Positions 1 through 64,000 of a stretch of DNA of 64,000 nucleotides are shown piece after piece (the first letter of the stretch is position 1; every line of letters begins with the position of its first letter). A program made the position numbers and the translations under genes. Origin of the DNA: a virus; IMG/VR virus record IMGVR_UViG_3300032245_000936, positions 48,658 through 112,657 of that record, one strand, 5' to 3'. The notes beneath the pieces were generated by a model that saw only the letters and a program-made list of their open reading frames with translations, was not told the DNA's origin and ran no database searches.

Positions 1-308
1 GTATCAAAACGAGGCAGTAAATCGCGATAGCGTTTGATAAACAATCCGTTGGTATTGATACTAGGGCGGCAACCTTTTGCCTCCAATGCGTCTAGTATGT
101 AAACAATGTCCTCACGTTTCATTGTACCAACTTCGCCACCGCTGAGTGTTACATTATAGCCAGGTATTATTTTATCTATTTTTTCTTTAACCTGATCCAT
201 GCCAAGTTTAGGACGATTGTGTGTGTCCACACAGCAATAGTTACAATGCCATTGGCATACCCATGTAACCACAAGTTCAATTTCTTTTTCTTTTGCTTGT
301 ATTGCCAT
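1..308 (-). CDS. Radical SAM protein, small phage type (C-terminus beyond window)
   Basis: The reading frame starts at ATG 308 and runs off the left edge, so only about 102 residues are seen. The radical SAM signature is visible near residue 18 as CQWHCNYC (CX3CX2C), which ligates the 4Fe-4S cluster that cleaves S-adenosylmethionine. A glycine-rich LSGGEVGT segment follows near residue 56 in the position of the usual GGE motif. The start codon shares one base with the stop of the preceding gene (TGATG), so translation is coupled. It is a clear paralogue of the next two genes upstream, which share the C-x-W-x-C-x-Y-C core followed by a conserved D-x-HN-R/Q-P/A stretch. The substrate is unknown. 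It may be the end of the radical SAM operon or be followed by more genes outside the window. Confidence 0.85.
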   Translation of the reverse strand, partial: MAIQAKEKEIELVVTWVCQWHCNYCCVDTHNRPKLGMDQVKEKIDKIIPGYNVTLSGGEVGTMKREDIVYILDALEAKGCRPSINTNGLFIKRYRDLLPRFD

Positions 309-889
309 CAGTGCCACCTTGCCACAACTGTAACAAACTCATCCAGGCTATATGGATGAACCTTGTGCCCGTGTTGGTTGAAGAAGTCCATCATTAGATT
401 CAAACTAATCTTGCGTTGACTACGTACATCAGGCAACAACAAGAACTTGATATGAGGATACTTCTCTATCATTTTATGTATGCTTCCATCCAGGAAGTTT
501 GTATTGGTTACTACCAATGCGTAGAACACATGATCTAATTCTAAATTAGGAAACTCTATGTCGTCGGGCAGATACTCCACGCAATGATAATGTATCTTTC
601 CAAACTCATGTACCAATGGCATGTGTTGCCTGAAGAACAACCCGTTTGTCAACAGGTCAATTATACAGTTCTTGTCCTTGAGCAGTTTTATTATCAACTC
701 CAACTGCTCACGTTTCAGTAACCCAGGCTCTCCTCCGCCAAACGTGACCTCTGTGTCGGGTTCAATGGCCTTTACCCTGCGTAGTACTTCTTCAAAAGGC
801 AGCTCTGGTTGGTTGTGTATATCTGCAACACAATAGTCACAGTGCCAGTTGCACTTGTTGGTTAAAGGCAATTCAATTTCTTTTTTCAT
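308..889 (-). CDS. Radical SAM protein, small phage type
   Basis: About 193 residues from ATG 889. The frame is open to 931, but ATG 889 sits in an ATGA overlap with the stop of the gene before it, has AAAGG a short way upstream, and gives a radical SAM-like N-terminus. Near residue 11 is CNWHCDYC (CX3CX2C), followed by a GGGEPGLL segment like the GGE motif that helps hold the SAM amino group. The protein is about the size of a minimal, incomplete-barrel radical SAM enzyme and has no C-terminal SPASM or twitch cysteines. It is a tandem paralogue of its two neighbours. Which reaction it performs cannot be told; the compact size is reminiscent of QueE-like enzymes, but I see no diagnostic feature of that family. 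Confidence 0.88.
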   Translation of the reverse strand: MKKEIELPLTNKCNWHCDYCVADIHNQPELPFEEVLRRVKAIEPDTEVTFGGGEPGLLKREQLELIIKLLKDKNCIIDLLTNGLFFRQHMPLVHEFGKIHYHCVEYLPDDIEFPNLELDHVFYALVVTNTNFLDGSIHKMIEKYPHIKFLLLPDVRSQRKISLNLMMDFFNQHGHKVHPYSLDEFVTVVARWH

Positions 890-1560
890 CTCAATGCCTT
901 TAACTTGCGGATATTGTTTACTTCCCAGCAACTGGTAATCAAATGTAGATAGCTGTCAGGTGCAATACGATCTTTATACTGATTATATACTTTGAATCCA
1001 TTGGCTCTGCTCAATCCTTTGCCAATTACATTATCTGCTCCAAATACTAAAAATCTGATATCCGGATATTGATTGATATAAAAGTCCAAACGGTGCATGG
1101 TATCATCTGTGATTACCAATTGAAAATCAATTTTGGATATATCAACGTGCTCAGGAATCCAAATGTCATCATTGTCTAAATGTTCACTACAGTGATATAA
1201 AAAACTGTCTGGGATATGGCATAGATTTTTGTGTTTTTTAAAAAATGTTCCATTGGTGTTTACATTAACAAAGCATCCTTTATTCTTTAACTCTGTTAAC
1301 ACCCATTCCATAACAGCATGATCAATGAGCCCTGGCTCGCCACCAGTTAATGCAACATCACTGTTTCCTGGTATTGCTTCAACTTTTTGTTTTATGTCAT
1401 GATAGGTTACATCAGCTCTGTTGTGTGTGTCCTCAGAGCAGTAGTCGCAGAACCAATTACACTTATAGGTTAGGTACAAGGTATAACTGTTAGCTCCATC
1501 AAGTCCTCCTTGAAAGAATTCATAGTTGTCGTGCTTTACTCTTGGCAATTGATTGCTCAT
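886..1560 (-). CDS. Radical SAM protein, small phage type
   Basis: 224 residues starting at ATG 1560, which overlaps the stop of the upstream gene by 4 bases (ATGA). The cluster motif CNWFCDYC lies near residue 34 and is preceded by a YTLYLTYKC strand as in its paralogues; the GGE motif is LTGGEPGLID. It carries an N-terminal extension of about 20 residues that the next two small radical SAM proteins lack. No accessory iron-sulfur cluster cysteines are seen at the C-terminus. Three such small paralogues in a row indicate tandem duplication, perhaps with separate substrates or as subunits of one complex (inference). Confidence 0.88.
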   Translation of the reverse strand: MSNQLPRVKHDNYEFFQGGLDGANSYTLYLTYKCNWFCDYCSEDTHNRADVTYHDIKQKVEAIPGNSDVALTGGEPGLIDHAVMEWVLTELKNKGCFVNVNTNGTFFKKHKNLCHIPDSFLYHCSEHLDNDDIWIPEHVDISKIDFQLVITDDTMHRLDFYINQYPDIRFLVFGADNVIGKGLSRANGFKVYNQYKDRIAPDSYLHLITSCWEVNNIRKLKALR

Positions 1561-2609
1561 TTGTAAAACCCTTTTCTATAAAAATTTACCTGTGTGATTT
1601 TTTCACCCGGAGCCGGAGTCAGTACCACATCTTTGATCTGTTTCTCAACACCATCACAGATGTAATAATGTTTACACTCTAAGCAGTCCTTGGTTTTATA
1701 GTATGTGCGGTTGCGTTTGAATGCGGCTGCATCATACATGGCCTTGAGTGGATCAGCGCGATATGTTTCAGGATCGATGTCACCATTGTATACCGCAATA
1801 TTCCAATCATATACATCATAGATATGTTGATAATAATTGCAAACGTATTGTTCATAGCCTGTCATGAAGCAATAAGGTGTGTACCTTACGTTGATTTTTT
1901 TAACTTGATCTTTTAACAAATCAATGGCCTGATGTACATAAGGTGTAACTTCAGCGTAGTTGATAGTGTCTTGTTTGCCAGCATCGTCCCAATAGTTGAG
2001 AGTGAGAAAGTTCACTTCAAAGGGTTGTAGTTCTTGCATCAGTGCCACAAACTTTGTGGGCAAGGATTTGTAGTTCCGGTGAGTCACTGTGCAATTAACA
2101 CGAACCAAAATGCCTAACTCATGTGCATTGTGTATGGCCTGGACAATATTTTCAAAGCCCTTGCGATGACCTACTAATATGTTGTGAGACTCTTTGTCAT
2201 AACCATGTACACTAAATAGGATTTCTTCTAGTCCGTGTTCTTTTGATTTTGCTAAGAATTCTTTATTGGCAAATTTGTACCCATTGCTCAGTGTACTGAT
2301 TTTCAATCCATGCCCGCGGCAGTAGTCTAGTATATCAAACCATTGCTTGTGAATACTGCTTTCTCCACCACTAAGGTCTACTTCTTTAATTCCACAAGCA
2401 ATCAAATAATCAATGCGTTCTTTTATTTTTTCAAACTCAGTTACTTCATCAAGCTGTGTTTTGTAATAGCAGAACTCACAACGATAGTTGCAATGTGTGC
2501 CAGTGTCTAGTTTGGCACGATTGCACATAGGCTCGTTACTATCAATCTGTAACTTATTGCTCAGCTCGTTGTATAGTCTCACGTTCAATCTCTTGGTATT
2601 GTTGGTCAA
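1557..2609 (-). CDS. Radical SAM protein with C-terminal cysteine cluster (SPASM/twitch-like)
   Basis: Up to 350 residues. The first possible start is a TTG at 2609, inside the end of the upstream gene (56-base overlap); ATG 2528 would give a protein starting just before the catalytic motif and is a plausible alternative start. HCNYRCEFCYY contains the CX3CX2C cluster motif, and LSGGESSIH is the GGE motif. Near the C-terminus CLECKHYYIC (CX2CX5C) is the type of cysteine set that binds an auxiliary iron-sulfur cluster in twitch/SPASM enzymes, which commonly modify peptides or proteins. The middle resembles a full radical SAM partial barrel. It differs from the three small radical SAM proteins that follow it. 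Substrate unknown; a peptide substrate is possible from the accessory cysteines. Confidence 0.88.
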   Translation of the reverse strand: MTNNTKRLNVRLYNELSNKLQIDSNEPMCNRAKLDTGTHCNYRCEFCYYKTQLDEVTEFEKIKERIDYLIACGIKEVDLSGGESSIHKQWFDILDYCRGHGLKISTLSNGYKFANKEFLAKSKEHGLEEILFSVHGYDKESHNILVGHRKGFENIVQAIHNAHELGILVRVNCTVTHRNYKSLPTKFVALMQELQPFEVNFLTLNYWDDAGKQDTINYAEVTPYVHQAIDLLKDQVKKINVRYTPYCFMTGYEQYVCNYYQHIYDVYDWNIAVYNGDIDPETYRADPLKAMYDAAAFKRNRTYYKTKDCLECKHYYICDGVEKQIKDVVLTPAPGEKITQVNFYRKGFYK

Positions 2610-3399
2610 TTGGCTCTGGATCAGCCTGATATTTCTTTTTACTTGCCACCATCAATTTAAATGATGACACCGATTCTTTATAACAAGTCCTACTAAAACT
2701 ACTGCAATGATTTAAACATATACTTTGGCTATCAAAGAACTTGTATCTAATAGGGTGCTCTAATGCTTCCTTTAGTGACACTGTGTTTAGATTTGCAAAG
2801 GCCAACTTATCATTATAAGGAACATTGTCTTTTACGAACTTACAAAACATCACATCACCATTGGCCAATATCTTGGGCATACTGTGAAAATGGCATTTGA
2901 GTTTAGAGTTGAATTCTTCGTTTATTTTTGTGCCGGTGTAATTGAAAACATAGTTTCGATCGCGGCGCTCTAGGTTGTAACGTATACCGGCTGCATCAAG
3001 TTCATCAATTCGACGATGCACAATATCAAATAAATTTTTATCCATGCCGGTTAGCTCTTTGAACTTTTCTGGAGTGTCACCATAATAACTGATACAGAAT
3101 TTAATATTGGTCATACCAATTTTTTTCAGCTTCTCTACATTCACTGCGGTTACATTGGTAAACACAATGGTGTATTTCATATGCGTGTTTACAAAATCAA
3201 GCATTTCATAAATGTCAGGATGCAGGAATGGTTCGCCTTTTGCAGGAATCAAATCAACTTCTGTTATGCCCATTGCCTTTGCTTCTAAAATAATTCTTTT
3301 GAATAATTCTAGATCCATATACTGCGGCTCGGTGATATCTTTGGCTTTGCAAAAATAGCATTTGAAATTGCAATACTCAATGATTTCTACCACTATCAT
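2554..3399 (-). CDS. Radical SAM/SPASM-type protein
   Basis: 281 residues from ATG 3399, in an ATGA overlap with the upstream gene. CNFKCYFC (CX3CX2C) lies near residue 10, and LIPAKGEPFLHPD replaces the usual GGEP with KGEP, a known variant of the motif. In the C-terminal third KCHFHS, then GDVMFC (GX4C) and later CLNHCSSFSRTC give the cysteine spacing expected of a SPASM-like domain holding one or two auxiliary clusters. SPASM enzymes include peptide maturases and sulfatase-maturing enzymes, as well as other enzymes. The last 30 residues are charged and may be a linker; they overlap the start region of the next gene. Substrate not known. Confidence 0.88.
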   Translation of the reverse strand: MIVVEIIEYCNFKCYFCKAKDITEPQYMDLELFKRIILEAKAMGITEVDLIPAKGEPFLHPDIYEMLDFVNTHMKYTIVFTNVTAVNVEKLKKIGMTNIKFCISYYGDTPEKFKELTGMDKNLFDIVHRRIDELDAAGIRYNLERRDRNYVFNYTGTKINEEFNSKLKCHFHSMPKILANGDVMFCKFVKDNVPYNDKLAFANLNTVSLKEALEHPIRYKFFDSQSICLNHCSSFSRTCYKESVSSFKLMVASKKKYQADPEPIDQQYQEIERETIQRAEQ

Positions 3400-4289
3400 A
3401 TTATGCCTTTAAGGATGTCCACTATCTCATCATTGGGCTTTAGATGGATGCTGTCAAACTTATAGTCAATATCCCAGCGTCTCCAATACAGTCCTAGATC
3501 TTCTGCCCAGTAATCTATATCATGATAAATTACCTCTTTGCTGTAGTATTTACATTCGGCTATGAAACGAGGCGAACAATCCCACTTTCTTTCAACTGGA
3601 GTGTACACATACGTGGTAAACTGTTCAAACAGATTGTCTACTGGTGGAAGTATAAACGTAATTCCAGTCACTGGAGTTGGTTGATTTTCTGCATTGGTAA
3701 TTGCAACAATAGGTTTATTGTATCTTGCAAAGTCTGCCCAATCTTTTATATTGCGGCAGTTTTTGGTGGCATACAGCAATATTTGATTTTTGCTTTCGCC
3801 AATGGTTTTTAGTCGACTAAAGAGTATTTTCTTTTTATAGTTGATTCCGTTGGTTTTGACAGGATCATACACACGGTCGTCTTGTAAGATGTAGACGTTG
3901 TGTTTATCATTGTCTTTGATCTCTTTGTTTCCGCAAGCAAAGAAGATGATGTTGTCAAATAACAGCGTGTACTCTTGTGCATTTACAATACCTCCGTCTG
4001 TAAATAAAATATTACGGCCACGTAACAAACTAGGGCGATTGCCGAACACAGTATGTGCGCGAATATCGGCAATTTCATGATCTGTAAAATCATACTTGTT
4101 TCTAATACTTCTCTCAACGGTTTGCCAATCAATATCTTCTCCTAAAAAAATTCCCACTTTAAAATGATCTTTGAGTACGTGATAGTAGTCAAATACTTCA
4201 AAGGTATGTCCACACACGCCGTGATTGTTGTTGCTCCAGGTATAGCTGAGCCAGAGATCGTACGAAGGATCTAATTGTATTATTTTCAT
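3396..4289 (-). CDS. Unknown protein, possible glycosyltransferase-like fold
   Basis: 297 residues; both ends overlap its neighbours by 4 bases (ATGA), so it is coupled within the operon. No catalytic motif is recognised. It is related to the next upstream gene: both start with a short strand, then an aromatic F-E-x-F/Y-x-x-x-x-x-L pattern (TFEVFDYYHVL here), then an alternation of hydrophobic strands and helices ending with a polar tail. The segment after residue 230 (SPRFIAECKYYSKEVIYHD) looks like a nucleotide-sugar binding half of a GT-B enzyme, but this is an impression, not a proven match. Given the sugar dehydrogenase-like gene at the head of the operon, a role in glycan transfer is conceivable. 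No signal peptide or membrane segment is seen. Confidence 0.7.
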   Translation of the reverse strand: MKIIQLDPSYDLWLSYTWSNNNHGVCGHTFEVFDYYHVLKDHFKVGIFLGEDIDWQTVERSIRNKYDFTDHEIADIRAHTVFGNRPSLLRGRNILFTDGGIVNAQEYTLLFDNIIFFACGNKEIKDNDKHNVYILQDDRVYDPVKTNGINYKKKILFSRLKTIGESKNQILLYATKNCRNIKDWADFARYNKPIVAITNAENQPTPVTGITFILPPVDNLFEQFTTYVYTPVERKWDCSPRFIAECKYYSKEVIYHDIDYWAEDLGLYWRRWDIDYKFDSIHLKPNDEIVDILKGII

Positions 4290-5074
4290 CTGAGCATTGC
4301 CTTTACCATTACATCATCTTGTGTCAGTGTGTAATTAGTCAGTCCGTTTTGTTTGATATCATTGTAGCGTAGCATGATTGAATCTACACCTGTATAGACT
4401 TCTTCTACTGTGACTTGTTTATTGTAATAAAATCCCTCAGGGATGATTCGATTGTTGCTGTCTCGTACCACATGTATATAATGCACTGCATCAATCAATT
4501 CAAACAAGTTGCCTACTCCAGTGTGTTGCTTCTTTAGTATAATTGGTCGATTGAACTGTTTCTTTAATCGTTCATATTCAAATCGAATAAACTGTGGGTC
4601 CAGACAACTCACAAACACGCCAGGTGCTGAAGTTGTTAGCTGTGGGAATATTTCAAAGTTTAATTTTAGATAGCAGAACACATCGTAGTATTGAAAATCA
4701 TAGCTTCCGTAGTAGGTTACAGATCTTTGATTGCGGTAGCGGAACCATTCGTGTTCTTCGTTGCTAAAACAATGTACTTCGTTGGTGAAAAACTCTCGGC
4801 ATTGACGAAATGTATCAACATCCAGTACCAGAGTTCTGTCTAGATCAAGTTGATAGAGTTCGGTGAGTTTGATTGGAACAATGCCGTCTGTGAAAATTTG
4901 ATATTTTTGAGAAAGTATGTTTGCGACGAGGCGAAGATCGCCTTCTGTTATGCCTATAACATAAAATTGAACATCAGTATATTTTTGTAAAAACTTAAAA
5001 TATTCAAAGCAGTAAAACAGAGTTCCGTTGATCTTGTTATGTGGTTTGTGTTTGTACACCACTCCAAGTTTCAT
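4286..5074 (-). CDS. Unknown protein, paralogue of the downstream gene
   Basis: 262 residues from ATG 5074. It shares with the following gene the N-terminal pattern FEYFKFLQKYTDVQFYVIG (compare FEVFDYYHVLKDHFKVGIF), which suggests an old duplication or a heterodimer. Rossmann-like alternation of strands and helices is visible through most of the protein, with a possible second half beginning near residue 150. There is no recognisable DxD, HxxE or other catalytic signature, so glycosyltransferase is only a guess. It lies one base from the stop-start of the gene before it and so is part of the same transcript as the radical SAM genes. Confidence 0.68.
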   Translation of the reverse strand: MKLGVVYKHKPHNKINGTLFYCFEYFKFLQKYTDVQFYVIGITEGDLRLVANILSQKYQIFTDGIVPIKLTELYQLDLDRTLVLDVDTFRQCREFFTNEVHCFSNEEHEWFRYRNQRSVTYYGSYDFQYYDVFCYLKLNFEIFPQLTTSAPGVFVSCLDPQFIRFEYERLKKQFNRPIILKKQHTGVGNLFELIDAVHYIHVVRDSNNRIIPEGFYYNKQVTVEEVYTGVDSIMLRYNDIKQNGLTNYTLTQDDVMVKAMLR

Positions 5075-5075
5075 A

Positions 5076-5690
5076 TTAAAATCTTGCGTAGAAGTCTTCT
5101 AAAAAGTTTTGTTCTATTGTTTTAACTTCTTCTTGTGTGTTAGACAATTTAATTGCAGTGCGGAATGCACTGAACTTTCTTTCTAGCTGTGCCACAGATT
5201 CAATTTCATCTTTGTAGTTTAGATAATCTTCTAACTTGGTAATCAGTTTCTCGTCGCCGGTTTCAAGTATTTCCAAATACTTTTCTTCACGGTTGTCATT
5301 GGTGATGAAATATCCAGCATTGGCTAGATCGTTGTTGAGCATGATAAATCCATACATGGTCAGCCCAGCAATCTTGGAAAGCTCTGGTGTAATCAACATG
5401 CGAATTTTTATCATGGCTGCATTTCTTGCTTCCTGGAGAGGGTCTGTTTCCATAAGGTCAATGACCTCAAACTCCCCGGGCAATACTTCCGTGGTTCTGA
5501 GAGTTTTACTGATATGAATAGTTTTGTTTTCAACCACTGCTTTTTTCATCATCTCAGCACTCATGTAACTGAGTTTGAGATATTTTTCTTGGTGGTCCGC
5601 CGGGGCATCTAATGTGTTGTTGACCACATTAGTTACCCGGTAGTAAGTGCCGCAGTCAATGACGTGGGCCAGATCGTAAAGCATTGTCAT
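5076..5690 (-). CDS. Unknown phage protein between fibre-type protein and glycosyltransferase-like pair
   Basis: 204 residues from ATG 5690, which has GAGGA at good spacing; the frame is open up to a TTG at 5714. The protein appears soluble: an N-terminal alpha/beta part, then from about residue 90 largely helical and charged (PLQEARNAAMIKIRMLI, then a C-terminal run of acidic helices). There are no cysteines beyond one near the N-terminus and no known motif. It directly follows the Cys-rich S74 protein, the usual place for a fibre assembly chaperone or a capping protein, but nothing in the sequence proves that role. Confidence 0.65.
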   Translation of the reverse strand: MTMLYDLAHVIDCGTYYRVTNVVNNTLDAPADHQEKYLKLSYMSAEMMKKAVVENKTIHISKTLRTTEVLPGEFEVIDLMETDPLQEARNAAMIKIRMLITPELSKIAGLTMYGFIMLNNDLANAGYFITNDNREEKYLEILETGDEKLITKLEDYLNYKDEIESVAQLERKFSAFRTAIKLSNTQEEVKTIEQNFLEDFYARF

Positions 5691-5716
5691 AATTGATTCC
5701 TCATTGTATACCAAAT

Positions 5717-6385
5717 TCAGATTGGTAAGAGTTTATAGTTCACCATGTAAAATCCGCGAGCATCCTTCTTTAATGCTTGTTCATGTTTGGTTCCAACTAG
5801 TTCTTGAGCAATAACGCCAACATACTCTGTGGCTTTGTCCCAGATATATGTCCAAGAATAGATATTCAGACCATTGCGTGTTTCAATGAACTTGATGTTT
5901 TCTTTGAGACGTTGATCACTGTAGTTACAACCGCAGTCGTTGTGACAACTACAAACGTTGTTACAGGAGCAGTCTGAATTACAAATACAATCTTGGCGAA
6001 TTACATCGTAACGTGCTTTGAGCTCCGTCCAATGAGTAATCTGTACCTTTGTGCCTGCGGCCAGCGAAGCCGGAACTGTGGTCAGATATGCTACCATAGT
6101 ACGAAGATTGTTGTATTGTCCTGACGTGGCTGTGGTTGCGCCCGGTGAAAATGCAGTTCCCTCATACAATGTGTATGGGCCGTAATCGCCATGAGAATCA
6201 TAACGAGCAATCTCGTCACGAATACTGCTACGTAATAAATTTATATCTGCGGCTGTTACCTTACCACCTTGAGCCCATTCATTACTCATGGTAATGGCTC
6301 TGTTAGTAGAGCAGCCAGGACGGTGATTTGAACAGGATGATGTGCCTGTTCCGTGGTCAGTGCAGTGTGAACCAGAGCATGCCAT
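5717..6385 (-). CDS. Cys-rich virion-type protein with C-terminal S74 self-cleaving chaperone
   Basis: 222 residues from ATG 6385; its ribosome site (GGAAGGAA) lies in the last codons of the upstream gene. Three parts are visible. Residues 1-30 are rich in Cys, Ser, Thr and His, with Cys at 3, 8, 18 and 25. Residues 33-130 look like a fibre or spike domain. Residues 133-153 form four CxC units separated by three residues (CIC, CSC, CSC, CGC). From 156, SDQRLKENI and GVIAQEL mark the peptidase S74 intramolecular chaperone, in which the Ser of SD and the Lys of RLK form the autocleavage dyad in endosialidases and T5/GA-1 fibres. Cleavage before S156 would leave the CxC array at the new C-terminus of a trimer. 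Radical SAM genes lie on both sides, so thioether formation, disulfides or metal binding are possible (inference). Confidence 0.85.
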   Translation of the reverse strand: MACSGSHCTDHGTGTSSCSNHRPGCSTNRAITMSNEWAQGGKVTAADINLLRSSIRDEIARYDSHGDYGPYTLYEGTAFSPGATTATSGQYNNLRTMVAYLTTVPASLAAGTKVQITHWTELKARYDVIRQDCICNSDCSCNNVCSCHNDCGCNYSDQRLKENIKFIETRNGLNIYSWTYIWDKATEYVGVIAQELVGTKHEQALKKDARGFYMVNYKLLPI

Positions 6386-6389
6386 TTGG

Positions 6390-7565
6390 TTAAGTTCCTT
6401 CCATTTCTAATTGTTTTGCTTTTTCAGTAACAACTTGTAATTCGTTGTCAAGGTAGGATTGAACGGTTCTATCAATTTCACCAAATGCCTTAAAAAAGCC
6501 ACACATGTTGTTTACCCAACGATCAGTCCAACGATCGAAGTAATCTTCTTTTTTGCTATTGTCTAAACTGGACACTGGGCAAATCATACAAGTCGTAGCA
6601 ACACAGCCTTTGCAAATATCTGAAACTGTACGAATTGGAATGCTGTATGTTTCACTCATCTTGGCTACGTCGTCAACAAAACTGTCTTGGTCAATACTAC
6701 TGCCTCTCATGAGTTCTTTGTTTGGACTGTACAAAGATCCATGGCAAGCATAGCTTTGTCCATCAACGTCAATGGCGTGCATGTTGGCACCAGACGCACA
6801 GTGTACTTTTGTGTCGCCGCCGTCAAACCATGACATCAAATGATGATTGTGCTCACGATAGAATTTGATTTCTTCTCGCGCAACCATTAACATTTCTTTT
6901 CTAAAATCTTCAATCATCTTAGGCAAGTCGCCAGATGGAATCTCATTCACATAATCAATTGTAGGAGCATAGGTCACTGTGATATTTCTACCAATGCTGT
7001 TTAGACGTTGGTGTAAATCACGGAAGTCTAACCAAGTCTTGTAAAGACCAGTCATGCTCTTGAGAGGAATGGTGCTTTTCAATGAGATGTTAATACCTTT
7101 ACGTGCAAAGTATTCAATGTTCTCTACCACTGTGGAGCTGGTTGGTTTACCAGTGTGAGTTAAACGGAATTTGTCATTGATGTCTTTTCCGTCGTAACTG
7201 ATTTGAATCTGTAGTTTGCTAGTATCTACTGCATCAAAAATATCTTCTAGGCGCTTGCGGTTATAACCATTGGTGTAGATATGAAATTCAATCTCAGGAT
7301 ACTCATTGAATTCATTCATTACATCAATAATCATTTTACCATTTAGTGTTGGCTCACCACCCCAGAAGCTGATGTTCAAGCTGTCATATTTGTTGCGGAA
7401 CCAAGGTGACTTTCTTAGTTCGTGAATACGCTGTTTAACTAGATCTAGTTTGTCGTCTAGACGTTGTTTGTTGGTCTTCACACCCTCAAAGCAATAGGTG
7501 CAACCCAAGTTGCACAAAGCAGTGGTGGTGATTTCGATAGTAAATTGTCCTAAACGTTCATTCAT
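6390..7565 (-). CDS. Radical SAM/SPASM maturase-like protein
   Basis: 391 residues from ATG 7565 (4-base overlap with the upstream stop). CNLGCTYCFE near residue 18 is the CX3CX2C motif in its peptide-maturase form, and FWGGEPTLN is the GGEPTL motif. The C-terminal third shows the SPASM pattern: HCASG, then GQSYACHG (GX4C), then CKGCVATTCMIC, and a last cysteine in MCGFF. This layout is that of anaerobic sulfatase-maturing enzymes and peptide cyclases, which modify Cys, Ser or other side chains on protein substrates. It sits 4 bases before the Cys-rich S74 protein, making that protein the natural first candidate substrate. That link is inference; family membership is firm. Confidence 0.93.
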   Translation of the reverse strand: MNERLGQFTIEITTTALCNLGCTYCFEGVKTNKQRLDDKLDLVKQRIHELRKSPWFRNKYDSLNISFWGGEPTLNGKMIIDVMNEFNEYPEIEFHIYTNGYNRKRLEDIFDAVDTSKLQIQISYDGKDINDKFRLTHTGKPTSSTVVENIEYFARKGINISLKSTIPLKSMTGLYKTWLDFRDLHQRLNSIGRNITVTYAPTIDYVNEIPSGDLPKMIEDFRKEMLMVAREEIKFYREHNHHLMSWFDGGDTKVHCASGANMHAIDVDGQSYACHGSLYSPNKELMRGSSIDQDSFVDDVAKMSETYSIPIRTVSDICKGCVATTCMICPVSSLDNSKKEDYFDRWTDRWVNNMCGFFKAFGEIDRTVQSYLDNELQVVTEKAKQLEMEGT

Positions 7566-7795
7566 TGTGTGTCTTTCCCCATGGTCATAATTTCATCTAA
7601 AATGCTCATCATACGATCATCTGAAACTTTTTCTTCTTCAGGTTGAATAATCAACGCCATTTCAGCTGCCATGTGTAAAAGTTTATCGGATTCGTCCTGA
7701 AATTCTTGCACATTTGACAAGTGTTTGGATGCTTCCAGTAGATGATTGCTGGCATAAAACAGCGCCTTGTTCATCTTTTTAATGCTAGTTGACAT
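7562..7795 (-). CDS. Small helical protein between two SPASM radical SAM genes
   Basis: 77 residues from ATG 7795 (the frame is open to a TTG at 7801). It overlaps both neighbours (11 bases upstream, 4 downstream), so it is embedded in the coupled operon. The sequence is almost wholly helical with amphipathic pattern, many Met and charged residues, and no cysteine, so it is not a ranthipeptide or sactipeptide precursor. Its position between two maturase-like enzymes would fit a partner or adaptor protein, but it lacks any recognisable winged-helix RiPP recognition element. Function unknown. Confidence 0.7.
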   Translation of the reverse strand: MSTSIKKMNKALFYASNHLLEASKHLSNVQEFQDESDKLLHMAAEMALIIQPEEEKVSDDRMMSILDEIMTMGKDTQ

Positions 7796-8792
7796 TCTCA
7801 ATTTCCTCTTTAAGTTGTTGTATAAAGTACGGATTGCTACCTAGCTCTTGTGACATCCTACTTACTTGCCTGTAAGTGTATTTATATATGCTACAGAGCT
7901 CCACGATAGGACCTTTGTTTTTGATTTGCTCAAATAAACAGCCTTTTTCGCAGTAGTTTTTTACTTCGCAGGATTGACACTCGGGCATTTGTGCATATTT
8001 GGGTATTTCTGCAATCAGCTCGGGTGCTTTGGTAAAACGTGTGCAGGGCACAATCTTGTTGTCGCTGAACATGAATATGTCTGTTCCTGCGCCGCAGTTG
8101 TGTTTTTCTAATCCTTTAACTTTGTAATTTAAAAAATGGCGAAGATAAAATGTGATGAAAAACGGCATCTGCTCATGCGGATTTGCGATGTACCAATCAA
8201 ACAGTTCTTCGATACCTGCTTTGAGTTTTTCCACACTAGCAGAATCCCATACATCAACGTCACGTACCAGCGTAAGCTCTGGATTCACTCCAAAGTGCTT
8301 TTTTATAAACAAATGATTTTCCAATAGGTTATAGCAACCCTTGTAAATCATTGTGTGCATACGTAGGTTGGGTATCTGTTTGAATAGATCTGCTTTTTCT
8401 AAAAATCTATGTGAGGTTTTGCGACCGTTTAACTGTAGCCTATATTTGTCTTGCCACAGTCCGTCAAAACTCACAGATGTTTCAATTTGTTCTTTAACTA
8501 GGTACTCCAGTATTTCATCTGTTAACAACAACCCATTCGTGGGCATGAATAATTTTACATTGCCATCTTCACGTACACCATCTACTATACGCTGAATCAA
8601 ATCAAATTGCAACAGGGGCTCACCCCCAAAAAAATCAATCTTGATACGTTCAGTCGGGTGTTGTTCCCGCATCTTTCGAAACTCATCAAGATACATGTCT
8701 ACATCAATGGCTTTTTTGCTCCATTTATCCACGTCACAGTAGGTGCAATTTAGATTGCACTTTTCTGAAAGGACCACAAGCAAGGTTTTCAT
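7785..8792 (-). CDS. Radical SAM/SPASM maturase-like protein
   Basis: 335 residues from ATG 8792, overlapping the stop of the dehydrogenase-like gene by 4 bases. CNLNCTYCDVD near residue 12 is the CX3CX2C motif, and FFGGEPLLQ is the GGEP motif. At the C-terminus CGAGTD, a cysteine in KIVPC, then CQSCEVKNYCEKGC (exactly CX2CX5CX3C) and a final cysteine in ELCSIY form a complete SPASM domain able to hold two auxiliary iron-sulfur clusters. Such enzymes act mostly on peptides and proteins, though other substrates are known. This is the second SPASM protein within 2.5 kb of the Cys-rich protein; two maturases might modify its two Cys regions (inference). Confidence 0.93.
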   Translation of the reverse strand: MKTLLVVLSEKCNLNCTYCDVDKWSKKAIDVDMYLDEFRKMREQHPTERIKIDFFGGEPLLQFDLIQRIVDGVREDGNVKLFMPTNGLLLTDEILEYLVKEQIETSVSFDGLWQDKYRLQLNGRKTSHRFLEKADLFKQIPNLRMHTMIYKGCYNLLENHLFIKKHFGVNPELTLVRDVDVWDSASVEKLKAGIEELFDWYIANPHEQMPFFITFYLRHFLNYKVKGLEKHNCGAGTDIFMFSDNKIVPCTRFTKAPELIAEIPKYAQMPECQSCEVKNYCEKGCLFEQIKNKGPIVELCSIYKYTYRQVSRMSQELGSNPYFIQQLKEEIENVN

Positions 8793-9526
8793 TTTCTATA
8801 GATCTCGTTTAATTTTAATACAGTATTTAAGAGCTCTATGTCAAACATATCTGCTAGTGCTTTTGTATCTTTAGGCAAGCACGGGCCACCAAAGCCTCGC
8901 TGGCCATCTGGGCCCGGAACTTGAAAATGATGTGTGCCCATCCATGGCTGCATTTTTAACACATCAACGATACTGTTGTAGTCAGCGCCCAGCTCATTGG
9001 CAACATCATATATGGCATTCATGTATGTTACTTTGAGTGCATAAAAACTGTTCATTGTGTATTTGGCCAATGCCGCAGTTTTTATGTCTGTGAATTTTAC
9101 TGTGCTCATGTTCACATCAGAGTATTTGCGATACAGATCTGCCACACGCTGAGTTTTGTCTGTGTCACCACCTAGTAGTACAAAAGGCGGGTTAATAAAA
9201 TCATCTGCGGCTGTTGCACGGCTTAAAAACTCGGGGTTGTAAACAATGTCGTATTGTTCTAGCACATGTGGAAGTGCTGTGCTTTTTACAACAACAATTC
9301 CTTGGTAATTGGTACTTTTAATACGTTCCAATGTTTCACGTAGTATTTGATAGTTGCTATGATCAGTAGGAGTAGGCACACATACAAAAACAGCGTCAGG
9401 ATTTTCCCCACACATATATTCTATGCTGAGATCGTTGTATGCAGGGTCAGAGAGCATCACTGCGGTTTTACTAAACCCAGTTGCCACCGCCTTGCCAACC
9501 ATTCCGTAACCAATTATTCCGATCAT
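8789..9526 (-). CDS. UDP-glucose/GDP-mannose dehydrogenase-like protein lacking C-terminal domain
   Basis: 245 residues from ATG 9526; first gene of the operon. The N-terminus has the NAD-binding GYGMVG motif (residues 6-11). FVCVPTPTD, VVVKSTALP and NPEFLSRATAADDF are hallmark segments of UDP-glucose 6-dehydrogenases, and the catalytic cysteine is present in GFGGPCLPKDTKA near the end. Family members are usually 390-450 residues; here the C-terminal nucleotide-sugar binding domain is missing, and the protein stops soon after the catalytic loop. Several aquatic phages carry this short form. It may still oxidise a sugar nucleotide, or act on another hydroxy substrate. Its link to the radical SAM genes suggests it supplies or alters a sugar, which is inference. 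Confidence 0.88.
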   Translation of the reverse strand: MIGIIGYGMVGKAVATGFSKTAVMLSDPAYNDLSIEYMCGENPDAVFVCVPTPTDHSNYQILRETLERIKSTNYQGIVVVKSTALPHVLEQYDIVYNPEFLSRATAADDFINPPFVLLGGDTDKTQRVADLYRKYSDVNMSTVKFTDIKTAALAKYTMNSFYALKVTYMNAIYDVANELGADYNSIVDVLKMQPWMGTHHFQVPGPDGQRGFGGPCLPKDTKALADMFDIELLNTVLKLNEIYRK

Positions 9527-9542
9527 GAGTTCTTTCGTAGAA

Positions 9543-9576
9543 ACAGGTGTTATTGTAGCAAAACAACAACACCTGT
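9543..9576. repeat. Inverted repeat over the operon promoter
   Basis: Arms ACAGGTGTT (9543-9551) and AACACCTGT (9568-9576) are perfect complements with a 16-base gap. One arm touches the -35 box and the other covers the region right after the -10 box. It could be an operator for a repressor, or act as a weak stem ending the fibre transcript that comes from the right; the following bases are only moderately T-rich. Confidence 0.5.
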
Positions 9577-9581
9577 GTCAA
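9552..9581 (-). promoter_or_regulatory. Sigma-70-type promoter for the radical SAM operon
   Basis: On the minus strand TTGACA (9581-9576) is followed after 18 bases by TACAAT (9557-9552), a close match to the host housekeeping promoter. The start would fall near 9545, about 20 bases ahead of the first gene. No TATAAATA late octamer is seen here, so this operon may be read early or throughout infection, unlike the tail genes upstream of it. Confidence 0.75.
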
Positions 9582-9594
9582 GTACTATTTTAGA

Positions 9595-11658
9595 TTATCG
9601 AATTGTAACAGCGGCTTCAACTAGTTCTTCGCCTGATGTTACTTTTTCTTGCAGAGTACGTCCAATTACATTAAATGCTGTGGCTTCACCGGGTTTGGCA
9701 GCACGGGCCACTCCATTTCCTGCACTTACCAAACGGCCATTGCGTTCTACTGGGCCAACCACACGCACAGGAACTCGTCCTGCTAGTGCAACTGGAAGAC
9801 CATCTGAACCTGCATTCAGCACATGTCCTGGATTGGTAGAAATTACGCCAAACACATTTTCACTTGCATCGTCGTTCTCTTGAGTAATTTCAGCTGAGCC
9901 GCCAATTCTTACTAGTGTACCTGGTGCGTAGTCTATGTCACTTGCATAACGTTCTGCCAAGTCAGCGTATCTTGCTTGAATTGACACACCGTAGATGTTG
10001 TTCCACCATGCGCCTGAGCTACCTAGGTTAACTGCGGCATTACCAGCTGGCAATGGAGCAGAAACAAATGTTGCTGTACCGCCAACTGTCAATGTGGTTA
10101 ACTGTGCTCCACTGGCATAAATTACACCAAAACGACTTGTGGATTGACCAATGTCGCCTGACAGGTTAGCACCAAAGTGTGGAAGGCTAGTAACAGTCAC
10201 CGCACCAGAGTAGATGTTGGCAAAAGTACGCAATGGAGTTCCAAGTTCGTACTGGTTATCTGTAGATGGCTTGAGCGTACCTGTTAGGTCCAATGAGCCA
10301 TCTCTGTTTAACTTGTTTGCAGTATGGTTACTGACTTCACCTTGTAGAGCATATACGTTAGAGAACATACTGCCAGCTGGACCTGGTACTGCACCAGCAC
10401 CTGGTTGTCCAAGGTTACTTAGTACGTTGGCATGAATTGCAGAAACGTTTGCCCATAAAGTCAAAAGGTTTCCTGCAAATGTATCGTTGGTTGTGAAACG
10501 TGCGTATGCGTTTGCGGTATATCCGCCTTGAGCAATCGCTAACAACGTTGGGTTATTAAAGCCCAACTGTGATTGTAACAAACGAACGTTACCATACATG
10601 GCTGTGTATGAACCAGTTGTGGTCAATACGTTAGCAACAATAGTACCAATACTGGTATTCAATGTGTTAACGTTTGATGCCAAGTAGGTTTGTAATGTGC
10701 TTGCTAGGTTGTCAACATAGTTCTTGGTTGCAACACCTAGACCAGTTTGTGGGTCGGCCAACACTGTGATCAAACCAGATGATTTGTCAACTGTTAATAC
10801 GTTAACTGTGGCACCAGCCGCGTTGTCAGGTTTGGATTGAATTACTAAACCGTTACCACGTACACGACTGAATAGGTTAACGTTTTGACCAGCGACTGTG
10901 ATTGTGAAGTCTGTCACTGTACCGCCAAGTTCTTGAATGGCCAAACCGTCTGGTGTTTGAATAACCAATTGGTTATTCAAAACTGCATTGGTCTTGGTTA
11001 AGAACTGGTTAGCTGGGACTCCGCCTAGATAAGCAGAGTTGTTGGCATTTTCATAATACAACAACGATGGAACGTTGTCAGAATTTAGGTTAAAGCCCGG
11101 CTTAACAGTTGCAAAGCCTGGCAATGTTGTTTGTGGTGTAAATGCAGAGTCTTTTGACAAGATAGCAACCAAACGGTTCTGCACATAGAACTTGACAACC
11201 ACGTGCGGAAATAGTGTGGTATCAATGATTGTGTCAGCAACCGCACCAGATGTACCAGTGGTTGTGGTAAAGCTAGGGCCAATAATAACCCAGGCTGCAC
11301 CAGAGTATACTTTTAACTGCTGATTAACTGAGTCAAACCACAAGTCACCAGCAACTGCATTGGTTGGTTGATCTGCTAGACTCTGGGCACCAGAAATTGA
11401 CTTCCACGTACCATATGTGTCGTAGACTTGTAACACTCGTGTGTCTGATTTCCACCATAATTGTCCTACTAGCGGATATAATGGTGCGCTTCTGTTAGAG
11501 AAGTTTTCTAGCAGTTTTACAAAATTCTCGTTCAGGAACGTGCCATAACCAGCATAGTTCTTTCCGATCAGTGTTAGACTGGTAGTGATGTTATTGGTCT
11601 GACCGTCTGCGACCACTGTCAACGGCGTTCCGTCTGATTTTACTATGTTATAGCTCAT
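9595..11658 (-). CDS. Tail fibre protein with shared N-terminal anchor and S74/G2-like C-terminal region
   Basis: 687 residues from ATG 11658. Residues 1-90 (GKNYAGYGTFLNENFVKLLE, then PLVGQLWW) are paralogous to the start of the next fibre gene and likely anchor it to the baseplate. The middle is beta-rich with coiled stretches. Around 490-570 three copies of a unit with an LG-x-x-x-x-x-W/F-x-x-IY pattern occur, as in many fibre collars. The end (ARYADLAERYASD, then GTLVRIGG and FNVIGRTLQ) is a domain widespread at the C-termini of marine T4-like phage fibres, probably for folding or trimerisation. An AATAAATAAC late-type motif lies 23-32 bases upstream of the start. It is the last gene of the tail transcript. 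Confidence 0.85.
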   Translation of the reverse strand: MSYNIVKSDGTPLTVVADGQTNNITTSLTLIGKNYAGYGTFLNENFVKLLENFSNRSAPLYPLVGQLWWKSDTRVLQVYDTYGTWKSISGAQSLADQPTNAVAGDLWFDSVNQQLKVYSGAAWVIIGPSFTTTTGTSGAVADTIIDTTLFPHVVVKFYVQNRLVAILSKDSAFTPQTTLPGFATVKPGFNLNSDNVPSLLYYENANNSAYLGGVPANQFLTKTNAVLNNQLVIQTPDGLAIQELGGTVTDFTITVAGQNVNLFSRVRGNGLVIQSKPDNAAGATVNVLTVDKSSGLITVLADPQTGLGVATKNYVDNLASTLQTYLASNVNTLNTSIGTIVANVLTTTGSYTAMYGNVRLLQSQLGFNNPTLLAIAQGGYTANAYARFTTNDTFAGNLLTLWANVSAIHANVLSNLGQPGAGAVPGPAGSMFSNVYALQGEVSNHTANKLNRDGSLDLTGTLKPSTDNQYELGTPLRTFANIYSGAVTVTSLPHFGANLSGDIGQSTSRFGVIYASGAQLTTLTVGGTATFVSAPLPAGNAAVNLGSSGAWWNNIYGVSIQARYADLAERYASDIDYAPGTLVRIGGSAEITQENDDASENVFGVISTNPGHVLNAGSDGLPVALAGRVPVRVVGPVERNGRLVSAGNGVARAAKPGEATAFNVIGRTLQEKVTSGEELVEAAVTIR

Positions 11659-11680
11659 GTGCCTTAAACTCCAAGTTAAA

Positions 11681-11690
11681 GTTATTTATT
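11681..11690 (-). promoter_or_regulatory. Late-type promoter motif before the distal fibre gene
   Basis: Minus-strand AATAAATAAC resembles the T4 late octamer TATAAATA read by gp55-type sigma factors. It ends 23 bases before the ATG at 11658. Confidence 0.45.
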
Positions 11691-11697
11691 TTCATAA

Positions 11698-14469
11698 TTA
11701 CGGTAGGTATTGGAACCATATATCGTTGTCTGCTCCGTCGCCAGATCCAGGTGCGGCTGTAGAAATGTATTTTCTGCTACCACTCCAATATGGCACGCTT
11801 GCATAGGTTGTTGCCCAGGTTTGTACCCATCCAGTACTAGCTGCCTTAGCAGTGTTATCAGTAGCAGGCGCGGTATTACCCAGTGTCACTATCCCTGTAA
11901 ATGTTGGATTGTTAATTGGTGATTTTGTGTTAGCAACAGTCATAACAAATGCTGTGCTGGCAATCTGCAGGTTTGCTGTGCCTGCAGGCGCTGTTGGGAC
12001 TGCAGGAACTCCACTAAATGCTGGACTTGCAATTGGTGCGGCGCCAGTGATATCTCCAACAACCAGAGCTACATTGCCTATTTTGCCTGCTACACTCAGT
12101 ACAGGTGATGATGTTTTAACAAACTGTGTTGTGGCAATCATTGAGTTAGATGTTGTACTTGGTGCTGTGGGTGCCTCTGGTACACCAGTTAAAGTTGGAC
12201 TTGCCAAGTTAGCCTTGATGCTCATCAAATTGTCGGTAACCGACAGCATCAATACATTTGCCGCTGTTACTTTATTGTGAACATACTGGGTCGTGGCAAT
12301 CATTGTACTAACATTACTGTCAGTTGGTGTCACTGATTGCGGAACGCCAGTTAGTACAGGGCTTGCAAGCGGAGCTTTTAGTGCTAACTGTTGATCTGTA
12401 TAGTCTCTGAGAGTTGTTACTAGGTTACCAACAAACCAAGTATGTGCAATTTGCAGAGTGCGTGTTGCGTCACCGCTGGCTGGACTTGGTACTGTTGGAA
12501 TACCAGTGAACTCTGGGCTGGCAATGTTGGCTCTTAATAAGATCTGAGCATCTTGTGTTAGTGCATTGGCAGTGAATTTGTTGTCTAGATCATCTAGTCC
12601 GGTTGTAACAAACTCTGTTGTTGCCAATAGTGTTGAGCTGTCGCCTTGATTTGCAGTTGGTGCTCTTGGGAATCCAGTAAATGTTGGATCAGCAATGTAC
12701 GCTTTGAGATCAACATCTACTCGCAGAGCATCGGCAGTGGCAATAATTGTATTGGCCAATGCACTTATGTTGCTAAAACTTCGTCTGTTAACAGGTGCGC
12801 TTGGACCAATCAGTGTGTTTACATTGTTTTCAAGATTAAGTGTTACCGCTGCGTTTGCTTGGTCAACATAATTTTTAGTAGCAACGCCCAATGATGATGT
12901 TGGATCCATACGAACTTCAACATTACCGTAGCCGCCATTGATGTATAAACTGCGTACACGATTTCCAGCAAGTGTAAAAGTCTCGCCTAGTCCAATGTTA
13001 GCAGGACTGCTTAAAAGAATTTGACTATTGCCGCTGAATATATCTGCTACAACAATTCTATCTTGTGCGCTGACATTTCCGCTAACAATAATATCGCCAA
13101 CGAATACATTACCTGTACTCTGCACTGAGATCAAATTTGATAACACTGCCCCAATAGAAGCTGTGGCACTACGAGGTGTTGTTGTGGCAACACTGGTATA
13201 GACGCTGATATCGTGCCCGAAGCCATTGCTATCAATTTGAATATCGCCACCAGCTGGCGGTGCTTTGATGCTAAAGTTGTTGTCTGCACCAACATACAAG
13301 TTGCCAGTGGCCAGACTTACATCTCCTAAGAATGTTTCATCTCTGTCTCGACGTGCATAGTTGTCAGGAGTAACATTGTTTAATTTTAGTGCATTTGACA
13401 CTGTGCCATTGAACATGTAATCTTTGTCGACGCCACCTTGTAATTCTACCAGCTCGCCTGTTGCAACTGCTGTAGTTGTGTTAATAGTTACAGTTGAATT
13501 TGCTGAATCAATTGACCCAACTGTGATTCCTGATGAAAACGCTACATTGCCACTGATAAAATAATCGCCAATTCTTATATTTTCAGTGCTGGATAGTTGT
13601 ATTGTGGTCTCACCTGATGAACCTTGTGCTGTTGCTGTAACTGTTTTGACCACTCTGCCTGCGGTAGTACTGTGTAATGTTATACCTGGGCCAATGATTC
13701 TGAATCCTTCGATTGCAGAAGCAACTGCTAGAGTAAATTCTGCGTCCTTGCTGGTAACGCCAAGTACCTTGCCGTTGGTATAAATTAAACCAATGGTATG
13801 AACAATTCCGTTTGTGTCTGTTACTGTGCGTGGAGATATGCTGGTATTGCGTTGTGATCGTGTCCAACTTGGTCCAACTATGTACCACCCGGATCCATTG
13901 ACAAATGTAACTGTCTCACCGTATCCAATGGTATAAGGATTAGTAATGCGAACGGTTGTTCCACTGGTAATTTGCTCAACTACTGCAAAGTCAACAGGTC
14001 CAATATTAGCGTGTTGTACTATGTCACCTACTTGAATACCGGTTGTGGTGTTTACTGTTACCACATTGCCAGTGCTAGGCAATGTTGAAGTCAATACGTT
14101 TGTGGTTTGACCAGACCAAACTTTCATTTGATACTCAGTAGTGTCCCACCATAGGTCGCCTATACGAGCACCTGCTGTTGCTGGTGTGCTACCGGAACTG
14201 ATTAAAAATGCCAGTGGTTTCCAGTTTGTGCCTTCCCATGCGCTTAGTAACTTGGTTGTGGTGTTCATCCACAGTTGGCCAACCAATGGTAAAATTGGTG
14301 CCGCGCTGTTGGCAAAATTTTCCATCAAGTGGACAAAGTTGTCGTTGATGAATACGCCGTAACCAGAATAATTTCTACCAACTAGCGTAATACCGTAATC
14401 AGTATTAAGCTGGGTATCTGGTACTGGAACCAGTGTGTCACCGTTTGTTTTAATTATTGTATATGACAT
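11698..14469 (-). CDS. Tail fibre protein with fibre repeats
   Basis: 923 residues from ATG 14469. The N-terminus (GRNYSGYGVFINDNFVHLME, PLVGQLWM) matches that of the neighbouring 687-residue fibre protein. From about residue 600 there are about six copies of the phage tail fibre repeat with the pattern SP-x-(F/L)-TG-x-P-x-x-P-T, a spacer, then (I/L)-A-T-T-x-(F/Y)-V, as in T4 gp12-like and P2-like fibres. The repeats would form a trimeric shaft. The C-terminus (VPYWSGSRKYISTAAPGSGD) is short and has no chaperone domain. It follows a 228-residue structural protein by 6 bases. Probably a side or short tail fibre that contacts the host. Confidence 0.85.
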   Translation of the reverse strand: MSYTIIKTNGDTLVPVPDTQLNTDYGITLVGRNYSGYGVFINDNFVHLMENFANSAAPILPLVGQLWMNTTTKLLSAWEGTNWKPLAFLISSGSTPATAGARIGDLWWDTTEYQMKVWSGQTTNVLTSTLPSTGNVVTVNTTTGIQVGDIVQHANIGPVDFAVVEQITSGTTVRITNPYTIGYGETVTFVNGSGWYIVGPSWTRSQRNTSISPRTVTDTNGIVHTIGLIYTNGKVLGVTSKDAEFTLAVASAIEGFRIIGPGITLHSTTAGRVVKTVTATAQGSSGETTIQLSSTENIRIGDYFISGNVAFSSGITVGSIDSANSTVTINTTTAVATGELVELQGGVDKDYMFNGTVSNALKLNNVTPDNYARRDRDETFLGDVSLATGNLYVGADNNFSIKAPPAGGDIQIDSNGFGHDISVYTSVATTTPRSATASIGAVLSNLISVQSTGNVFVGDIIVSGNVSAQDRIVVADIFSGNSQILLSSPANIGLGETFTLAGNRVRSLYINGGYGNVEVRMDPTSSLGVATKNYVDQANAAVTLNLENNVNTLIGPSAPVNRRSFSNISALANTIIATADALRVDVDLKAYIADPTFTGFPRAPTANQGDSSTLLATTEFVTTGLDDLDNKFTANALTQDAQILLRANIASPEFTGIPTVPSPASGDATRTLQIAHTWFVGNLVTTLRDYTDQQLALKAPLASPVLTGVPQSVTPTDSNVSTMIATTQYVHNKVTAANVLMLSVTDNLMSIKANLASPTLTGVPEAPTAPSTTSNSMIATTQFVKTSSPVLSVAGKIGNVALVVGDITGAAPIASPAFSGVPAVPTAPAGTANLQIASTAFVMTVANTKSPINNPTFTGIVTLGNTAPATDNTAKAASTGWVQTWATTYASVPYWSGSRKYISTAAPGSGDGADNDIWFQYLP

Positions 14470-14475
14470 AATTTA

Positions 14476-15162
14476 TTATCCTATCGAGCTCAGGTTTGTC
14501 AAGGTTTGTATACGCACTGTGTAATCAACCTGTACCAGTCTGTTCAATGATTTTTGAACAGGGTGAAAGATCACGTGTGTTAGCAGTTTTCCGGCGCCAA
14601 GAACACCATCAGGTGATCTTGCCTTGATACCCAGTTCGTCGAAAGTAAATGCGTCATTTAATGTTGAGCTGTTGTCGAAAACACTTTGAGTAGCTGGCTC
14701 ACCGTAGTCTAGCAGGCAGGTTATTTTGATATCAGTAAAAGCATTTCCTGGTATGTGGCGTACCTCCATTTTATTATGGAAAGGATCAGGATTGTTTGCT
14801 GTGTCTGTATCGTCAATTACCTTGAAATATGTTGGGTTGTACAAATTAGCGTTTTGGCTGTTGGTATTAGGAATCAAATAAGTGATAACTCCAGTGGAAT
14901 CCACTGCACTGCCCCCGTTGCCAAAGTGCATTTCGTACATGAATAGCTGATCACGGTGGCTTAAACTGTAGGCCAATGCTTCACTCATGTTTTCGTAGTG
15001 AATTGCATTTGGCTTGTCTACGTACACTTCGCCAGATTCTGGATCGTGAATTTTAATATGCCCGCGAACATACACTCCTCCCACGTCGTTTGGACGTTGT
15101 GACTGAGTTACGGGCTGTTCCTGTGGATTGTCTGTATTTTGATTCATATCCTTATTTAGCAT
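14476..15162 (-). CDS. Virion structural protein in the gp8 region
   Basis: 228 residues from ATG 15162; ATG 15147 with AAGGAT just ahead is an equally good start. The first 30 residues are polar and disordered-looking. Then GHIKIHDPESGEVYVDKPN and YEMHFGNGG segments resemble a protein conserved in the tail module of marine T4-like phages. No cysteine-rich or catalytic motif. Its place between the giant protein/381-residue gene and the fibres suggests a baseplate-periphery or fibre-connector role, comparable with T4 gp8 to gp10, but homology to these is not visible to me. Confidence 0.75.
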   Translation of the reverse strand: MLNKDMNQNTDNPQEQPVTQSQRPNDVGGVYVRGHIKIHDPESGEVYVDKPNAIHYENMSEALAYSLSHRDQLFMYEMHFGNGGSAVDSTGVITYLIPNTNSQNANLYNPTYFKVIDDTDTANNPDPFHNKMEVRHIPGNAFTDIKITCLLDYGEPATQSVFDNSSTLNDAFTFDELGIKARSPDGVLGAGKLLTHVIFHPVQKSLNRLVQVDYTVRIQTLTNLSSIG

Positions 15163-15173
15163 GTTGCATTATC

Positions 15174-16319
15174 CTAAGATGTAAGAGTACGTATACCCAG
15201 GCTGGTAATTAAGTTTCCTGCTGTGATATTGCCTGAAATTGTGGCGCTGGGTGTATCGCAAAAACTTCTGGTAAGCCCGGTTAGAGTACTATTTGACTCC
15301 CAGGCTTTTTCGTATAAAATAACTTCTTCTCTAACCCTAACAGACCCTTTGATATCATAGGGCGTAAAGTGCAGAACTGCTCCCGACGTTATTGTTAAAT
15401 TACTGCGTATTGGGTTCAAGCGAATTGTATTGTTATTGGTAAAAATCCTATCAACAATGGTGTTGCTACTGGTCGGAATAACATCTGTGTCTGCTCTAGC
15501 ACCAATTGTAATGCCCAACACTGTGGTCACTGGCACAATCAATACATTAGATACCAGCAGATTTGCTGTGACCGTGGCATTTGCGTAAACTTCGCTGGGA
15601 GAAGGAAACAATGCAATATTGCTCACAGTGATTTCTGCATTTGCTCCTGCTATTAAATTTGCTGTGATTGTGTCGTGTTTGGGCAATCTTGGATCAAGCC
15701 CAATGTCGTATGCCAGACTCTCGCGCAAAAATTGCGCTGGTTTGCTGGCTGCGGCCCAAAGGCCGTTGCCTTGAACTAGTGTTTGAAACTGCAAAGTATC
15801 ACCAATGGTGAGTGCAGGAATATTGCCTGATACAGTAATTGGGGTTGTATAAGTTTGCGCCCAGGCCACTACATTTGACGACCCTTCTACAATACTAGAA
15901 TCTCTAATTACCACATTGCCGCCTGTGTAATATCCTGATCCACCAGATGTTACTGCCACTGCACGTACCTGCGATGATGATACAAAAACTTGTCCAAATG
16001 TAGCAGGCACTTGTGCATTACCCGATTCGTCACGCACTGAAATAGTCAAAATATTTTGTATACTGTTAACCTGTGTGAACGAACCAATTATAGCAACGTT
16101 GCTATTTGCGTAAGAATAAATTGGTTTAACAGGATTAACTCCAGACACCTTGGCTGCTGTGCCTCGGGTACCACCTCTAGTAGTGTCCAAAATCAAGTGT
16201 CCACTTTCAACAAGTGATTGGTCTTGTATCCATAACACCGACGAGAACACGGTGTTTTCGGCACTACCATATGAAGTAGTTGAAGCAAAATTAAGTAAGG
16301 TTGTGTTGGCTACAATCAT
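15174..16319 (-). CDS. Virion structural protein, beta-rich
   Basis: 381 residues from ATG 16319, one base from the stop of the giant protein gene. The sequence is rich in Val, Thr, Asn and Ser with few charged residues, as in phage adhesin and baseplate beta-domains. It holds one copy of the GSGYY-type module (AVTSGGSGYYTGGNVVI near residue 120) that is repeated many times in the giant protein. The C-terminal part (VRVREEVILYEKAWESNS) resembles the end of similar phage structural proteins that state a contact or collar segment. Function not known beyond a likely virion part. Confidence 0.75.
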   Translation of the reverse strand: MIVANTTLLNFASTTSYGSAENTVFSSVLWIQDQSLVESGHLILDTTRGGTRGTAAKVSGVNPVKPIYSYANSNVAIIGSFTQVNSIQNILTISVRDESGNAQVPATFGQVFVSSSQVRAVAVTSGGSGYYTGGNVVIRDSSIVEGSSNVVAWAQTYTTPITVSGNIPALTIGDTLQFQTLVQGNGLWAAASKPAQFLRESLAYDIGLDPRLPKHDTITANLIAGANAEITVSNIALFPSPSEVYANATVTANLLVSNVLIVPVTTVLGITIGARADTDVIPTSSNTIVDRIFTNNNTIRLNPIRSNLTITSGAVLHFTPYDIKGSVRVREEVILYEKAWESNSTLTGLTRSFCDTPSATISGNITAGNLITSLGIRTLTS

Positions 16320-16320
16320 G

Positions 16321-19300
16321 TTATTGTCCTAAGTCCAGCCATATACTACCCTGTGGTACATGTGTGGTTGTTGCTACTCGATACACAGCAGTATTTTGGA
16401 TGCTTGCATTACCAATATTGTTGTACACAGAGTAATCATTTGAGATTGTGAGTACTGTATCAGTTTCAAACTGTTGTACTGGGCTTGCATCAGTAATTAT
16501 GCTTCCGGCCACATGCACCAAAGGAATACTTGTTCGTTGTGCTCCACGACGTATGTCTGTTAGCACCCCACGGTTAAGGTCAATTCCAAAATAGTTAATC
16601 TTTTCGCCATTGACCCAAATACTGCCTGGCTGATTGATAGCTGCCGCTGGTGCTGGCAATCTAGCAATGTCAGCTACTGAAATCTCAGTGTCTTCATAGG
16701 ATAGGTTGGCAGTCAACACTGTGGTATTTGCATCTGGCAATCTGTAATAGACCGTTGACAGTTTATAATCAGTGAAGATCTTGAAGGCTGTTACATTACC
16801 ATAGTCAATGTTGCCATTGGTTACATTTGCAGTAAACACATTCATTTGTAAACTGTCAATCACCTGACCAGGTACCAGCTCTTCAGGAGCATGACTACTA
16901 TACTTGTCAATAAATTTACCGCCGTCAACAATGATATCTTCAGGACGAATACCTAATAGGTTATCAGTGTATTCACTGCTGATAATAGTATCTAAACTCA
17001 ATGGATCAGTATTGGTTTGTAAAAACTCCTGCCCTTTTACCAAGCCGCCTGGATAACTTGCACCCGGAATCTTATCAGGAATATCTCTATACAAATGATC
17101 TAGTACGCCAGCAATGTTGTATTGGGCAGTACTCACAATTTTTGTTCCAGACTGTATACCAAACACAGTGTCAGGGGACAACACATAATCAATTTTTAGA
17201 CCGTCTGTGGTCTCAAATATCAATGTGGTTGTGTTATTACGCACATCCTGTGTTGTTGTTTTTTGTATTTTTGTACCTGTTGCATCAAAGAATGTCAATG
17301 ATGTTCCGGCCGGAATAGCAACACTGGTGTCAGTTGACGGTTTATTTGGCAGAGACAACGGCTTGTTCAACTGCAATGTTGTTTTGTTTACAACAATTGA
17401 TTCGTAGTTGATGTTGTTGTCGCGTCCAGATCCACGTGCAAACTTCCAGGTGAACTTGGCAAAACGTCCAATTCCGTTAACCGTTGCAGCAAGAGGAATA
17501 CCAGTTCCGCTGATAGACCAGTTAGCAGTTACCTTTTCGTATCCATTTACATATACCACTGAGTCGCCTTTAGCGGCTGTGCGACTCACTGTTAGAGTTT
17601 TGGTTGTTGCTGTGTCAATGTCTGTAAATGTCAATACTGTGCCTACTGGAATTTCTGCAGTAAACAAATACTCTGCAATAAAAGATCCTAGCACTGTGGT
17701 TGTAATATTTGCAGAAGCAAAACTAATTGTGATGTTCCAACTGCCAGCAATTAACTCAACGTTTGTAATAATGGAATCAGTTGGTAACCCAGCACCGTTG
17801 AGAGTCATACCTCTAATAGGTGCGCCAATTACATCAGTTACTGGTATAGAAATTATCAGCGAAGTTAATCCAGTACCACCGGTCCAGTGTGCAGATGAAT
17901 TTCTAGTGTACGCATACCTATTAGGATTTATATTGCCTAGCTCAATGTATACTTCGTCATTGTATCCTGGGTAGCCCCAGATCACAGTAGATTTATTACC
18001 TACTACAATAAACTTTTCGCCGTCCCAGCTAATGTCAGTGAAATCGTACTTGCGTACATTTTCTGCGCTCAGCGGAAGAACAAAGTTATCAGAATCAAAT
18101 TCACGGAAGTTTTTAAACACATTGATACCGTAGTTCATCACAACCTTACCAATGGTATCTGCACCTGTGTCTGCATTGCCTAGTTGAACCTGTAGCGGAC
18201 TATCTAGTTTGTTCCAGATCAAAGTGCCACCGGATCCAATTGCAATAATCCACTGTCCTACATCATCACTGATCGCAATGGCATTGATTTGCTCTCCACT
18301 ATAACCATCGCTGTCGCCAGCAACAGACTTAGGCACATTCATTGGAATCCATGGGTAGTTAAAATCAGTGCCTTTGCCGCTATCATAGTTATAGCTTAGT
18401 TTGTATCCTTGTTGTAGATCATCAAGTCTGTTATAACTGGTGATGTACATGTTTCCATTTATGCCGCCAATTACCACAAAACCAACTTGCATTGGTTTCC
18501 CAAACCCATTTAGTGTAAAACTACCAGAACCTTCAAGATTTGCGTTATAGTATGCAAAATGTACCATTTGTGCCGGACGTGTTGTACCCACTGTGCCAGC
18601 TGCCGCAATCGCAGTATTTTCCGTAAAGCCCAACTGTATCACAGTGGTGCCTGGTGTTGTTGAACTATCAACGTTGATCACGCCGTGATTTGTTGGCACG
18701 TACGGACTGATCATTGTCATACCAAATTCAATAGTACCAGAAATATCCGCAGTTGGAATTCTTACAATCAACGTGCTACCAGTCACTGCTGCCCAGGTTG
18801 CTGATGCGCGAAGTGTTTTAGCGCGAATAAACAAAGACAAATCGCCAAAACTTCTAGAGTCCACTGCTAAGAAATTAGCCGGAGTATTGTATACCTTAGG
18901 CTGTGCTTTGGCTGCGTACCAAGTGTTTTCAAACGGCGCACTGGCATTAGTATCTGTTGGGTTCAACAGAATAGTATCACTGTTACCCACAGTTAAAATA
19001 TAACTGCCTTGTGTGCTAGTAAATGCTGTGACGCCAGTTAAGTCAACTGCTTGTGCGGCTTCGTTCAGTACCAAACCATTCACAGCATCTAGCGAAGGAC
19101 TGTATCTAAATGTTATAATTTGATCAATGTTCCAATTAACAGCATCCAAGCTGGTTAGAACATATCCACGGTTACCAATAGCCACCCATGTTGTGCCGTT
19201 ATAATACACCACGTCTCGCAAGTTCACTGCTTGATCATTCAATGGCACGTTGGTCCAGTTAACACCGTCTTGACTGTAGCTTAATAGTCCTCGCTGACCA

Positions 19301-22300
19301 ACTGATATGTATTGGTATTCGTTTGCGGCAGGAATGACTCCAGAGAATGCTGTTCTTGCCCACTGGTTACCTGTAGAACTTGCATCGTTGTTATTTGATG
19401 CAGGTGTTAGACGCACAGTATCAGGTGAGTTAAACAGTACCGCAACATCGGGTGTTCCTGGTTTATGGAACGCGGCCAGTCTGTCTACTGCGTTGTCAAC
19501 ATCCGAGCCTGACAGTTTTTGCACAACTGCATCATTTTGGAAAATGTTCAAATCCAAAGTAACAGTGCCAAGAATTGTCTTTAACACTCTATAAGGTGTA
19601 CTAAAGGACGGAACTGCCTGGTCAGGCAAATTGTAAAATACCGATGTCTTAACGTCTGGAACCACAACAATGTCGCCCACGTGATAGGTTGTGTAGGGCT
19701 TCCATGTGCGAACACTGGACGAGTATGTTATTCTATCAAAATTCAATATTGTGGTAATTGTACGCACAGTTTTGCTAGAATTATCAACGGTAGTGTTACC
19801 AGTCAATGACACCAACTCTGCATAGGCTTTAGCACCAGACCCACCGCCGCCAACAAATGTAATTGTTGGAGCACTGGTAAAATACTGACCTGGCGAAGTA
19901 ATTGTTACAGAAACAACTTTTCCATCAGTATCTAGTACCGCTCGTGCGCTGGCACTAACACCACCGCCACCAGATATTCTAACCAATGGGCGTTGCTTGT
20001 AGCCTGATCCTGAATCAGTTACTACGATGCGCTGAATTGAATAACGGTAGTTCTGGTACCAGTTCTTCCACACACCGGCATTGACAATCGCTAAATCTGT
20101 GGCTTTTGTTGGGTTCAATGATCTTGTTGTTCCTCGTACAGGATCGTAGTAAGCAGGAAAATCAAAGTCAGCAATAGCGTTATAACTTTCATCAAGCCCT
20201 TCGTAGTCAAGTAGATAGTCTCTGAGTTGAGTTCTATATGGTTTGACTTCGTTGATATAGCTTTGATAGTAGTCTTGTTGATCCTTGATATAACTAGCAA
20301 ATTGTTCGAGTTTACGAATCTTTTGTACCACAGTAATAAAGCTGGTCTTGAACAACCAATCGGCATTTTGTTGCTCACTGAGAATATAGTTTACTAGTGC
20401 AAAGAATACTTTGTTTAATTGCACACGGTTGTCACCAATGAAGATGTAATTAAAAATACCATTGATAATATTTCTAGCTTCAATGGCCAAGCTCTTGGAG
20501 AATCCGGTAGTATCAAAACCTGGATTGTCAAAGCCCACTAAGCTCTTGGTGTTGTCATACAAGCTGGAATTCAGTTGTATAGTTCCGTTTTCTGCGCCAA
20601 CCAATGTTGGAGTGATTATTCCGGCTGAGTCTACTGCCAACTGATATAATTCAAAATTACCACCAAAGTTTGTTACTTTTAGGATATCGCCATCGACAAC
20701 TTTTTCTTTTAGTGTTTCTATATCGTTGTAACTATTGATAATATGATTAACTTGAATATTATCATTAAATGTGTCATTGATATACCAGTTTGCATAATTC
20801 CAATAGCGTGTGCTATCGTAGGACTGAATACGTTCTAGTGTAAATGTTTTGTCTTTTGCTGTGTAAAAATAGATGGTCCAGAAACCACTATAGTCTGCGT
20901 CGGTTTCCACTAGCACACGGAATCCATCAAACAGGTCAGCTGGAGTAAAGTATGCCAACGCATCTTTAGTAGTTACTCTACTATCGTAGAATCCTAGGTT
21001 TTCCTGAGGAATTGCCTCAGCTAATTTTAGCTGTGTTAGATCGTACTCTTTGGCTATTAGATACTGCTTGAAGAATTTGTTTACAAACTGTACCAACACG
21101 CGAGTGCCAGCGGCCTGATCTTTAAGCATACTCTGACGAGGACGAAGAGAAATACCCAGTCTGTCAACTTCTCGAAGTTTTAGATCGGGTACCACGTCAC
21201 CAGTTAGGTTCTCACCTGCTAGGCTATCAATCAACTTGTTGATTAGTTTTGTTGGAATAGCACTTAAAGGATTTCCTTGCTGTACCAGTTCATACTCACT
21301 GTGTGCAATGTTGTTATTCAACACCTGAGCATACTCAATACGTAGTATCGAGTCTTTGCCCGAGATAAACGGCTTGCTGTTGTATACCGCAAAAGTATTG
21401 GTACTCAATGCCGCAATATATGGCAATTCTTGTTTGATTGGATTCTGAATAATATCCGAAATAGCAGAAATGCTATTGATACGTTTTGTCTTGGCGGTGT
21501 CTACAGATACTTTATCCGTTACCCAGTAATAGTATTTGGTCTTGACCAATCCAGACTGAGTGTCAATGTAGGCTACTTCAACATAGGCAGAGTCGTTAGG
21601 ATACTTAGGAACTCCGTCGCCGCCATTGGCCACATAATCGCTTGGTAGGTATTGACTTTCGACCCACTCTAGGATTTCAATGGTACTACCTGGGAACAAT
21701 CCGCCCCATTGGCTAATACGATAGGTAAGCTCACCCTGTTCGTAAGTTATGTAGCGGCAAGCGTCTAGGTTCCACCAAACTCTTCCAATCTGTACATCAT
21801 TCCAATAACTAGTAGCATCAATGTTTACTGTGGTATCTGTGCCTTTGTTATAAAATGCTGGGTCATAGCTGGTCTTGTAATCAATGTCTTGATCTGCAAT
21901 ACCCAATATTTTTCCCTTGGCTGGATCATAATAGTCAAACGTACTCAGTGCTACTTGTGTCTTTTTATTGTATGCTGATACTTTGTTGATATAATCAATA
22001 TCAACCAGTTCAGATCGTGAACGCAACTTGCTCCAGCCTTTCTTGGAAGTTGGGTTGATAAACAAGTGCATCAAACCTGCTTGAGTGCTGTAGTAACTGC
22101 TATTAAAAGCACCAACCATAATTCTACCATTGTTGATGTCAACGGAGCTACCAAAATTATCGTTGAATTTAATTTTACTATTCTGTAGCACTTGGTTAAA
22201 CAAGAACTTACCTGGATTTTGTAAAGTCTCTCCGGGCACAGGTAGGTAATCGTAAACATACACCGCGCCAGAATTCTTTAGGGAATCAATAAAACGTGTG

Positions 22301-25300
22301 GTATCTCTGTCAAATATTGTGCCCTTGGCGTCAAATGTAACTGACGCCAGTGTAGCTGCCCCGTCGCTGGATATAACCAATGTTTCACCAGTCTGTCCAT
22401 CACAACGAATGACGTAGCCAAATTTTTCTGGTTGATCAAGTCTTGGGTGTTCAATCACCTGGGTCAGAGCATATACTTTAATTCCAGTATCTTTTAATCC
22501 AGTACCAACACCAGGCAAGATGTCTAGTCGTTTAATTGCCTGGGTACTAGTAACTTCAATACGCAATGGGCTACCATCATTGATAGCAATCGCACTGGCT
22601 TGGGTTGTGCGAGCACCAGTGATTGTAACTTTAGGCAAAGATGTGTACCCGGATCCATTCTCAATGATGTCATATGATTTGATTGCGCCATTACCACCAA
22701 AAATCTGAATATTCCCAACCAGTGCTTGTGTGCCAGTTATTAAATCTGGTGGCGCAACAGTAATAGCAACATTGGTACTAAAATACCCTGCGCCTCTGTT
22801 ATTAAATTCAATTCCTGATATACCTTCCACGCTGGACGTAACACCAATGATGTTCTGTGCAGAAATATCATTTAACACCTTTAAACTACTACCATTACCA
22901 GTGGCTGTGTCAATTGATCCAGATAATAACACATCAACATCATTGATACGTATTGTATCACCTAGTGTTGTAACTGGGTACAACTGTGTTGTCAAGGTTG
23001 ATCCATAGAACAAACCTTGATTAACAAAACGATACACTCGTCCATTGTAATAGTTTACATCGCGATATCCAGGAGCACCAATGAATATGCCTTGATTGTC
23101 TGGTGCCATCGCAACAGATTTACCAAAGAAGCCCTGGTACACAGGATCTACACTAGGAATATTCTGAATCAGGTTAAACTTGTTAATGTCAATCTTGATA
23201 CGCTGACCAGATTTTGGAGCTTCAAAAAAGCGCACGGTGAACCCAGAAGCAGTATAGTCAATGCCTTCACGTACTTCAAAGTCATCAAGGGTGACACGGT
23301 TTACCACGCCCAATGCCAGAGACGTTGTGAATAGTGTTTGGCCGCTACCTGTGCCTGTGTACACTTGATATGCTCTATCAAATACATATGATTTACCAGC
23401 TTTGGCTATAACTGTACCGCCTGATGGTTGTTCAATTCCTGTGTCAATTGATACCTCAGGAGCCCCGACAACAACCTGGTAACCAAGGTTGGTACATGCT
23501 ACCGCTTGCCCAAATTTTGAAATTCTAGACACTAATAAATTTTCAGTGCCAATTACAATATACTGATCTGCCAGATAGATGTAAATTTCGTACTGACTAT
23601 ACGTACCTAATTCTGCCACGTAGTTCATTACCTTGGCCAGTGTACCATTGGCAAGATTTGCGTCTACCATTTCACTATAGGTAGTATATGTATTGTTAAT
23701 AGATCTAGTTTGTGCTTCAAGATCGTGAATTGTTTGTACCAATGTTATCACCGAGGCATCATCATACAATGCTTTTAGTTCATCCTTGGTCTTCCAGGTA
23801 ATACGATCATCTGGTTCCAATACCGCTGCCTCAACATAATAAGGATCCAATGGTGATACTGTAATAGACGCTTCGTTGATAAATTCTTGAGTCAAGAAAA
23901 TAATAGTTGAGCCAATTACAGTAAATTCTCGACTTGGTACATACAAGCGTCCACTGGAACCTACTACAGAAATTGTTTCAACACCATTTGGTCGTTGTAC
24001 CAATGGATAAATTGTTTGGTACAAGTCATTTGCATCCTTTAACGGAATAATAGTAGTTGGCTGCGCCTGGCGTGTTACATAAACAGCAACTTCGCCTTCG
24101 ATGGCATCAAATGGGTCAACACTACCTGTAGGAGGAATGAAGGTTAAAATACCACCTGAGATTGAGTAGTCAAAAGCCGCCAAGAATACCCGTCCACTGG
24201 TGCCAACTACTTTAAGCACAGCAGGATTGGTTACATCAACAAAGTTTGTGACATAACTGTAGACTCGACGTTCTGCATCAATGTTAATCTTTAACTGACC
24301 AGTGCCTGGTGATTTACGTGCATACACATACACTTTGTTTGCACCTGGGGCGCCAACATACAACCACTTTTCGTCACGGCTACATGCTAGGCTTTCACCA
24401 AATCTTGCATTAGGTTCTAGATCAACAGGACTCAATACTTGTTTGTTGAGCCAGTTTGTTTTGAAATATTCTGATACTTGCACGGCGCCTCTGGCAGTGA
24501 AGCTACCTGGTGCGCTGGCAAATGTATAAGTGTAACCAATATCCACTGCGTGACCAAACTCAATTGCATCAACAGAGAACGGACGCAGGGTATTGATTGC
24601 TTCTAGGTCCAATGTGCCCACTGCACCTGGGCGAGTAAATGCTTTTACTGCACCTGTTGTAAAAATTGTTTCTAGCACTGCACCGGAACCTGTTCCATCA
24701 GGATCGTATACTGTTGCAACAGGCGCTTTGGCATAACCAGTACCAGGTAATAACGGATAGATTGTTACAGAGGCAATAGAATTGTCTGTTACACCCACCG
24801 TGCCAGTTGCTCCAACGCCAGTATCACCTGAATAGGCCTGTATTAAAAGTTTTGGTTCTTTGTAGCTTTGTCCTGGTTGTGATACAATCAAATCTTTGAT
24901 TGGTACAGGAGATAATCTAGAACGTAGAATTACTGGAGTTGGATTGGTAGTAATTAGATTAACAATTGGTGGTTCTGTATAACCAGCACCACCTGTTGCA
25001 ACTGCAATGGCTGTAATAGTACCAGAACTAATAGTCACTGCACCAGCTGTTGCTCCGCTGCCACCACCACCAATGATTTCAACTGACGGCACAGATGTAA
25101 ATCCGCTACCGCCGTCAATTACGTCAATGAAAGTAACATTGGTTGGGCTCAGTCGAGCGTTAATAATTCCGCCGGTACCACGTGTGAAATTTACAGCAAT
25201 TCCAGTATTTGCACTCAGTGTTCCACTTACTCTAACTTTGTTATTGTTAGAGAAAATCTGTTGAACGGTGATACCATCAGACACAAAAATATTGCTATAT

Positions 25301-28300
25301 CCATACTGTCCAGCTGTTAAGCTAATAGAGTCGCCAACATACACATTTGCCACGTTGCCAAATGTCATTACATCACTGAGTAGTGTATTAGATATTAGTG
25401 TGTGCGTGGTCCCATCAACTATGGTAATATTTGGTTGCAATTGGTAGTTTAGACCAATTGCAGTTAGTTGTGCATTGATTAGCGTTCCGCTTGAAATTCT
25501 AACGTTGGTGACAGGAGCATAGCCCCCTGCTACATCTGGGGTACTAATGAACACTTTGGTCAGAGGACCGTATCCGCTACCTGGGTTTAGTACACGCAAA
25601 CCTGAGATTGTTCCTTGACTGTAGCCTGGAGTTCCAGCTACATATAATCTGTTGTCAACGCTTATTCTTGCTGATGCACCGTAGCGTTCACCAGAAGAAA
25701 AATCGCCATCGCGGATTGGCATCAATTGGTTGAAGTTCCACTGTGATGATTTTTCAAACACTGCCCAGACACCATTGCTTATGTCATTGTCTACCCAGAC
25801 TCTGTCATTTTCTCGCCAGCCGTGTATTGGGGTAAACTTGGTGATATCACTGACCTGATTATAACGAACACTATCCATGACAAAGAATATGCCTTTGCCT
25901 TCGATTGTCTGCTGTTTTCTTAATCTCTGTAGATTTCTGTAACCTGGTACAATAACTGTAAACTGATCGGTAACTGTGGTAACTCTGTAGAATCCATTGA
26001 AGTCAGGATCGAATGATTTAAGCACAAACAAGTTGTTTACTTCAAGCCCGTGCGGAAGATCAAATGATATTTGAATTGTGTCTGCAACACCAATTCTTAT
26101 TTCTGTGATTGTGATATCTGTTTCTGTAGCACGATATACATTCCAGTCTTTGTTAAAGTCTTTAGCTACCCAAAGTTTGTATCCTGCACCAATCTGTTCA
26201 ACTAACTGATAGTAAGATGCAAAGTCAGAAATGTCATATACTGTGTAGTCTACATCGTCCAAGCGTGGATAACCCGCTGTCAAGTTATCGCTGATACGAG
26301 GAGTTACATCGGTACGTGCTCGCACAATCTGTGGATTGTATGTGTCTTCAGTGAATCTATAAACTGTTTCCGGAGTAACATTTACTGCATTATTTACTGG
26401 TGTTTCTCCGCGAGCCAATAGTACCACTGCGGTAGGATCATTAACAAATGTGCTTTCATCCAGCACAATTTCAATTGCCTGGTCTGAACCCAATGCGCCG
26501 TAATCACCAACGCGGAATCCCCACTCTTCGTAAAGGCTAATGTTGCTACCTAGATTATTAAAGTTACCGCGAGTCAAGGTAGTCACTGAACTTAGCGTAC
26601 CTTTTTGTTTGATAAACCCGTGATAGAATTTTACTTGACTTGTTTGATCCAAATCAAAATCTTGGAAGTAGTTACGTGCGCGATACCCAACTAGTCCTTG
26701 ACTAAATTGATCAAGTGTTGAGTCTGCAGGGTGATTATCTAGGTCGTAGATGTTGTTAAACTTCTGTGCGTTTAATGCAAAGTTTGGTAGCAGTCCAGTT
26801 TTAATACGTGACTTTTCAATTGGGGTCCATTTAGAGAAATCAAACTCTGCGGCTGCATTGACTTCTACACTTGCATAGTAATAGTTGTCTTTGAAATTGA
26901 CTAGGCTACCACGTCGATACTGTGTGCCCACTTGCCATATATCAACTTTATCGTTGTTATAGATAAACCCAGCTGGGTTTAGTTGCCCGGTCCAACTTCC
27001 GGTTTTGTTGCCAATTAGTTTTAATCGATACTGACGACTGCCTAGTTCTGGCACATAGATTACATCATTGAACACTGTGGTGTTGTCAAACACAACCACG
27101 TGTTCGTACTGTACTAGGTTAAGGTCTACTAGACCAAACGTCTGACCAAATATACTTTCCAGGGTGAATGTATTGTCTTCACGAGTGACTGTGAATTGGT
27201 TGTTCTTGATAATTGTGAAGTTCTGGTCTAGAACTTTGCTGCCGTTGAGTACATTTTCAACATGGTCAACAACACCATTTTTGTTTGTTACTTTGATAGC
27301 GTTGAAGGCCGGGCTTAGTACCAACACATTGCCGGCTTTCCAGCCTTGTTGGCTCCAAACCAGGAACTCTCTAGCACTTAATACCCAATCTTGCTTGATA
27401 GTTAGATCAATATTGTATTCATCAAATACAAAACCTTGTCCAATCAAGAATCGACCGTAGCTTACCAAGAAGTCAACAATTTCTTGTCGTGTGGTAAATT
27501 CGTAACCATATGGTACTGTGATGCGAGTGCGTTGGAAGTCTCGATAAACTACCGCAGTTTCGTTTAGTTCACTGATCTTATAAGCATTATTATTTGATGA
27601 ACTTGGAATAATTGTAAAGTATGGCGTAATTGTATCGTAGCCAGTTACTGTGTATCTGCCAGCTGATTTTTCAATTATCACTGCGCTATAGATTAGTCTG
27701 TTTAGCGGAGTGCCCTTGTTCAAGAAAATTTTGTAGTTTTCTTGAGGAATTACCACGCTAGAAGAATTACTGCTTGGCGAACTTTGATCGGCCAGGATCG
27801 TTAGGAACTTGCTGTCTGCAAAACCTGCCATTTTGTATCCTAATTTTAATTTAAAATTAGTGATATAATTTCTAAGTGTTTGGCTAGCTGGTAGTCCTTT
27901 GCTAACCAAGTAGTCTCTAATCCAGTTCACATACCCAGCTGTGAATGTTGTTGTTTCGTTTATACCAATGCCATCGCTAGGAATATCAAAAGACGTCTGT
28001 GTTACACGCTGTTTTGTAGTGGTCAACAACAACTGATCAATATCTCTGTCGCGGTAGTAGTTGTTGGTGTTAAACATACTACCAAAGTAGAATGCAGGTT
28101 TTGCCAATGCTAGTGCAATTTGCACTGCATACGGAAACGCACTACTACGGCGCCATGCGGTTTCAACTGGCCCTTGATCTCCAATGGACCAACTGGCTCC
28201 TGTGCGGGTACCATCAAAATTACTGACCACTAGTTTCTCAGGACTGAGCAATAGGCCAATATCATCTACTGGAATATATTTGTTTAGGCCTGGGCGAGCA

Positions 28301-31300
28301 AAACGTGTATCAACTCCTGCACGAGTACCCCGGGCAATACGTCCAGCTTCTAAGTCGTCCCATAGCAGTTTGTTTGCACCAGTATACGGAGCTGGGCCGT
28401 ACACTTCTGTCCACCATGTTGGCTGTTCACTAAAACCTAGCATCTCCCATGGTGCAGTATTAGGACGGTCGGTGTCATAGTAATGTTGATATACTGCTCT
28501 CCAGAATCCTGGCAAGAATTCTCCGTCGGCATCTTTGAGATAATGATAGTTCCATGACCATGAATTATTGGCTGCAAAGGTATCATTGCGTGTGTAGTTT
28601 AATTGATTATTACCTACCCAATTTAAGAAATTGCGTGTTAACAATCTATTAAATTCTGCAAGAGTGTATTCAGTATTGCGGAACTTGCCGGGCAAGTAAT
28701 CATATATGTCTAAGATATTGGCTTGGTAGTCAACTTTGATGTTGTTGTAGATTCGAAGTTCTAGCTCCATCAACAAACGATCACGTATGTCATTGAACAC
28801 AGGAGTTAGCGATCCGTCGTGTCCTTGGATCACCATCACTGGTACTTGATATGTAGTATCCTCAAACATTGTTGGAACATAACGTGGATATAAACCTAGC
28901 TTGGTAGGTGTTTCAGGAACATAACTACCAATAGTGCTTGGTCTTTCAACCACTAGCAATGTTTGTGTATAGGTTAGTTGTACGTGGTCAGCTAGATCAA
29001 TGGCCGGCAAGGTTTGATTAAATTCAAAATCAATTCCTTTAATCAATTGTTGATTAAGTCCAATAGAGTCATCGCGAAGATATACCAATATGCTACGACG
29101 ACTTAACTCCATGTCTTTGTAGATGTTTGGAATTTCGTAACGACGACGCTGTGTATTGATTATTTTTATTGGAGTATTAACTACTGCGCCACCCCATGGC
29201 ACCATGTCACTGTCATACCATGGACTGGTTGAGTTCTTGCCTACCATGACAGAAGTCATTACAACTTCAAACGCATCAGCAATGTTTGATGGTAAATCTT
29301 GTTTCAAGCATTGATCTAGGAATCGTTGCTTGAACCTAGTATATTCTTTTTGTGCATATTCTGCGGCTTCAACAAATCCCAATCCCTTGCTTATATTACT
29401 GCTAGTAGCCGACGAGTTTGCTTCTAGACTGCTAGTAGCAGAATCACCAAGCATGATTGCGGCATAGGTTCCAGGACTTGCATGTTGTACAATCGAGCCT
29501 TGCCAATCTTTAATATACAAATCTCTAGAATTATTTTTTCCTGCAACTGTTCCAGATAATCCTAGATGATTCTCACTCATATGAGTAAAGTGGTTACGCA
29601 TCTGTCCTAGGGTTAGTACAGTGAAATTAGAATTTTGTGCATTCACGTCAATGTTTGACGGAATCTCGTAATACCCCATGTTGCTCTTTGCTTTTGCATA
29701 GATAAAAATATCCACGTTACTTGCTGGTTTAACTTTCAACAATGCCTGATCAACAACCACTGCATAACGGCCGCCGTATTTGCGTAGTGTATATTGATCA
29801 CTGGAAATTTTGCTGTGATCAACATATACCTTGATATAAGGTATAGCCGCACTTGGCAAGGGCAATATATCAATTTCAAAATAATTGGTACGTCCATCAA
29901 ACTCATGATGTATAATTTGATACTGTTTGGTTTTTTCTTCGAGCTTGGTCCAAATATTTCTAAAAGCAAATGTTCCGTTGACTCGTGTTTTTAGAAAATA
30001 ATTGTTTACATTGCGAGAAACTTCAACTGTATCCAAATTATAGCGGAATGTGTCAATATCAAAGTCATTGTTGAACTGTATATCTCCAACGTTTTGGAAA
30101 CTGCGATAGCTCAACGGGAACCCTAGGAATTTGTCATTAGCTCCTGTTCCTACTTTGTATGAGTATACTTTTGTGCCTGCAAACTTGCTACCTGGATAGT
30201 AGTTTGAATCTCCGACAGAATTTCCATCTTTGTCAAAAATATCAAACAAAGGTGACTGATTATAATTGTTTTTCTGCTGACCAGGAATCCACTCTTGTCC
30301 AGTGTAGTAGTACTGATTAAACAATGTGATCACGCCAGTTTTTAACTGTGCTGTTGCAGTTGAACCTGCAGTGGGTTCTGTCAGTAATATTGTATCACCT
30401 GCTTCGTAGGTGTCTGGAGTGGTATCACCATCGCTAGCAATAAAATTGGTTGCAGAAGTAATTTCTGCAATGGCTTTTGCGGCATAGGTAAATGTTGCTT
30501 CAATGGTAACAAAAGGTTCTTGAGCAATATCTAGAATCACTCGATACTGCTTTTCAGTTGCTGATAACTGTACTGTCTGTAAGTCAACTACCTTAGGAAC
30601 ATCTGCGCCAGTGGTTAATCCAATGCCATTGGCGTTGTAGTTACTGGTCACTGTTGCGCCAATTTCAATACCATCATGATCTGGAACGATCAATACTGTA
30701 CCACCAGCACAGTCAGTGAATTTGGTCACTGCTGGAATTTGTGGTGTTATAGTGATTCGAGGTGCAGATGTATATTCTGCGCCAGGGTCAGTGATGTCAA
30801 TTCCAACAATCTTAGATGGAGCAAGTTTTGTAGTAACTACTGCACTAGTAGAAAACTTCAACGGAATATTCTGTCCAAGAGTAATAACAGAATTAACATA
30901 CACAATACTACTGTATTGATCAACGCTGGTCACGCGAAGATTGTCTGGCAACGATCCTGCAAGGTCTGTCACTGACATACCGGCTTGAATCCCCATAACA
31001 GTGTTCAAACGCAGGCCAGTCTCTGTAGCATTTTTACCTAACAACACTTGATTTACAATGTAAGATGTTTTATCAGAGCCAATTGGCTGTGACGAAGCAA
31101 ATTGTTCTTGTGTGAAGAAACGATTCTGTGCAGAGAATACAACTTTGCTACCAGCTGGTAGATCAATTGGCTCGCCGTCAGCATCACGAGCATCAATGTC
31201 ACCAGTTAACACAACCTGATTATCAGCCACCGCCAGTACTTTTAGAATATTCGCATTGGACAGATCCACGTCCATATAGAACTGATATGTGTCTGGATTT

Positions 31301-34300
31301 GGTCCTGTTACCTCAGTTTCAACATACGGAGTTCTAGAGAAGTCAGCATAGTAGAAACCACCAGTGGCATTTGGTACTACCAAGAAAGCCAACCAACCTG
31401 GTTTTATATATTGTACGTCTGTGTAGGAGTCAAAGGTTAAAACTCTTGATCCGTAAGCAGAAGCTTCTCCGGTGGCAACTTCTACATTGTTAATCACTGT
31501 GGTGATAATGTCTGTGCCCAAGCGATATCCAGAACCCACAGATTGAATTGTAAAGTATTCAATTGTGTTATTGTTCAGAATTGCTGTTGCAGTTGCTTGT
31601 GCAGTGAGAATTTCTGGATTTGACGGTGGTGGTGGTATAGTCAAACTTGGGGCGCTGGTATAACCAGATCCAGGGTCATTGATAATCACTGTGTAAATTC
31701 CGCTACCATCGCCGTTGGCGCTGCCTTTTGCAGGAACGCCTAAGAAAACTAATTCTGTGCCTTGTTTCAAACTCACTGATTTGCTAAGTTGCAGAGTGGT
31801 GCTATCAATAATTCTTATTACTCTCGTGTCGTAGGGCACAGTATACCCCGAGGTGTATCCACCAGAAACATACTCAAAGTAACTACGACCGTCAACTGGA
31901 TCAGTGAGTCCAACATCGCTGTACAAGTTAATTGTTAATGTGTCAACTACATCAACATAATAACTGTTGTTGTTTAACTGTGTGGTTCCGTTTACACCAA
32001 TAATGGTCACTAGATCGCCATTGACAAACCCATGAGGATTGCCCGGACTTGTGGTAATAGTAATTGGTAATACCACCGCAGAAGTGGTATACAGGAAAAT
32101 GTTTTGAATTGGAACAGGAGTTGATCCGCCCACAAGTATCATGTTACGCATGGTATATTGTGTGGTGTCAACTTTGATCTGAGTTTGGTATCTCACTGTC
32201 TCTGACACAATTGAAACATTTCCAACGTTGCTCTTGAATGTCAATGGCACTGTGAGTGTGTTGGCATTAGGGCCTGGTTTAGCCTCATCAGCACCAAACA
32301 AACGCACAGGAATGCTGAGTGTGATATTTCCCGAGATTCCATTTACGGCAGAAACTTTTGTTCCACTAAGAATATTAGGTGCATATACAAACCAATTTTG
32401 TGCTAGCCCAGACGGCACTGCATCCAAAGTGATAGTATCTGAAGTCACAAGCCCGTTGGCAAATGCGCTAACAAAAGTATTTGCTTGAGCTGGATTTGGA
32501 GAGCTGAATATGACATCGATGTTTTGTGCTGAATACCCTGCGCCTTTGTCAGTGATACGAATATAATCAACATACTTGAATGCGTTGTAAACAGGAGTAA
32601 TCACTGCCGGAGTATCGTATGTTGTTGAAATTGTTACTGTTGGTTCAGCAATGTAGTTTAGTCCAGAGAAATTTACATCAATCAAATTAACGCTGGTTGG
32701 TGCAGCCAGGGCCACGCCTTGTGCAGTACGAGTACCAATACCAGGAAAAGGTGAAGTAAATGTCACAGTTGGAACGGTGGCATAGGTTGGTGCTGTGGCA
32801 TAATTTGTTCCGCCACTGATCAATTCAATTTGCCCAACATAGCCTGTGCCTGTTAGATGAGCCACTGCATTGGCTCCAATGCCTTTGCCTTTGTTTACAA
32901 AAACAATAGTAGGTGTTCCACGGTAACCTGCACCTGTATTACCAATGATAATATTAGTAACAGTTCCTGTAATAGGATCTATATTTGCTGTGGCAGTAGC
33001 AGGGTATATTGGATTACCTCCAATAACAGCAACCTGTGTGTCTTGGACCATGGTGGCGCCTGACACATAATAGCTTGGGGCTGTTTGTGTATTCTTGCTT
33101 ACCAAATGAATCTGGGTCTGCTGACTAGTGGAAATAAAATCAACTTGCCAAATTCTATTTCGTACATCTGGATCCAGATCATTGGCAAAAATAATACGTG
33201 TTCCACTGGTCAGCTGACGTGTGACGCCATTAGGAAGTCGCACTATAAATTCTGTTTTACCTTCAACTTGGCTAAAGGCATCTGTAACTGTGTAGTCAAT
33301 TATGTCAACTGGTGCTTTTGCACGACTACCATGGTTGAACAGCATAATGTCTGCTTCAAATTCAATAATAGGGCGGCGAGCGCGAGTGTCTGCAAACTGC
33401 TCAAGTATGGTTGTATCGTTATTATACTTTGCGGTCAATGTCAGCAAGTCAGTGTGGAACCAGCGGTTACTGCGCGACCATGCGTTTAAATCTGAACTTG
33501 CACGATTGATAGTAACATAATCAGGTGTGGTTACTAATGGATTAACGTATTCCTCAGGTATAATCAAATTACCAACAGGAACCAATGTAATTGATCTACC
33601 AACACCTTCAACAATGTATAATCCATTAGAGTAGATAGCTGGAACAACAGTTGAGTCAAATCTTATTTTTAGCCCATTAGTAAACTTAACGCCATTGGGA
33701 CTGGTATAAACAGGTTTGCCAATAATATCTGTTTCAACATCAAGTTGTGCAAAGTCTGGTTCTACTAAACGAATAATTCCAGAGTACTTGCCGTCTACAC
33801 CATCCTGGTAGTAAAGAGTATCTAATGTTGCAGTGATTGGACGAACCGGTTCCCACTTTTGTCTTGAATTCTTAAAGAATGTAACACCAGAGTTTGCTTT
33901 ACCGGCTTTTACAAATACTTTTTGTCCAACATTAACCTGACGAATAGGAACCAATTGAATTACAAAGCGGCCGCCACCAGTATCAAAAGTACTGATGCGG
34001 AAAATATCTTGTCTATTCTCTTGAGGAATGTATACTGGAGCATCTTCACTGTCAAACGGACGGAAATCAAACACACCAGGATCAGTCCAGTCTTCGTTGT
34101 TGTCGCTAGGATTTAAAAAAATCAAAGTACGGTCGCGCAAACTTTCTGTTACGCCATCAATACCACCAGCGCGGACCAGATTTGAATTCAAATGATTTTG
34201 CAGTTGTGCAAAAGTCAAGGTAGTGGCCAAGTCAACATCGGCAACTTTCTCAGCTGAGATGTATGCGTCTTGAGCATTGGTATTTGGTACACGGAATGTA

Positions 34301-35001
34301 ATAAGTCCAGCGTCTATACCGTTGTTGTCAATTCCCAGGATGTCGCGGCTTAATGCTTCTGATTCAGTTGAGCGTGTGCCTGTTGCACCTAACTGAGTTT
34401 GAATCCAAAATGGATGCCCGGCTTGGCTGATGCTAAAGGTATAGGTAGTTCCTTTAACCAAAGTAAGAATAGGATTACTGTCAGTACCAAAACCAGTGAA
34501 ATTATATCCATTGGCAACTCTGTTGTAGTTTACTTTGTAATCAAGTACTTGCACATCAGAGCTGGCTGACACAGCCACTTCAGGAGGGCCATCTGGTAAC
34601 CAGTAGTATTGATTGAAGTTAACAAATTTATCAAAATCAATCAATCCATTGAAGTTGTAACTTTCGCCTGCAAACAAACGGCTATGGTCATTGACCAAAC
34701 CACCGTAGTAAGCAATTTTTTGCAACAAGTCTGTGTAGCTGTTAAAGAATGCAACATTTTTATTTGCATCTTCAACTACCATACTGGCTTCAAGTTGATA
34801 ATTCTGACGTTCTGCGGTTGGCTCTGGTATATAACTGTCTCCAGACACAAACGTAGGCGCGACTTGTCTTCCGATATAACCATTGATTTTTCTAAAATCT
34901 GGTTCTGATATCAGCTGATCCATAGTAGCAGAAACAAACTTATTGTTTGTTTTGCTCCTAAAGATCTCAGGCAAAAAATTGATACTTTTACGTACAGCCA
35001 T
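16321..35001 (-). CDS. Giant baseplate/tail structural protein (gp7 position), 6226 residues
   Basis: One uninterrupted 18.7-kb frame. Residues 1-150 (MAVRKSINFLPEIFRSKTN onward) resemble the start of very large structural proteins of cyanophages and pelagiphages. It lies between gp6 and the gp8-region genes, where T4 encodes the wedge protein gp7 (1,032 residues), so it may replace gp7; direct similarity to gp7 is not evident. At least 17 copies of a short beta module with the pattern GxGYxxxPxVxI occur between about residues 670 and 5050, sometimes followed by a GGGGSGA loop. FG-GAP-like propeller blades (FGESLACS and YVGAPG; FGQAVAC and VVGAPE; FFGKSVAM and FIGAPG) lie around 3100-4290. 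BNR/Asp-box-like blades (SQDGVNWT, SLDAVNWN) lie around 5230-5680. A late-type motif precedes it. Confidence 0.88.
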   Translation of the reverse strand: MAVRKSINFLPEIFRSKTNNKFVSATMDQLISEPDFRKINGYIGRQVAPTFVSGDSYIPEPTAERQNYQLEASMVVEDANKNVAFFNSYTDLLQKIAYYGGLVNDHSRLFAGESYNFNGLIDFDKFVNFNQYYWLPDGPPEVAVSASSDVQVLDYKVNYNRVANGYNFTGFGTDSNPILTLVKGTTYTFSISQAGHPFWIQTQLGATGTRSTESEALSRDILGIDNNGIDAGLITFRVPNTNAQDAYISAEKVADVDLATTLTFAQLQNHLNSNLVRAGGIDGVTESLRDRTLIFLNPSDNNEDWTDPGVFDFRPFDSEDAPVYIPQENRQDIFRISTFDTGGGRFVIQLVPIRQVNVGQKVFVKAGKANSGVTFFKNSRQKWEPVRPITATLDTLYYQDGVDGKYSGIIRLVEPDFAQLDVETDIIGKPVYTSPNGVKFTNGLKIRFDSTVVPAIYSNGLYIVEGVGRSITLVPVGNLIIPEEYVNPLVTTPDYVTINRASSDLNAWSRSNRWFHTDLLTLTAKYNNDTTILEQFADTRARRPIIEFEADIMLFNHGSRAKAPVDIIDYTVTDAFSQVEGKTEFIVRLPNGVTRQLTSGTRIIFANDLDPDVRNRIWQVDFISTSQQTQIHLVSKNTQTAPSYYVSGATMVQDTQVAVIGGNPIYPATATANIDPITGTVTNIIIGNTGAGYRGTPTIVFVNKGKGIGANAVAHLTGTGYVGQIELISGGTNYATAPTYATVPTVTFTSPFPGIGTRTAQGVALAAPTSVNLIDVNFSGLNYIAEPTVTISTTYDTPAVITPVYNAFKYVDYIRITDKGAGYSAQNIDVIFSSPNPAQANTFVSAFANGLVTSDTITLDAVPSGLAQNWFVYAPNILSGTKVSAVNGISGNITLSIPVRLFGADEAKPGPNANTLTVPLTFKSNVGNVSIVSETVRYQTQIKVDTTQYTMRNMILVGGSTPVPIQNIFLYTTSAVVLPITITTSPGNPHGFVNGDLVTIIGVNGTTQLNNNSYYVDVVDTLTINLYSDVGLTDPVDGRSYFEYVSGGYTSGYTVPYDTRVIRIIDSTTLQLSKSVSLKQGTELVFLGVPAKGSANGDGSGIYTVIINDPGSGYTSAPSLTIPPPPSNPEILTAQATATAILNNNTIEYFTIQSVGSGYRLGTDIITTVINNVEVATGEASAYGSRVLTFDSYTDVQYIKPGWLAFLVVPNATGGFYYADFSRTPYVETEVTGPNPDTYQFYMDVDLSNANILKVLAVADNQVVLTGDIDARDADGEPIDLPAGSKVVFSAQNRFFTQEQFASSQPIGSDKTSYIVNQVLLGKNATETGLRLNTVMGIQAGMSVTDLAGSLPDNLRVTSVDQYSSIVYVNSVITLGQNIPLKFSTSAVVTTKLAPSKIVGIDITDPGAEYTSAPRITITPQIPAVTKFTDCAGGTVLIVPDHDGIEIGATVTSNYNANGIGLTTGADVPKVVDLQTVQLSATEKQYRVILDIAQEPFVTIEATFTYAAKAIAEITSATNFIASDGDTTPDTYEAGDTILLTEPTAGSTATAQLKTGVITLFNQYYYTGQEWIPGQQKNNYNQSPLFDIFDKDGNSVGDSNYYPGSKFAGTKVYSYKVGTGANDKFLGFPLSYRSFQNVGDIQFNNDFDIDTFRYNLDTVEVSRNVNNYFLKTRVNGTFAFRNIWTKLEEKTKQYQIIHHEFDGRTNYFEIDILPLPSAAIPYIKVYVDHSKISSDQYTLRKYGGRYAVVVDQALLKVKPASNVDIFIYAKAKSNMGYYEIPSNIDVNAQNSNFTVLTLGQMRNHFTHMSENHLGLSGTVAGKNNSRDLYIKDWQGSIVQHASPGTYAAIMLGDSATSSLEANSSATSSNISKGLGFVEAAEYAQKEYTRFKQRFLDQCLKQDLPSNIADAFEVVMTSVMVGKNSTSPWYDSDMVPWGGAVVNTPIKIINTQRRRYEIPNIYKDMELSRRSILVYLRDDSIGLNQQLIKGIDFEFNQTLPAIDLADHVQLTYTQTLLVVERPSTIGSYVPETPTKLGLYPRYVPTMFEDTTYQVPVMVIQGHDGSLTPVFNDIRDRLLMELELRIYNNIKVDYQANILDIYDYLPGKFRNTEYTLAEFNRLLTRNFLNWVGNNQLNYTRNDTFAANNSWSWNYHYLKDADGEFLPGFWRAVYQHYYDTDRPNTAPWEMLGFSEQPTWWTEVYGPAPYTGANKLLWDDLEAGRIARGTRAGVDTRFARPGLNKYIPVDDIGLLLSPEKLVVSNFDGTRTGASWSIGDQGPVETAWRRSSAFPYAVQIALALAKPAFYFGSMFNTNNYYRDRDIDQLLLTTTKQRVTQTSFDIPSDGIGINETTTFTAGYVNWIRDYLVSKGLPASQTLRNYITNFKLKLGYKMAGFADSKFLTILADQSSPSSNSSSVVIPQENYKIFLNKGTPLNRLIYSAVIIEKSAGRYTVTGYDTITPYFTIIPSSSNNNAYKISELNETAVVYRDFQRTRITVPYGYEFTTRQEIVDFLVSYGRFLIGQGFVFDEYNIDLTIKQDWVLSAREFLVWSQQGWKAGNVLVLSPAFNAIKVTNKNGVVDHVENVLNGSKVLDQNFTIIKNNQFTVTREDNTFTLESIFGQTFGLVDLNLVQYEHVVVFDNTTVFNDVIYVPELGSRQYRLKLIGNKTGSWTGQLNPAGFIYNNDKVDIWQVGTQYRRGSLVNFKDNYYYASVEVNAAAEFDFSKWTPIEKSRIKTGLLPNFALNAQKFNNIYDLDNHPADSTLDQFSQGLVGYRARNYFQDFDLDQTSQVKFYHGFIKQKGTLSSVTTLTRGNFNNLGSNISLYEEWGFRVGDYGALGSDQAIEIVLDESTFVNDPTAVVLLARGETPVNNAVNVTPETVYRFTEDTYNPQIVRARTDVTPRISDNLTAGYPRLDDVDYTVYDISDFASYYQLVEQIGAGYKLWVAKDFNKDWNVYRATETDITITEIRIGVADTIQISFDLPHGLEVNNLFVLKSFDPDFNGFYRVTTVTDQFTVIVPGYRNLQRLRKQQTIEGKGIFFVMDSVRYNQVSDITKFTPIHGWRENDRVWVDNDISNGVWAVFEKSSQWNFNQLMPIRDGDFSSGERYGASARISVDNRLYVAGTPGYSQGTISGLRVLNPGSGYGPLTKVFISTPDVAGGYAPVTNVRISSGTLINAQLTAIGLNYQLQPNITIVDGTTHTLISNTLLSDVMTFGNVANVYVGDSISLTAGQYGYSNIFVSDGITVQQIFSNNNKVRVSGTLSANTGIAVNFTRGTGGIINARLSPTNVTFIDVIDGGSGFTSVPSVEIIGGGGSGATAGAVTISSGTITAIAVATGGAGYTEPPIVNLITTNPTPVILRSRLSPVPIKDLIVSQPGQSYKEPKLLIQAYSGDTGVGATGTVGVTDNSIASVTIYPLLPGTGYAKAPVATVYDPDGTGSGAVLETIFTTGAVKAFTRPGAVGTLDLEAINTLRPFSVDAIEFGHAVDIGYTYTFASAPGSFTARGAVQVSEYFKTNWLNKQVLSPVDLEPNARFGESLACSRDEKWLYVGAPGANKVYVYARKSPGTGQLKINIDAERRVYSYVTNFVDVTNPAVLKVVGTSGRVFLAAFDYSISGGILTFIPPTGSVDPFDAIEGEVAVYVTRQAQPTTIIPLKDANDLYQTIYPLVQRPNGVETISVVGSSGRLYVPSREFTVIGSTIIFLTQEFINEASITVSPLDPYYVEAAVLEPDDRITWKTKDELKALYDDASVITLVQTIHDLEAQTRSINNTYTTYSEMVDANLANGTLAKVMNYVAELGTYSQYEIYIYLADQYIVIGTENLLVSRISKFGQAVACTNLGYQVVVGAPEVSIDTGIEQPSGGTVIAKAGKSYVFDRAYQVYTGTGSGQTLFTTSLALGVVNRVTLDDFEVREGIDYTASGFTVRFFEAPKSGQRIKIDINKFNLIQNIPSVDPVYQGFFGKSVAMAPDNQGIFIGAPGYRDVNYYNGRVYRFVNQGLFYGSTLTTQLYPVTTLGDTIRINDVDVLLSGSIDTATGNGSSLKVLNDISAQNIIGVTSSVEGISGIEFNNRGAGYFSTNVAITVAPPDLITGTQALVGNIQIFGGNGAIKSYDIIENGSGYTSLPKVTITGARTTQASAIAINDGSPLRIEVTSTQAIKRLDILPGVGTGLKDTGIKVYALTQVIEHPRLDQPEKFGYVIRCDGQTGETLVISSDGAATLASVTFDAKGTIFDRDTTRFIDSLKNSGAVYVYDYLPVPGETLQNPGKFLFNQVLQNSKIKFNDNFGSSVDINNGRIMVGAFNSSYYSTQAGLMHLFINPTSKKGWSKLRSRSELVDIDYINKVSAYNKKTQVALSTFDYYDPAKGKILGIADQDIDYKTSYDPAFYNKGTDTTVNIDATSYWNDVQIGRVWWNLDACRYITYEQGELTYRISQWGGLFPGSTIEILEWVESQYLPSDYVANGGDGVPKYPNDSAYVEVAYIDTQSGLVKTKYYYWVTDKVSVDTAKTKRINSISAISDIIQNPIKQELPYIAALSTNTFAVYNSKPFISGKDSILRIEYAQVLNNNIAHSEYELVQQGNPLSAIPTKLINKLIDSLAGENLTGDVVPDLKLREVDRLGISLRPRQSMLKDQAAGTRVLVQFVNKFFKQYLIAKEYDLTQLKLAEAIPQENLGFYDSRVTTKDALAYFTPADLFDGFRVLVETDADYSGFWTIYFYTAKDKTFTLERIQSYDSTRYWNYANWYINDTFNDNIQVNHIINSYNDIETLKEKVVDGDILKVTNFGGNFELYQLAVDSAGIITPTLVGAENGTIQLNSSLYDNTKSLVGFDNPGFDTTGFSKSLAIEARNIINGIFNYIFIGDNRVQLNKVFFALVNYILSEQQNADWLFKTSFITVVQKIRKLEQFASYIKDQQDYYQSYINEVKPYRTQLRDYLLDYEGLDESYNAIADFDFPAYYDPVRGTTRSLNPTKATDLAIVNAGVWKNWYQNYRYSIQRIVVTDSGSGYKQRPLVRISGGGGVSASARAVLDTDGKVVSVTITSPGQYFTSAPTITFVGGGGSGAKAYAELVSLTGNTTVDNSSKTVRTITTILNFDRITYSSSVRTWKPYTTYHVGDIVVVPDVKTSVFYNLPDQAVPSFSTPYRVLKTILGTVTLDLNIFQNDAVVQKLSGSDVDNAVDRLAAFHKPGTPDVAVLFNSPDTVRLTPASNNNDASSTGNQWARTAFSGVIPAANEYQYISVGQRGLLSYSQDGVNWTNVPLNDQAVNLRDVVYYNGTTWVAIGNRGYVLTSLDAVNWNIDQIITFRYSPSLDAVNGLVLNEAAQAVDLTGVTAFTSTQGSYILTVGNSDTILLNPTDTNASAPFENTWYAAKAQPKVYNTPANFLAVDSRSFGDLSLFIRAKTLRASATWAAVTGSTLIVRIPTADISGTIEFGMTMISPYVPTNHGVINVDSSTTPGTTVIQLGFTENTAIAAAGTVGTTRPAQMVHFAYYNANLEGSGSFTLNGFGKPMQVGFVVIGGINGNMYITSYNRLDDLQQGYKLSYNYDSGKGTDFNYPWIPMNVPKSVAGDSDGYSGEQINAIAISDDVGQWIIAIGSGGTLIWNKLDSPLQVQLGNADTGADTIGKVVMNYGINVFKNFREFDSDNFVLPLSAENVRKYDFTDISWDGEKFIVVGNKSTVIWGYPGYNDEVYIELGNINPNRYAYTRNSSAHWTGGTGLTSLIISIPVTDVIGAPIRGMTLNGAGLPTDSIITNVELIAGSWNITISFASANITTTVLGSFIAEYLFTAEIPVGTVLTFTDIDTATTKTLTVSRTAAKGDSVVYVNGYEKVTANWSISGTGIPLAATVNGIGRFAKFTWKFARGSGRDNNINYESIVVNKTTLQLNKPLSLPNKPSTDTSVAIPAGTSLTFFDATGTKIQKTTTQDVRNNTTTLIFETTDGLKIDYVLSPDTVFGIQSGTKIVSTAQYNIAGVLDHLYRDIPDKIPGASYPGGLVKGQEFLQTNTDPLSLDTIISSEYTDNLLGIRPEDIIVDGGKFIDKYSSHAPEELVPGQVIDSLQMNVFTANVTNGNIDYGNVTAFKIFTDYKLSTVYYRLPDANTTVLTANLSYEDTEISVADIARLPAPAAAINQPGSIWVNGEKINYFGIDLNRGVLTDIRRGAQRTSIPLVHVAGSIITDASPVQQFETDTVLTISNDYSVYNNIGNASIQNTAVYRVATTTHVPQGSIWLDLGQ

Positions 35002-35030
35002 AATTTTTTTGTGTTCTCTCTAAACTATCT

Positions 35031-35040
35031 AGTATTTACC
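35031..35040 (-). promoter_or_regulatory. Late-type promoter motif before the giant gene
   Basis: Minus-strand GGTAAATACT is a variant of the TATAAATA late octamer and lies 30 bases before ATG 35001, leaving room for the GAGAGA ribosome site. Confidence 0.5.
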
Positions 35041-35049
35041 GGATAAAAA

Positions 35050-38000
35050 TCACTGTAATTGTGAGGCAGTAATATCTGTAATAATCTGAACGTTGTCTAC
35101 TGTTGCGGCGCTGATTACAATTTCACTTGGCTCTGCATTGATTTGATATAGGTTACCAAATGCGCTTCCGGTACTGGTTGGTACAATAATAATACTGGAA
35201 ATCCTTGGCGCCAGAGTCTGATGCAAATATGCACTAAGCTCTGAGAAGTAGAACGGTTCACCAAAGTCCCAGTTGTTGATATCAAAGTATTTGTTAATAG
35301 CAGACACCACAGCTACCTTAATGTCATTGTCGCTGACAATAACAGAAGGATTTTTAATCACTTTAAATGTAGCCTGTAGTGCAGGATCGGCTTTTTTACC
35401 AAACAACGGTTTGAACTTAGCCGAGTTATAGATCAAAGTATCACTAATTGTTTTAAAGTTATCCAGCTCGCTGTATTGCAATTCTAAATCGTCTGCTGTG
35501 TCAGGAGTAGGTTGTGTCACTGTGCCAGTGGTATCCTGTACCCAGTTCTGGTATGAACTAGCATACTGCTTGGTTAAGATATACAAGTCCACAATGTTAT
35601 TTGGACTAGGATCAATTCGTCGATTGGCAGGTGCGGCATGGCGGTATTGGAAATACAAGTCCTGACGACCTCGTAACAAGATGTACTGTTCACCAGGAGC
35701 ACTGGCAGTTAAACTCTTACCACCGGTCACTGAATCAATGTTTAGTACATAGAATGTGTTTTCTGCGGTTGCATAGAATACCTGTCCTGCGGTGTTGTAC
35801 AAACTGAATGTTTTTACAATATCGCCCTGTGATGCAAAGCCTGTTTCCACAGCACCTGTATCAAGAACCTGATATTGAATATAGTTATTGGAGTTGTAGA
35901 TCTTTTGAAAGAACACCAACTTGCTAATTGGATTGGTACTTGGAGCTACCACTTCTGTAAACAAATCTGGATTGTCAGGTACCCCGTCACGGTTGCTATC
36001 AGGGTATTTGACTAAAATTTTGTTTACATTTTCATAACCATCTTGATCTACAATCATTTTGTAGATAAAGAATGTTTTGTCATCATATAAACTACCAGTG
36101 CTGTCTGGAGCTGAATTGGACCGCAACACTTTGACGTTGTCGTTGATAACGGTTGCAGTCTTGGAGTCGTATACACGCACACGAGAATCATAGTAGAACT
36201 TGGTTTCTCGTTTGCTTTCAAACACATAGTTAACCTGGCGATAGAAAACAGTATAACCGTAGCGCCCGGATACAAACGCAAATACCCAACTGCTGTCTAA
36301 ACTTGCTGACGCGGTGCTACCGGCACCAATATCACTCCACTCACTGTTGATTCCGTTGTTGCTTAAAATGCTTGAAGTATTTTGAGACAGTTTCAAATCT
36401 TGTGGTTGTACCAATGCCCACTTTTGTGCAACCTGGTCAAAGCGTAGACCAAAGTTTTTCTTACCATTGACCAAGTTGGTTGCCGCTGTTAGCACAGTGG
36501 TTGGAATCTGATTATAGATCTTAGGAACAATCTGATCCACGTATGCACCTGTGGGAATAAAGCTACTGAGTGTCAGTGGACCTTCAGTACCACTAACCAA
36601 TAAACCTCCGGCTGTTCCGTCATCCACAACCTTGACTACAGTAGCGTACACATAGATACGGTCACCGGCCTTGGTTGGAGTTCCTTCTTGGATATTGTTG
36701 TTAGAATCAAAGTATGCTGGATATGCCGCTATCAGTGGGCTAGCACGAAAACGAATAATTGCACCTGGCTTGAGATATTTGAACACACTGGAGCTGGCTG
36801 CACCAACTTTCAATGGTATTGCAAAAATATTATTGGCCTGGGCTGTTGTCCAGTTTGCCTCAGTGGCAAAAAACCCTGTACTCTGATTGGTACTGATTGT
36901 CATCTGTGTCCATACTGCATTAAAAACTGCGGAGTTGATATCAATGTCAGATGTTGTAAAGCGTCTAAATTTTTCATAGAACAACTGTGTAAATGGCACA
37001 TAGTTATCAACCAATAGTTTGTTGTTCAATGTGTCGTTCAAGCTACCCACAATATCACCGTTGGTGGCAGGAATAAAGTCTTGCGCTTCAATTGTTTCTG
37101 TTCTGTACAAGATACCATCTTCACCAAACACGTTGGTAGAGGAGTACTTGCCGGTAATATCCAATGTATCTAAATATCGACTAACGCCTGAACTACTGCG
37201 ATTGGTACTTTTGATTTTAAGAATACTGGAGAACTTGGTAAATGGCAGGATGTTATAGTCCTCGCCGGTAATCATGCGATTTTGTGTGTAGTACTGTTGT
37301 GGTGCCTTGGCTTTGATCTCTTCCAGCGTTTCGCGAGTGTTTGCATTGTTCACTGTGTAGTGCAAGCTGGCCTTGACTGTTAGAGTCTCTGCGCGACCAG
37401 TTCTGCTCACATAGGTTATAGGAACAACCACGTTTTGCATTTCCTCAGGAGTGATCTTGTAGCTGAGTGCGTTGCCTGTACGATAGAACACTCGGAATGT
37501 GCCAATTGGAATGTCAGCAAATGCTCCGTCGCCAAACACAATGTCAATTTGATCGTTGGCGCGAGTATTGATTTGATAAATCTTACGCTCAACGCTGGTG
37601 TTATAGATAACGTTAAATCCTGCCACGTTAGGAACTTCTGTCCACTTCTCACTGAGGTTTCCGTTGGCATCTAATTTATACACCCACACATCAGTGTTGT
37701 TGATGTTGTCAATGTTCACACTGACCACACGATTTGGCAGACTTTCATTGAGGTTAAAATCAATGTTGTTCAATTGACCTTGTTTGAAATAAACAAACCA
37801 ACCAGTGTTGTTACTGTTATTGCCTAGATTGTCATTGCGATACAGTGCATTAAAGATTCTGCTTGGTGCAGGATCTTTTTCGTATAGGTAAGTTTTGCCC
37901 GTGGAAGTTGCACTTACAATTTCAAATGTCATTTGTGCGCCTTGTACACTAGACTGAATTTTAAATGCAGGAATAATGTTAGGCAGTAGATTAAAGCTGT

Positions 38001-38559
38001 ATTCTTCTGTACGAATACCGCCAAGGTTTTGTGTGTTACCAGGCTTTCCAACCACTTGACTATTGATCATTGCGGCGTTGAGTACCACAGCAAATTGCTC
38101 TTGCCAGTTTTCATTGCCCGGGTCATTCCAGCTGATAGGAATATTGCTTAGATTTAAACCTTGACTGTCAATGAGTCCTTCTGTGCTGGACACACTATCA
38201 ATACGCAATAGACCAGAACTAGGAATGTTACGTTTGGGACTGTAGCTGATAAGTCGGGCTAGTTTTAGTACACTGTCGCGTCTTTCTGCTGTGTCAATAA
38301 AGTTTTCGCGAGCATTAAGATCCGCACGGAAAGCAAGTGATTGTCCTAAGAATGCAATTAGGTCAATTAGTGCCACATACTCTGAACTTTCCAGGAAGTC
38401 GTTAAAGTCTTCTGGATAGTAAGTACGCAGATAGTCAATCATTGACTTGCGTAGTGTTTCAAAGTCGTAGCTGGAAAAGTCAGCATTTTGGAAGCTCTGA
38501 TAGATCTTCTTCCAATCTTGCTGTACTAAGAGATTTTGTTGTCGTGTATTGGCCGCCAT
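35050..38559 (-). CDS. 6: Baseplate wedge protein gp6
   Basis: 1,169 residues from ATG 38559. The N-terminus (WKKIYQSFQNADFSSYDFET, then YPEDFNDFLESSEYVALIDL, ARENFIDTAERRDSVLKLAR) is the strongly conserved gp6 core that dimerises to form the ring of the baseplate wedge, a relative of the P2 gpJ fold. T4 gp6 has about 660 residues, so this version carries a long extra middle and C-terminal part, as in cyanophages. The last 130 residues (FDINNWDFGEPFYFSELSAY) again look like gp6/gpJ. It follows gp25 with a 49-base gap that carries a late-type motif. Role: wedge assembly with gp25 and gp53. Confidence 0.9.
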   Translation of the reverse strand: MAANTRQQNLLVQQDWKKIYQSFQNADFSSYDFETLRKSMIDYLRTYYPEDFNDFLESSEYVALIDLIAFLGQSLAFRADLNARENFIDTAERRDSVLKLARLISYSPKRNIPSSGLLRIDSVSSTEGLIDSQGLNLSNIPISWNDPGNENWQEQFAVVLNAAMINSQVVGKPGNTQNLGGIRTEEYSFNLLPNIIPAFKIQSSVQGAQMTFEIVSATSTGKTYLYEKDPAPSRIFNALYRNDNLGNNSNNTGWFVYFKQGQLNNIDFNLNESLPNRVVSVNIDNINNTDVWVYKLDANGNLSEKWTEVPNVAGFNVIYNTSVERKIYQINTRANDQIDIVFGDGAFADIPIGTFRVFYRTGNALSYKITPEEMQNVVVPITYVSRTGRAETLTVKASLHYTVNNANTRETLEEIKAKAPQQYYTQNRMITGEDYNILPFTKFSSILKIKSTNRSSSGVSRYLDTLDITGKYSSTNVFGEDGILYRTETIEAQDFIPATNGDIVGSLNDTLNNKLLVDNYVPFTQLFYEKFRRFTTSDIDINSAVFNAVWTQMTISTNQSTGFFATEANWTTAQANNIFAIPLKVGAASSSVFKYLKPGAIIRFRASPLIAAYPAYFDSNNNIQEGTPTKAGDRIYVYATVVKVVDDGTAGGLLVSGTEGPLTLSSFIPTGAYVDQIVPKIYNQIPTTVLTAATNLVNGKKNFGLRFDQVAQKWALVQPQDLKLSQNTSSILSNNGINSEWSDIGAGSTASASLDSSWVFAFVSGRYGYTVFYRQVNYVFESKRETKFYYDSRVRVYDSKTATVINDNVKVLRSNSAPDSTGSLYDDKTFFIYKMIVDQDGYENVNKILVKYPDSNRDGVPDNPDLFTEVVAPSTNPISKLVFFQKIYNSNNYIQYQVLDTGAVETGFASQGDIVKTFSLYNTAGQVFYATAENTFYVLNIDSVTGGKSLTASAPGEQYILLRGRQDLYFQYRHAAPANRRIDPSPNNIVDLYILTKQYASSYQNWVQDTTGTVTQPTPDTADDLELQYSELDNFKTISDTLIYNSAKFKPLFGKKADPALQATFKVIKNPSVIVSDNDIKVAVVSAINKYFDINNWDFGEPFYFSELSAYLHQTLAPRISSIIIVPTSTGSAFGNLYQINAEPSEIVISAATVDNVQIITDITASQLQ

Positions 38560-38577
38560 ATATGTCCACCCGTTTTA

Positions 38578-38587
38578 CATATTTACC
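38578..38587 (-). promoter_or_regulatory. Late-type promoter motif before gp6
   Basis: Minus-strand GGTAAATATG, the same variant as before the giant gene, 18 bases before ATG 38559. Confidence 0.5.
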
Positions 38588-38608
38588 TAGCGGCAATATA
38601 TGGTATTT

Positions 38609-39001
38609 TTAAGACATATCGCCAAATTTGCCCTTGGATACCCTTGGGTTGTCGCGGTCAAACATCATGCTGAGTGTTTGCGTTTTATTCTCAGGCAAAT
38701 AAGTTATGGTCAGAGCCACTTGAAGTCCGCGTTCAAATTCAGTTAATTCAATGCTGTCAGTGGCAATGCGTGGGTCATAGCCTACTATTGATTTAACATC
38801 ATCTAAGATAACTTTTTCAACTTCTGGAGTTAACGGTTCAAATATCAACCCCCAAATCACAGTTCCAAAATTTGGATTCATTAGCTTTTCGCCTCGACGT
38901 ATGTTGAAGTGATTGAACAAATTTTGTTTAACCAAGTCAAAGTCAGATAGCTGAAACTTTTTGTTTCTGTTGTATGTGCTGAATCCGTTGTATAGTGACA
39001 T
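38609..39001 (-). CDS. 25: Baseplate wedge protein gp25 (GPW/gp25 family)
   Basis: 130 residues from ATG 39001. LVKQNLFNHFNIRRGEKLMN followed by PNFGTVIWGLIFEPLT is the family signature of gp25-like proteins, shared by T4 gp25, P2 gpW and the TssE sheath-initiating subunit of type VI secretion. The length is typical (T4: 132). It starts sheath polymerisation from the baseplate. It lies between gp5 and gp6. A perfect TATAAATA overlaps the gp5 stop codon and ends only 5 bases before this start codon. Confidence 0.95.
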   Translation of the reverse strand: MSLYNGFSTYNRNKKFQLSDFDLVKQNLFNHFNIRRGEKLMNPNFGTVIWGLIFEPLTPEVEKVILDDVKSIVGYDPRIATDSIELTEFERGLQVALTITYLPENKTQTLSMMFDRDNPRVSKGKFGDMS

Positions 39002-39006
39002 AATGA

Positions 39007-39014
39007 TATTTATA
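39007..39014 (-). promoter_or_regulatory. Perfect late octamer TATAAATA abutting the gp25 start
   Basis: Minus-strand TATAAATA (39014-39007) contains the stop codon of gp5 and lies 5 bases before ATG 39001. With T4 spacing, transcription would begin at the A of the start codon, giving a leaderless message. Confidence 0.6.
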
Positions 39015-41268
39015 CGTTAGTTGGAGCGGCCAGTACGTCAATTGCATACTTACCCACTGCAAAATACAGTCCGCCGGTTACTCCATTGGCATCCTGTCCT
39101 GCCGCGCTTGAGCGCCAGCCCTTGGCCCCTGGTGCTTTTTCTGTACCAGTATTAGGGCCCAGTAGCTGTGCCACGCACATCATGCCTGCTATAGTACACA
39201 GGTTATCTGCTTCTTTGATTGCACCATTACTGACCATGCGCTTGTAGTTTGCATTTAACAGTTTAAAAAACGCTTTTTCTTGTATAGCTGGAGCATTAAA
39301 AAAATCTTCAAGACTCTTGATGCCATCTTCTCCGGTCCATGCACCCGCCTGTTTAACCGCAGAATTCTTGTATTGCTTGTAAAAGTCTAACTTGATATAG
39401 CCCAGGTCTGTCAATGCGGCTGCACCAAATTGGTATTTGCCCACATAATTAAGTTGATTGATTGCTTTGTAGTTAAATGCGCTTTCGCAATAGCCCATGG
39501 CCACACAAAGTGCTTTAACATGTAGCTGGCTTAGAGGCCCAATACCGCCGGGTGGGTTTGGTGTTTCTTCACGCGACATATAGCTCTTTGGTGCCAATTT
39601 GGACTTAGGCAAATTCTGTCTGTATCCACTTGCAGGACCCGGATCCAGTTTTTCTTCGCCACTGGTAACGTAACCACCACTGCCACTTTTAACTGGGTTA
39701 CCGTTGCTGTCTTTGACTACATTGCTCGGTACACAATCTGTTGGTGTTGGTCCGGTCTCAGGAGCAGGTGCATCGTTGATAGCTGTCTTACCAGTGGTTG
39801 CGCCGCCTGCGTTTGCGGCTTGTCCTGCTGTGATATCTTTTTGGCTTACGCCGCTGAATCTTGTGTACGGCTCGTGTGTTGGAGCAATGTTTACGATGCT
39901 GGCCAGTGCGTTTGGATTTATGGTCCATGTGCCGGTGCCACTGTTGTATGCTGTTTCGTCCAGAGTAAAAATTGGAATAGTATTAGGTTTGCCTACTGTA
40001 GGGCCAGCGCCGGAGTTCAAAAGAATTTTGTCCCCAGTGACGTTGAATGCGCCAGAACTGTTCCAGCTAGTTGATCCACCAGCACTTACATTAACTGCAC
40101 CACTAGCACCAAGTTCAATCTTGCCACCATACATCACTGTACGATCGTTGGTAACAGTGCTTAATATGTTGGTGTTGATATCAACTGTTTGCCCGCCAAC
40201 CATTTTTAATCCATTGGCCGCGTAGATTTTTATATCCTTGTCACTGTGCATGTTGATATCACCTTGGCTGCGTAGATTCAAACCACCAGAGGAGAAAACG
40301 TGCATCTGCCCAGATCCTGCTAGTTCTACCCAACAGCTACCTTCGCTGTTGATGATATACAATGTCTTGTTACTGTCATCCATTAAAATTTGATGGCCGT
40401 ATGCTGTGCGTAATCGTACCAGCTGACTGCCACCGTAGAAGTCGCCGTCATCCATAACAAAGCTGTGTCCGCCTTTGCGAACAGTAAACTCTACATCAGT
40501 CGGAGTAATGCTGCCATCTTCAATTTTAGATCGAATAGCATCGTCATCAGCAGGATCTTTAGACAGCGGGCGACCCGGTGTGCTGATACCAAACACTGCG
40601 CTTGGTGAATTACGCTGTGAGCTAGAACTTACTGCTCCACGTATTCTATCTTTGTCTAGACCTTGTTTGATATAACGTTTGGTTTGCCACTCATGAGGCG
40701 CACGTTTTTTAGAAAGAAAATTACCTTCAACGTTTTTACCATCTGCTTCATTGATTTCAGTCATTGGCCAGTTACTGTCGTTGGTCAATGCTTTTTTGAG
40801 TTCGGCACTTTCAATTGCATTTGAATCAAATTTAGTTTGATCGCCACCTGCCAGCCCCGGAATCATATTATGATCTAGCTTGTTTACCACACAGGCAAAC
40901 CAGTATCCACGCTGTGGATCCCCGTTTACAAAAGTAACCAGTACCATGTTTCCAATATCAGGAGGTACTGCAAAAAACCCATAGGTGTTCTGCGCTTGGC
41001 TGTATAGATTTTCTTTAGGAGGATTTTCTGATGGTTGGTAGGTCATTCCAGCAAAAGGACTAGCATAGCTCACTGTTATCCAATTGTGTGCATCGTTTTG
41101 ATCGCCGGCACCCATGTCTGGAATCCAGACCTGTAGTCTACCAGATCTGGTACTGTCAATTACATTTTTCACAATCGCTTCAAACGGGCCGGGGTTTAGG
41201 TTAACCCCAGGCATTTCCGCTTTGGTGTTGGATGGTGTGTGTCTACCTAGTCTTTTATCTACTGCCAT
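39010..41268 (-). CDS. 5: Baseplate hub/tail spike gp5-like protein with C-terminal muralytic domain
   Basis: 752 residues from ATG 41268. Residues 25-140 (FEAIVKNVIDSTRSGRLQVW, then VLVTFVNGDPQRGYWFACV) are the OB-fold of gp5/VgrG-type hubs. From about 260 to 420 short repeats (SCWVELAG, MHSDKDIKIYA, VDINTNILS) are the beta-helix spike. From about 575 a lysozyme/transglycosylase-like domain follows, with a Glu in YCESAFNYKA and VGKYQFGAAAL like the catalytic Glu and substrate cleft of such enzymes. In T4 the lysozyme lies between the OB-fold and the helix; here it follows the helix. The TATAAATA of gp25 overlaps the end. It pierces the outer membrane and opens the peptidoglycan. Confidence 0.85.
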   Translation of the reverse strand: MAVDKRLGRHTPSNTKAEMPGVNLNPGPFEAIVKNVIDSTRSGRLQVWIPDMGAGDQNDAHNWITVSYASPFAGMTYQPSENPPKENLYSQAQNTYGFFAVPPDIGNMVLVTFVNGDPQRGYWFACVVNKLDHNMIPGLAGGDQTKFDSNAIESAELKKALTNDSNWPMTEINEADGKNVEGNFLSKKRAPHEWQTKRYIKQGLDKDRIRGAVSSSSQRNSPSAVFGISTPGRPLSKDPADDDAIRSKIEDGSITPTDVEFTVRKGGHSFVMDDGDFYGGSQLVRLRTAYGHQILMDDSNKTLYIINSEGSCWVELAGSGQMHVFSSGGLNLRSQGDINMHSDKDIKIYAANGLKMVGGQTVDINTNILSTVTNDRTVMYGGKIELGASGAVNVSAGGSTSWNSSGAFNVTGDKILLNSGAGPTVGKPNTIPIFTLDETAYNSGTGTWTINPNALASIVNIAPTHEPYTRFSGVSQKDITAGQAANAGGATTGKTAINDAPAPETGPTPTDCVPSNVVKDSNGNPVKSGSGGYVTSGEEKLDPGPASGYRQNLPKSKLAPKSYMSREETPNPPGGIGPLSQLHVKALCVAMGYCESAFNYKAINQLNYVGKYQFGAAALTDLGYIKLDFYKQYKNSAVKQAGAWTGEDGIKSLEDFFNAPAIQEKAFFKLLNANYKRMVSNGAIKEADNLCTIAGMMCVAQLLGPNTGTEKAPGAKGWRSSAAGQDANGVTGGLYFAVGKYAIDVLAAPTNV

Positions 41269-41300
41269 GTTTTTCTACCTTGAAATTATATTATGCTCTT

Positions 41301-44300
41301 TTACTTCAGTGCTGCCTCGGCTGCTTTGGCGGCATCAAATTCTTTCTTAATTGCTGTGAGCTTTTGATTTTCTTCATTAAATGCTAACCTGGCGGCTTCT
41401 ACTGATCCTGTTCTTGACAATTCTGCTTTCTGAGCCTCAGTGCCGTTTTGATAAGCAGGGGATGCCGCAACTGCTTTTAGGTTAGCAATACGTTCATCAT
41501 TCTTCTGTTTAACCACTAGATATTGCGCTTCCCACTTTGCATCCAATTCTGCTACCTTAGCCGCTGCCGCCTCGCGCTGTTTTTGCTTGTCAGCTGTTGC
41601 ATCCGGCGGGGTGTCTCCACTGCTTTTAACTGGGTTTTCATTGTCCTGATTTTTAGCATCGTCAATGTCCCTATTTTCAATTTTGTTATCTCCTGCTACA
41701 TCTGCAAGTTCATCAGCGTTTGGATCCTCTTCTCCATTTGTGTCGTCTGTGTCATCACGGTTGTAGTCATTGTCAGCATCTTGATCTGTATCGTAGGTTC
41801 GTCCAAATATGCCTCGCTTCATGTCTTCAACACTGTTTCCTTGTGACAGATTACCATTAGCATCAGACACAGTTGAATCCAATGGAAACTCAAAAAACTC
41901 TTCTCCGTTTTGTCCTTGCAGTGTTGGTACCTTATCGTTACGATTGGTGTTGTTTTGTTTTTGCACGGCGGCAGGATTGTATCTTGGATCTTGCGGTTGA
42001 TCTTGCAATCGTATCATTTCTAGAGTTTGTTCAAACTTACCACCCGCAAACTGATTACTTACCGACAACACGCGGTATATACCACTAAATGCTGTGTTCA
42101 TTGTATCTTCTTTGAAATCAGCAAGTCCTGTGCTGTCATTCATGTCTACAGGAGTTCTAAATCTAACGTATGCGTGTACTTCGCCACCATCAGTGCCAAT
42201 ATTGATTCTTTCAGCGTCTAGGTATGTGTCGCTATAACGGCGCTGATTGAAACGTTTGTTTGCTGGTGTGTAATATAGGTCATCTTGTTTAATAAACTGA
42301 GGATCGCCAATTACTCTTAGTTGTACACTCAACATGTCACCTTTTGCGTCAGCATACACGCTTTCTTGCACACTGGCCACGCTCTGAGCCACGCTGTCTC
42401 TATTTTGATTGCCTGTACTGCTGGCCCCTAACTGTCCTTCAACGTTTTGAATTTGCGGTGGGTTTGGACCAACGTTTACTGTGGTGTTGTAGTTGTTTAC
42501 TTTTGTGTCTTGCTTGAGGTTGTCTTCTTGATTCTGGCTGTTTTGTGGGCCGGCGGCGGCTTGTGTTTTTCCTCGGTTGATAGTTACCTTGGTATAGAAC
42601 ATTGAATCAAAGTTAAGCTGAAAATCAATTATGTCGTGATTCTGTCCTGTGTAGATATACTGATATTCTTTATGCCACCCGGTGGGTAGGCTTTTAGCGG
42701 CATTAGGATGCACACGATTATACACTGTGTACGGGATCACGTGAAACGTTACTCTGTAGTTCCATTTGGCATTTTTAATATCATACTTTTTAAGTTGTAT
42801 GCTTGGAACAATCTTCCACCAGCTGAGATCTTTCTTTAGCTTTTCAGCATTTTGTTCTGCACCAATAGTAGGATCAACCATTTGACTACGAATATAGTCA
42901 CTGTTTTGCATCATTAAATTGATCAGCTCTGTTACCTGTGTGCCTGCGTTTACTGGCCATTTGCCCACAGTGAAGTCGGGCTGAGCAGTGGCCTTGCCTG
43001 CGTTAGAACGTATGGCGTCTCTTTGAGCATTTGCATCCTTGGGATTTTTTTCAGCAACCTGTCTACTACTTTGTACTTGAGGCTGAACAATGATTCCGCC
43101 CTTGCTATTGTTTGCTTCAAGAATTAGTTTATCAAACTCAACAAGAATCTCGTTATAATCTGTTTGGTACTTGAGATCTACCAGTGCCTTTTGCCAAGTA
43201 TTGTAAGCACTAACATAGCTCTTAACAGAGTATGCGTTGCCTTCACCTTGACCTGTGACTGCCGCACGTTTTTCGTCTGCATTTTTTTCAGAATCTGCTT
43301 TACGAACATCATCTGATTTAACGCCTTCGTTGCTCTTGGCAGCGGCATTGGCAGCTGACTCACGCTGATTCAATGTTTTAACCAGCGCACTTTCGTCTGT
43401 GTCTGGTTTAAAAAAATCTTGTAGTGTTTTGCCAGTGACTTCAAAGTTTGCAGGAGTTGTTCCAATGCTGTCTGTAAAACCTTGATGATGGTACGGAACG
43501 CCACGTACTGCATATTCAGCACCGCGACTGCTTACTTTAATTTTGCATTCTGTTAGTCGCATTGGAATATACTTGCGGTGTTCTAACAAATTAACCATAC
43601 TACCATCATCACGATAACCATAGAAATCAATCTGCAATAGATATGGTACTTGCATATAGTTGTATGCTTCAATACGCACAGCCGCTTGCATCAAGCGATC
43701 AACCAAAGTCATACCATAGGGTTCAATCAGTGTAAAACTAAAATCAATTGCGTTACTACCACGACTGCCTGCATTTAATCCCACAATCGTGTCCATCTTG
43801 AAATTGTCAATGTAAAAATCTTCTTGGAACGACTCATCGCGCTCAAACCCAGATCCTTGTGGGCCACGCTTGCCAGCACTGGCAATAATGGTATGTGATG
43901 GTCTCCACGGGTCTGCACCCTCAGGATCTGTGGCCATTCTATTATAATCTGTTTTGCTCAGCATGTGCCACGCAAGGCCGTATGTGTAACTAGCAAACTG
44001 ATGCAACACATTTGGTTGTGTAACAATCTCAGTCTTTTTTACCTGATTATCTATTACATCTGTGGTCTTGGGCGCAAACAATCCTCGTTTTTTATCTTCA
44101 ACAGAATCACCATAACTGGCTTCATTGTCGGCATCCTGTTGCGATAATGGAAAGTCTTGACTGGCATCTTGATCAACATCTGAGTTTGCTTCATTGGCTA
44201 TGCGATCAGCTTCGTCGTCATCTAGAGCGTCTTCTTCGTTTTCTAAATCATTTTCAATTGCCTGACCTTCAATTTCCTCATTGATAATGTCATTGTCAAT

Positions 44301-45521
44301 TGTTTCGCTTTGCGAACGAGCATCGCTGGCTTCTGTGTATGCAGCCTGGGCTTCTTGATCTAATGCGGCAGCTTCTTCACTGCGCTGAGTTGCAATATCA
44401 GCTGACTCTGATGCTTGGTTTCTATACTGTGCCGCTGCCGCTGGATCGCCATTAGCTTCTGCTTCGTCTGCAAGTCTGTTGTATCTTTCTGCATCTCTGC
44501 GAGCTGTGTTTTCCTCTTGGCGCTTTTCTTCAGATGCGTTTAATTTGTCTGTTGCTTCTTGATCTTTTGCATTGGCTTTTTCGTCGAGCTGATTTTTTTG
44601 TTCTTTGAGCTCGGACATTTTGACCTGAGACTCTAGTTTTCGATCTTTTAACTCGTTGGTTCTTTCCAGTGACCGGCCAGATACGTTTACATCACGTGGA
44701 GCTTTTTCAACAATAGGCTTGTCGCTTTCGACCACTTCTGCGGCGGTGGTAGTTTTGTTTTCGCCCGGTGTGGTTGTGACGATTGGATTTGCCGGTGGGC
44801 GAGTCTTAGAATACTCTTGGCCCGGTTTGTCATAGCTTACTGTGCCTTCAAGGACTTCGCGGTTAAATGCACTAGCAACTTTAGGGAATTTTAATTCTGG
44901 GTGAGCTTCTTTATAGGCCGCATACGCAGCCGCACGATTTTCTGCTTCCTTTTGATTTGCCGCTTCCTGACCTTGTTGCCATTCAGCACTGGGTTGCGGA
45001 ATAGTAATTGTTGTGCTTCCGCCACCTGTTACTGTTTCTGTGCTGGTAGACTCAACCTTGTAGTAGTCGCCGCCACCTTTCTTGACCGGAGTGATTTTAA
45101 CATCGTTCTCCGACATGAATTTTTCCATGTCCTTTTTCTGTTGTTCTTTAAGGACATTTCCATTTTCTTGGGCAACCTGTGCTGTGCTTTTCTTTTTAAG
45201 ATAGATATCTTTGCTCTGCTGAGAAAGTCTATCTAGTTGTGCTTGTTCATCTTGTGAAAAAGATGTTGAAGTTGAATTACCTGTTGCACTTTCCCTGTCA
45301 AAGCTCTGGGCCAGTGCCCGTCCATCGTCGCTGGCTTTTCTATTTTGATTTTCTAATGCTCGCTGAGAATTTTCAAATGCTCTGATGTTTTCAGGCGTGG
45401 GATTTTTTTCAGCCTCGTCAGAAAGACGTAGCTGTTCTTTTAACAGCCTGTCAGTAACGGCTTGATTTTTTTGATTCAGCTTGCGTAAAGCTTCATTCCT
45501 TGATTCAATATCGTCTGCCAT
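41301..45521 (-). CDS. Large tail/baseplate structural protein with duplicated acidic motif
   Basis: 1,406 residues from ATG 45521. Residues 1-430 are a charged, helical, Gln/Ala/Glu-rich stretch likely to form coiled coils. From about 500 a folded part begins (NVLHQFASYTYGLAWHML, then IDFSFTLIEPYGMTLVDRLM and VPYLLQIDFYGYRDDG); this segment is found in structural proteins of T4-like cyanophages. The C-terminus is again helical and charged. Two related acidic stretches flank the folded part: FPL...GDSVEDKKRGLF near 470 and FPL...GNSVEDMKRGIF near 1240. Its place between gp5 and gp53 suggests a baseplate hub or central-tail part; a link to gp27 is possible but unproven. Confidence 0.75.
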   Translation of the reverse strand: MADDIESRNEALRKLNQKNQAVTDRLLKEQLRLSDEAEKNPTPENIRAFENSQRALENQNRKASDDGRALAQSFDRESATGNSTSTSFSQDEQAQLDRLSQQSKDIYLKKKSTAQVAQENGNVLKEQQKKDMEKFMSENDVKITPVKKGGGDYYKVESTSTETVTGGGSTTITIPQPSAEWQQGQEAANQKEAENRAAAYAAYKEAHPELKFPKVASAFNREVLEGTVSYDKPGQEYSKTRPPANPIVTTTPGENKTTTAAEVVESDKPIVEKAPRDVNVSGRSLERTNELKDRKLESQVKMSELKEQKNQLDEKANAKDQEATDKLNASEEKRQEENTARRDAERYNRLADEAEANGDPAAAAQYRNQASESADIATQRSEEAAALDQEAQAAYTEASDARSQSETIDNDIINEEIEGQAIENDLENEEDALDDDEADRIANEANSDVDQDASQDFPLSQQDADNEASYGDSVEDKKRGLFAPKTTDVIDNQVKKTEIVTQPNVLHQFASYTYGLAWHMLSKTDYNRMATDPEGADPWRPSHTIIASAGKRGPQGSGFERDESFQEDFYIDNFKMDTIVGLNAGSRGSNAIDFSFTLIEPYGMTLVDRLMQAAVRIEAYNYMQVPYLLQIDFYGYRDDGSMVNLLEHRKYIPMRLTECKIKVSSRGAEYAVRGVPYHHQGFTDSIGTTPANFEVTGKTLQDFFKPDTDESALVKTLNQRESAANAAAKSNEGVKSDDVRKADSEKNADEKRAAVTGQGEGNAYSVKSYVSAYNTWQKALVDLKYQTDYNEILVEFDKLILEANNSKGGIIVQPQVQSSRQVAEKNPKDANAQRDAIRSNAGKATAQPDFTVGKWPVNAGTQVTELINLMMQNSDYIRSQMVDPTIGAEQNAEKLKKDLSWWKIVPSIQLKKYDIKNAKWNYRVTFHVIPYTVYNRVHPNAAKSLPTGWHKEYQYIYTGQNHDIIDFQLNFDSMFYTKVTINRGKTQAAAGPQNSQNQEDNLKQDTKVNNYNTTVNVGPNPPQIQNVEGQLGASSTGNQNRDSVAQSVASVQESVYADAKGDMLSVQLRVIGDPQFIKQDDLYYTPANKRFNQRRYSDTYLDAERINIGTDGGEVHAYVRFRTPVDMNDSTGLADFKEDTMNTAFSGIYRVLSVSNQFAGGKFEQTLEMIRLQDQPQDPRYNPAAVQKQNNTNRNDKVPTLQGQNGEEFFEFPLDSTVSDANGNLSQGNSVEDMKRGIFGRTYDTDQDADNDYNRDDTDDTNGEEDPNADELADVAGDNKIENRDIDDAKNQDNENPVKSSGDTPPDATADKQKQREAAAAKVAELDAKWEAQYLVVKQKNDERIANLKAVAASPAYQNGTEAQKAELSRTGSVEAARLAFNEENQKLTAIKKEFDAAKAAEAALK

Positions 45522-45524
45522 TGA

Positions 45525-45830
45525 TTACAGCCCCAAAACAGTAACAATATTATTTTTCTTAGGTATGCTGATAGTAACTCCGGGAATAAAATCTCCGAGA
45601 GGATCTTTTAGTGTGTTAGGATTACGAATCGCAAACACCCACCAAAGTGCGGCGTCGCCGTACAGGTCAAATGCCAATAGGTCTGGTCTGTGACGATATG
45701 CTTTGTCAATGGTGTACTGGACATCGTCGGGATATGCTGGTATGGATCTTTTGGCCATTACATCCAGGAAGTTTCCAAATTTGTCAGTGCCAAAGTAAGG
45801 ACTACTTTTGCTGTAGTTTGTTTCGGCCAT
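45525..45830 (-). CDS. 53: Baseplate wedge protein gp53
   Basis: 101 residues from ATG 45830. YTIDKAYRHRPDLLAFDLYG followed by DAALWWVFAIRNPN and LKDPLGDFIPGVTISIP is the conserved core of the gp53 family, which includes a LysM-like fold. T4 gp53 is nearly twice as long, so this is the short form seen in cyanophages. It overlaps the preceding gene by one base and is 3 bases from the next one. It joins wedges to the central hub. Confidence 0.9.
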   Translation of the reverse strand: MAETNYSKSSPYFGTDKFGNFLDVMAKRSIPAYPDDVQYTIDKAYRHRPDLLAFDLYGDAALWWVFAIRNPNTLKDPLGDFIPGVTISIPKKNNIVTVLGL

Positions 45831-46753
45831 TATAGGAATCCTCCATTGAGATAGTCAGCATGACCTTGATTACCGTATTCGCGGTGGTTGAACTTTGTGG
45901 CCTTGGTCCTACTCACAATTGGTTGTAGAGTCACGCTAACTGTACTGGAACTAGGCACTCTTCCAAACCTACCTAGGTCAATGTAGTCTACTTCTGCAGG
46001 CATGGTGTGTTGAAAACTAGTGATCACACAAGTCACGTGCGGAAAGTAGTAGTCACCGTAGCCGTCAAGATAAACCAGGGTTGGCGGTTGCCCTGCATTT
46101 GGGTCATCACCAAAGAACATTTTGGTACATGCACGGAAAAAATAGATAGAGGCCAATACGTACATTCCCTCGTCGAGATTCTGTGCAGTGAATTCTCCAC
46201 TGATGTTAATAGCAGAAACATCACTGCCTTCATAAAAATAATTCTTGTAGTTGCTGTGTACCAACGCCTGCTCACTGTAGCGAGCATTGTGTGTAACACT
46301 GATTGTTGGAGTGTATGGAAAAATTACTCCATCTGTGCCATCTGAAGAGTTCAATGGGCGCAGTAACCAATCTGCATTTTCTACCATGGTGCTGTCTTGA
46401 TACAATATTTGACTTTGTGACGGCAAACTAACACGCACACGCCAGTCAAATGCTGGTGACACAAGTCCGCGAACCTGTGCGGATTGATTTAATCCAATCA
46501 CAGTCGGTTCACTGTTTTTTGACTTTGGACTATTAGCACCACCGCTAAATAATCCTGCAATCTTCATACGAGTTTTGCTTGGGTCTAGTAAGTCCAACCC
46601 TTTGTCAATGAAGGATCCTGCTTTGCCTTTAAACTCGTCCCAGGTCATGCTGGGCTTTGCTGGTGCTGCCGGTCCGTCGTTACTGCCCGTGGTAACAGGG
46701 GTACCAAACCTGTCGGTTACTGGGTTGCCCCATCTATCAGTTAAGTTGCCCAT
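45830..46753 (-). CDS. Tail/baseplate structural protein upstream of gp53
   Basis: 307 residues from ATG 46753, the first gene of the leftward tail operon. The first 90 residues are low-complexity (TDRWGNPVTDRFGTPV is a short internal repeat). From about 95 a folded domain follows (VFPYTPTI-like segment with VTHNARYSE, then ISGEFTAQNLDEGMYVLASI and FFRACTKMFFGDD). This domain occurs in cyanophage tail genes next to gp53; a role as tail-tube cap or tube initiator (gp48/gp54-like) is possible, but I cannot prove it from sequence alone. It is driven by a late-type motif shared with the divergent sigma gene region. Confidence 0.75.
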   Translation of the reverse strand: MGNLTDRWGNPVTDRFGTPVTTGSNDGPAAPAKPSMTWDEFKGKAGSFIDKGLDLLDPSKTRMKIAGLFSGGANSPKSKNSEPTVIGLNQSAQVRGLVSPAFDWRVRVSLPSQSQILYQDSTMVENADWLLRPLNSSDGTDGVIFPYTPTISVTHNARYSEQALVHSNYKNYFYEGSDVSAINISGEFTAQNLDEGMYVLASIYFFRACTKMFFGDDPNAGQPPTLVYLDGYGDYYFPHVTCVITSFQHTMPAEVDYIDLGRFGRVPSSSTVSVTLQPIVSRTKATKFNHREYGNQGHADYLNGGFL

Positions 46754-46768
46754 AATTTAAGAATCCTC

Positions 46769-46797
46769 TTGCTTATTGTATATTTATTTGTTACAAT
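46769..46797 (+). promoter_or_regulatory. Sigma-70-type promoter of the late sigma factor gene
   Basis: TTGCTT (46769-46774), 17 bases, TACAAT (46792-46797). The start would be near 46804, followed by the ribosome site AAAGGA and ATG 46823. Confidence 0.65.
46781..46788 (-). promoter_or_regulatory. Late-type motif for the leftward tail operon
   Basis: Minus-strand AATAAATA lies 27 bases before ATG 46753 and inside the spacer of the rightward sigma-70 promoter, so early rightward and late leftward transcription would compete for the same DNA. Confidence 0.5.
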
Positions 46798-46822
46798 AAG
46801 TGGGTGTTTTAAAGGAAAAAGG

Positions 46823-47698
46823 ATGCGCCACAATTATTTAAATAACAAAGATATACTTAAAGAGATTCACAAGAGCAAAACTACCTACTGCTGGTTTGCT
46901 ACACCAGCCGACTCAGATTACGATATTATTTTATCTGTGGGCGAGAAAGGTAAGATTGCTAAAAAAGACGTTATGCAAGGGCGCCGCAATCGCGCTGAAC
47001 GTCTAGCTAAACTAGCACACGAAGCTGCCACAGCGGACGGTACCAAGCGTAAACTAGACGAATTTGAAGTCAAGCTCAAAGACGTTAAAGAAACAGATGT
47101 TGTGTTTCGTATCATGACCTGGACACATGTGCCAATTGATGAATCCAAAACCAAGAAACAATTGGCATTGGAAGAAGAAGCATCAGTTGATACGGAATAC
47201 GATGAAGGGGTTGAACCAGTAAAAGCGCCAACCAAATACATGAAGGTTAATTTTCCCCCATTCCAACATTGGAAACTCAATGAAGAAGGCGAATACTACA
47301 CCGTGGGTATCAGCCATTGGAAGGGTGATCCAGAATCCGGAAACTTCTCCAGAGACCATGGTAACATGACCAAGAAACTGGCGCTGATGTTCATGAAGCT
47401 GTGTGAACGCTATGCTACCCGTTCAAACTGGCGTGGTTATACCTACAATGACGAAATGCGCTCACAGGCATTACTACAACTAGCACAGATTGGATTGCAA
47501 TTTGACGAAAGCAAGAGTCAAAATCCATTTGCCTATTACACTGCCGCTATTACTAACAGTTTCACCCGTGTTCTTAATATTGAGAAACGTAATCAAAACT
47601 TACGAGACGATATTCTTGAAATGAACGGATTGAACCCAAGTTACACAAGACAGGGCATGAGTAGTGGCGCACCATCATCAGGTACTTACGAAGAATAG
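46823..47698 (+). CDS. 55: gp55-like sigma factor for late transcription
   Basis: 291 residues from ATG 46823; AAAGGA lies at good spacing and the frame upstream overlaps the promoter, so the earlier possible start at 46769 is rejected. The C-terminal 100 residues carry the signature: WRGYTYNDEMRSQALLQLAQ followed by QNPFAYYTAAITNSFTRVLN and a basic tail, the region 2-like part of gp55 that melts late promoters. T4 gp55 has 185 residues, so this protein bears a long N-terminal extension with acidic and lysine-rich stretches. It is expected to direct host RNA polymerase to TATAAATA promoters, which are common in this window before tail and head genes. Confidence 0.88.
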   Translation: MRHNYLNNKDILKEIHKSKTTYCWFATPADSDYDIILSVGEKGKIAKKDVMQGRRNRAERLAKLAHEAATADGTKRKLDEFEVKLKDVKETDVVFRIMTWTHVPIDESKTKKQLALEEEASVDTEYDEGVEPVKAPTKYMKVNFPPFQHWKLNEEGEYYTVGISHWKGDPESGNFSRDHGNMTKKLALMFMKLCERYATRSNWRGYTYNDEMRSQALLQLAQIGLQFDESKSQNPFAYYTAAITNSFTRVLNIEKRNQNLRDDILEMNGLNPSYTRQGMSSGAPSSGTYEE

Positions 47699-47711
47699 AT
47701 TGTCAAAACAC

Positions 47712-47740
47712 TTGCATTTGTCATTGACTTTGTCTATACT
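47712..47740 (+). promoter_or_regulatory. Sigma-70-type promoter before gp47
   Basis: TTGCAT (47712-47717), 17 bases, TATACT (47735-47740). The expected start, near 47747, is only about 2 bases before ATG 47749, and no ribosome site fits between, so the message may be leaderless or the gene may be read mainly from the sigma-gene transcript. Confidence 0.55.
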
Positions 47741-47748
47741 TGCAAGTT

Positions 47749-48762
47749 ATGTCTAATCTATTTAAAAAGGCTGCTGTCTGGACTGACATCCACTTCGGCC
47801 TCAAAAGTAACAGTGTCACGCACAACGAAGATTGTTTGGCGTTTGTTAAATGGGCCACGGCCAAAGCCAAGGAGGAAGGATGCGAGACCTGCTTCTTCCT
47901 TGGTGACTGGCATAATAATCGAGCCGCACTAAACATTCTCACGCTCAATTACAGTTTAAAAGCACTGGAGCATATGAATGATAATTTTGAACGTGTGTAT
48001 TTCATTCCTGGCAATCATGATTTGTATTATCGAGACAAACGAGATGTGCAGAGTGTGGAATGGGCAAGACATCTTCCCAATGTACAAATTTGCAACGACT
48101 GGTTTAGCGATGGTGATGTTACTATCGCTCCTTGGCTTGTTGGCGAAGATCATAAAAAACTATTAAAGAAAAAAGGCAAGTATTGCTTTGGACATTTTGA
48201 ACTGCCCGGCTATTACATGAATGCCATGGTACAAATGCCAGATGTTGGCGAAGTTAGACGTGAAAATTTCCTGGGCTTTGAACAGGTGTTTACTGGGCAT
48301 TTCCATAAACGTCAAACAGCCAACAACATTACCTATATTGGCAACTGTTTCCCACACAACTATGCAGACGACGGCGATGAAGAGCGCGGCATGATGATCC
48401 TGGAATGGGACAAAGAGCCAGAGTATCATGCTTGGCCTGATCAACCCACATATCGTGTGTTGAGTTTATCCAGCATTGTTAACAACCCTGAAAAAATATT
48501 CAAACCCAGAATGCACGCCAGGGTCAACATTGACATTGATCTCAGCTATGAAGAAGCCACGTTTATCAAAGAAACATTTGTTGAAACTTACAAACTGCGT
48601 GAGCTTAGTTTGATTCCCAAGAAAGAAATTGAAGTTGGGGCCGATGTTACTGGCGAAATTAAATTTGAAAGTATTGACACAATCGTGCAAAATCAAATCA
48701 ATGCAATTTCCAGCGAGCACTACAATTCTAAATTGTTGCTGGACATCTATAGGAACTGTTAA
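47749..48762 (+). CDS. 47: Recombination exonuclease subunit gp47 (Mre11/SbcD-like)
   Basis: 338 residues from ATG 47749 (a TTG at 47740 is less likely). The metallophosphatase motifs are all visible: DIHFG near residue 13, GDWHNN near 46, GNHD near 83 and GHFHKR near 184. It pairs with gp46 as the nuclease half of the Mre11/Rad50-type complex that resects DNA ends for recombination-dependent replication. The stop and the gp46 start overlap (TAATG). Length is like T4 gp47 (339). Confidence 0.95.
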   Translation: MSNLFKKAAVWTDIHFGLKSNSVTHNEDCLAFVKWATAKAKEEGCETCFFLGDWHNNRAALNILTLNYSLKALEHMNDNFERVYFIPGNHDLYYRDKRDVQSVEWARHLPNVQICNDWFSDGDVTIAPWLVGEDHKKLLKKKGKYCFGHFELPGYYMNAMVQMPDVGEVRRENFLGFEQVFTGHFHKRQTANNITYIGNCFPHNYADDGDEERGMMILEWDKEPEYHAWPDQPTYRVLSLSSIVNNPEKIFKPRMHARVNIDIDLSYEEATFIKETFVETYKLRELSLIPKKEIEVGADVTGEIKFESIDTIVQNQINAISSEHYNSKLLLDIYRNC

Positions 48763-50531
48763 TGTTTGTAATCAAAGATCTTACCTGTAAGAACTTCATG
48801 AGTGTGGGTAATTCCACACAAGCGGTACGGTTCAATCGCAATGACCTTACACTGGTACTGGGACAGAATCTAGACCTTGGTGGCGACGACACAGGCGCAC
48901 GTAATGGCACTGGTAAAACTACAATTATCAATGCCTTGAGCTATGCACTCTATGGAGAAGCACTGACCAAGATCCGCAAGGAGAACTTGATCAACAAGAC
49001 CAATGGCAAAGCCATGATGGTTACCATTGAGTTTGACAAAGACGGAACAAGCTACAAGATTGAACGTGGGCGTAAACCCAACACACTGAAATTCTTTGTA
49101 GGTGATATTGAACAAGAAGTCAAAGATGAAGCACAAGGCGACAGCAGAGAAACACAAGTAGCCATTGAAGCATTGTTGGGCATGAGCCATGAGATGTTCA
49201 AGCACATTGTGGCACTGAACACCTATACAGAACCTTTCCTTAGTCTCAAGGCAGCAGAGCAACGTGTGATGATTGAGCAGTTGCTGGGTGTCACACAGCT
49301 ATCAGAAAAAGCTGAAACACTCAAAGAGCAAATGAAGGCTACCAAGGATGGTATTACCAAAGAGGAATATCGCATCAAGGCAGTGCAGGATGCCAACAAA
49401 CGCATGGAAGAGCAGGTTGCAAATATCAAGCGCAGACAGAACATGTGGCAATCCAAGAAGCAAGAAGAACTGGACAAGCTGGCGCTGGCCTATGATGAAT
49501 TGGGCAAGATTGATATCGAAGCCGAGTTGTTGTCACACCAGGATCTAGCCAAGCACACACAGTTGGTTAAAGATCGTGCGGACATACAAAAACTAGTTGC
49601 TCGTTGTGAATTAGATGAAGCAAAAGAAAACAAAGCGATAGACAAGCTCAAAGCAGAAATTGCACAGCTAGAAGATCACAAATGCTATGCTTGTGGGCAG
49701 GAAATGCACGATGAAAAACACGGGCAGGTGCTTGCAGATAAACAAAAAGCTCTGCAGGAGGCTGCACTACAAGCATTGAGTACTAATACTCAATGGATGG
49801 AACTTACTGATGCTCTTGCAGAGCTAGGCGAGCCCGGACCCGCTCCTACTACATTCTATGAGCGTGAAGCTGATGCGTTTGAGCATCGTGCTAGCTTGGG
49901 CAATATTCTAAGCCAGATCACTGCAAAAGAAGAAGAAGCAGATCCATATGCAGAACAAATTGCAGAAATGGAAACTAGAGCAGTAGAAGAAATTGACTAC
50001 GATGAAATGAATCGTTTAACCACACTGCTAGATCATCAGGATTTCCTGCATAAACTGTTAACCAGCAAGGATAGTTTTGTGCGTAAACGCATCATTGACC
50101 AGAACTTAACCTATCTAAATCAGCGTCTAAGCTACTATTTGGACAAGATTGGATTACCGCACACAGTGATATTTCAGAACGATCTAACGGTGAATATTAC
50201 AGAGCTGGGCCGCGAGTTAGACTTTGATAATCTCAGTAGAGGCGAGCGAAATAGACTGATTTTAAGCCTGAGTTGGGCGTTTAGAGACGTATATGAGAGC
50301 CTGTATCAGCCTATAAATCTGCTGTTTATCGACGAAGTAGTAGACTCGGGTATGGATGCTAGCGGTGTAGACAATGCACTGGGCATACTTAAAAAGATGG
50401 CTAGAGACCGTAACAAGAGTGTTTGGCTTGTATCCCACAAGGACGAGCTGAGCAGTCGAGTAAACAATATCCTAACTGTGACCAAAGAAGGTGGATTCAC
50501 TAGTTACAGTTCGGATACAGAATTAGTATAA
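48762..50531 (+). CDS. 46: Recombination ATPase subunit gp46 (Rad50/SbcC-like)
   Basis: 589 residues from ATG 48762, overlapping the gp47 stop by one base. Walker A GARNGTGKTT is near residue 45, the zinc hook CYACGQEM (CXXC) near 307 between two coiled coils, the ABC signature LSRGERNRL near 491, Walker B LLFIDEVVD near 520 and a VSHKD switch near 560. All parts of an SMC-type end-processing ATPase are intact. It acts with gp47 in resection and recombination-dependent replication. Length is like T4 gp46 (560). Confidence 0.96.
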   Translation: MFVIKDLTCKNFMSVGNSTQAVRFNRNDLTLVLGQNLDLGGDDTGARNGTGKTTIINALSYALYGEALTKIRKENLINKTNGKAMMVTIEFDKDGTSYKIERGRKPNTLKFFVGDIEQEVKDEAQGDSRETQVAIEALLGMSHEMFKHIVALNTYTEPFLSLKAAEQRVMIEQLLGVTQLSEKAETLKEQMKATKDGITKEEYRIKAVQDANKRMEEQVANIKRRQNMWQSKKQEELDKLALAYDELGKIDIEAELLSHQDLAKHTQLVKDRADIQKLVARCELDEAKENKAIDKLKAEIAQLEDHKCYACGQEMHDEKHGQVLADKQKALQEAALQALSTNTQWMELTDALAELGEPGPAPTTFYEREADAFEHRASLGNILSQITAKEEEADPYAEQIAEMETRAVEEIDYDEMNRLTTLLDHQDFLHKLLTSKDSFVRKRIIDQNLTYLNQRLSYYLDKIGLPHTVIFQNDLTVNITELGRELDFDNLSRGERNRLILSLSWAFRDVYESLYQPINLLFIDEVVDSGMDASGVDNALGILKKMARDRNKSVWLVSHKDELSSRVNNILTVTKEGGFTSYSSDTELV

Positions 50532-50532
50532 T
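50504..50532 (+). promoter_or_regulatory. Sigma-70-type promoter before the GIY-YIG gene
   Basis: TTACAG (50504-50509), 17 bases, TATAAT (50527-50532), overlapping the end of gp46. The start near 50539 gives a leader of about 35 bases. Confidence 0.6.
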
Positions 50533-50573
50533 TTTTATCATGGCACACAAAGAGATAATTATGTTTGCAGATC

Positions 50574-51002
50574 ATGACATGGACTTATCAAGGAAACCCA
50601 GTTGAAGAATTGCCCGACGACTGTGTGGGGTTTGTCTACATGATTACAAACACAATCTCTGGAAGAAAATACATAGGCAAAAAACTAGCAAAATTTTCAA
50701 AAACAACTACCAAAACGGTAAAACTTAAAAACGGCACCAAAAAGAAAAAGAAAATCCGCTCCAAGATTGACAGTGATTGGCGCACATATTATGGCTCAAG
50801 CCCAGAACTAACCAAAGATGTTGTAGCACTAGGCTCAGAAAACTTTTCCAGAGAAATCCTCTTTATTTGCAAATCAAAGGCAGAATGTAGTTACATTGAA
50901 GCTCGAGAACAATTCACACATAGAGTACTAGAATCAGCAGATTACTATAACGGACACATACAAGTCCGTGTACATGGCTCCCACATAATCAACAAACTCT
51001 GA
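50574..51002 (+). CDS. GIY-YIG nuclease, possible Seg-like homing endonuclease
   Basis: 142 residues from ATG 50574. GFVYMI near residue 19 and KYIGKK near 32 are the GIY and YIG parts; an Arg in DWRTYYGSS and a Glu in SYIEAREQF fit the catalytic residues of this nuclease family. A lysine-rich insertion (GTKKKKKIRSK) lies between the YIG and Arg motifs. No separate DNA-binding repeats follow, so it is compact, like free-standing phage GIY-YIG enzymes. It has its own promoter, ends right before a noncoding, hairpin-rich region, and is the last rightward gene before the convergent gp26 gene. Homing or DNA-repair roles are both possible. Confidence 0.85.
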   Translation: MTWTYQGNPVEELPDDCVGFVYMITNTISGRKYIGKKLAKFSKTTTKTVKLKNGTKKKKKIRSKIDSDWRTYYGSSPELTKDVVALGSENFSREILFICKSKAECSYIEAREQFTHRVLESADYYNGHIQVRVHGSHIINKL

Positions 51003-51420
51003 CACCCAGTCAAGCAATCAAAACAGTAAAGGCTAGCACAGGCCAAGCTCGTGTGCTCTATACCTGGACCTCGGGTCACAGGGACGGAATCCTCTGCGCT
51101 GTACAGAGTACTCAATCACTATCCTTGACAGGACGAAGATCACTAATTGCCGTGGTTTGATTGTTTGAATAGGTGTTAAAGGCTAAAAAGACGCTCTAGC
51201 GATAGAGCACGATTAGTAGATATGTTAGCGTATGTTTACTATTCCGCCGTTGTTATAAAGACACAACTCGAGGTACCGGACAACCGCCTCTGTAATGTTG
51301 TAACGCTAATGTGGCTGTGCTACTCAGATGAAGTACATTCATTTTCTTTGCCCTGTGCGGGCAAAGTGTGACCGCTTAATCTAGATGATATACTTTCGCG
51401 CTTCGCGCATCGATTATAAT
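51003..51420. other. Noncoding, hairpin-rich region; candidate structured RNA
   Basis: No frame of note is open here. Many perfect stems are seen on the plus strand: AGCACA/TGTGCT (51035-51057); CCTGGACC with GGTC-A-CAGG and a TCG loop (51063-51082); CTCTG/CAGAG (51092-51108); TCCT/AGGA (51122-51133); GCTCTA-GCGA-TAGAGC with a GNRA loop (51193-51208); GAGG-TAC-CGG-ACAA-CCG-CCTC (51270-51290); CTTTGCCC/GGGCAAAG (51346-51366). The plus strand could be read from the GIY-YIG promoter. No tRNA T-loop motif, group I intron core or plus-strand terminator was recognised. Confidence 0.5.
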
Positions 51421-51421
51421 T

Positions 51422-51453
51422 AAAAAAATATTGCTGAGCGGTAGCGAAGCAAT
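51422..51453 (-). terminator. Intrinsic terminator of the gp26/frameshift operon
   Basis: On the minus strand a stem TTGCT...AGCAA is followed by TATTTTTTT. A second perfect hairpin, AGATCTC-TAAC-GAGATCT (51454-51471), lies between it and the stop codon of the frameshift frame. Confidence 0.6.
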
Positions 51454-51470
51454 AGATCTCGTTAGAGATC

Positions 51471-51704
51471 TTAAAAGAATGGCATACCTGATTTCTTCGT
51501 TGCTTCCATATTGTCTTTGATAATATCAGCAATGATTTCTTTTTCTATTTTGCTTAATGCCATTGCGTCTTCGTAGGATAAGCCTCCACGCATCCACCAC
51601 GTGAATCTGAGGGCTTCTTCTTTTATGGCTCTTACCTCTTTTTCGTAGCCCGTGACTAGAGCTTCGATGCCTTCATTGTCTAATGCTAAGAGCCGTTGCC
51701 GAAA
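51471..51704 (-). CDS. -1 frame extension of the gp26-like protein (gp51-like tail assembly segment)
   Basis: This 77-residue frame overlaps the end of the gp26-like gene. It has no ATG, GTG or TTG before residue 38, inside a WWMRGGLSYEDAMALS segment that looks like the conserved core of a small tail assembly protein of T4-like phages; it ends KKSGMPFF. A stop codon in this frame lies just upstream of a perfect slippery heptamer A_AAT_TTT (51710-51704). A -1 slip there would give a 368-residue fusion (291 residues of gp26-like protein plus 77). This matches the way G/GT tail chaperones are made in many phages. Opposite it, across the late promoters, lies the tape-measure gene. The frame is certain; the slip is inferred. 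Confidence 0.78.
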   Translation of the reverse strand, partial: FRQRLLALDNEGIEALVTGYEKEVRAIKEEALRFTWWMRGGLSYEDAMALSKIEKEIIADIIKDNMEATKKSGMPFF

Positions 51705-52576
51705 AAATTTGTATAGTCAAACACCACATTCATGTCGATGCCTTTTCCACATTCAGGGTTTTGACACTTGACAGGCTGTGATGGTACCTTGCCTGCTTCA
51801 GCTACTTCAGCTAATCGTTCTTGAATCTCAGACACTATCTTGCCGCCGGCGTTTTTATAAAACTCAACAATGAATTCTTTGTCGGCTACTTGTAGATTAA
51901 GATCATCTACAGGAGCAATCCATTCTGTGCATTCTGCTAGTATCTCTAGATTTAGATCCAACAGTCGATTCATTTGTGCAGTCACATGATCACTCTTTTC
52001 GTCACTGGACTGCATGGAGTCAATGTACTGTCCTAGTTTCTGCACTTCGAAGTTGATCTTGTTTGCACGGTTCTGTCCAAAGTATGCTTGAGGACGGAAC
52101 TGAATCAGGAACTGTGTGGTTTGATACGCATGTTCGTAGTCAGGACAGGAAATTTTGTCTAGCATGGCACGTAGATCCATGCTAAAGGTATTGTCCTCAC
52201 CGCAGTGCGGGCACTTGCTTTCAAAATCCATCATGTGACCGTAGCTGGCAATGCGTATGGCAATCAATGTGGTATCCACATCCACCGCTGGCATTTTCCA
52301 GGCGTCTTTGATATTTGGGCAACAGCTCTGAATTACTTCTACCATGCCCTGTCCGTTGATCAGCGCATCTGGGGTACGAATAATAACTTCATCCTTGCTG
52401 GTCATTGGGTACACTGGTAACTCACCGGTGGCTGGTATATCCAAACTGCCTTCTGCCCACCACTTGCCCTGGCTAGGCAGCGCCATGTAAATTGCAGGCT
52501 GGCGAAAGTACTTGGATAGCGGATTTCCTGATGGATTTCCGGGAGGTGTTAGTTGTGGCATTGGTTCTGTGCCCAT
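51686..52576 (-). CDS. 26: gp26-like baseplate hub assembly protein (T4 baseplate protein family)
   Basis: 296 residues from ATG 52576. After a Pro-rich start, IYMALPSQGKWWAEGSLD and ELPVYPMTSKDEVIIRTPDA, then NGQGMVEVIQSCCPNI, match the conserved start of the T4 baseplate gp26 family. KCPHCGEDN near residue 124 and KCQNPECGKG near 272 could bind one zinc ion. T4 gp26 is about 208 residues, so this is the longer type found in cyanophages. It ends with a slippery heptamer that links it to a -1 frame extension. In this light the pair may be tape-measure chaperones (gpG/gpGT analogues) rather than a structural hub part. Late octamer at 52620-52613. Confidence 0.85.
   Translation of the reverse strand: MGTEPMPQLTPPGNPSGNPLSKYFRQPAIYMALPSQGKWWAEGSLDIPATGELPVYPMTSKDEVIIRTPDALINGQGMVEVIQSCCPNIKDAWKMPAVDVDTTLIAIRIASYGHMMDFESKCPHCGEDNTFSMDLRAMLDKISCPDYEHAYQTTQFLIQFRPQAYFGQNRANKINFEVQKLGQYIDSMQSSDEKSDHVTAQMNRLLDLNLEILAECTEWIAPVDDLNLQVADKEFIVEFYKNAGGKIVSEIQERLAEVAEAGKVPSQPVKCQNPECGKGIDMNVVFDYTNFFGNGS
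51704..51710 (-). promoter_or_regulatory. Slippery site A_AAT_TTT for -1 ribosomal frameshifting
   Basis: The minus-strand AAATTTT is read in the gp26 frame as A AAT TTT, the canonical X_XXY_YYZ form, 15 bases before the zero-frame stop codon. Downstream, hairpins AGATCTC/GAGATCT and the terminator stem are too far to be the usual stimulator; a pseudoknot was not sought. Confidence 0.75.
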
Positions 52577-52587
52577 ATTTTGATTCC

Positions 52588-52595
52588 TATAAATA
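52588..52595 (+). promoter_or_regulatory. Late promoter TATAAATA for the tape-measure gene
   Basis: Perfect octamer, 38 bases before ATG 52634, facing the minus-strand octamer at 52613-52620. Start expected near 52601. Confidence 0.65.
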
Positions 52596-52612
52596 GTTGA
52601 TATACGAGTATA

Positions 52613-52620
52613 TATTTATA
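52613..52620 (-). promoter_or_regulatory. Late promoter TATAAATA for the gp26-like gene
   Basis: Perfect octamer on the minus strand (52620-52613), 36 bases before ATG 52576. It points at the plus-strand octamer 17 bases away, so the two start sites lie between the two boxes. Confidence 0.65.
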
Positions 52621-52633
52621 GGCACTTGACCCA

Positions 52634-55549
52634 ATGGATGAGAAACAATTAGAACGGATGTTTGAACGCTTTTTTGGTCGCGGTGGTGCGGGTAATTCTG
52701 CACCAAGAGGCCCAGCTGGTGGAGCAGATCCTGCAGAAACAGCCATGCGTACAGCCAAGCAGTTTGATCAACTGCGCGACACTGTAAACAAATCAAACGA
52801 AGCCCAGAAAAAACTGTCCATTAGCAGTGGCATGCTAGCGGCTGCTTTTGGCAAACAAAGCCAAAAAAATCAAGAGAACATGAATGATCTAGAAGATGCG
52901 TATCGCAATCTAGAACATGCAATCAAAGACCAAGACGCAGCCTTCACTGACAGTCAACGTGCAGAGCTCAAGCGTGAGCGAGATAGAATTAAGTCTGAAA
53001 TAGACAGACAAAATGCAATCAGTACAGGGCAACAGGCCACACTGGGTGCAATGAAAGAGTTCAGTCAAGGACTGGTTAGTACACTAGCCAGTACAGTTGC
53101 TAGCATAGCTCAAACAATTCAAGGTGGCGGATCGGGCTTTGCAATTGGCGCCCAGGTAATGAATGCCCAGATTGATGTAACCAATCAAGCGAACCAAGCC
53201 ATGGCAGGTGTTGCAGGGCAAGTGGGCGGAACACTAATGAACAGCACCAACAAAGGTGCTAAGTTAGCCGGTGGTGCAATGATGGCTGCTGGTGCTGCCG
53301 CTAGTATGGCAAGCAACGCATTGTCAACACTGGCCAAAGCTGGTGTGGCTATTATGATGGCCGAAGGTGAGAAAGTAATCAACACCTACAAGAGCATGGC
53401 TGAGTCTGGTGTAGTGTTTGGTAACGGCATTAGAGACATGCAGGCTGCAACGTCAGGTACAAAACTACGCCTTGAAGACATGGCAGAAGTAGTAGGCAAT
53501 AATAAAGATGCTTTTGCCAAGTCAGGTTTGGGCATGGCAGAAGCCACTAGACGTGTTGGTGGAATTGCCAAGGCTATGACAGCCAGTGGTATGGATAAAG
53601 AACTGTTGGCCTTAGGATACAGCTACAAAGATCAAGCGGCACTGGCAGCACAGGTATTTGCAGACATGCGTCAAAGTCGCGGCGGGCAAAATGTAACCAA
53701 TGCTCAGGCAGCTGAAGCAACCAAGAAGTATGCTGAGAACCTAACACTGATTGCGGCAATCACTGGCGAAGACATCAAAGCCAAGCAAGCCAAGATACAA
53801 GAAGAAAATGCCAACCAGGCCATGGAAGCCAAATTGGCTGCAATGGATCCGGCTAAACGCAAACAATTTGAAGCCGCACTGAACTCCATGGACGGTCCAA
53901 CTCGTGCGGCAGCTCGTGACATGTTGATCTTTGGCACTGTGCGAAATAAAGAAGCCGCACAGCTAATGGCATCAAACAGCGGATTTAGAAAGAACGTTGA
54001 ACAAATCTCAGGAGCAATGAGAGATGGGTCACTTGATACACAAAAGTCATTGGCTATTCAAAAATCTAACTCTAAAGAATTGATTGCACAGCAACGAGAG
54101 CAAGCAGATAGTGTAGGAGCCGCGGCTTATGCAGGTGCCGAAGGTGCCCAGGGCCTAAGCAAAGCAGGCTACGAAGCCACAGAAATGGCCAAGAGAATGC
54201 AGGATGCAGATCCTGCAAAAATTCTTAAGGAACAACAAGAAGCTGAGGAAAAAGCGCGAAATGCCAAAGGTGGTGACAAAGATCCAACAGCGGCTATGTT
54301 TACTGCAATTGAGCAAGGTGCAACTCTCGCTAAGAGTCTGCAGGACAAAGTCATTGACAGTTTGCATGTATTGCCTGGCAAAATGGCCGAGTACTATGCA
54401 CAAATTGACAAGATGCTTGCAGAAATGAGTAGTGGCGGTCAGAAGCAACTGGGACTCATGGAAAAGATCATGGAGATGTTGCCACTGGTAATTGGTGTTA
54501 TACAACTACTGGCAACTCTCAAAGGTATGAAGATACCGGGCATGGGCGGAGGCAAAACTCCTACTATTGTAGAAGCAGAAGCCAAGGCAGCTAAGAATGC
54601 AAGCAAAACAGCAGTTGACGCAGAGAAGACGGTGGCCAAAGAAGTGGCCAAAGATGCGGCAAAAGCATCAACCCTTGCGGCGGAAGCTACTCCAGCAGCC
54701 AACGGAATCAAATCAGCTGGTAAACGATTCCTTAAAGGAGTTCCAATAGTAGGAACTGCATTAACACTAGGGCTAGGTGCTACCAGTGTATATGGCGCAC
54801 AAACAGATGCAACAAAAACACAGCAACAAAAAAATGCTGCCACTGGTGAAGTAGTGGGAGATGTAGCTGGTGGTGCTCTTGGTGGATGGGGTGGAGCCGC
54901 AGCCGGTGCCGCAATCGGCACAATGATATTCCCAGGCGTGGGCACTGCTATTGGTGGATTGATTGGTGGCATTGCAGGTGGTATGGGCGGTGGTGCTCTT
55001 GGTGGAATGGTTGGCGATAAACTTGGTGGATTGTTTGGTGGTGATACCAAAGTAAAAACTGATGCAGTACCTGCAATGCCAAAACCGGATCCTAAGATAG
55101 CCAATGACTGGGCATGGAGTGTGTTCTCTGGAAAGAATAGACCTGGTGATGTACCAGCACCATACAGAGACATGGTTAGTAAGATACTTGCGGCACCACC
55201 TGCACACTGGGCCAAAGCGGCAGCTACTACCACAGCCTCTACTGTTAGCAGTGTTAGAAGCACTGTGGACAACATGAGTGCCTCTTCACTGAACACTAGT
55301 ACCGTTGCAAATAGTTTGTCTGCACAGCAAGCAGCCAATAATACATCGTCGCAGACTGGTACAGCAACCGGTAAACTGGTAAAGAAATCCGCAGAAGACC
55401 TATTAGAAGAACAAAATAGGATCATGGCTGAACAGAACAAACTGTTACGTGACCAGCACAAATTGATGTCTGTGAAGTTTGACCAAATGATTAACCATAA
55501 TCAGGATCTAAGCGACACAGCTAGAAAACAACTAAGAGCGTCTGCGTAA
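52634..55549 (+). CDS. Tail tape measure protein (gp29 analogue)
   Basis: 971 residues from ATG 52634. Coiled-coil-prone helices (residues 55-130 and 330-460), Ala/Gly-rich hydrophobic stretches (about 140-240), and a long Gly-rich putative membrane segment (GGALGGWGGAAAGAAIGTM and IGGLIGGIAGGMGGGALGG, about 745-800) are typical of tape measures that help DNA cross the inner membrane. It ends with a helical, charged tail (EEQNRIMAEQNKLLRDQHKL). The T4 tape measure gp29 has 590 residues; a length of 971 would suit a longer tail if the ratio holds. It lies opposite the gp26-like gene and before the portal gene. No lysozyme domain is seen. Confidence 0.8.
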   Translation: MDEKQLERMFERFFGRGGAGNSAPRGPAGGADPAETAMRTAKQFDQLRDTVNKSNEAQKKLSISSGMLAAAFGKQSQKNQENMNDLEDAYRNLEHAIKDQDAAFTDSQRAELKRERDRIKSEIDRQNAISTGQQATLGAMKEFSQGLVSTLASTVASIAQTIQGGGSGFAIGAQVMNAQIDVTNQANQAMAGVAGQVGGTLMNSTNKGAKLAGGAMMAAGAAASMASNALSTLAKAGVAIMMAEGEKVINTYKSMAESGVVFGNGIRDMQAATSGTKLRLEDMAEVVGNNKDAFAKSGLGMAEATRRVGGIAKAMTASGMDKELLALGYSYKDQAALAAQVFADMRQSRGGQNVTNAQAAEATKKYAENLTLIAAITGEDIKAKQAKIQEENANQAMEAKLAAMDPAKRKQFEAALNSMDGPTRAAARDMLIFGTVRNKEAAQLMASNSGFRKNVEQISGAMRDGSLDTQKSLAIQKSNSKELIAQQREQADSVGAAAYAGAEGAQGLSKAGYEATEMAKRMQDADPAKILKEQQEAEEKARNAKGGDKDPTAAMFTAIEQGATLAKSLQDKVIDSLHVLPGKMAEYYAQIDKMLAEMSSGGQKQLGLMEKIMEMLPLVIGVIQLLATLKGMKIPGMGGGKTPTIVEAEAKAAKNASKTAVDAEKTVAKEVAKDAAKASTLAAEATPAANGIKSAGKRFLKGVPIVGTALTLGLGATSVYGAQTDATKTQQQKNAATGEVVGDVAGGALGGWGGAAAGAAIGTMIFPGVGTAIGGLIGGIAGGMGGGALGGMVGDKLGGLFGGDTKVKTDAVPAMPKPDPKIANDWAWSVFSGKNRPGDVPAPYRDMVSKILAAPPAHWAKAAATTTASTVSSVRSTVDNMSASSLNTSTVANSLSAQQAANNTSSQTGTATGKLVKKSAEDLLEEQNRIMAEQNKLLRDQHKLMSVKFDQMINHNQDLSDTARKQLRASA

Positions 55550-55557
55550 GTTAAATA
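55550..55557 (+). promoter_or_regulatory. Late-type motif before the portal gene
   Basis: GTTAAATA, a weaker variant of the late octamer, 27 bases before ATG 55584, with GAGAGG between. Confidence 0.4.
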
Positions 55558-55583
55558 CATAATCGCAGAGAGGCCCAAATACA

Positions 55584-57287
55584 ATGAGTTGGAAAAAATA
55601 TTTTAAAGGTGCAAATCTTCCCCAGAATGCCAGTGTAATTGGCGGAAGGATGCCTGACCCTGGTTTTCGTAACTATCAAAGCCAACTACCAGAAGTGTAC
55701 ATTGGGCACCCAAATCGTGTTGAACGTTATAATCAATACGAGCAAATGGACATGGACAGCGAAGTAAATGCTGCCTTGGACATTATTGCAGAGTTTTCAA
55801 CTCAAACAGACAAAGACAGTAACCTGCCGTTTAACATACACTACAACAGCAACCCAACTGACAATGAGATCAAAATCATTCAAGAACAGTTGGAGCAATG
55901 GTGTAAGCTCAACGATTTTAATCGTCGTATCTTCAAGATCTTCCGTAATACGTTAAAGTACGGAGACCAAATTTTTATTCGTGATCCAGAAACTTTTAAA
56001 ATTTTCTGGGTTGAAATGTACAAAGTAGTAAAGGTTATTGTTAATGAAGCTGAAGGCAAAGAGCCAGAGCAATACATTATCAAAGACATTAACATCAACT
56101 TCAAGAACCTTACTGCTACCGCTATTGCGGCATCAGACACATATATAAATCACCCACAGGTAGGCGGACCCAGCGGTAGCTATGTACAACCTGCCACACC
56201 TTACAGTGGCGGAACACGCTTTAGCCATGCTCAAAACGAAGCGGCTATCAACGCAGAACACGTTGTACACATGAGTTTAACAGAGGGATTGGACGCATAT
56301 TGGCCCTTTGGCAACAGTGTATTAGAGAACGTTTTCAAGGTGTTTAAGCAAAAAGAACTGCTTGAAGATGCTATTATTATCTACAGAATTCAACGTGCTC
56401 CAGAGCGCAGAATCTTTAAAATTGACGTGGGCAACATGCCTAGTCACATGGCAATGGCGTTTGTAGACCGTATTAAGAACGAAATTCATCAGCGTAGAAT
56501 CCCCACACAATCAGGCGGTGGTACTAACATGATGGATGCAACATACAATCCACTTAGCACCAACGAAGACTTCTTTTTCCCTGTAACAGCAGATGGTCGT
56601 GGATCTAGTGTTGAAACTCTAGCAGGCGGTAGCAACCTAGGTGAAATCACCGACCTACACTTCTTTACTAACAAGCTGTTCCGTGGACTACGAATTCCAA
56701 GCAGTTACTTGCCTACCGGAATTGATGATGGGGCTCAAGGCAGCTTCACTGACGGTAAAGTAGGCACAGCATTGATACAAGAATGGCGTTTTAATCAATA
56801 CTGTGTGCGTTTGCAAAAAGCCATATCTGAAAAACTAGACAAAGAGTTCAAGTTATTCATGAAGTGGCGCGGTGTAAACATTGATAGTCAACTGTTTGAT
56901 TTAATATTCCACGAGCCTCAAAACTTTGCCGCATATCGTCAAGCTGAAATTGACACAGCTAAAATTGCTACATTCACACAGTTAGAGCAGTTTCCTTACA
57001 TGAGCAAGCGTTTCTTGATGACACGTTATCTAGGACTAACAGAAGCTGAAATGGCAGAAAACGAGCGTATGTGGGCTGAAGAACAAGGTGATGTAGGTGC
57101 CGCACCTGCAGACCCAGCAGGACTGCGTAGTGTTGGTGTTAGTGCAGGTGGCATACAAAGTGACATGGATGCAGTAGCTCCTGAGGCAGGAGCTGAAGCG
57201 GGTGCAGAAGATGCTGGAGCAATGGCAGGTGCCGCACCTGCACCTGAGGCTGGCATGCCGGCGGCACCGGCTGCACCAGGCATTTAA
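55584..57287 (+). CDS. 20: Portal vertex protein gp20
   Basis: 567 residues from ATG 55584. YIGHPNRVERYNQYEQMDMD, then EVNAALDIIAEF and RAPERRIFKIDVGNMP with IPTQSGGGTNMMDATYNPLS, are classic gp20 segments used in environmental surveys. It forms the dodecameric ring through which DNA enters and leaves and starts prohead assembly. The length is close to T4 (524) with an extra Ala/Gly/Pro-rich tail (about residues 500-567). It is followed by two small head genes, the protease, scaffold and capsid, as in T4. Confidence 0.97.
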   Translation: MSWKKYFKGANLPQNASVIGGRMPDPGFRNYQSQLPEVYIGHPNRVERYNQYEQMDMDSEVNAALDIIAEFSTQTDKDSNLPFNIHYNSNPTDNEIKIIQEQLEQWCKLNDFNRRIFKIFRNTLKYGDQIFIRDPETFKIFWVEMYKVVKVIVNEAEGKEPEQYIIKDININFKNLTATAIAASDTYINHPQVGGPSGSYVQPATPYSGGTRFSHAQNEAAINAEHVVHMSLTEGLDAYWPFGNSVLENVFKVFKQKELLEDAIIIYRIQRAPERRIFKIDVGNMPSHMAMAFVDRIKNEIHQRRIPTQSGGGTNMMDATYNPLSTNEDFFFPVTADGRGSSVETLAGGSNLGEITDLHFFTNKLFRGLRIPSSYLPTGIDDGAQGSFTDGKVGTALIQEWRFNQYCVRLQKAISEKLDKEFKLFMKWRGVNIDSQLFDLIFHEPQNFAAYRQAEIDTAKIATFTQLEQFPYMSKRFLMTRYLGLTEAEMAENERMWAEEQGDVGAAPADPAGLRSVGVSAGGIQSDMDAVAPEAGAEAGAEDAGAMAGAAPAPEAGMPAAPAAPGI

Positions 57288-57296
57288 TCATTTTGG

Positions 57297-57304
57297 GTAA
57301 ATAA
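57297..57304 (+). promoter_or_regulatory. Late-type motif abutting the gp67-like start
   Basis: GTAAATAA ends 6 bases before ATG 57311. With T4 spacing the transcript would begin at about the start codon. Confidence 0.4.
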
Positions 57305-57310
57305 AGTATC

Positions 57311-57550
57311 ATGAATGTATTTGAACTGTTTGACCCTACCTCTGATGGTTATCGCACTGAAAAGGACGATAACACACCTCTCAAACTAAAAGACCTACGT
57401 AAAACACGTTTGAGTCTAGAACAAATTAACCGTATGCGTAAAATGAACGATGTTCGTAAGGTAGAGCACGAACAAAAGTTAGAAAAAGTTTCAAAGCAAT
57501 ACAAAGCGGCAGCAGATGATGCAGGTGCTGCCGGCGGCGCAACACTGTAA
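57311..57550 (+). CDS. Small prohead protein in the gp67 position
   Basis: 79 residues from ATG 57311. LRKTRLSLEQINRMRKMNDV followed by a lysine/glutamate-rich helix and an Ala/Gly tail resembles the small gene always found between gp20 and the protease region in cyanophages; in T4 this place is held by gp67, a minor core protein cleaved by gp21. The match to gp67 itself is positional. A strong terminator follows, so the next gene must have its own promoter. Confidence 0.78.
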   Translation: MNVFELFDPTSDGYRTEKDDNTPLKLKDLRKTRLSLEQINRMRKMNDVRKVEHEQKLEKVSKQYKAAADDAGAAGGATL

Positions 57551-57567
57551 AATTAACAAAAACCTTC

Positions 57568-57597
57568 AAAAAACACCGATATTACCGGTGTTTTTTT
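57568..57597 (+). terminator. Intrinsic terminator after the gp67-like gene
   Basis: Stem ACACCG (57573-57578) / CGGTGT (57586-57591), loop ATATTAC, followed by a run of seven T; the leading A-run lets it work in both directions. Confidence 0.85.
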
Positions 57598-57604
57598 ACT
57601 TCTA

Positions 57605-57612
57605 TGTAAATA
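57605..57612 (+). promoter_or_regulatory. Late-type promoter motif before the acidic core gene
   Basis: TGTAAATA, 30 bases before ATG 57643, directly after the terminator, with AAGGAG at good spacing to the start. Confidence 0.5.
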
Positions 57613-57642
57613 GAATTACAAGCCATATTATAAGGAGTTCTC

Positions 57643-58578
57643 ATGAACAAGTATGAAAAGCTAATTGAATATATTGTCAACGGCGAAGAAAACAAAGCCA
57701 AGGCATTGTTCCATGACATCGTTGTGGAAAAAAGTCGTGACATTTATGAATCACTAATGGATCAAGAAGATCCAACAATGGGCGGTAACCCAGTTGAAGG
57801 AATGGTCGACGAAATTACTCAAGACGAAGTAGGCATGCACGAAGACGACGAAGAGTTGTCAGACATGGGTGACGAAATGGACGGCATGGACGACATGGGC
57901 GGTGACGACATGGGCGACATGGATAGCGAAGGCGGCGAAGGCGAACTAGAAGATCGCGTTATGGATCTTGAAGATGCGCTGGACGAGCTAAAAGCTGAAT
58001 TTGATGCTTTAATGGCTGACGAAGAAGGTGAAGAAGAACACCACGATGGTGAACACGATCCTGAATTTGGCGGCGACGACGAAATGATGGAAGCAGCCGA
58101 CGACGAAGAAGACGAAGAGGAAGAAGAAGAAACCACTGAATCACGTCAATACAAATCTTCAGCTGATCAAATCCGCGAGTATGTTGAAAAAGTAAGCGAC
58201 GGTCACGGCGCTGAAAAATCTGGTGCTGGCGAAGGTTCTGAAGTAGGCAAAGGCGGCAGCGCAAGCATTAACAAACAAGGTATCGTAGCTGGTAAAAACG
58301 ACATGGGCGGTTCAACTGCTAATATCGTTAAAGGCGGCAACGAAAGCGCACCAGACGGCACAAGCGCACCAAGCAACAAAACATCTGGTTTGTTGAAAAA
58401 AGGTAGCGACTTGATTGGCAAGGTTGAAAACAGCATTGGAGCAAATGCAGGTAAGAGTGCATTCAAAGCTAAACAACCAGGTCACGGTGCTGAGAAAAAA
58501 GGCGGCGCAGAAGGCAAAGCAGTTGGTCATGACGGTAGCGTCCCGGTCAACAAGCAAAGCATTCTGAAGCGTCAGTAA
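57643..58578 (+). CDS. Acidic prohead core protein in the gp68 position
   Basis: 311 residues from ATG 57643 with ribosome site AAGGAG. Residues 40-165 are extremely acidic with long Asp/Glu/Met/Gly runs (for example GDEMDGMDDMGGDDMGDMD), like prohead core proteins. The C-terminal half is basic/glycine-rich and holds two related segments: GHGAEKSGAGEGSEVGKGGS then INKQGIV near 187, and GHGAEKKGGAEGKAVGHDGS then VNKQSIL near 285. T4 gp68 is only 141 residues, so this is at most an analogue. It is probably internal to the prohead, perhaps cut by the protease encoded next. Confidence 0.75.
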   Translation: MNKYEKLIEYIVNGEENKAKALFHDIVVEKSRDIYESLMDQEDPTMGGNPVEGMVDEITQDEVGMHEDDEELSDMGDEMDGMDDMGGDDMGDMDSEGGEGELEDRVMDLEDALDELKAEFDALMADEEGEEEHHDGEHDPEFGGDDEMMEAADDEEDEEEEEETTESRQYKSSADQIREYVEKVSDGHGAEKSGAGEGSEVGKGGSASINKQGIVAGKNDMGGSTANIVKGGNESAPDGTSAPSNKTSGLLKKGSDLIGKVENSIGANAGKSAFKAKQPGHGAEKKGGAEGKAVGHDGSVPVNKQSILKRQ

Positions 58579-58593
58579 TTAGGCAACAATAAT

Positions 58594-59235
58594 ATGGCTT
58601 TGTACCTAAGAGAGAATTTAACATTCGATGCCGCAAGATTGGAAATCCTCAGTGAGGAAAACAATGACGGCAAAGGTGGTAAGAATCTCTACATGAAAGG
58701 GATATGCATCGAGGGCGGTGTGAAGAACGCTAACCAACGTGTGTATCCTGTTTCTGAAATACAAAATGCTGTATCAACCATCAACGAACAAATCAAAGGT
58801 GGATATTCTGTACTAGGCGAAGTTGATCATCCAGATGATCTAAAAATTAACCTAGATCGCGTATCGCACATGATTACTGACATGTGGATGGATGGACATT
58901 GTGGCTATGGCAAACTAAAGATTCTACCAACACCGATGGGTAACCTAGTTAAGACTATGTTAGAGTCTGGTGTTAAGTTAGGTGTTAGCTCACGTGGCTC
59001 AGGCAACGTAAGCGAAGGCACTGGACATGTTAGTGATTTTGAAATCATCACTGTGGACGTGGTTGCACAACCCTCAGCGCCACATGCGTATCCTAAAGCG
59101 ATTTACGAAGGTCTAATGAACATGCGTCATGGACATCGCGTTTTAGAAAATGCAAAAGAAGTTGGTGAAGACCAGCGTGTGCAAAAGTACTTGAAAGAGC
59201 AGGTAACTCGCTTGATCAAGGACTTAAAACTATAG
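58594..59235 (+). CDS. 21: Prohead core protease gp21
   Basis: 213 residues from ATG 58594. GEVDHPDD puts the catalytic His at residue 79, and GVKLGVSSRGSG puts the catalytic Ser at about 132-133, both conserved in peptidase family S80; DVVAQPSAP follows. T4 gp21 has 212 residues. It is an internal scaffold-associated serine protease that cuts scaffold and capsid N-termini after I/L-x-E. It lies between the acidic core gene and gp22, with 10 bases to gp22. Confidence 0.95.
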   Translation: MALYLRENLTFDAARLEILSEENNDGKGGKNLYMKGICIEGGVKNANQRVYPVSEIQNAVSTINEQIKGGYSVLGEVDHPDDLKINLDRVSHMITDMWMDGHCGYGKLKILPTPMGNLVKTMLESGVKLGVSSRGSGNVSEGTGHVSDFEIITVDVVAQPSAPHAYPKAIYEGLMNMRHGHRVLENAKEVGEDQRVQKYLKEQVTRLIKDLKL

Positions 59236-59245
59236 GAGATAGGTA

Positions 59246-60346
59246 ATGTTTGATGCTATCAAACCATTGTTAGATGCAGGCATCATCAACGAGGACACTC
59301 GTGTTGCTATCAATGAAGCATGGGAAACCAAGCTGAATGAGGCACGCGACGAAATCCGAGCTGAACTGCGTGAGGAATTTGCTCATCGTTATGAGCATGA
59401 TAAATCAGTAATGGTTGAAGCTCTTGACACTATGGTTACCGAAGCCTTGTCTGCCGAACTTAAAGAATTCGCAGATGAAAAACAAGCTCTAGCTGAAGAT
59501 CGTGTGAAATTCAAACGTCACATGACTGAAAGCGCCAACAAGTTTGATAATTTCATGGTTACTAAACTAGCCGAAGAAATCAAAGAACTACGTGCCGATC
59601 GCAAGCAGTATCAAAACTCTATCAAGGGTCTAGAAACATTTGTTATCAAAGCGTTGGCAGAAGAAATTCAAGAGTTTGAACAAGACAAGCAAGCAGTTGT
59701 TGAAGCACGAGTTAAACTTGTTGCTGAAGGCAAAGCTAAACTTGGTGAACTCAAAGCTCAATTTATTGAGAAGAGCGCACGTCTTGTTAAGGAAGCTGTC
59801 GCAACCAAACTTGAGACTGAATTGACACAGCTCAAGGAAGACATTCAAACTGCTCGCGAGAACATGTTTGGTCGTCGCTTGTTTGAAGCTTTTGCTGGTG
59901 AATTTGCTGTTACTCATTTAAATGAGAACAAAGAAATTGCCAAGCTACAAGCTACACTCAGTGCAAAAGAGCAACAACTACAAGAAGCCGTACAACAAGC
60001 AGAAGAAGTTTCTGTGCTTGTGGAAAGCAAAGAAAAAGAGATTCGTATTATCAAGGAATCACAAGATCGCAAGGCAAAACTGAACGATCTATTGAAACCT
60101 CTTAATACAGAGAAAGCCGCAGTAATGCGCGACTTGCTCGAGAGTGTGCAATCTGATAAACTTCAGACTGCATTTGAGAAGTATCTACCAGCCGTATTGA
60201 ACAACGGATCAGTGAAAGTAGCCTCACAAAAGACTATGATTTCTGAAAACCGTAGTGCAGTAACTGGTGATAAGACTGCTAATAAAGTCAGCGTTGAGTC
60301 CGGTGATAATGTAATCGAGATTAAACGTTTAGCAGGGCTAAAGTAA
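59246..60346 (+). CDS. 22: Prohead scaffold protein gp22
   Basis: 366 residues from ATG 59246, after AGGAGA. Starts MFDAIKPLLDAGIINEDTR as in other gp22 proteins and is almost wholly a charged coiled coil of Glu/Lys/Ala heptads (residues 25-280). This is the major internal scaffold, normally degraded by gp21 during head maturation. GRRLFEAFAGEF near 208 is the gp22 conserved patch. T4 gp22 is 269 residues, so this one is longer. Confidence 0.92.
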   Translation: MFDAIKPLLDAGIINEDTRVAINEAWETKLNEARDEIRAELREEFAHRYEHDKSVMVEALDTMVTEALSAELKEFADEKQALAEDRVKFKRHMTESANKFDNFMVTKLAEEIKELRADRKQYQNSIKGLETFVIKALAEEIQEFEQDKQAVVEARVKLVAEGKAKLGELKAQFIEKSARLVKEAVATKLETELTQLKEDIQTARENMFGRRLFEAFAGEFAVTHLNENKEIAKLQATLSAKEQQLQEAVQQAEEVSVLVESKEKEIRIIKESQDRKAKLNDLLKPLNTEKAAVMRDLLESVQSDKLQTAFEKYLPAVLNNGSVKVASQKTMISENRSAVTGDKTANKVSVESGDNVIEIKRLAGLK

Positions 60347-60372
60347 ACCCTAAACAGGAAAAGGAAAAAGAA

Positions 60373-61566
60373 ATGACAACCGCACTATTAGAGAGCCGTT
60401 GGGGCGAAACCAAAGATGCCCTGTTAGAAGGCTTAAATGGTTCTAAAAGAACTACAATGGGTGTAATCCTAGAGAACACCCGCAAGTACTTGGCAGAAAG
60501 TGCTTTAGCTAGCACAACTTCTGCAAGTAATGTTGCAACACTTAACCGCGTGATTCTTCCAGTGATTCGCCGTGTTATGCCTACAGTTATTGCAAACGAA
60601 ATCGTTGGTGTTCAGCCAATGACAGGTCCTGTGGCTCAAATCCACACCCTGCGTGTTCGTTATAGCGATAGCGTTGGCGATAGCTCAAGCTATGGTACAC
60701 CAACAACAGCTGGCGACGAAGCATTGTCTCCATTCAAAATTGCTGTTGCGTACTCTGGTGCTACAGTTGGTGGTTCTTCCACTACTGGTAAAGCTAACAG
60801 CACAAGCGCACTAGAAGCAGTTCCTGGCAACCGCATCAACGTTCAAATCTTGAAACAAGTTGTTGAAGCCAAGACACGTAAACTAAGCGCACGTTGGACA
60901 TTTGAAGCTGCTCAAGACGCACAAGCCATGCACGGTTTGGATGTTGAGGCAGAAATCATGGCCGCACTTGCACAAGAAATCACAGTTGAAATTGACCAAG
61001 AAGTGTTAGGTTCCCTACGCTCATTGGCAGCAACTGAGTACACATTTGACCAGGCAGCAGTGTCAGGTACAGCTACATTCGTTGGTGACGAGCATGCCGC
61101 TTTGGCAGTTCTAATCAACCGTACTGCTAACTTGATCGCTCAGCGTACACGTCGTGGCGCTGGTAACTGGGCTGTTGTTAGCTCTGCCGCACTAACAGTG
61201 TTGCAGTCTGCTACTACCAGCGCATTTGCTCGTACTACAGAAGGTACATTCGAAGCTCCTACAAACACCAAGTTTGTTGGTACTTTGAACGGTGCTATGC
61301 GTATCTATGTTGACAGCTATGCTAGCGATAGCCAAGCAGTTCTAGTTGGTTACAAAGGTTCTAGCGAGGCTGATGCAGCCGCGTTCTATTGCCCATACGT
61401 GCCATTGATGAGCTCTGGTGTTATCCTTGACCCAAGCACATTCGAACCAGTCGTAGGCTTTATGACTCGTTACGGATATGTTGAGTTGACAAACACAGCA
61501 TCGTCACTAGGTAACGCAGCCGACTACTTGGGTGAGATTGCTGTAAGCAACCTATCATTCCAGTAA
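60373..61566 (+). CDS. 23: Major capsid protein gp23
   Basis: 397 residues from ATG 60373, after AGGAAAAGGA. Segments NVATLNRVILPVIRRVMPTV, NEIVGVQPMTGPVAQIHTLR and LKQVVEAKTRKLSARWTFEA with VDSYASDSQAVLVGYKGSSE and CPYVPLMSSGVILDP are highly conserved gp23 motifs. T4 gp23 has 521 residues with a 65-residue pro-part; this form is short, like those of cyanophages and more distant T4-like groups. An LLE near residue 7 could be a protease site (I/L-x-E) but is weak evidence. A strong terminator follows. It makes the hexamers of the head. Confidence 0.97.
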   Translation: MTTALLESRWGETKDALLEGLNGSKRTTMGVILENTRKYLAESALASTTSASNVATLNRVILPVIRRVMPTVIANEIVGVQPMTGPVAQIHTLRVRYSDSVGDSSSYGTPTTAGDEALSPFKIAVAYSGATVGGSSTTGKANSTSALEAVPGNRINVQILKQVVEAKTRKLSARWTFEAAQDAQAMHGLDVEAEIMAALAQEITVEIDQEVLGSLRSLAATEYTFDQAAVSGTATFVGDEHAALAVLINRTANLIAQRTRRGAGNWAVVSSAALTVLQSATTSAFARTTEGTFEAPTNTKFVGTLNGAMRIYVDSYASDSQAVLVGYKGSSEADAAAFYCPYVPLMSSGVILDPSTFEPVVGFMTRYGYVELTNTASSLGNAADYLGEIAVSNLSFQ

Positions 61567-61600
61567 TCAAAAGTTACTTTCTCAGGGATGGGAAGACATT

Positions 61601-61624
61601 AAAGGGCCGCAAGGCCCTTTTTTG
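61601..61624 (+). terminator. Intrinsic terminator after gp23
   Basis: Stem AAGGGCC (61602-61608) / GGCCCTT (61613-61619), loop GCAA, then TTTTT. A strong end for the head operon. Confidence 0.9.
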
Positions 61625-61631
61625 TTGACGT

Positions 61632-61712
61632 AAAAAAAAATACCCGACACATTTCTGTGCCGGGTACATAACTAAACAGGATGTTTTGACACCGTCTGAT
61701 TTGCGTCATAAC
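61632..61712 (-). ncRNA. Candidate ~80-nt small RNA on the minus strand
   Basis: On the minus strand a near-consensus promoter lies at 61747-61719 and an intrinsic terminator ends in nine T (61640-61632). Between them no start codon with a usable frame is seen. The expected transcript runs from about 61712 to about 61632, ends with the stem TACCCG-G-CACA/TGTG-T-CGGGTA (61666-61641), and has no partner gene on this strand. Structure and expression are inferred only. Confidence 0.55.
61641..61666 (-). terminator. Intrinsic terminator on the minus strand
   Basis: Eleven-position stem with one mismatch (TACCCGGCACA / TGTGTCGGGTA on the minus strand), loop of 4 bases, followed by nine T (61640-61632). 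No minus-strand gene ends here. Confidence 0.8.
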
Positions 61713-61718
61713 ACAAGT

Positions 61719-61747
61719 ATTATATGACATAAACAGGAAACAATCAA
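61719..61747 (-). promoter_or_regulatory. Sigma-70-type promoter on the minus strand after gp23
   Basis: TTGATT (61747-61742), 17 bases, TATAAT (61724-61719); no coding frame follows before the terminator. Confidence 0.65.
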
Positions 61748-61754
61748 GTTTTCT

Positions 61755-61762
61755 GATAAATA
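61755..61762 (+). promoter_or_regulatory. Late promoter motif before the 227-residue structural gene
   Basis: GATAAATA, one base from the late consensus, 78 bases before ATG 61841, which has AAGGAG just ahead. Confidence 0.5.
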
Positions 61763-61840
61763 TTTCTGTTCGCTCATGAAAGAGAGTTTATGCGGCCCCA
61801 ACCGCGTAGGCCTAGAACGCCATAACACAAGGAGAAACAA

Positions 61841-62524
61841 ATGGGACGTCCAATTAAAAACAAATATATTAACCCTGAGGGCTCACGTCCAGGTACAGGT
61901 GGTGAAGGTGTAACAGTTACATCTGCTAACGCAAGCCCAACATTTAGCAATCGTGGTCTAGGTTACTACACCGCCAACGTGTCAGCTACTGTTAGCGCAC
62001 CACAATTAACAAACGGTACTACAGCAACAATCAGCACAGTTCACCTGTTTGCCAACGGTGCTGTTAAAGCATTGCAAATTAGCAATGCTGGTTCTGGTTA
62101 TACCACAGCTCCAACAGTTACATTCTTTGGCGCTAACTCAACACCAGCAGCCGCAACAGTGGCAATTGATGTTGCTACAACTACAGGTAACTCAATTTTA
62201 GCCAACTGCTTTTTTACAGGTAGCGGTTCCGGTACACTCACTGCTGACATTTTGAAAGCACGTGGCGCACGTACATTTGTATGTAAAAACGGTGGTACAG
62301 CAGAAACATTGAAACTGATTACTAGCCCAAATAGCAATCCGTACATTGGTGGTACAATGACTATCACTGCTACATTTGCTGATGCTAGTACATTTAACGT
62401 TGCTAAGATTACCAATCGTAAAGTTTACAGTTCAACTGGCAAAGCATACAAGTGGACATTAACCACTGGTAGTGCAGCCAATGTAAGCGCAAGCGATATC
62501 ACAGTTGTTGTTTCTAGTCTATAA
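61841..62524 (+). CDS. Structural protein, possible head decoration or tail protein
   Basis: 227 residues from ATG 61841 with ribosome site AAGGAG. Rich in Thr, Ala, Asn and Ser, nearly all beta, no long helix. It holds two GY modules of the type repeated in the giant tail protein: NRGLGYYTANVSATVSAP near residue 36 and NAGSGYTTAPTVTFFGA near 81. The beginning (MGRPIKNKYINP) is basic and reminiscent of several small structural proteins in this phage. It stands alone between terminators, with its own late-type promoter, next to the capsid gene. A decoration protein of the head is possible; this is inference. Confidence 0.78.
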   Translation: MGRPIKNKYINPEGSRPGTGGEGVTVTSANASPTFSNRGLGYYTANVSATVSAPQLTNGTTATISTVHLFANGAVKALQISNAGSGYTTAPTVTFFGANSTPAAATVAIDVATTTGNSILANCFFTGSGSGTLTADILKARGARTFVCKNGGTAETLKLITSPNSNPYIGGTMTITATFADASTFNVAKITNRKVYSSTGKAYKWTLTTGSAANVSASDITVVVSSL

Positions 62525-62544
62525 TTAGGCTAGGTTGCAGTTGG

Positions 62545-62576
62545 AAAGAGGGCAGTTCGTCGCCCTCTTTTCTTTT
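62545..62576 (+). terminator. Intrinsic terminator after the 227-residue structural gene
   Basis: Perfect stem AAAGAGGGC (62545-62553) / GCCCTCTTT (62562-62570), loop of 8 bases, then TTTTCTTTT. Confidence 0.9.
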
Positions 62577-62590
62577 GAGTAAATGATTCG

Positions 62591-62598
62591 TATAAATA
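62591..62598 (+). promoter_or_regulatory. Late promoter TATAAATA
   Basis: Perfect octamer 19 bases before ATG 62618; start expected near 62604. Confidence 0.65.
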
Positions 62599-62617
62599 AA
62601 GCAAACGGCGAGATCCT

Positions 62618-63277
62618 ATGAGCATTGTAAAAAACGTCAGCGGTCCATATACTATTAACACCATCAACCATGATGATCCAATTATTTTGGATTCAAACGT
62701 GGTTATTATCAACGGCAATCTGCAGGTGATTGGTGCTAGCACAAACATAACCAGTACAGACACAGCCATTTATGATAATATAATTACTTTGAATGCTGGC
62801 ATTACAGGAATCCCAACACTAAACGCTGGTGTGCAGGTGGAGCGAGGCAATCAACCTGATGTGGAAGTACGTTGGTATGAAGCACAAAAAGTTTGGCAAA
62901 TTACCAATGATGGCACAAATTATGCCAACATCCAGACTTTCTTGGGATCAGGTGGCGGTGGCACAGGCTACAATATGCAACGCCTGGCCGATGACACAAC
63001 CCCGGGTCTAGGTGGAAATGTTTACACCAATGGATTTGCAATCACTGCCAACGCAGATGTTTATGTTGCTCCAGGAACAACTGGGTTAACATTAGATGGA
63101 AATCTAGTATTAAAGAAATATCTCACTGCGCCAGTGATAACCAATAACTATGTAACTGTACAAGCAAGCAATGCGGCAACTGGCGGCACAGGCTTGTACG
63201 TTACTAATGACGAAGGTACCGTGCAACAAGAACTAATCACCAAAGCTCGTGCCGTGGTATATTCAATCATATTCTAG
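62618..63277 (+). CDS. Virion structural protein (fibre/decoration type)
   Basis: 219 residues from ATG 62618. IYDNIITLNAGITG followed by LNAGVQVERGNQPDVEVRWY and WQITNDG is a module seen in many marine T4-like phage structural proteins, usually in fibres or whisker-like parts. The C-terminal half is beta-rich without recognisable motifs. It starts a transcript of at least three structural genes. Confidence 0.8.
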   Translation: MSIVKNVSGPYTINTINHDDPIILDSNVVIINGNLQVIGASTNITSTDTAIYDNIITLNAGITGIPTLNAGVQVERGNQPDVEVRWYEAQKVWQITNDGTNYANIQTFLGSGGGGTGYNMQRLADDTTPGLGGNVYTNGFAITANADVYVAPGTTGLTLDGNLVLKKYLTAPVITNNYVTVQASNAATGGTGLYVTNDEGTVQQELITKARAVVYSIIF

Positions 63278-63287
63278 GAAATAAAAA

Positions 63288-63596
63288 ATGGCTATAGCTC
63301 ACTCACCAATCAGCACAGTTCCAACCACAGTATATACTGCAGAGGGCAATTCTGCTGTCACTACCATGTATATTTGTAACAGATCACCAATAACTGTTAC
63401 CGCTAATGTGTTTGTGGTACCATACCCAGAATCATTGGATGCCAACAACATTATCTACAGCAACTTGGCAATCGCAAGCAACGATACCTATGTAATGGAC
63501 TTTGAAAGAATTTTATTAAGCAATGCAGATGCGTTGATTATGACATGTAGCTCAGTGAATTCGCTTGTGGCCACTGTCAGTTATGTAGGAATCTAA
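63288..63596 (+). CDS. Small virion structural protein
   Basis: 102 residues from ATG 63288, 10 bases after the previous gene. YTAEGNSAVTTMYICNRSPI and a beta-rich rest resemble small structural proteins found beside fibre-type genes in aquatic phages. It seems to be one compact beta-sandwich. No signal or membrane segment. Function unknown beyond being part of the virion operon. Confidence 0.75.
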   Translation: MAIAHSPISTVPTTVYTAEGNSAVTTMYICNRSPITVTANVFVVPYPESLDANNIIYSNLAIASNDTYVMDFERILLSNADALIMTCSSVNSLVATVSYVGI

Positions 63597-63598
63597 TA

Positions 63599-64000
63599 AT
63601 GGGACGTTTTGTCAACAATACAGAACTGCGACATCTACGTAACCAAGGTTACGCAGTTAGACTACCGCATAGTAATACAGCTACCCGTCCTAGTTCACCA
63701 GTGGCTGGTTTGGTTCGTTTCAATGAAGACACTGGTTATATTGAAGCATACTATAACAATCAGTGGAACAATTTGGCCAAAGAAGGCACTGTTACAATCA
63801 AAAAAGACAGTAACGATGCCGCAGCCAAAACAGGAGTTACACTGGAGTCAGCTGACGGAATTCGAACAACGTTTACCATGGGCTATAGCTATACCAGTGG
63901 ACAAGAAGCTCAGGTAATTGTTTATGTAGGAAACGTTTATCAAAATCCAACAGTTGCGTACACATTTAACGGTACCACAACTATTACATTTACATCACCA
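63599..64000 (+). CDS. Virion structural protein, cut by the window edge
   Basis: Starts at ATG 63599, two bases after the preceding stop, and stays open to the window end (134 residues seen). LRNQGYAVRLPHSNTATRPS then SPVAGLVRFNEDTGYIEAYY and NNQWNNLAK make up an N-terminal module typical of fibre and baseplate-edge proteins, in which a W-containing hairpin closes the unit. The following region (FTMGYSYTSGQEAQVIVYVG) looks like a second beta domain. It is preferred over other overlapping frames because of its start, spacing and protein-like composition. Confidence 0.8.
   Translation, partial: MGRFVNNTELRHLRNQGYAVRLPHSNTATRPSSPVAGLVRFNEDTGYIEAYYNNQWNNLAKEGTVTIKKDSNDAAAKTGVTLESADGIRTTFTMGYSYTSGQEAQVIVYVGNVYQNPTVAYTFNGTTTITFTSP

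Follow-up and report, generated by a model that had tools for sequence, protein, structure and literature searches.

How does a T4-like phage obtain two forms of a tail-assembly chaperone from one gene? The question is raised by a locus in a 64,000-nt stretch of DNA (the window), part of a virus record of 112,657 bases, where a gene of the gp26 type ends over an open -1 frame that lacks a nearby start codon. We propose that this gene, which belongs to an uncultured T4-like phage, almost certainly yields a short and a long chaperone by a -1 slip, a reading drawn from sequence comparison. The first-pass annotation had likened this gp26-type gene, with the tape measure gene as its neighbour, to the G/GT pair of λ, and the homologues support that view, the slip site and the -1 frame being invariant among them. 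The features of the locus, in window coordinates, are as follows.

51686..52576, minus strand: ORF for TAC-N, the putative gp26-type short tail-assembly chaperone, 0 frame, 296 aa, assigned by PF12322, phrog_150 and homologues
51701..51707, minus strand: candidate slippery heptamer T_TTT_TTC, identical in 118/118 distinct junctions
51704..51710, minus strand: A_AAT_TTT, in frame, overlapping T_TTT_TTC; found in 47/118 junctions, not conserved
51686..51688, minus strand: TAG, the 0-frame stop, 4 codons past the heptamer, read from the sequence
51717..51719, minus strand: TGA shortly before the slip site, closing the -1 frame there, read from the sequence
51471..51701, minus strand: TAC-C, the -1 frame, beginning at CGG and running for 76 codons to the TAA stop at 51473-51471
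51687..51694, minus strand: 5' arm of the predicted stem, GGCUCUUA, 6 nt after the heptamer
51627..51634, minus strand: 3' arm of the predicted stem, UAAGAGCC, which pairs with GGCUCUUA
52634..55549, plus strand: tape-measure-like protein, 971 aa, phrog_167 match (E=5e-9), divergent neighbour of the TAC-N gene

The 3' region of the TAC-N ORF reads ACA AAT TTT TTC GGC AAC GGC TCT TAG, and reading from the T run in the -1 frame gives FRQRLLALDNEG...KKSGMPFF, through to position 51471. The -1 frame comprises 77 residues, and its first ATG, GTG or TTG comes only at residue 38, the M of WWM; the earlier description of a frame that opens after the TGA and has no start before that residue is thus borne out by the sequence.

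Where would the ribosome slip? The first-pass annotation had named A_AAT_TTT, which is present in frame. To look at conservation we gathered homologues via the 0-frame protein (31 loci), via the -1 peptide (42 loci) and via a profile built from that peptide (80 viral loci and 4 loci from bacterial assemblies), and added annotated phage genomes. T_TTT_TTC was in frame in 82/82 loci of the first homologue set that reach the junction, in 84/84 loci of the second set, and in every distinct junction, including 65 that had been held out; the T run never exceeded six. The -1 frame was always open in these gp26-type genes, but it is the overlapping T_TTT_TTC, and not A_AAT_TTT, that is the conserved heptamer. 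The codon preceding TTT TTC varies among the 118 junctions (AAT, AGT, CAT, CGT, ACT, GAT, GCT), and the 0-frame stop lies mostly +1 or +4 codons past the heptamer. Elsewhere in the same ORFs, T_TTT_TTC occurs in frame at 0/14,047 codon positions, and neighbouring Phe codon pairs use all four combinations. After a slip on U_UUU_UUC, tRNA-Phe re-pairs well, so that T_TTT_TTC is the likely slip site. The same peptide (...TNFFRQRLL...) results whether the slip falls on T_TTT_TTC or on A_AAT_TTT.

The slip site is found also in cyanophages and in KVP40-like, Aeromonas, Agrobacterium and Rak2-like phages, where the locus is often annotated as two genes; phiM9 has T_TTT_TTG in place of T_TTT_TTC. Public records present the -1 frame as a separate gene in Atu_ph07, Phosso, 121Q, S-RIM8 and phiM9, all of which have the slip site, under the label 'hypothetical protein' or 'baseplate hub assembly catalyst'. 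The separately annotated -1 frames lie at 5112-5234 (locus L075), 5007-5237 (L076), 5828-6037 (L078), 1932-2069 (L181) and 1854-2033 (L183). Two contigs of 335 kb and 153 kb (L098 and L099), from a Neomarinimicrobiota assembly bin from the Red Sea, have the -1 domain and are probably large phage contigs inside the bin.

Does the -1 frame encode protein? The first-pass annotation had called it protein-like, and the comparison upholds this. The frame is open for 70-77 codons in each complete locus; in none of 48 loci is the region broken by a stop, against means of 5.0 and 6.3 stops in the two remaining frames. Differences fall by codon position as 1638/945/3033, and from this distribution we take the region to be protein-coding; as judged from the aligned sequences, the -1 frame evolves as protein. 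AlphaFold2 predicts an all-helical TAC-C domain (pLDDT 88.9).

The 0-frame protein matches PF12322 (T4_baseplate) with E=1.6e-14 and 54.6 bits, against a cut-off of 24.5, and also PHROG 150 (phrog_150); its homologues are usually annotated 'baseplate hub'. AlphaFold2 gives TAC-N a confident N domain (pLDDT 83.9), and comparison of the fold with the PDB returned no match to a solved chaperone. In T4, the PF12322 match covers the first ~200 residues of gp26 and of gp51 alike; gp51 then extends about 48 residues further at its C-terminus. Is the -1 domain the counterpart of that extension? For a group made up of S-RIM8, S-SSM6a, the KVP40-like phi-pp2, Aeromonas avDM6 and phiM9 (the cyanophage/KVP40 group), the -1 domain aligned with the gp51 C-terminus at E=2.2e-10 (reversed control, 0.075) and a probability of 97%. 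The window group's -1 domain gave a weak but colinear match to gp51, with E=2.6e-4 and a probability of 42%, compared with 0.3% for a reversed control; restricting the comparison to the C-terminus raised the probability to 71%. With the -1 domain as query, sequence searches of Pfam, PHROGs and the PDB returned no convincing match, and Foldseek gave weak matches only, including one gp51 and two tail chaperones, none of them significant. The TAC-N gene is the sole PF12322 gene in the 112.7-kb record, so that no separate gp51-like gene is seen there, although the record is possibly incomplete. The earlier suggestion that gp26 and gp51 of this phage form a G/GT pair holds as to the frameshift pair, but the frameshift product would stand in the place of a separate gp51. 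The best reading of these comparisons is that the 0-frame and -1-frame products are a TAC-N/TAC-NC tail-assembly chaperone pair made via -1 ribosomal frameshifting.

The tape-measure-like ORF starts 57 bp from the TAC-N gene on the other strand, where the first-pass annotation had placed a tape measure gene. The divergent layout recurs in 98/98 loci with a tape-measure match (duplicates included), and the two genes share a strand in none. On the other side, a SegE-type GIY-YIG protein (PF19835, E=5e-35; window 50565-51002, plus strand) converges on the nearby end of the chaperone gene. Elsewhere, a lone ORF of 6226 codons (16321-35001, minus strand) occupies almost one third of the window. The CBB virion proteome, in the portion available to us, lists the tape-measure-like CBB_251 and not the TAC-N homologue CBB_250, as expected for a chaperone. 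For phAPEC6 the order suggests the same absence of the TAC-N homologue from the virion, and PA5oct gp336 is without the MS flag that its neighbours bear.

What might promote slippage at this site? A stem can be drawn downstream of the heptamer, and relatives carry compensated arm pairs such as GGCUUUUGAC/GUCAAAAGCC and GGCUCUUGACU/AGUCAAGAGCC. Because both stem arms encode protein, the control was a resampling of codons with the amino acids kept. With a fixed 10-bp helix, 48 loci gave 335 Watson-Crick pairs against 150±9 expected (maximum 176 in 500 trials), and the held-out set of 65 loci gave 403 against 195±11 (maximum 231). In an alignment of 40 sequences, 76% of cells were paired, versus 27-52% with the partner slid, and 35 double changes were counted versus 14.8 in shuffles. 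One stem pair, UA in 16 sequences and CG in 14, joins a Leu position where the change is synonymous to one that codes for Lys or Arg; on the protein tree, at least three changes are required to account for CG. Taken one base pair at a time, sign tests on independent pairs agreed in direction (about 2.7:0 and 2.5:0), with too few events for significance. The window's own fold energy is modestly better than that of shuffles and not exceptional (z=-1.4), so that the evidence for the stem is comparative.

The position of the helix differs among lineages. RNAalifold gave no consensus across all 40 junctions, since the 3' arms differ between lineages, and the fixed-helix count and a scan with a free 3' partner were used in its place. 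The scan found a stem, at P<0.05 each, in 88/105 non-jumbo junctions, with the 5' arm 5-7 nt past the heptamer (the range scanned) and the 3' arm at +36, +42, +54, +66, +73/74 or +87/88. It found no clear stem in Rak2-like phages, and the stem is accordingly not universal. In cyanophage S-SSM6a (L182) a perfect 12-bp stem, AAGUAUGUCUCA/UGAGACAUACUU, begins 4 nt after T_TTT_TTC. The stem had no match in Rfam, nor was it found in the literature searched, which did not include Vladimirov et al. 2022. The RNA stem probably helps slippage and sets the TAC-N:TAC-NC ratio. Going further, we lean towards the view that the T4-type tail-chaperone frameshift sites in this lineage possess an RNA stimulator not described before, whose 5' arm has kept its place 5-7 nt past U_UUU_UUC and whose 3' arm has shifted among at least six positions between lineages, a helix of roughly 6-15 bp being kept and the TAC-N:TAC-NC ratio thereby tuned.

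Might the two frames be joined, or used, in some other way? RNA polymerase could slip on the T6 run and join the frames in the transcript, and a six-T run is indeed present on the coding strand of every homologue. Against this, none of the 118 junctions has a run of more than six, the pattern is in every case the ribosomal X_XXY_YYZ, and the conserved stem lies 3' of the run, where it cannot form until RNA polymerase has left the site; we regard transcriptional slippage as very unlikely. A homopolymer at a junction also invites suspicion of a sequencing or assembly error, or of a decayed gene. The same junction, however, recurs across independent assemblies, isolate genomes among them, at more than 150 loci, with purifying selection on both sides, which leaves this explanation with a negligible probability; the homologues have already refuted it.

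The second frame might instead be a gene in its own right, begun by reinitiation or translational coupling. Databases do annotate two genes, and in a minority of junctions an ATG overlaps the region of the 0-frame stop (for example L004, L021, L025, L066, L075, L076 and L086), as a TTG does in some homologues. Reinitiation is possible at the junctions with such an ATG; the window has none, and there the frame runs without a start codon for 37 residues. Among the 65 held-out junctions, 33 have no ATG before codon 30. T_TTT_TTC is conserved and start codons are not, and coding conservation reaches back to the heptamer. The phages in which the second frame is annotated separately have the same slip site, and only the T4 group is truly two-gene. 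For these reasons an independent second gene seems to us extremely improbable.

If -1 ribosomal slippage is the correct reading, most ribosomes would end at the TAG (51688-51686) and release the short form, TAC-N, which is gp26/gpG-like. A minority, with tRNA-Phe/tRNA-Phe on U_UUU_UUC (51707-51701), would slip back one base and add 76 codons, giving TAC-NC, a gpGT/gp51-like product with a helical C-terminal domain. Starting 6 nt beyond the heptamer, the stem would probably make the ribosome pause and fix the ratio between the two forms. By analogy with λ, TAC-N would coat the tape measure protein, the C domain of TAC-NC would recruit tail-tube subunits, and neither protein would remain in the virion.

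How much of this is new? A 2016 review (PMC5009743) describes the λ gpG/gpGT precedent and gives the frameshift as conserved, T4 excepted. The chaperone genes of T4-like phages were identified by Vladimirov, Gautam and Davidson (2022, Virology 566:9), as cited in PMC10885494 and PMC12846349; citing that work, the former reports T4-like phages with separate short and long genes and the latter poly-T frameshift signals in T4-like TAC-N genes. Given those poly-T signals, the frameshift idea is not new. What is new relative to known TAC frameshifts, within the literature searched, is the conserved downstream stem. The slip site with its relocated stem offers a natural series for testing what a downstream stem contributes to the ratio of two proteins, and the results correct many 'baseplate hub' and 'hypothetical protein' annotations.

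Compared through those citing papers, the T4-like TAC-N/TAC-NC systems share with the present locus a gp26-type TAC-N, a poly-T -1 signal and an extension at the C-terminus encoded by the -1 frame; the present case differs in its uncultured lineage, in the definition of the heptamer as T_TTT_TTC and in the added stem. The TAC genes of Vandenendeviridae and Andersonviridae (phage Adele, PMC12846349) likewise have a -1 frameshift, with an invariant GTTTTT at the 3' end of TAC-N, but these are different families, and the available portion of that paper reports no stem. With λ gpG/gpGT we found no sequence relationship, and the tape measure gene in the window, instead of lying downstream, runs divergently. 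T4 gp26 and gp51 are alike in both belonging to PF12322, gp51 consisting of the PF12322 part and a C-terminal domain that resembles the -1 frame; T4 differs in that the two are divergent genes and the end of gene 26 is without the T run. Many T4-like phages thus keep a frameshifted chaperone, and it is the two-gene form of T4, gp26 plus gp51, that looks exceptional.
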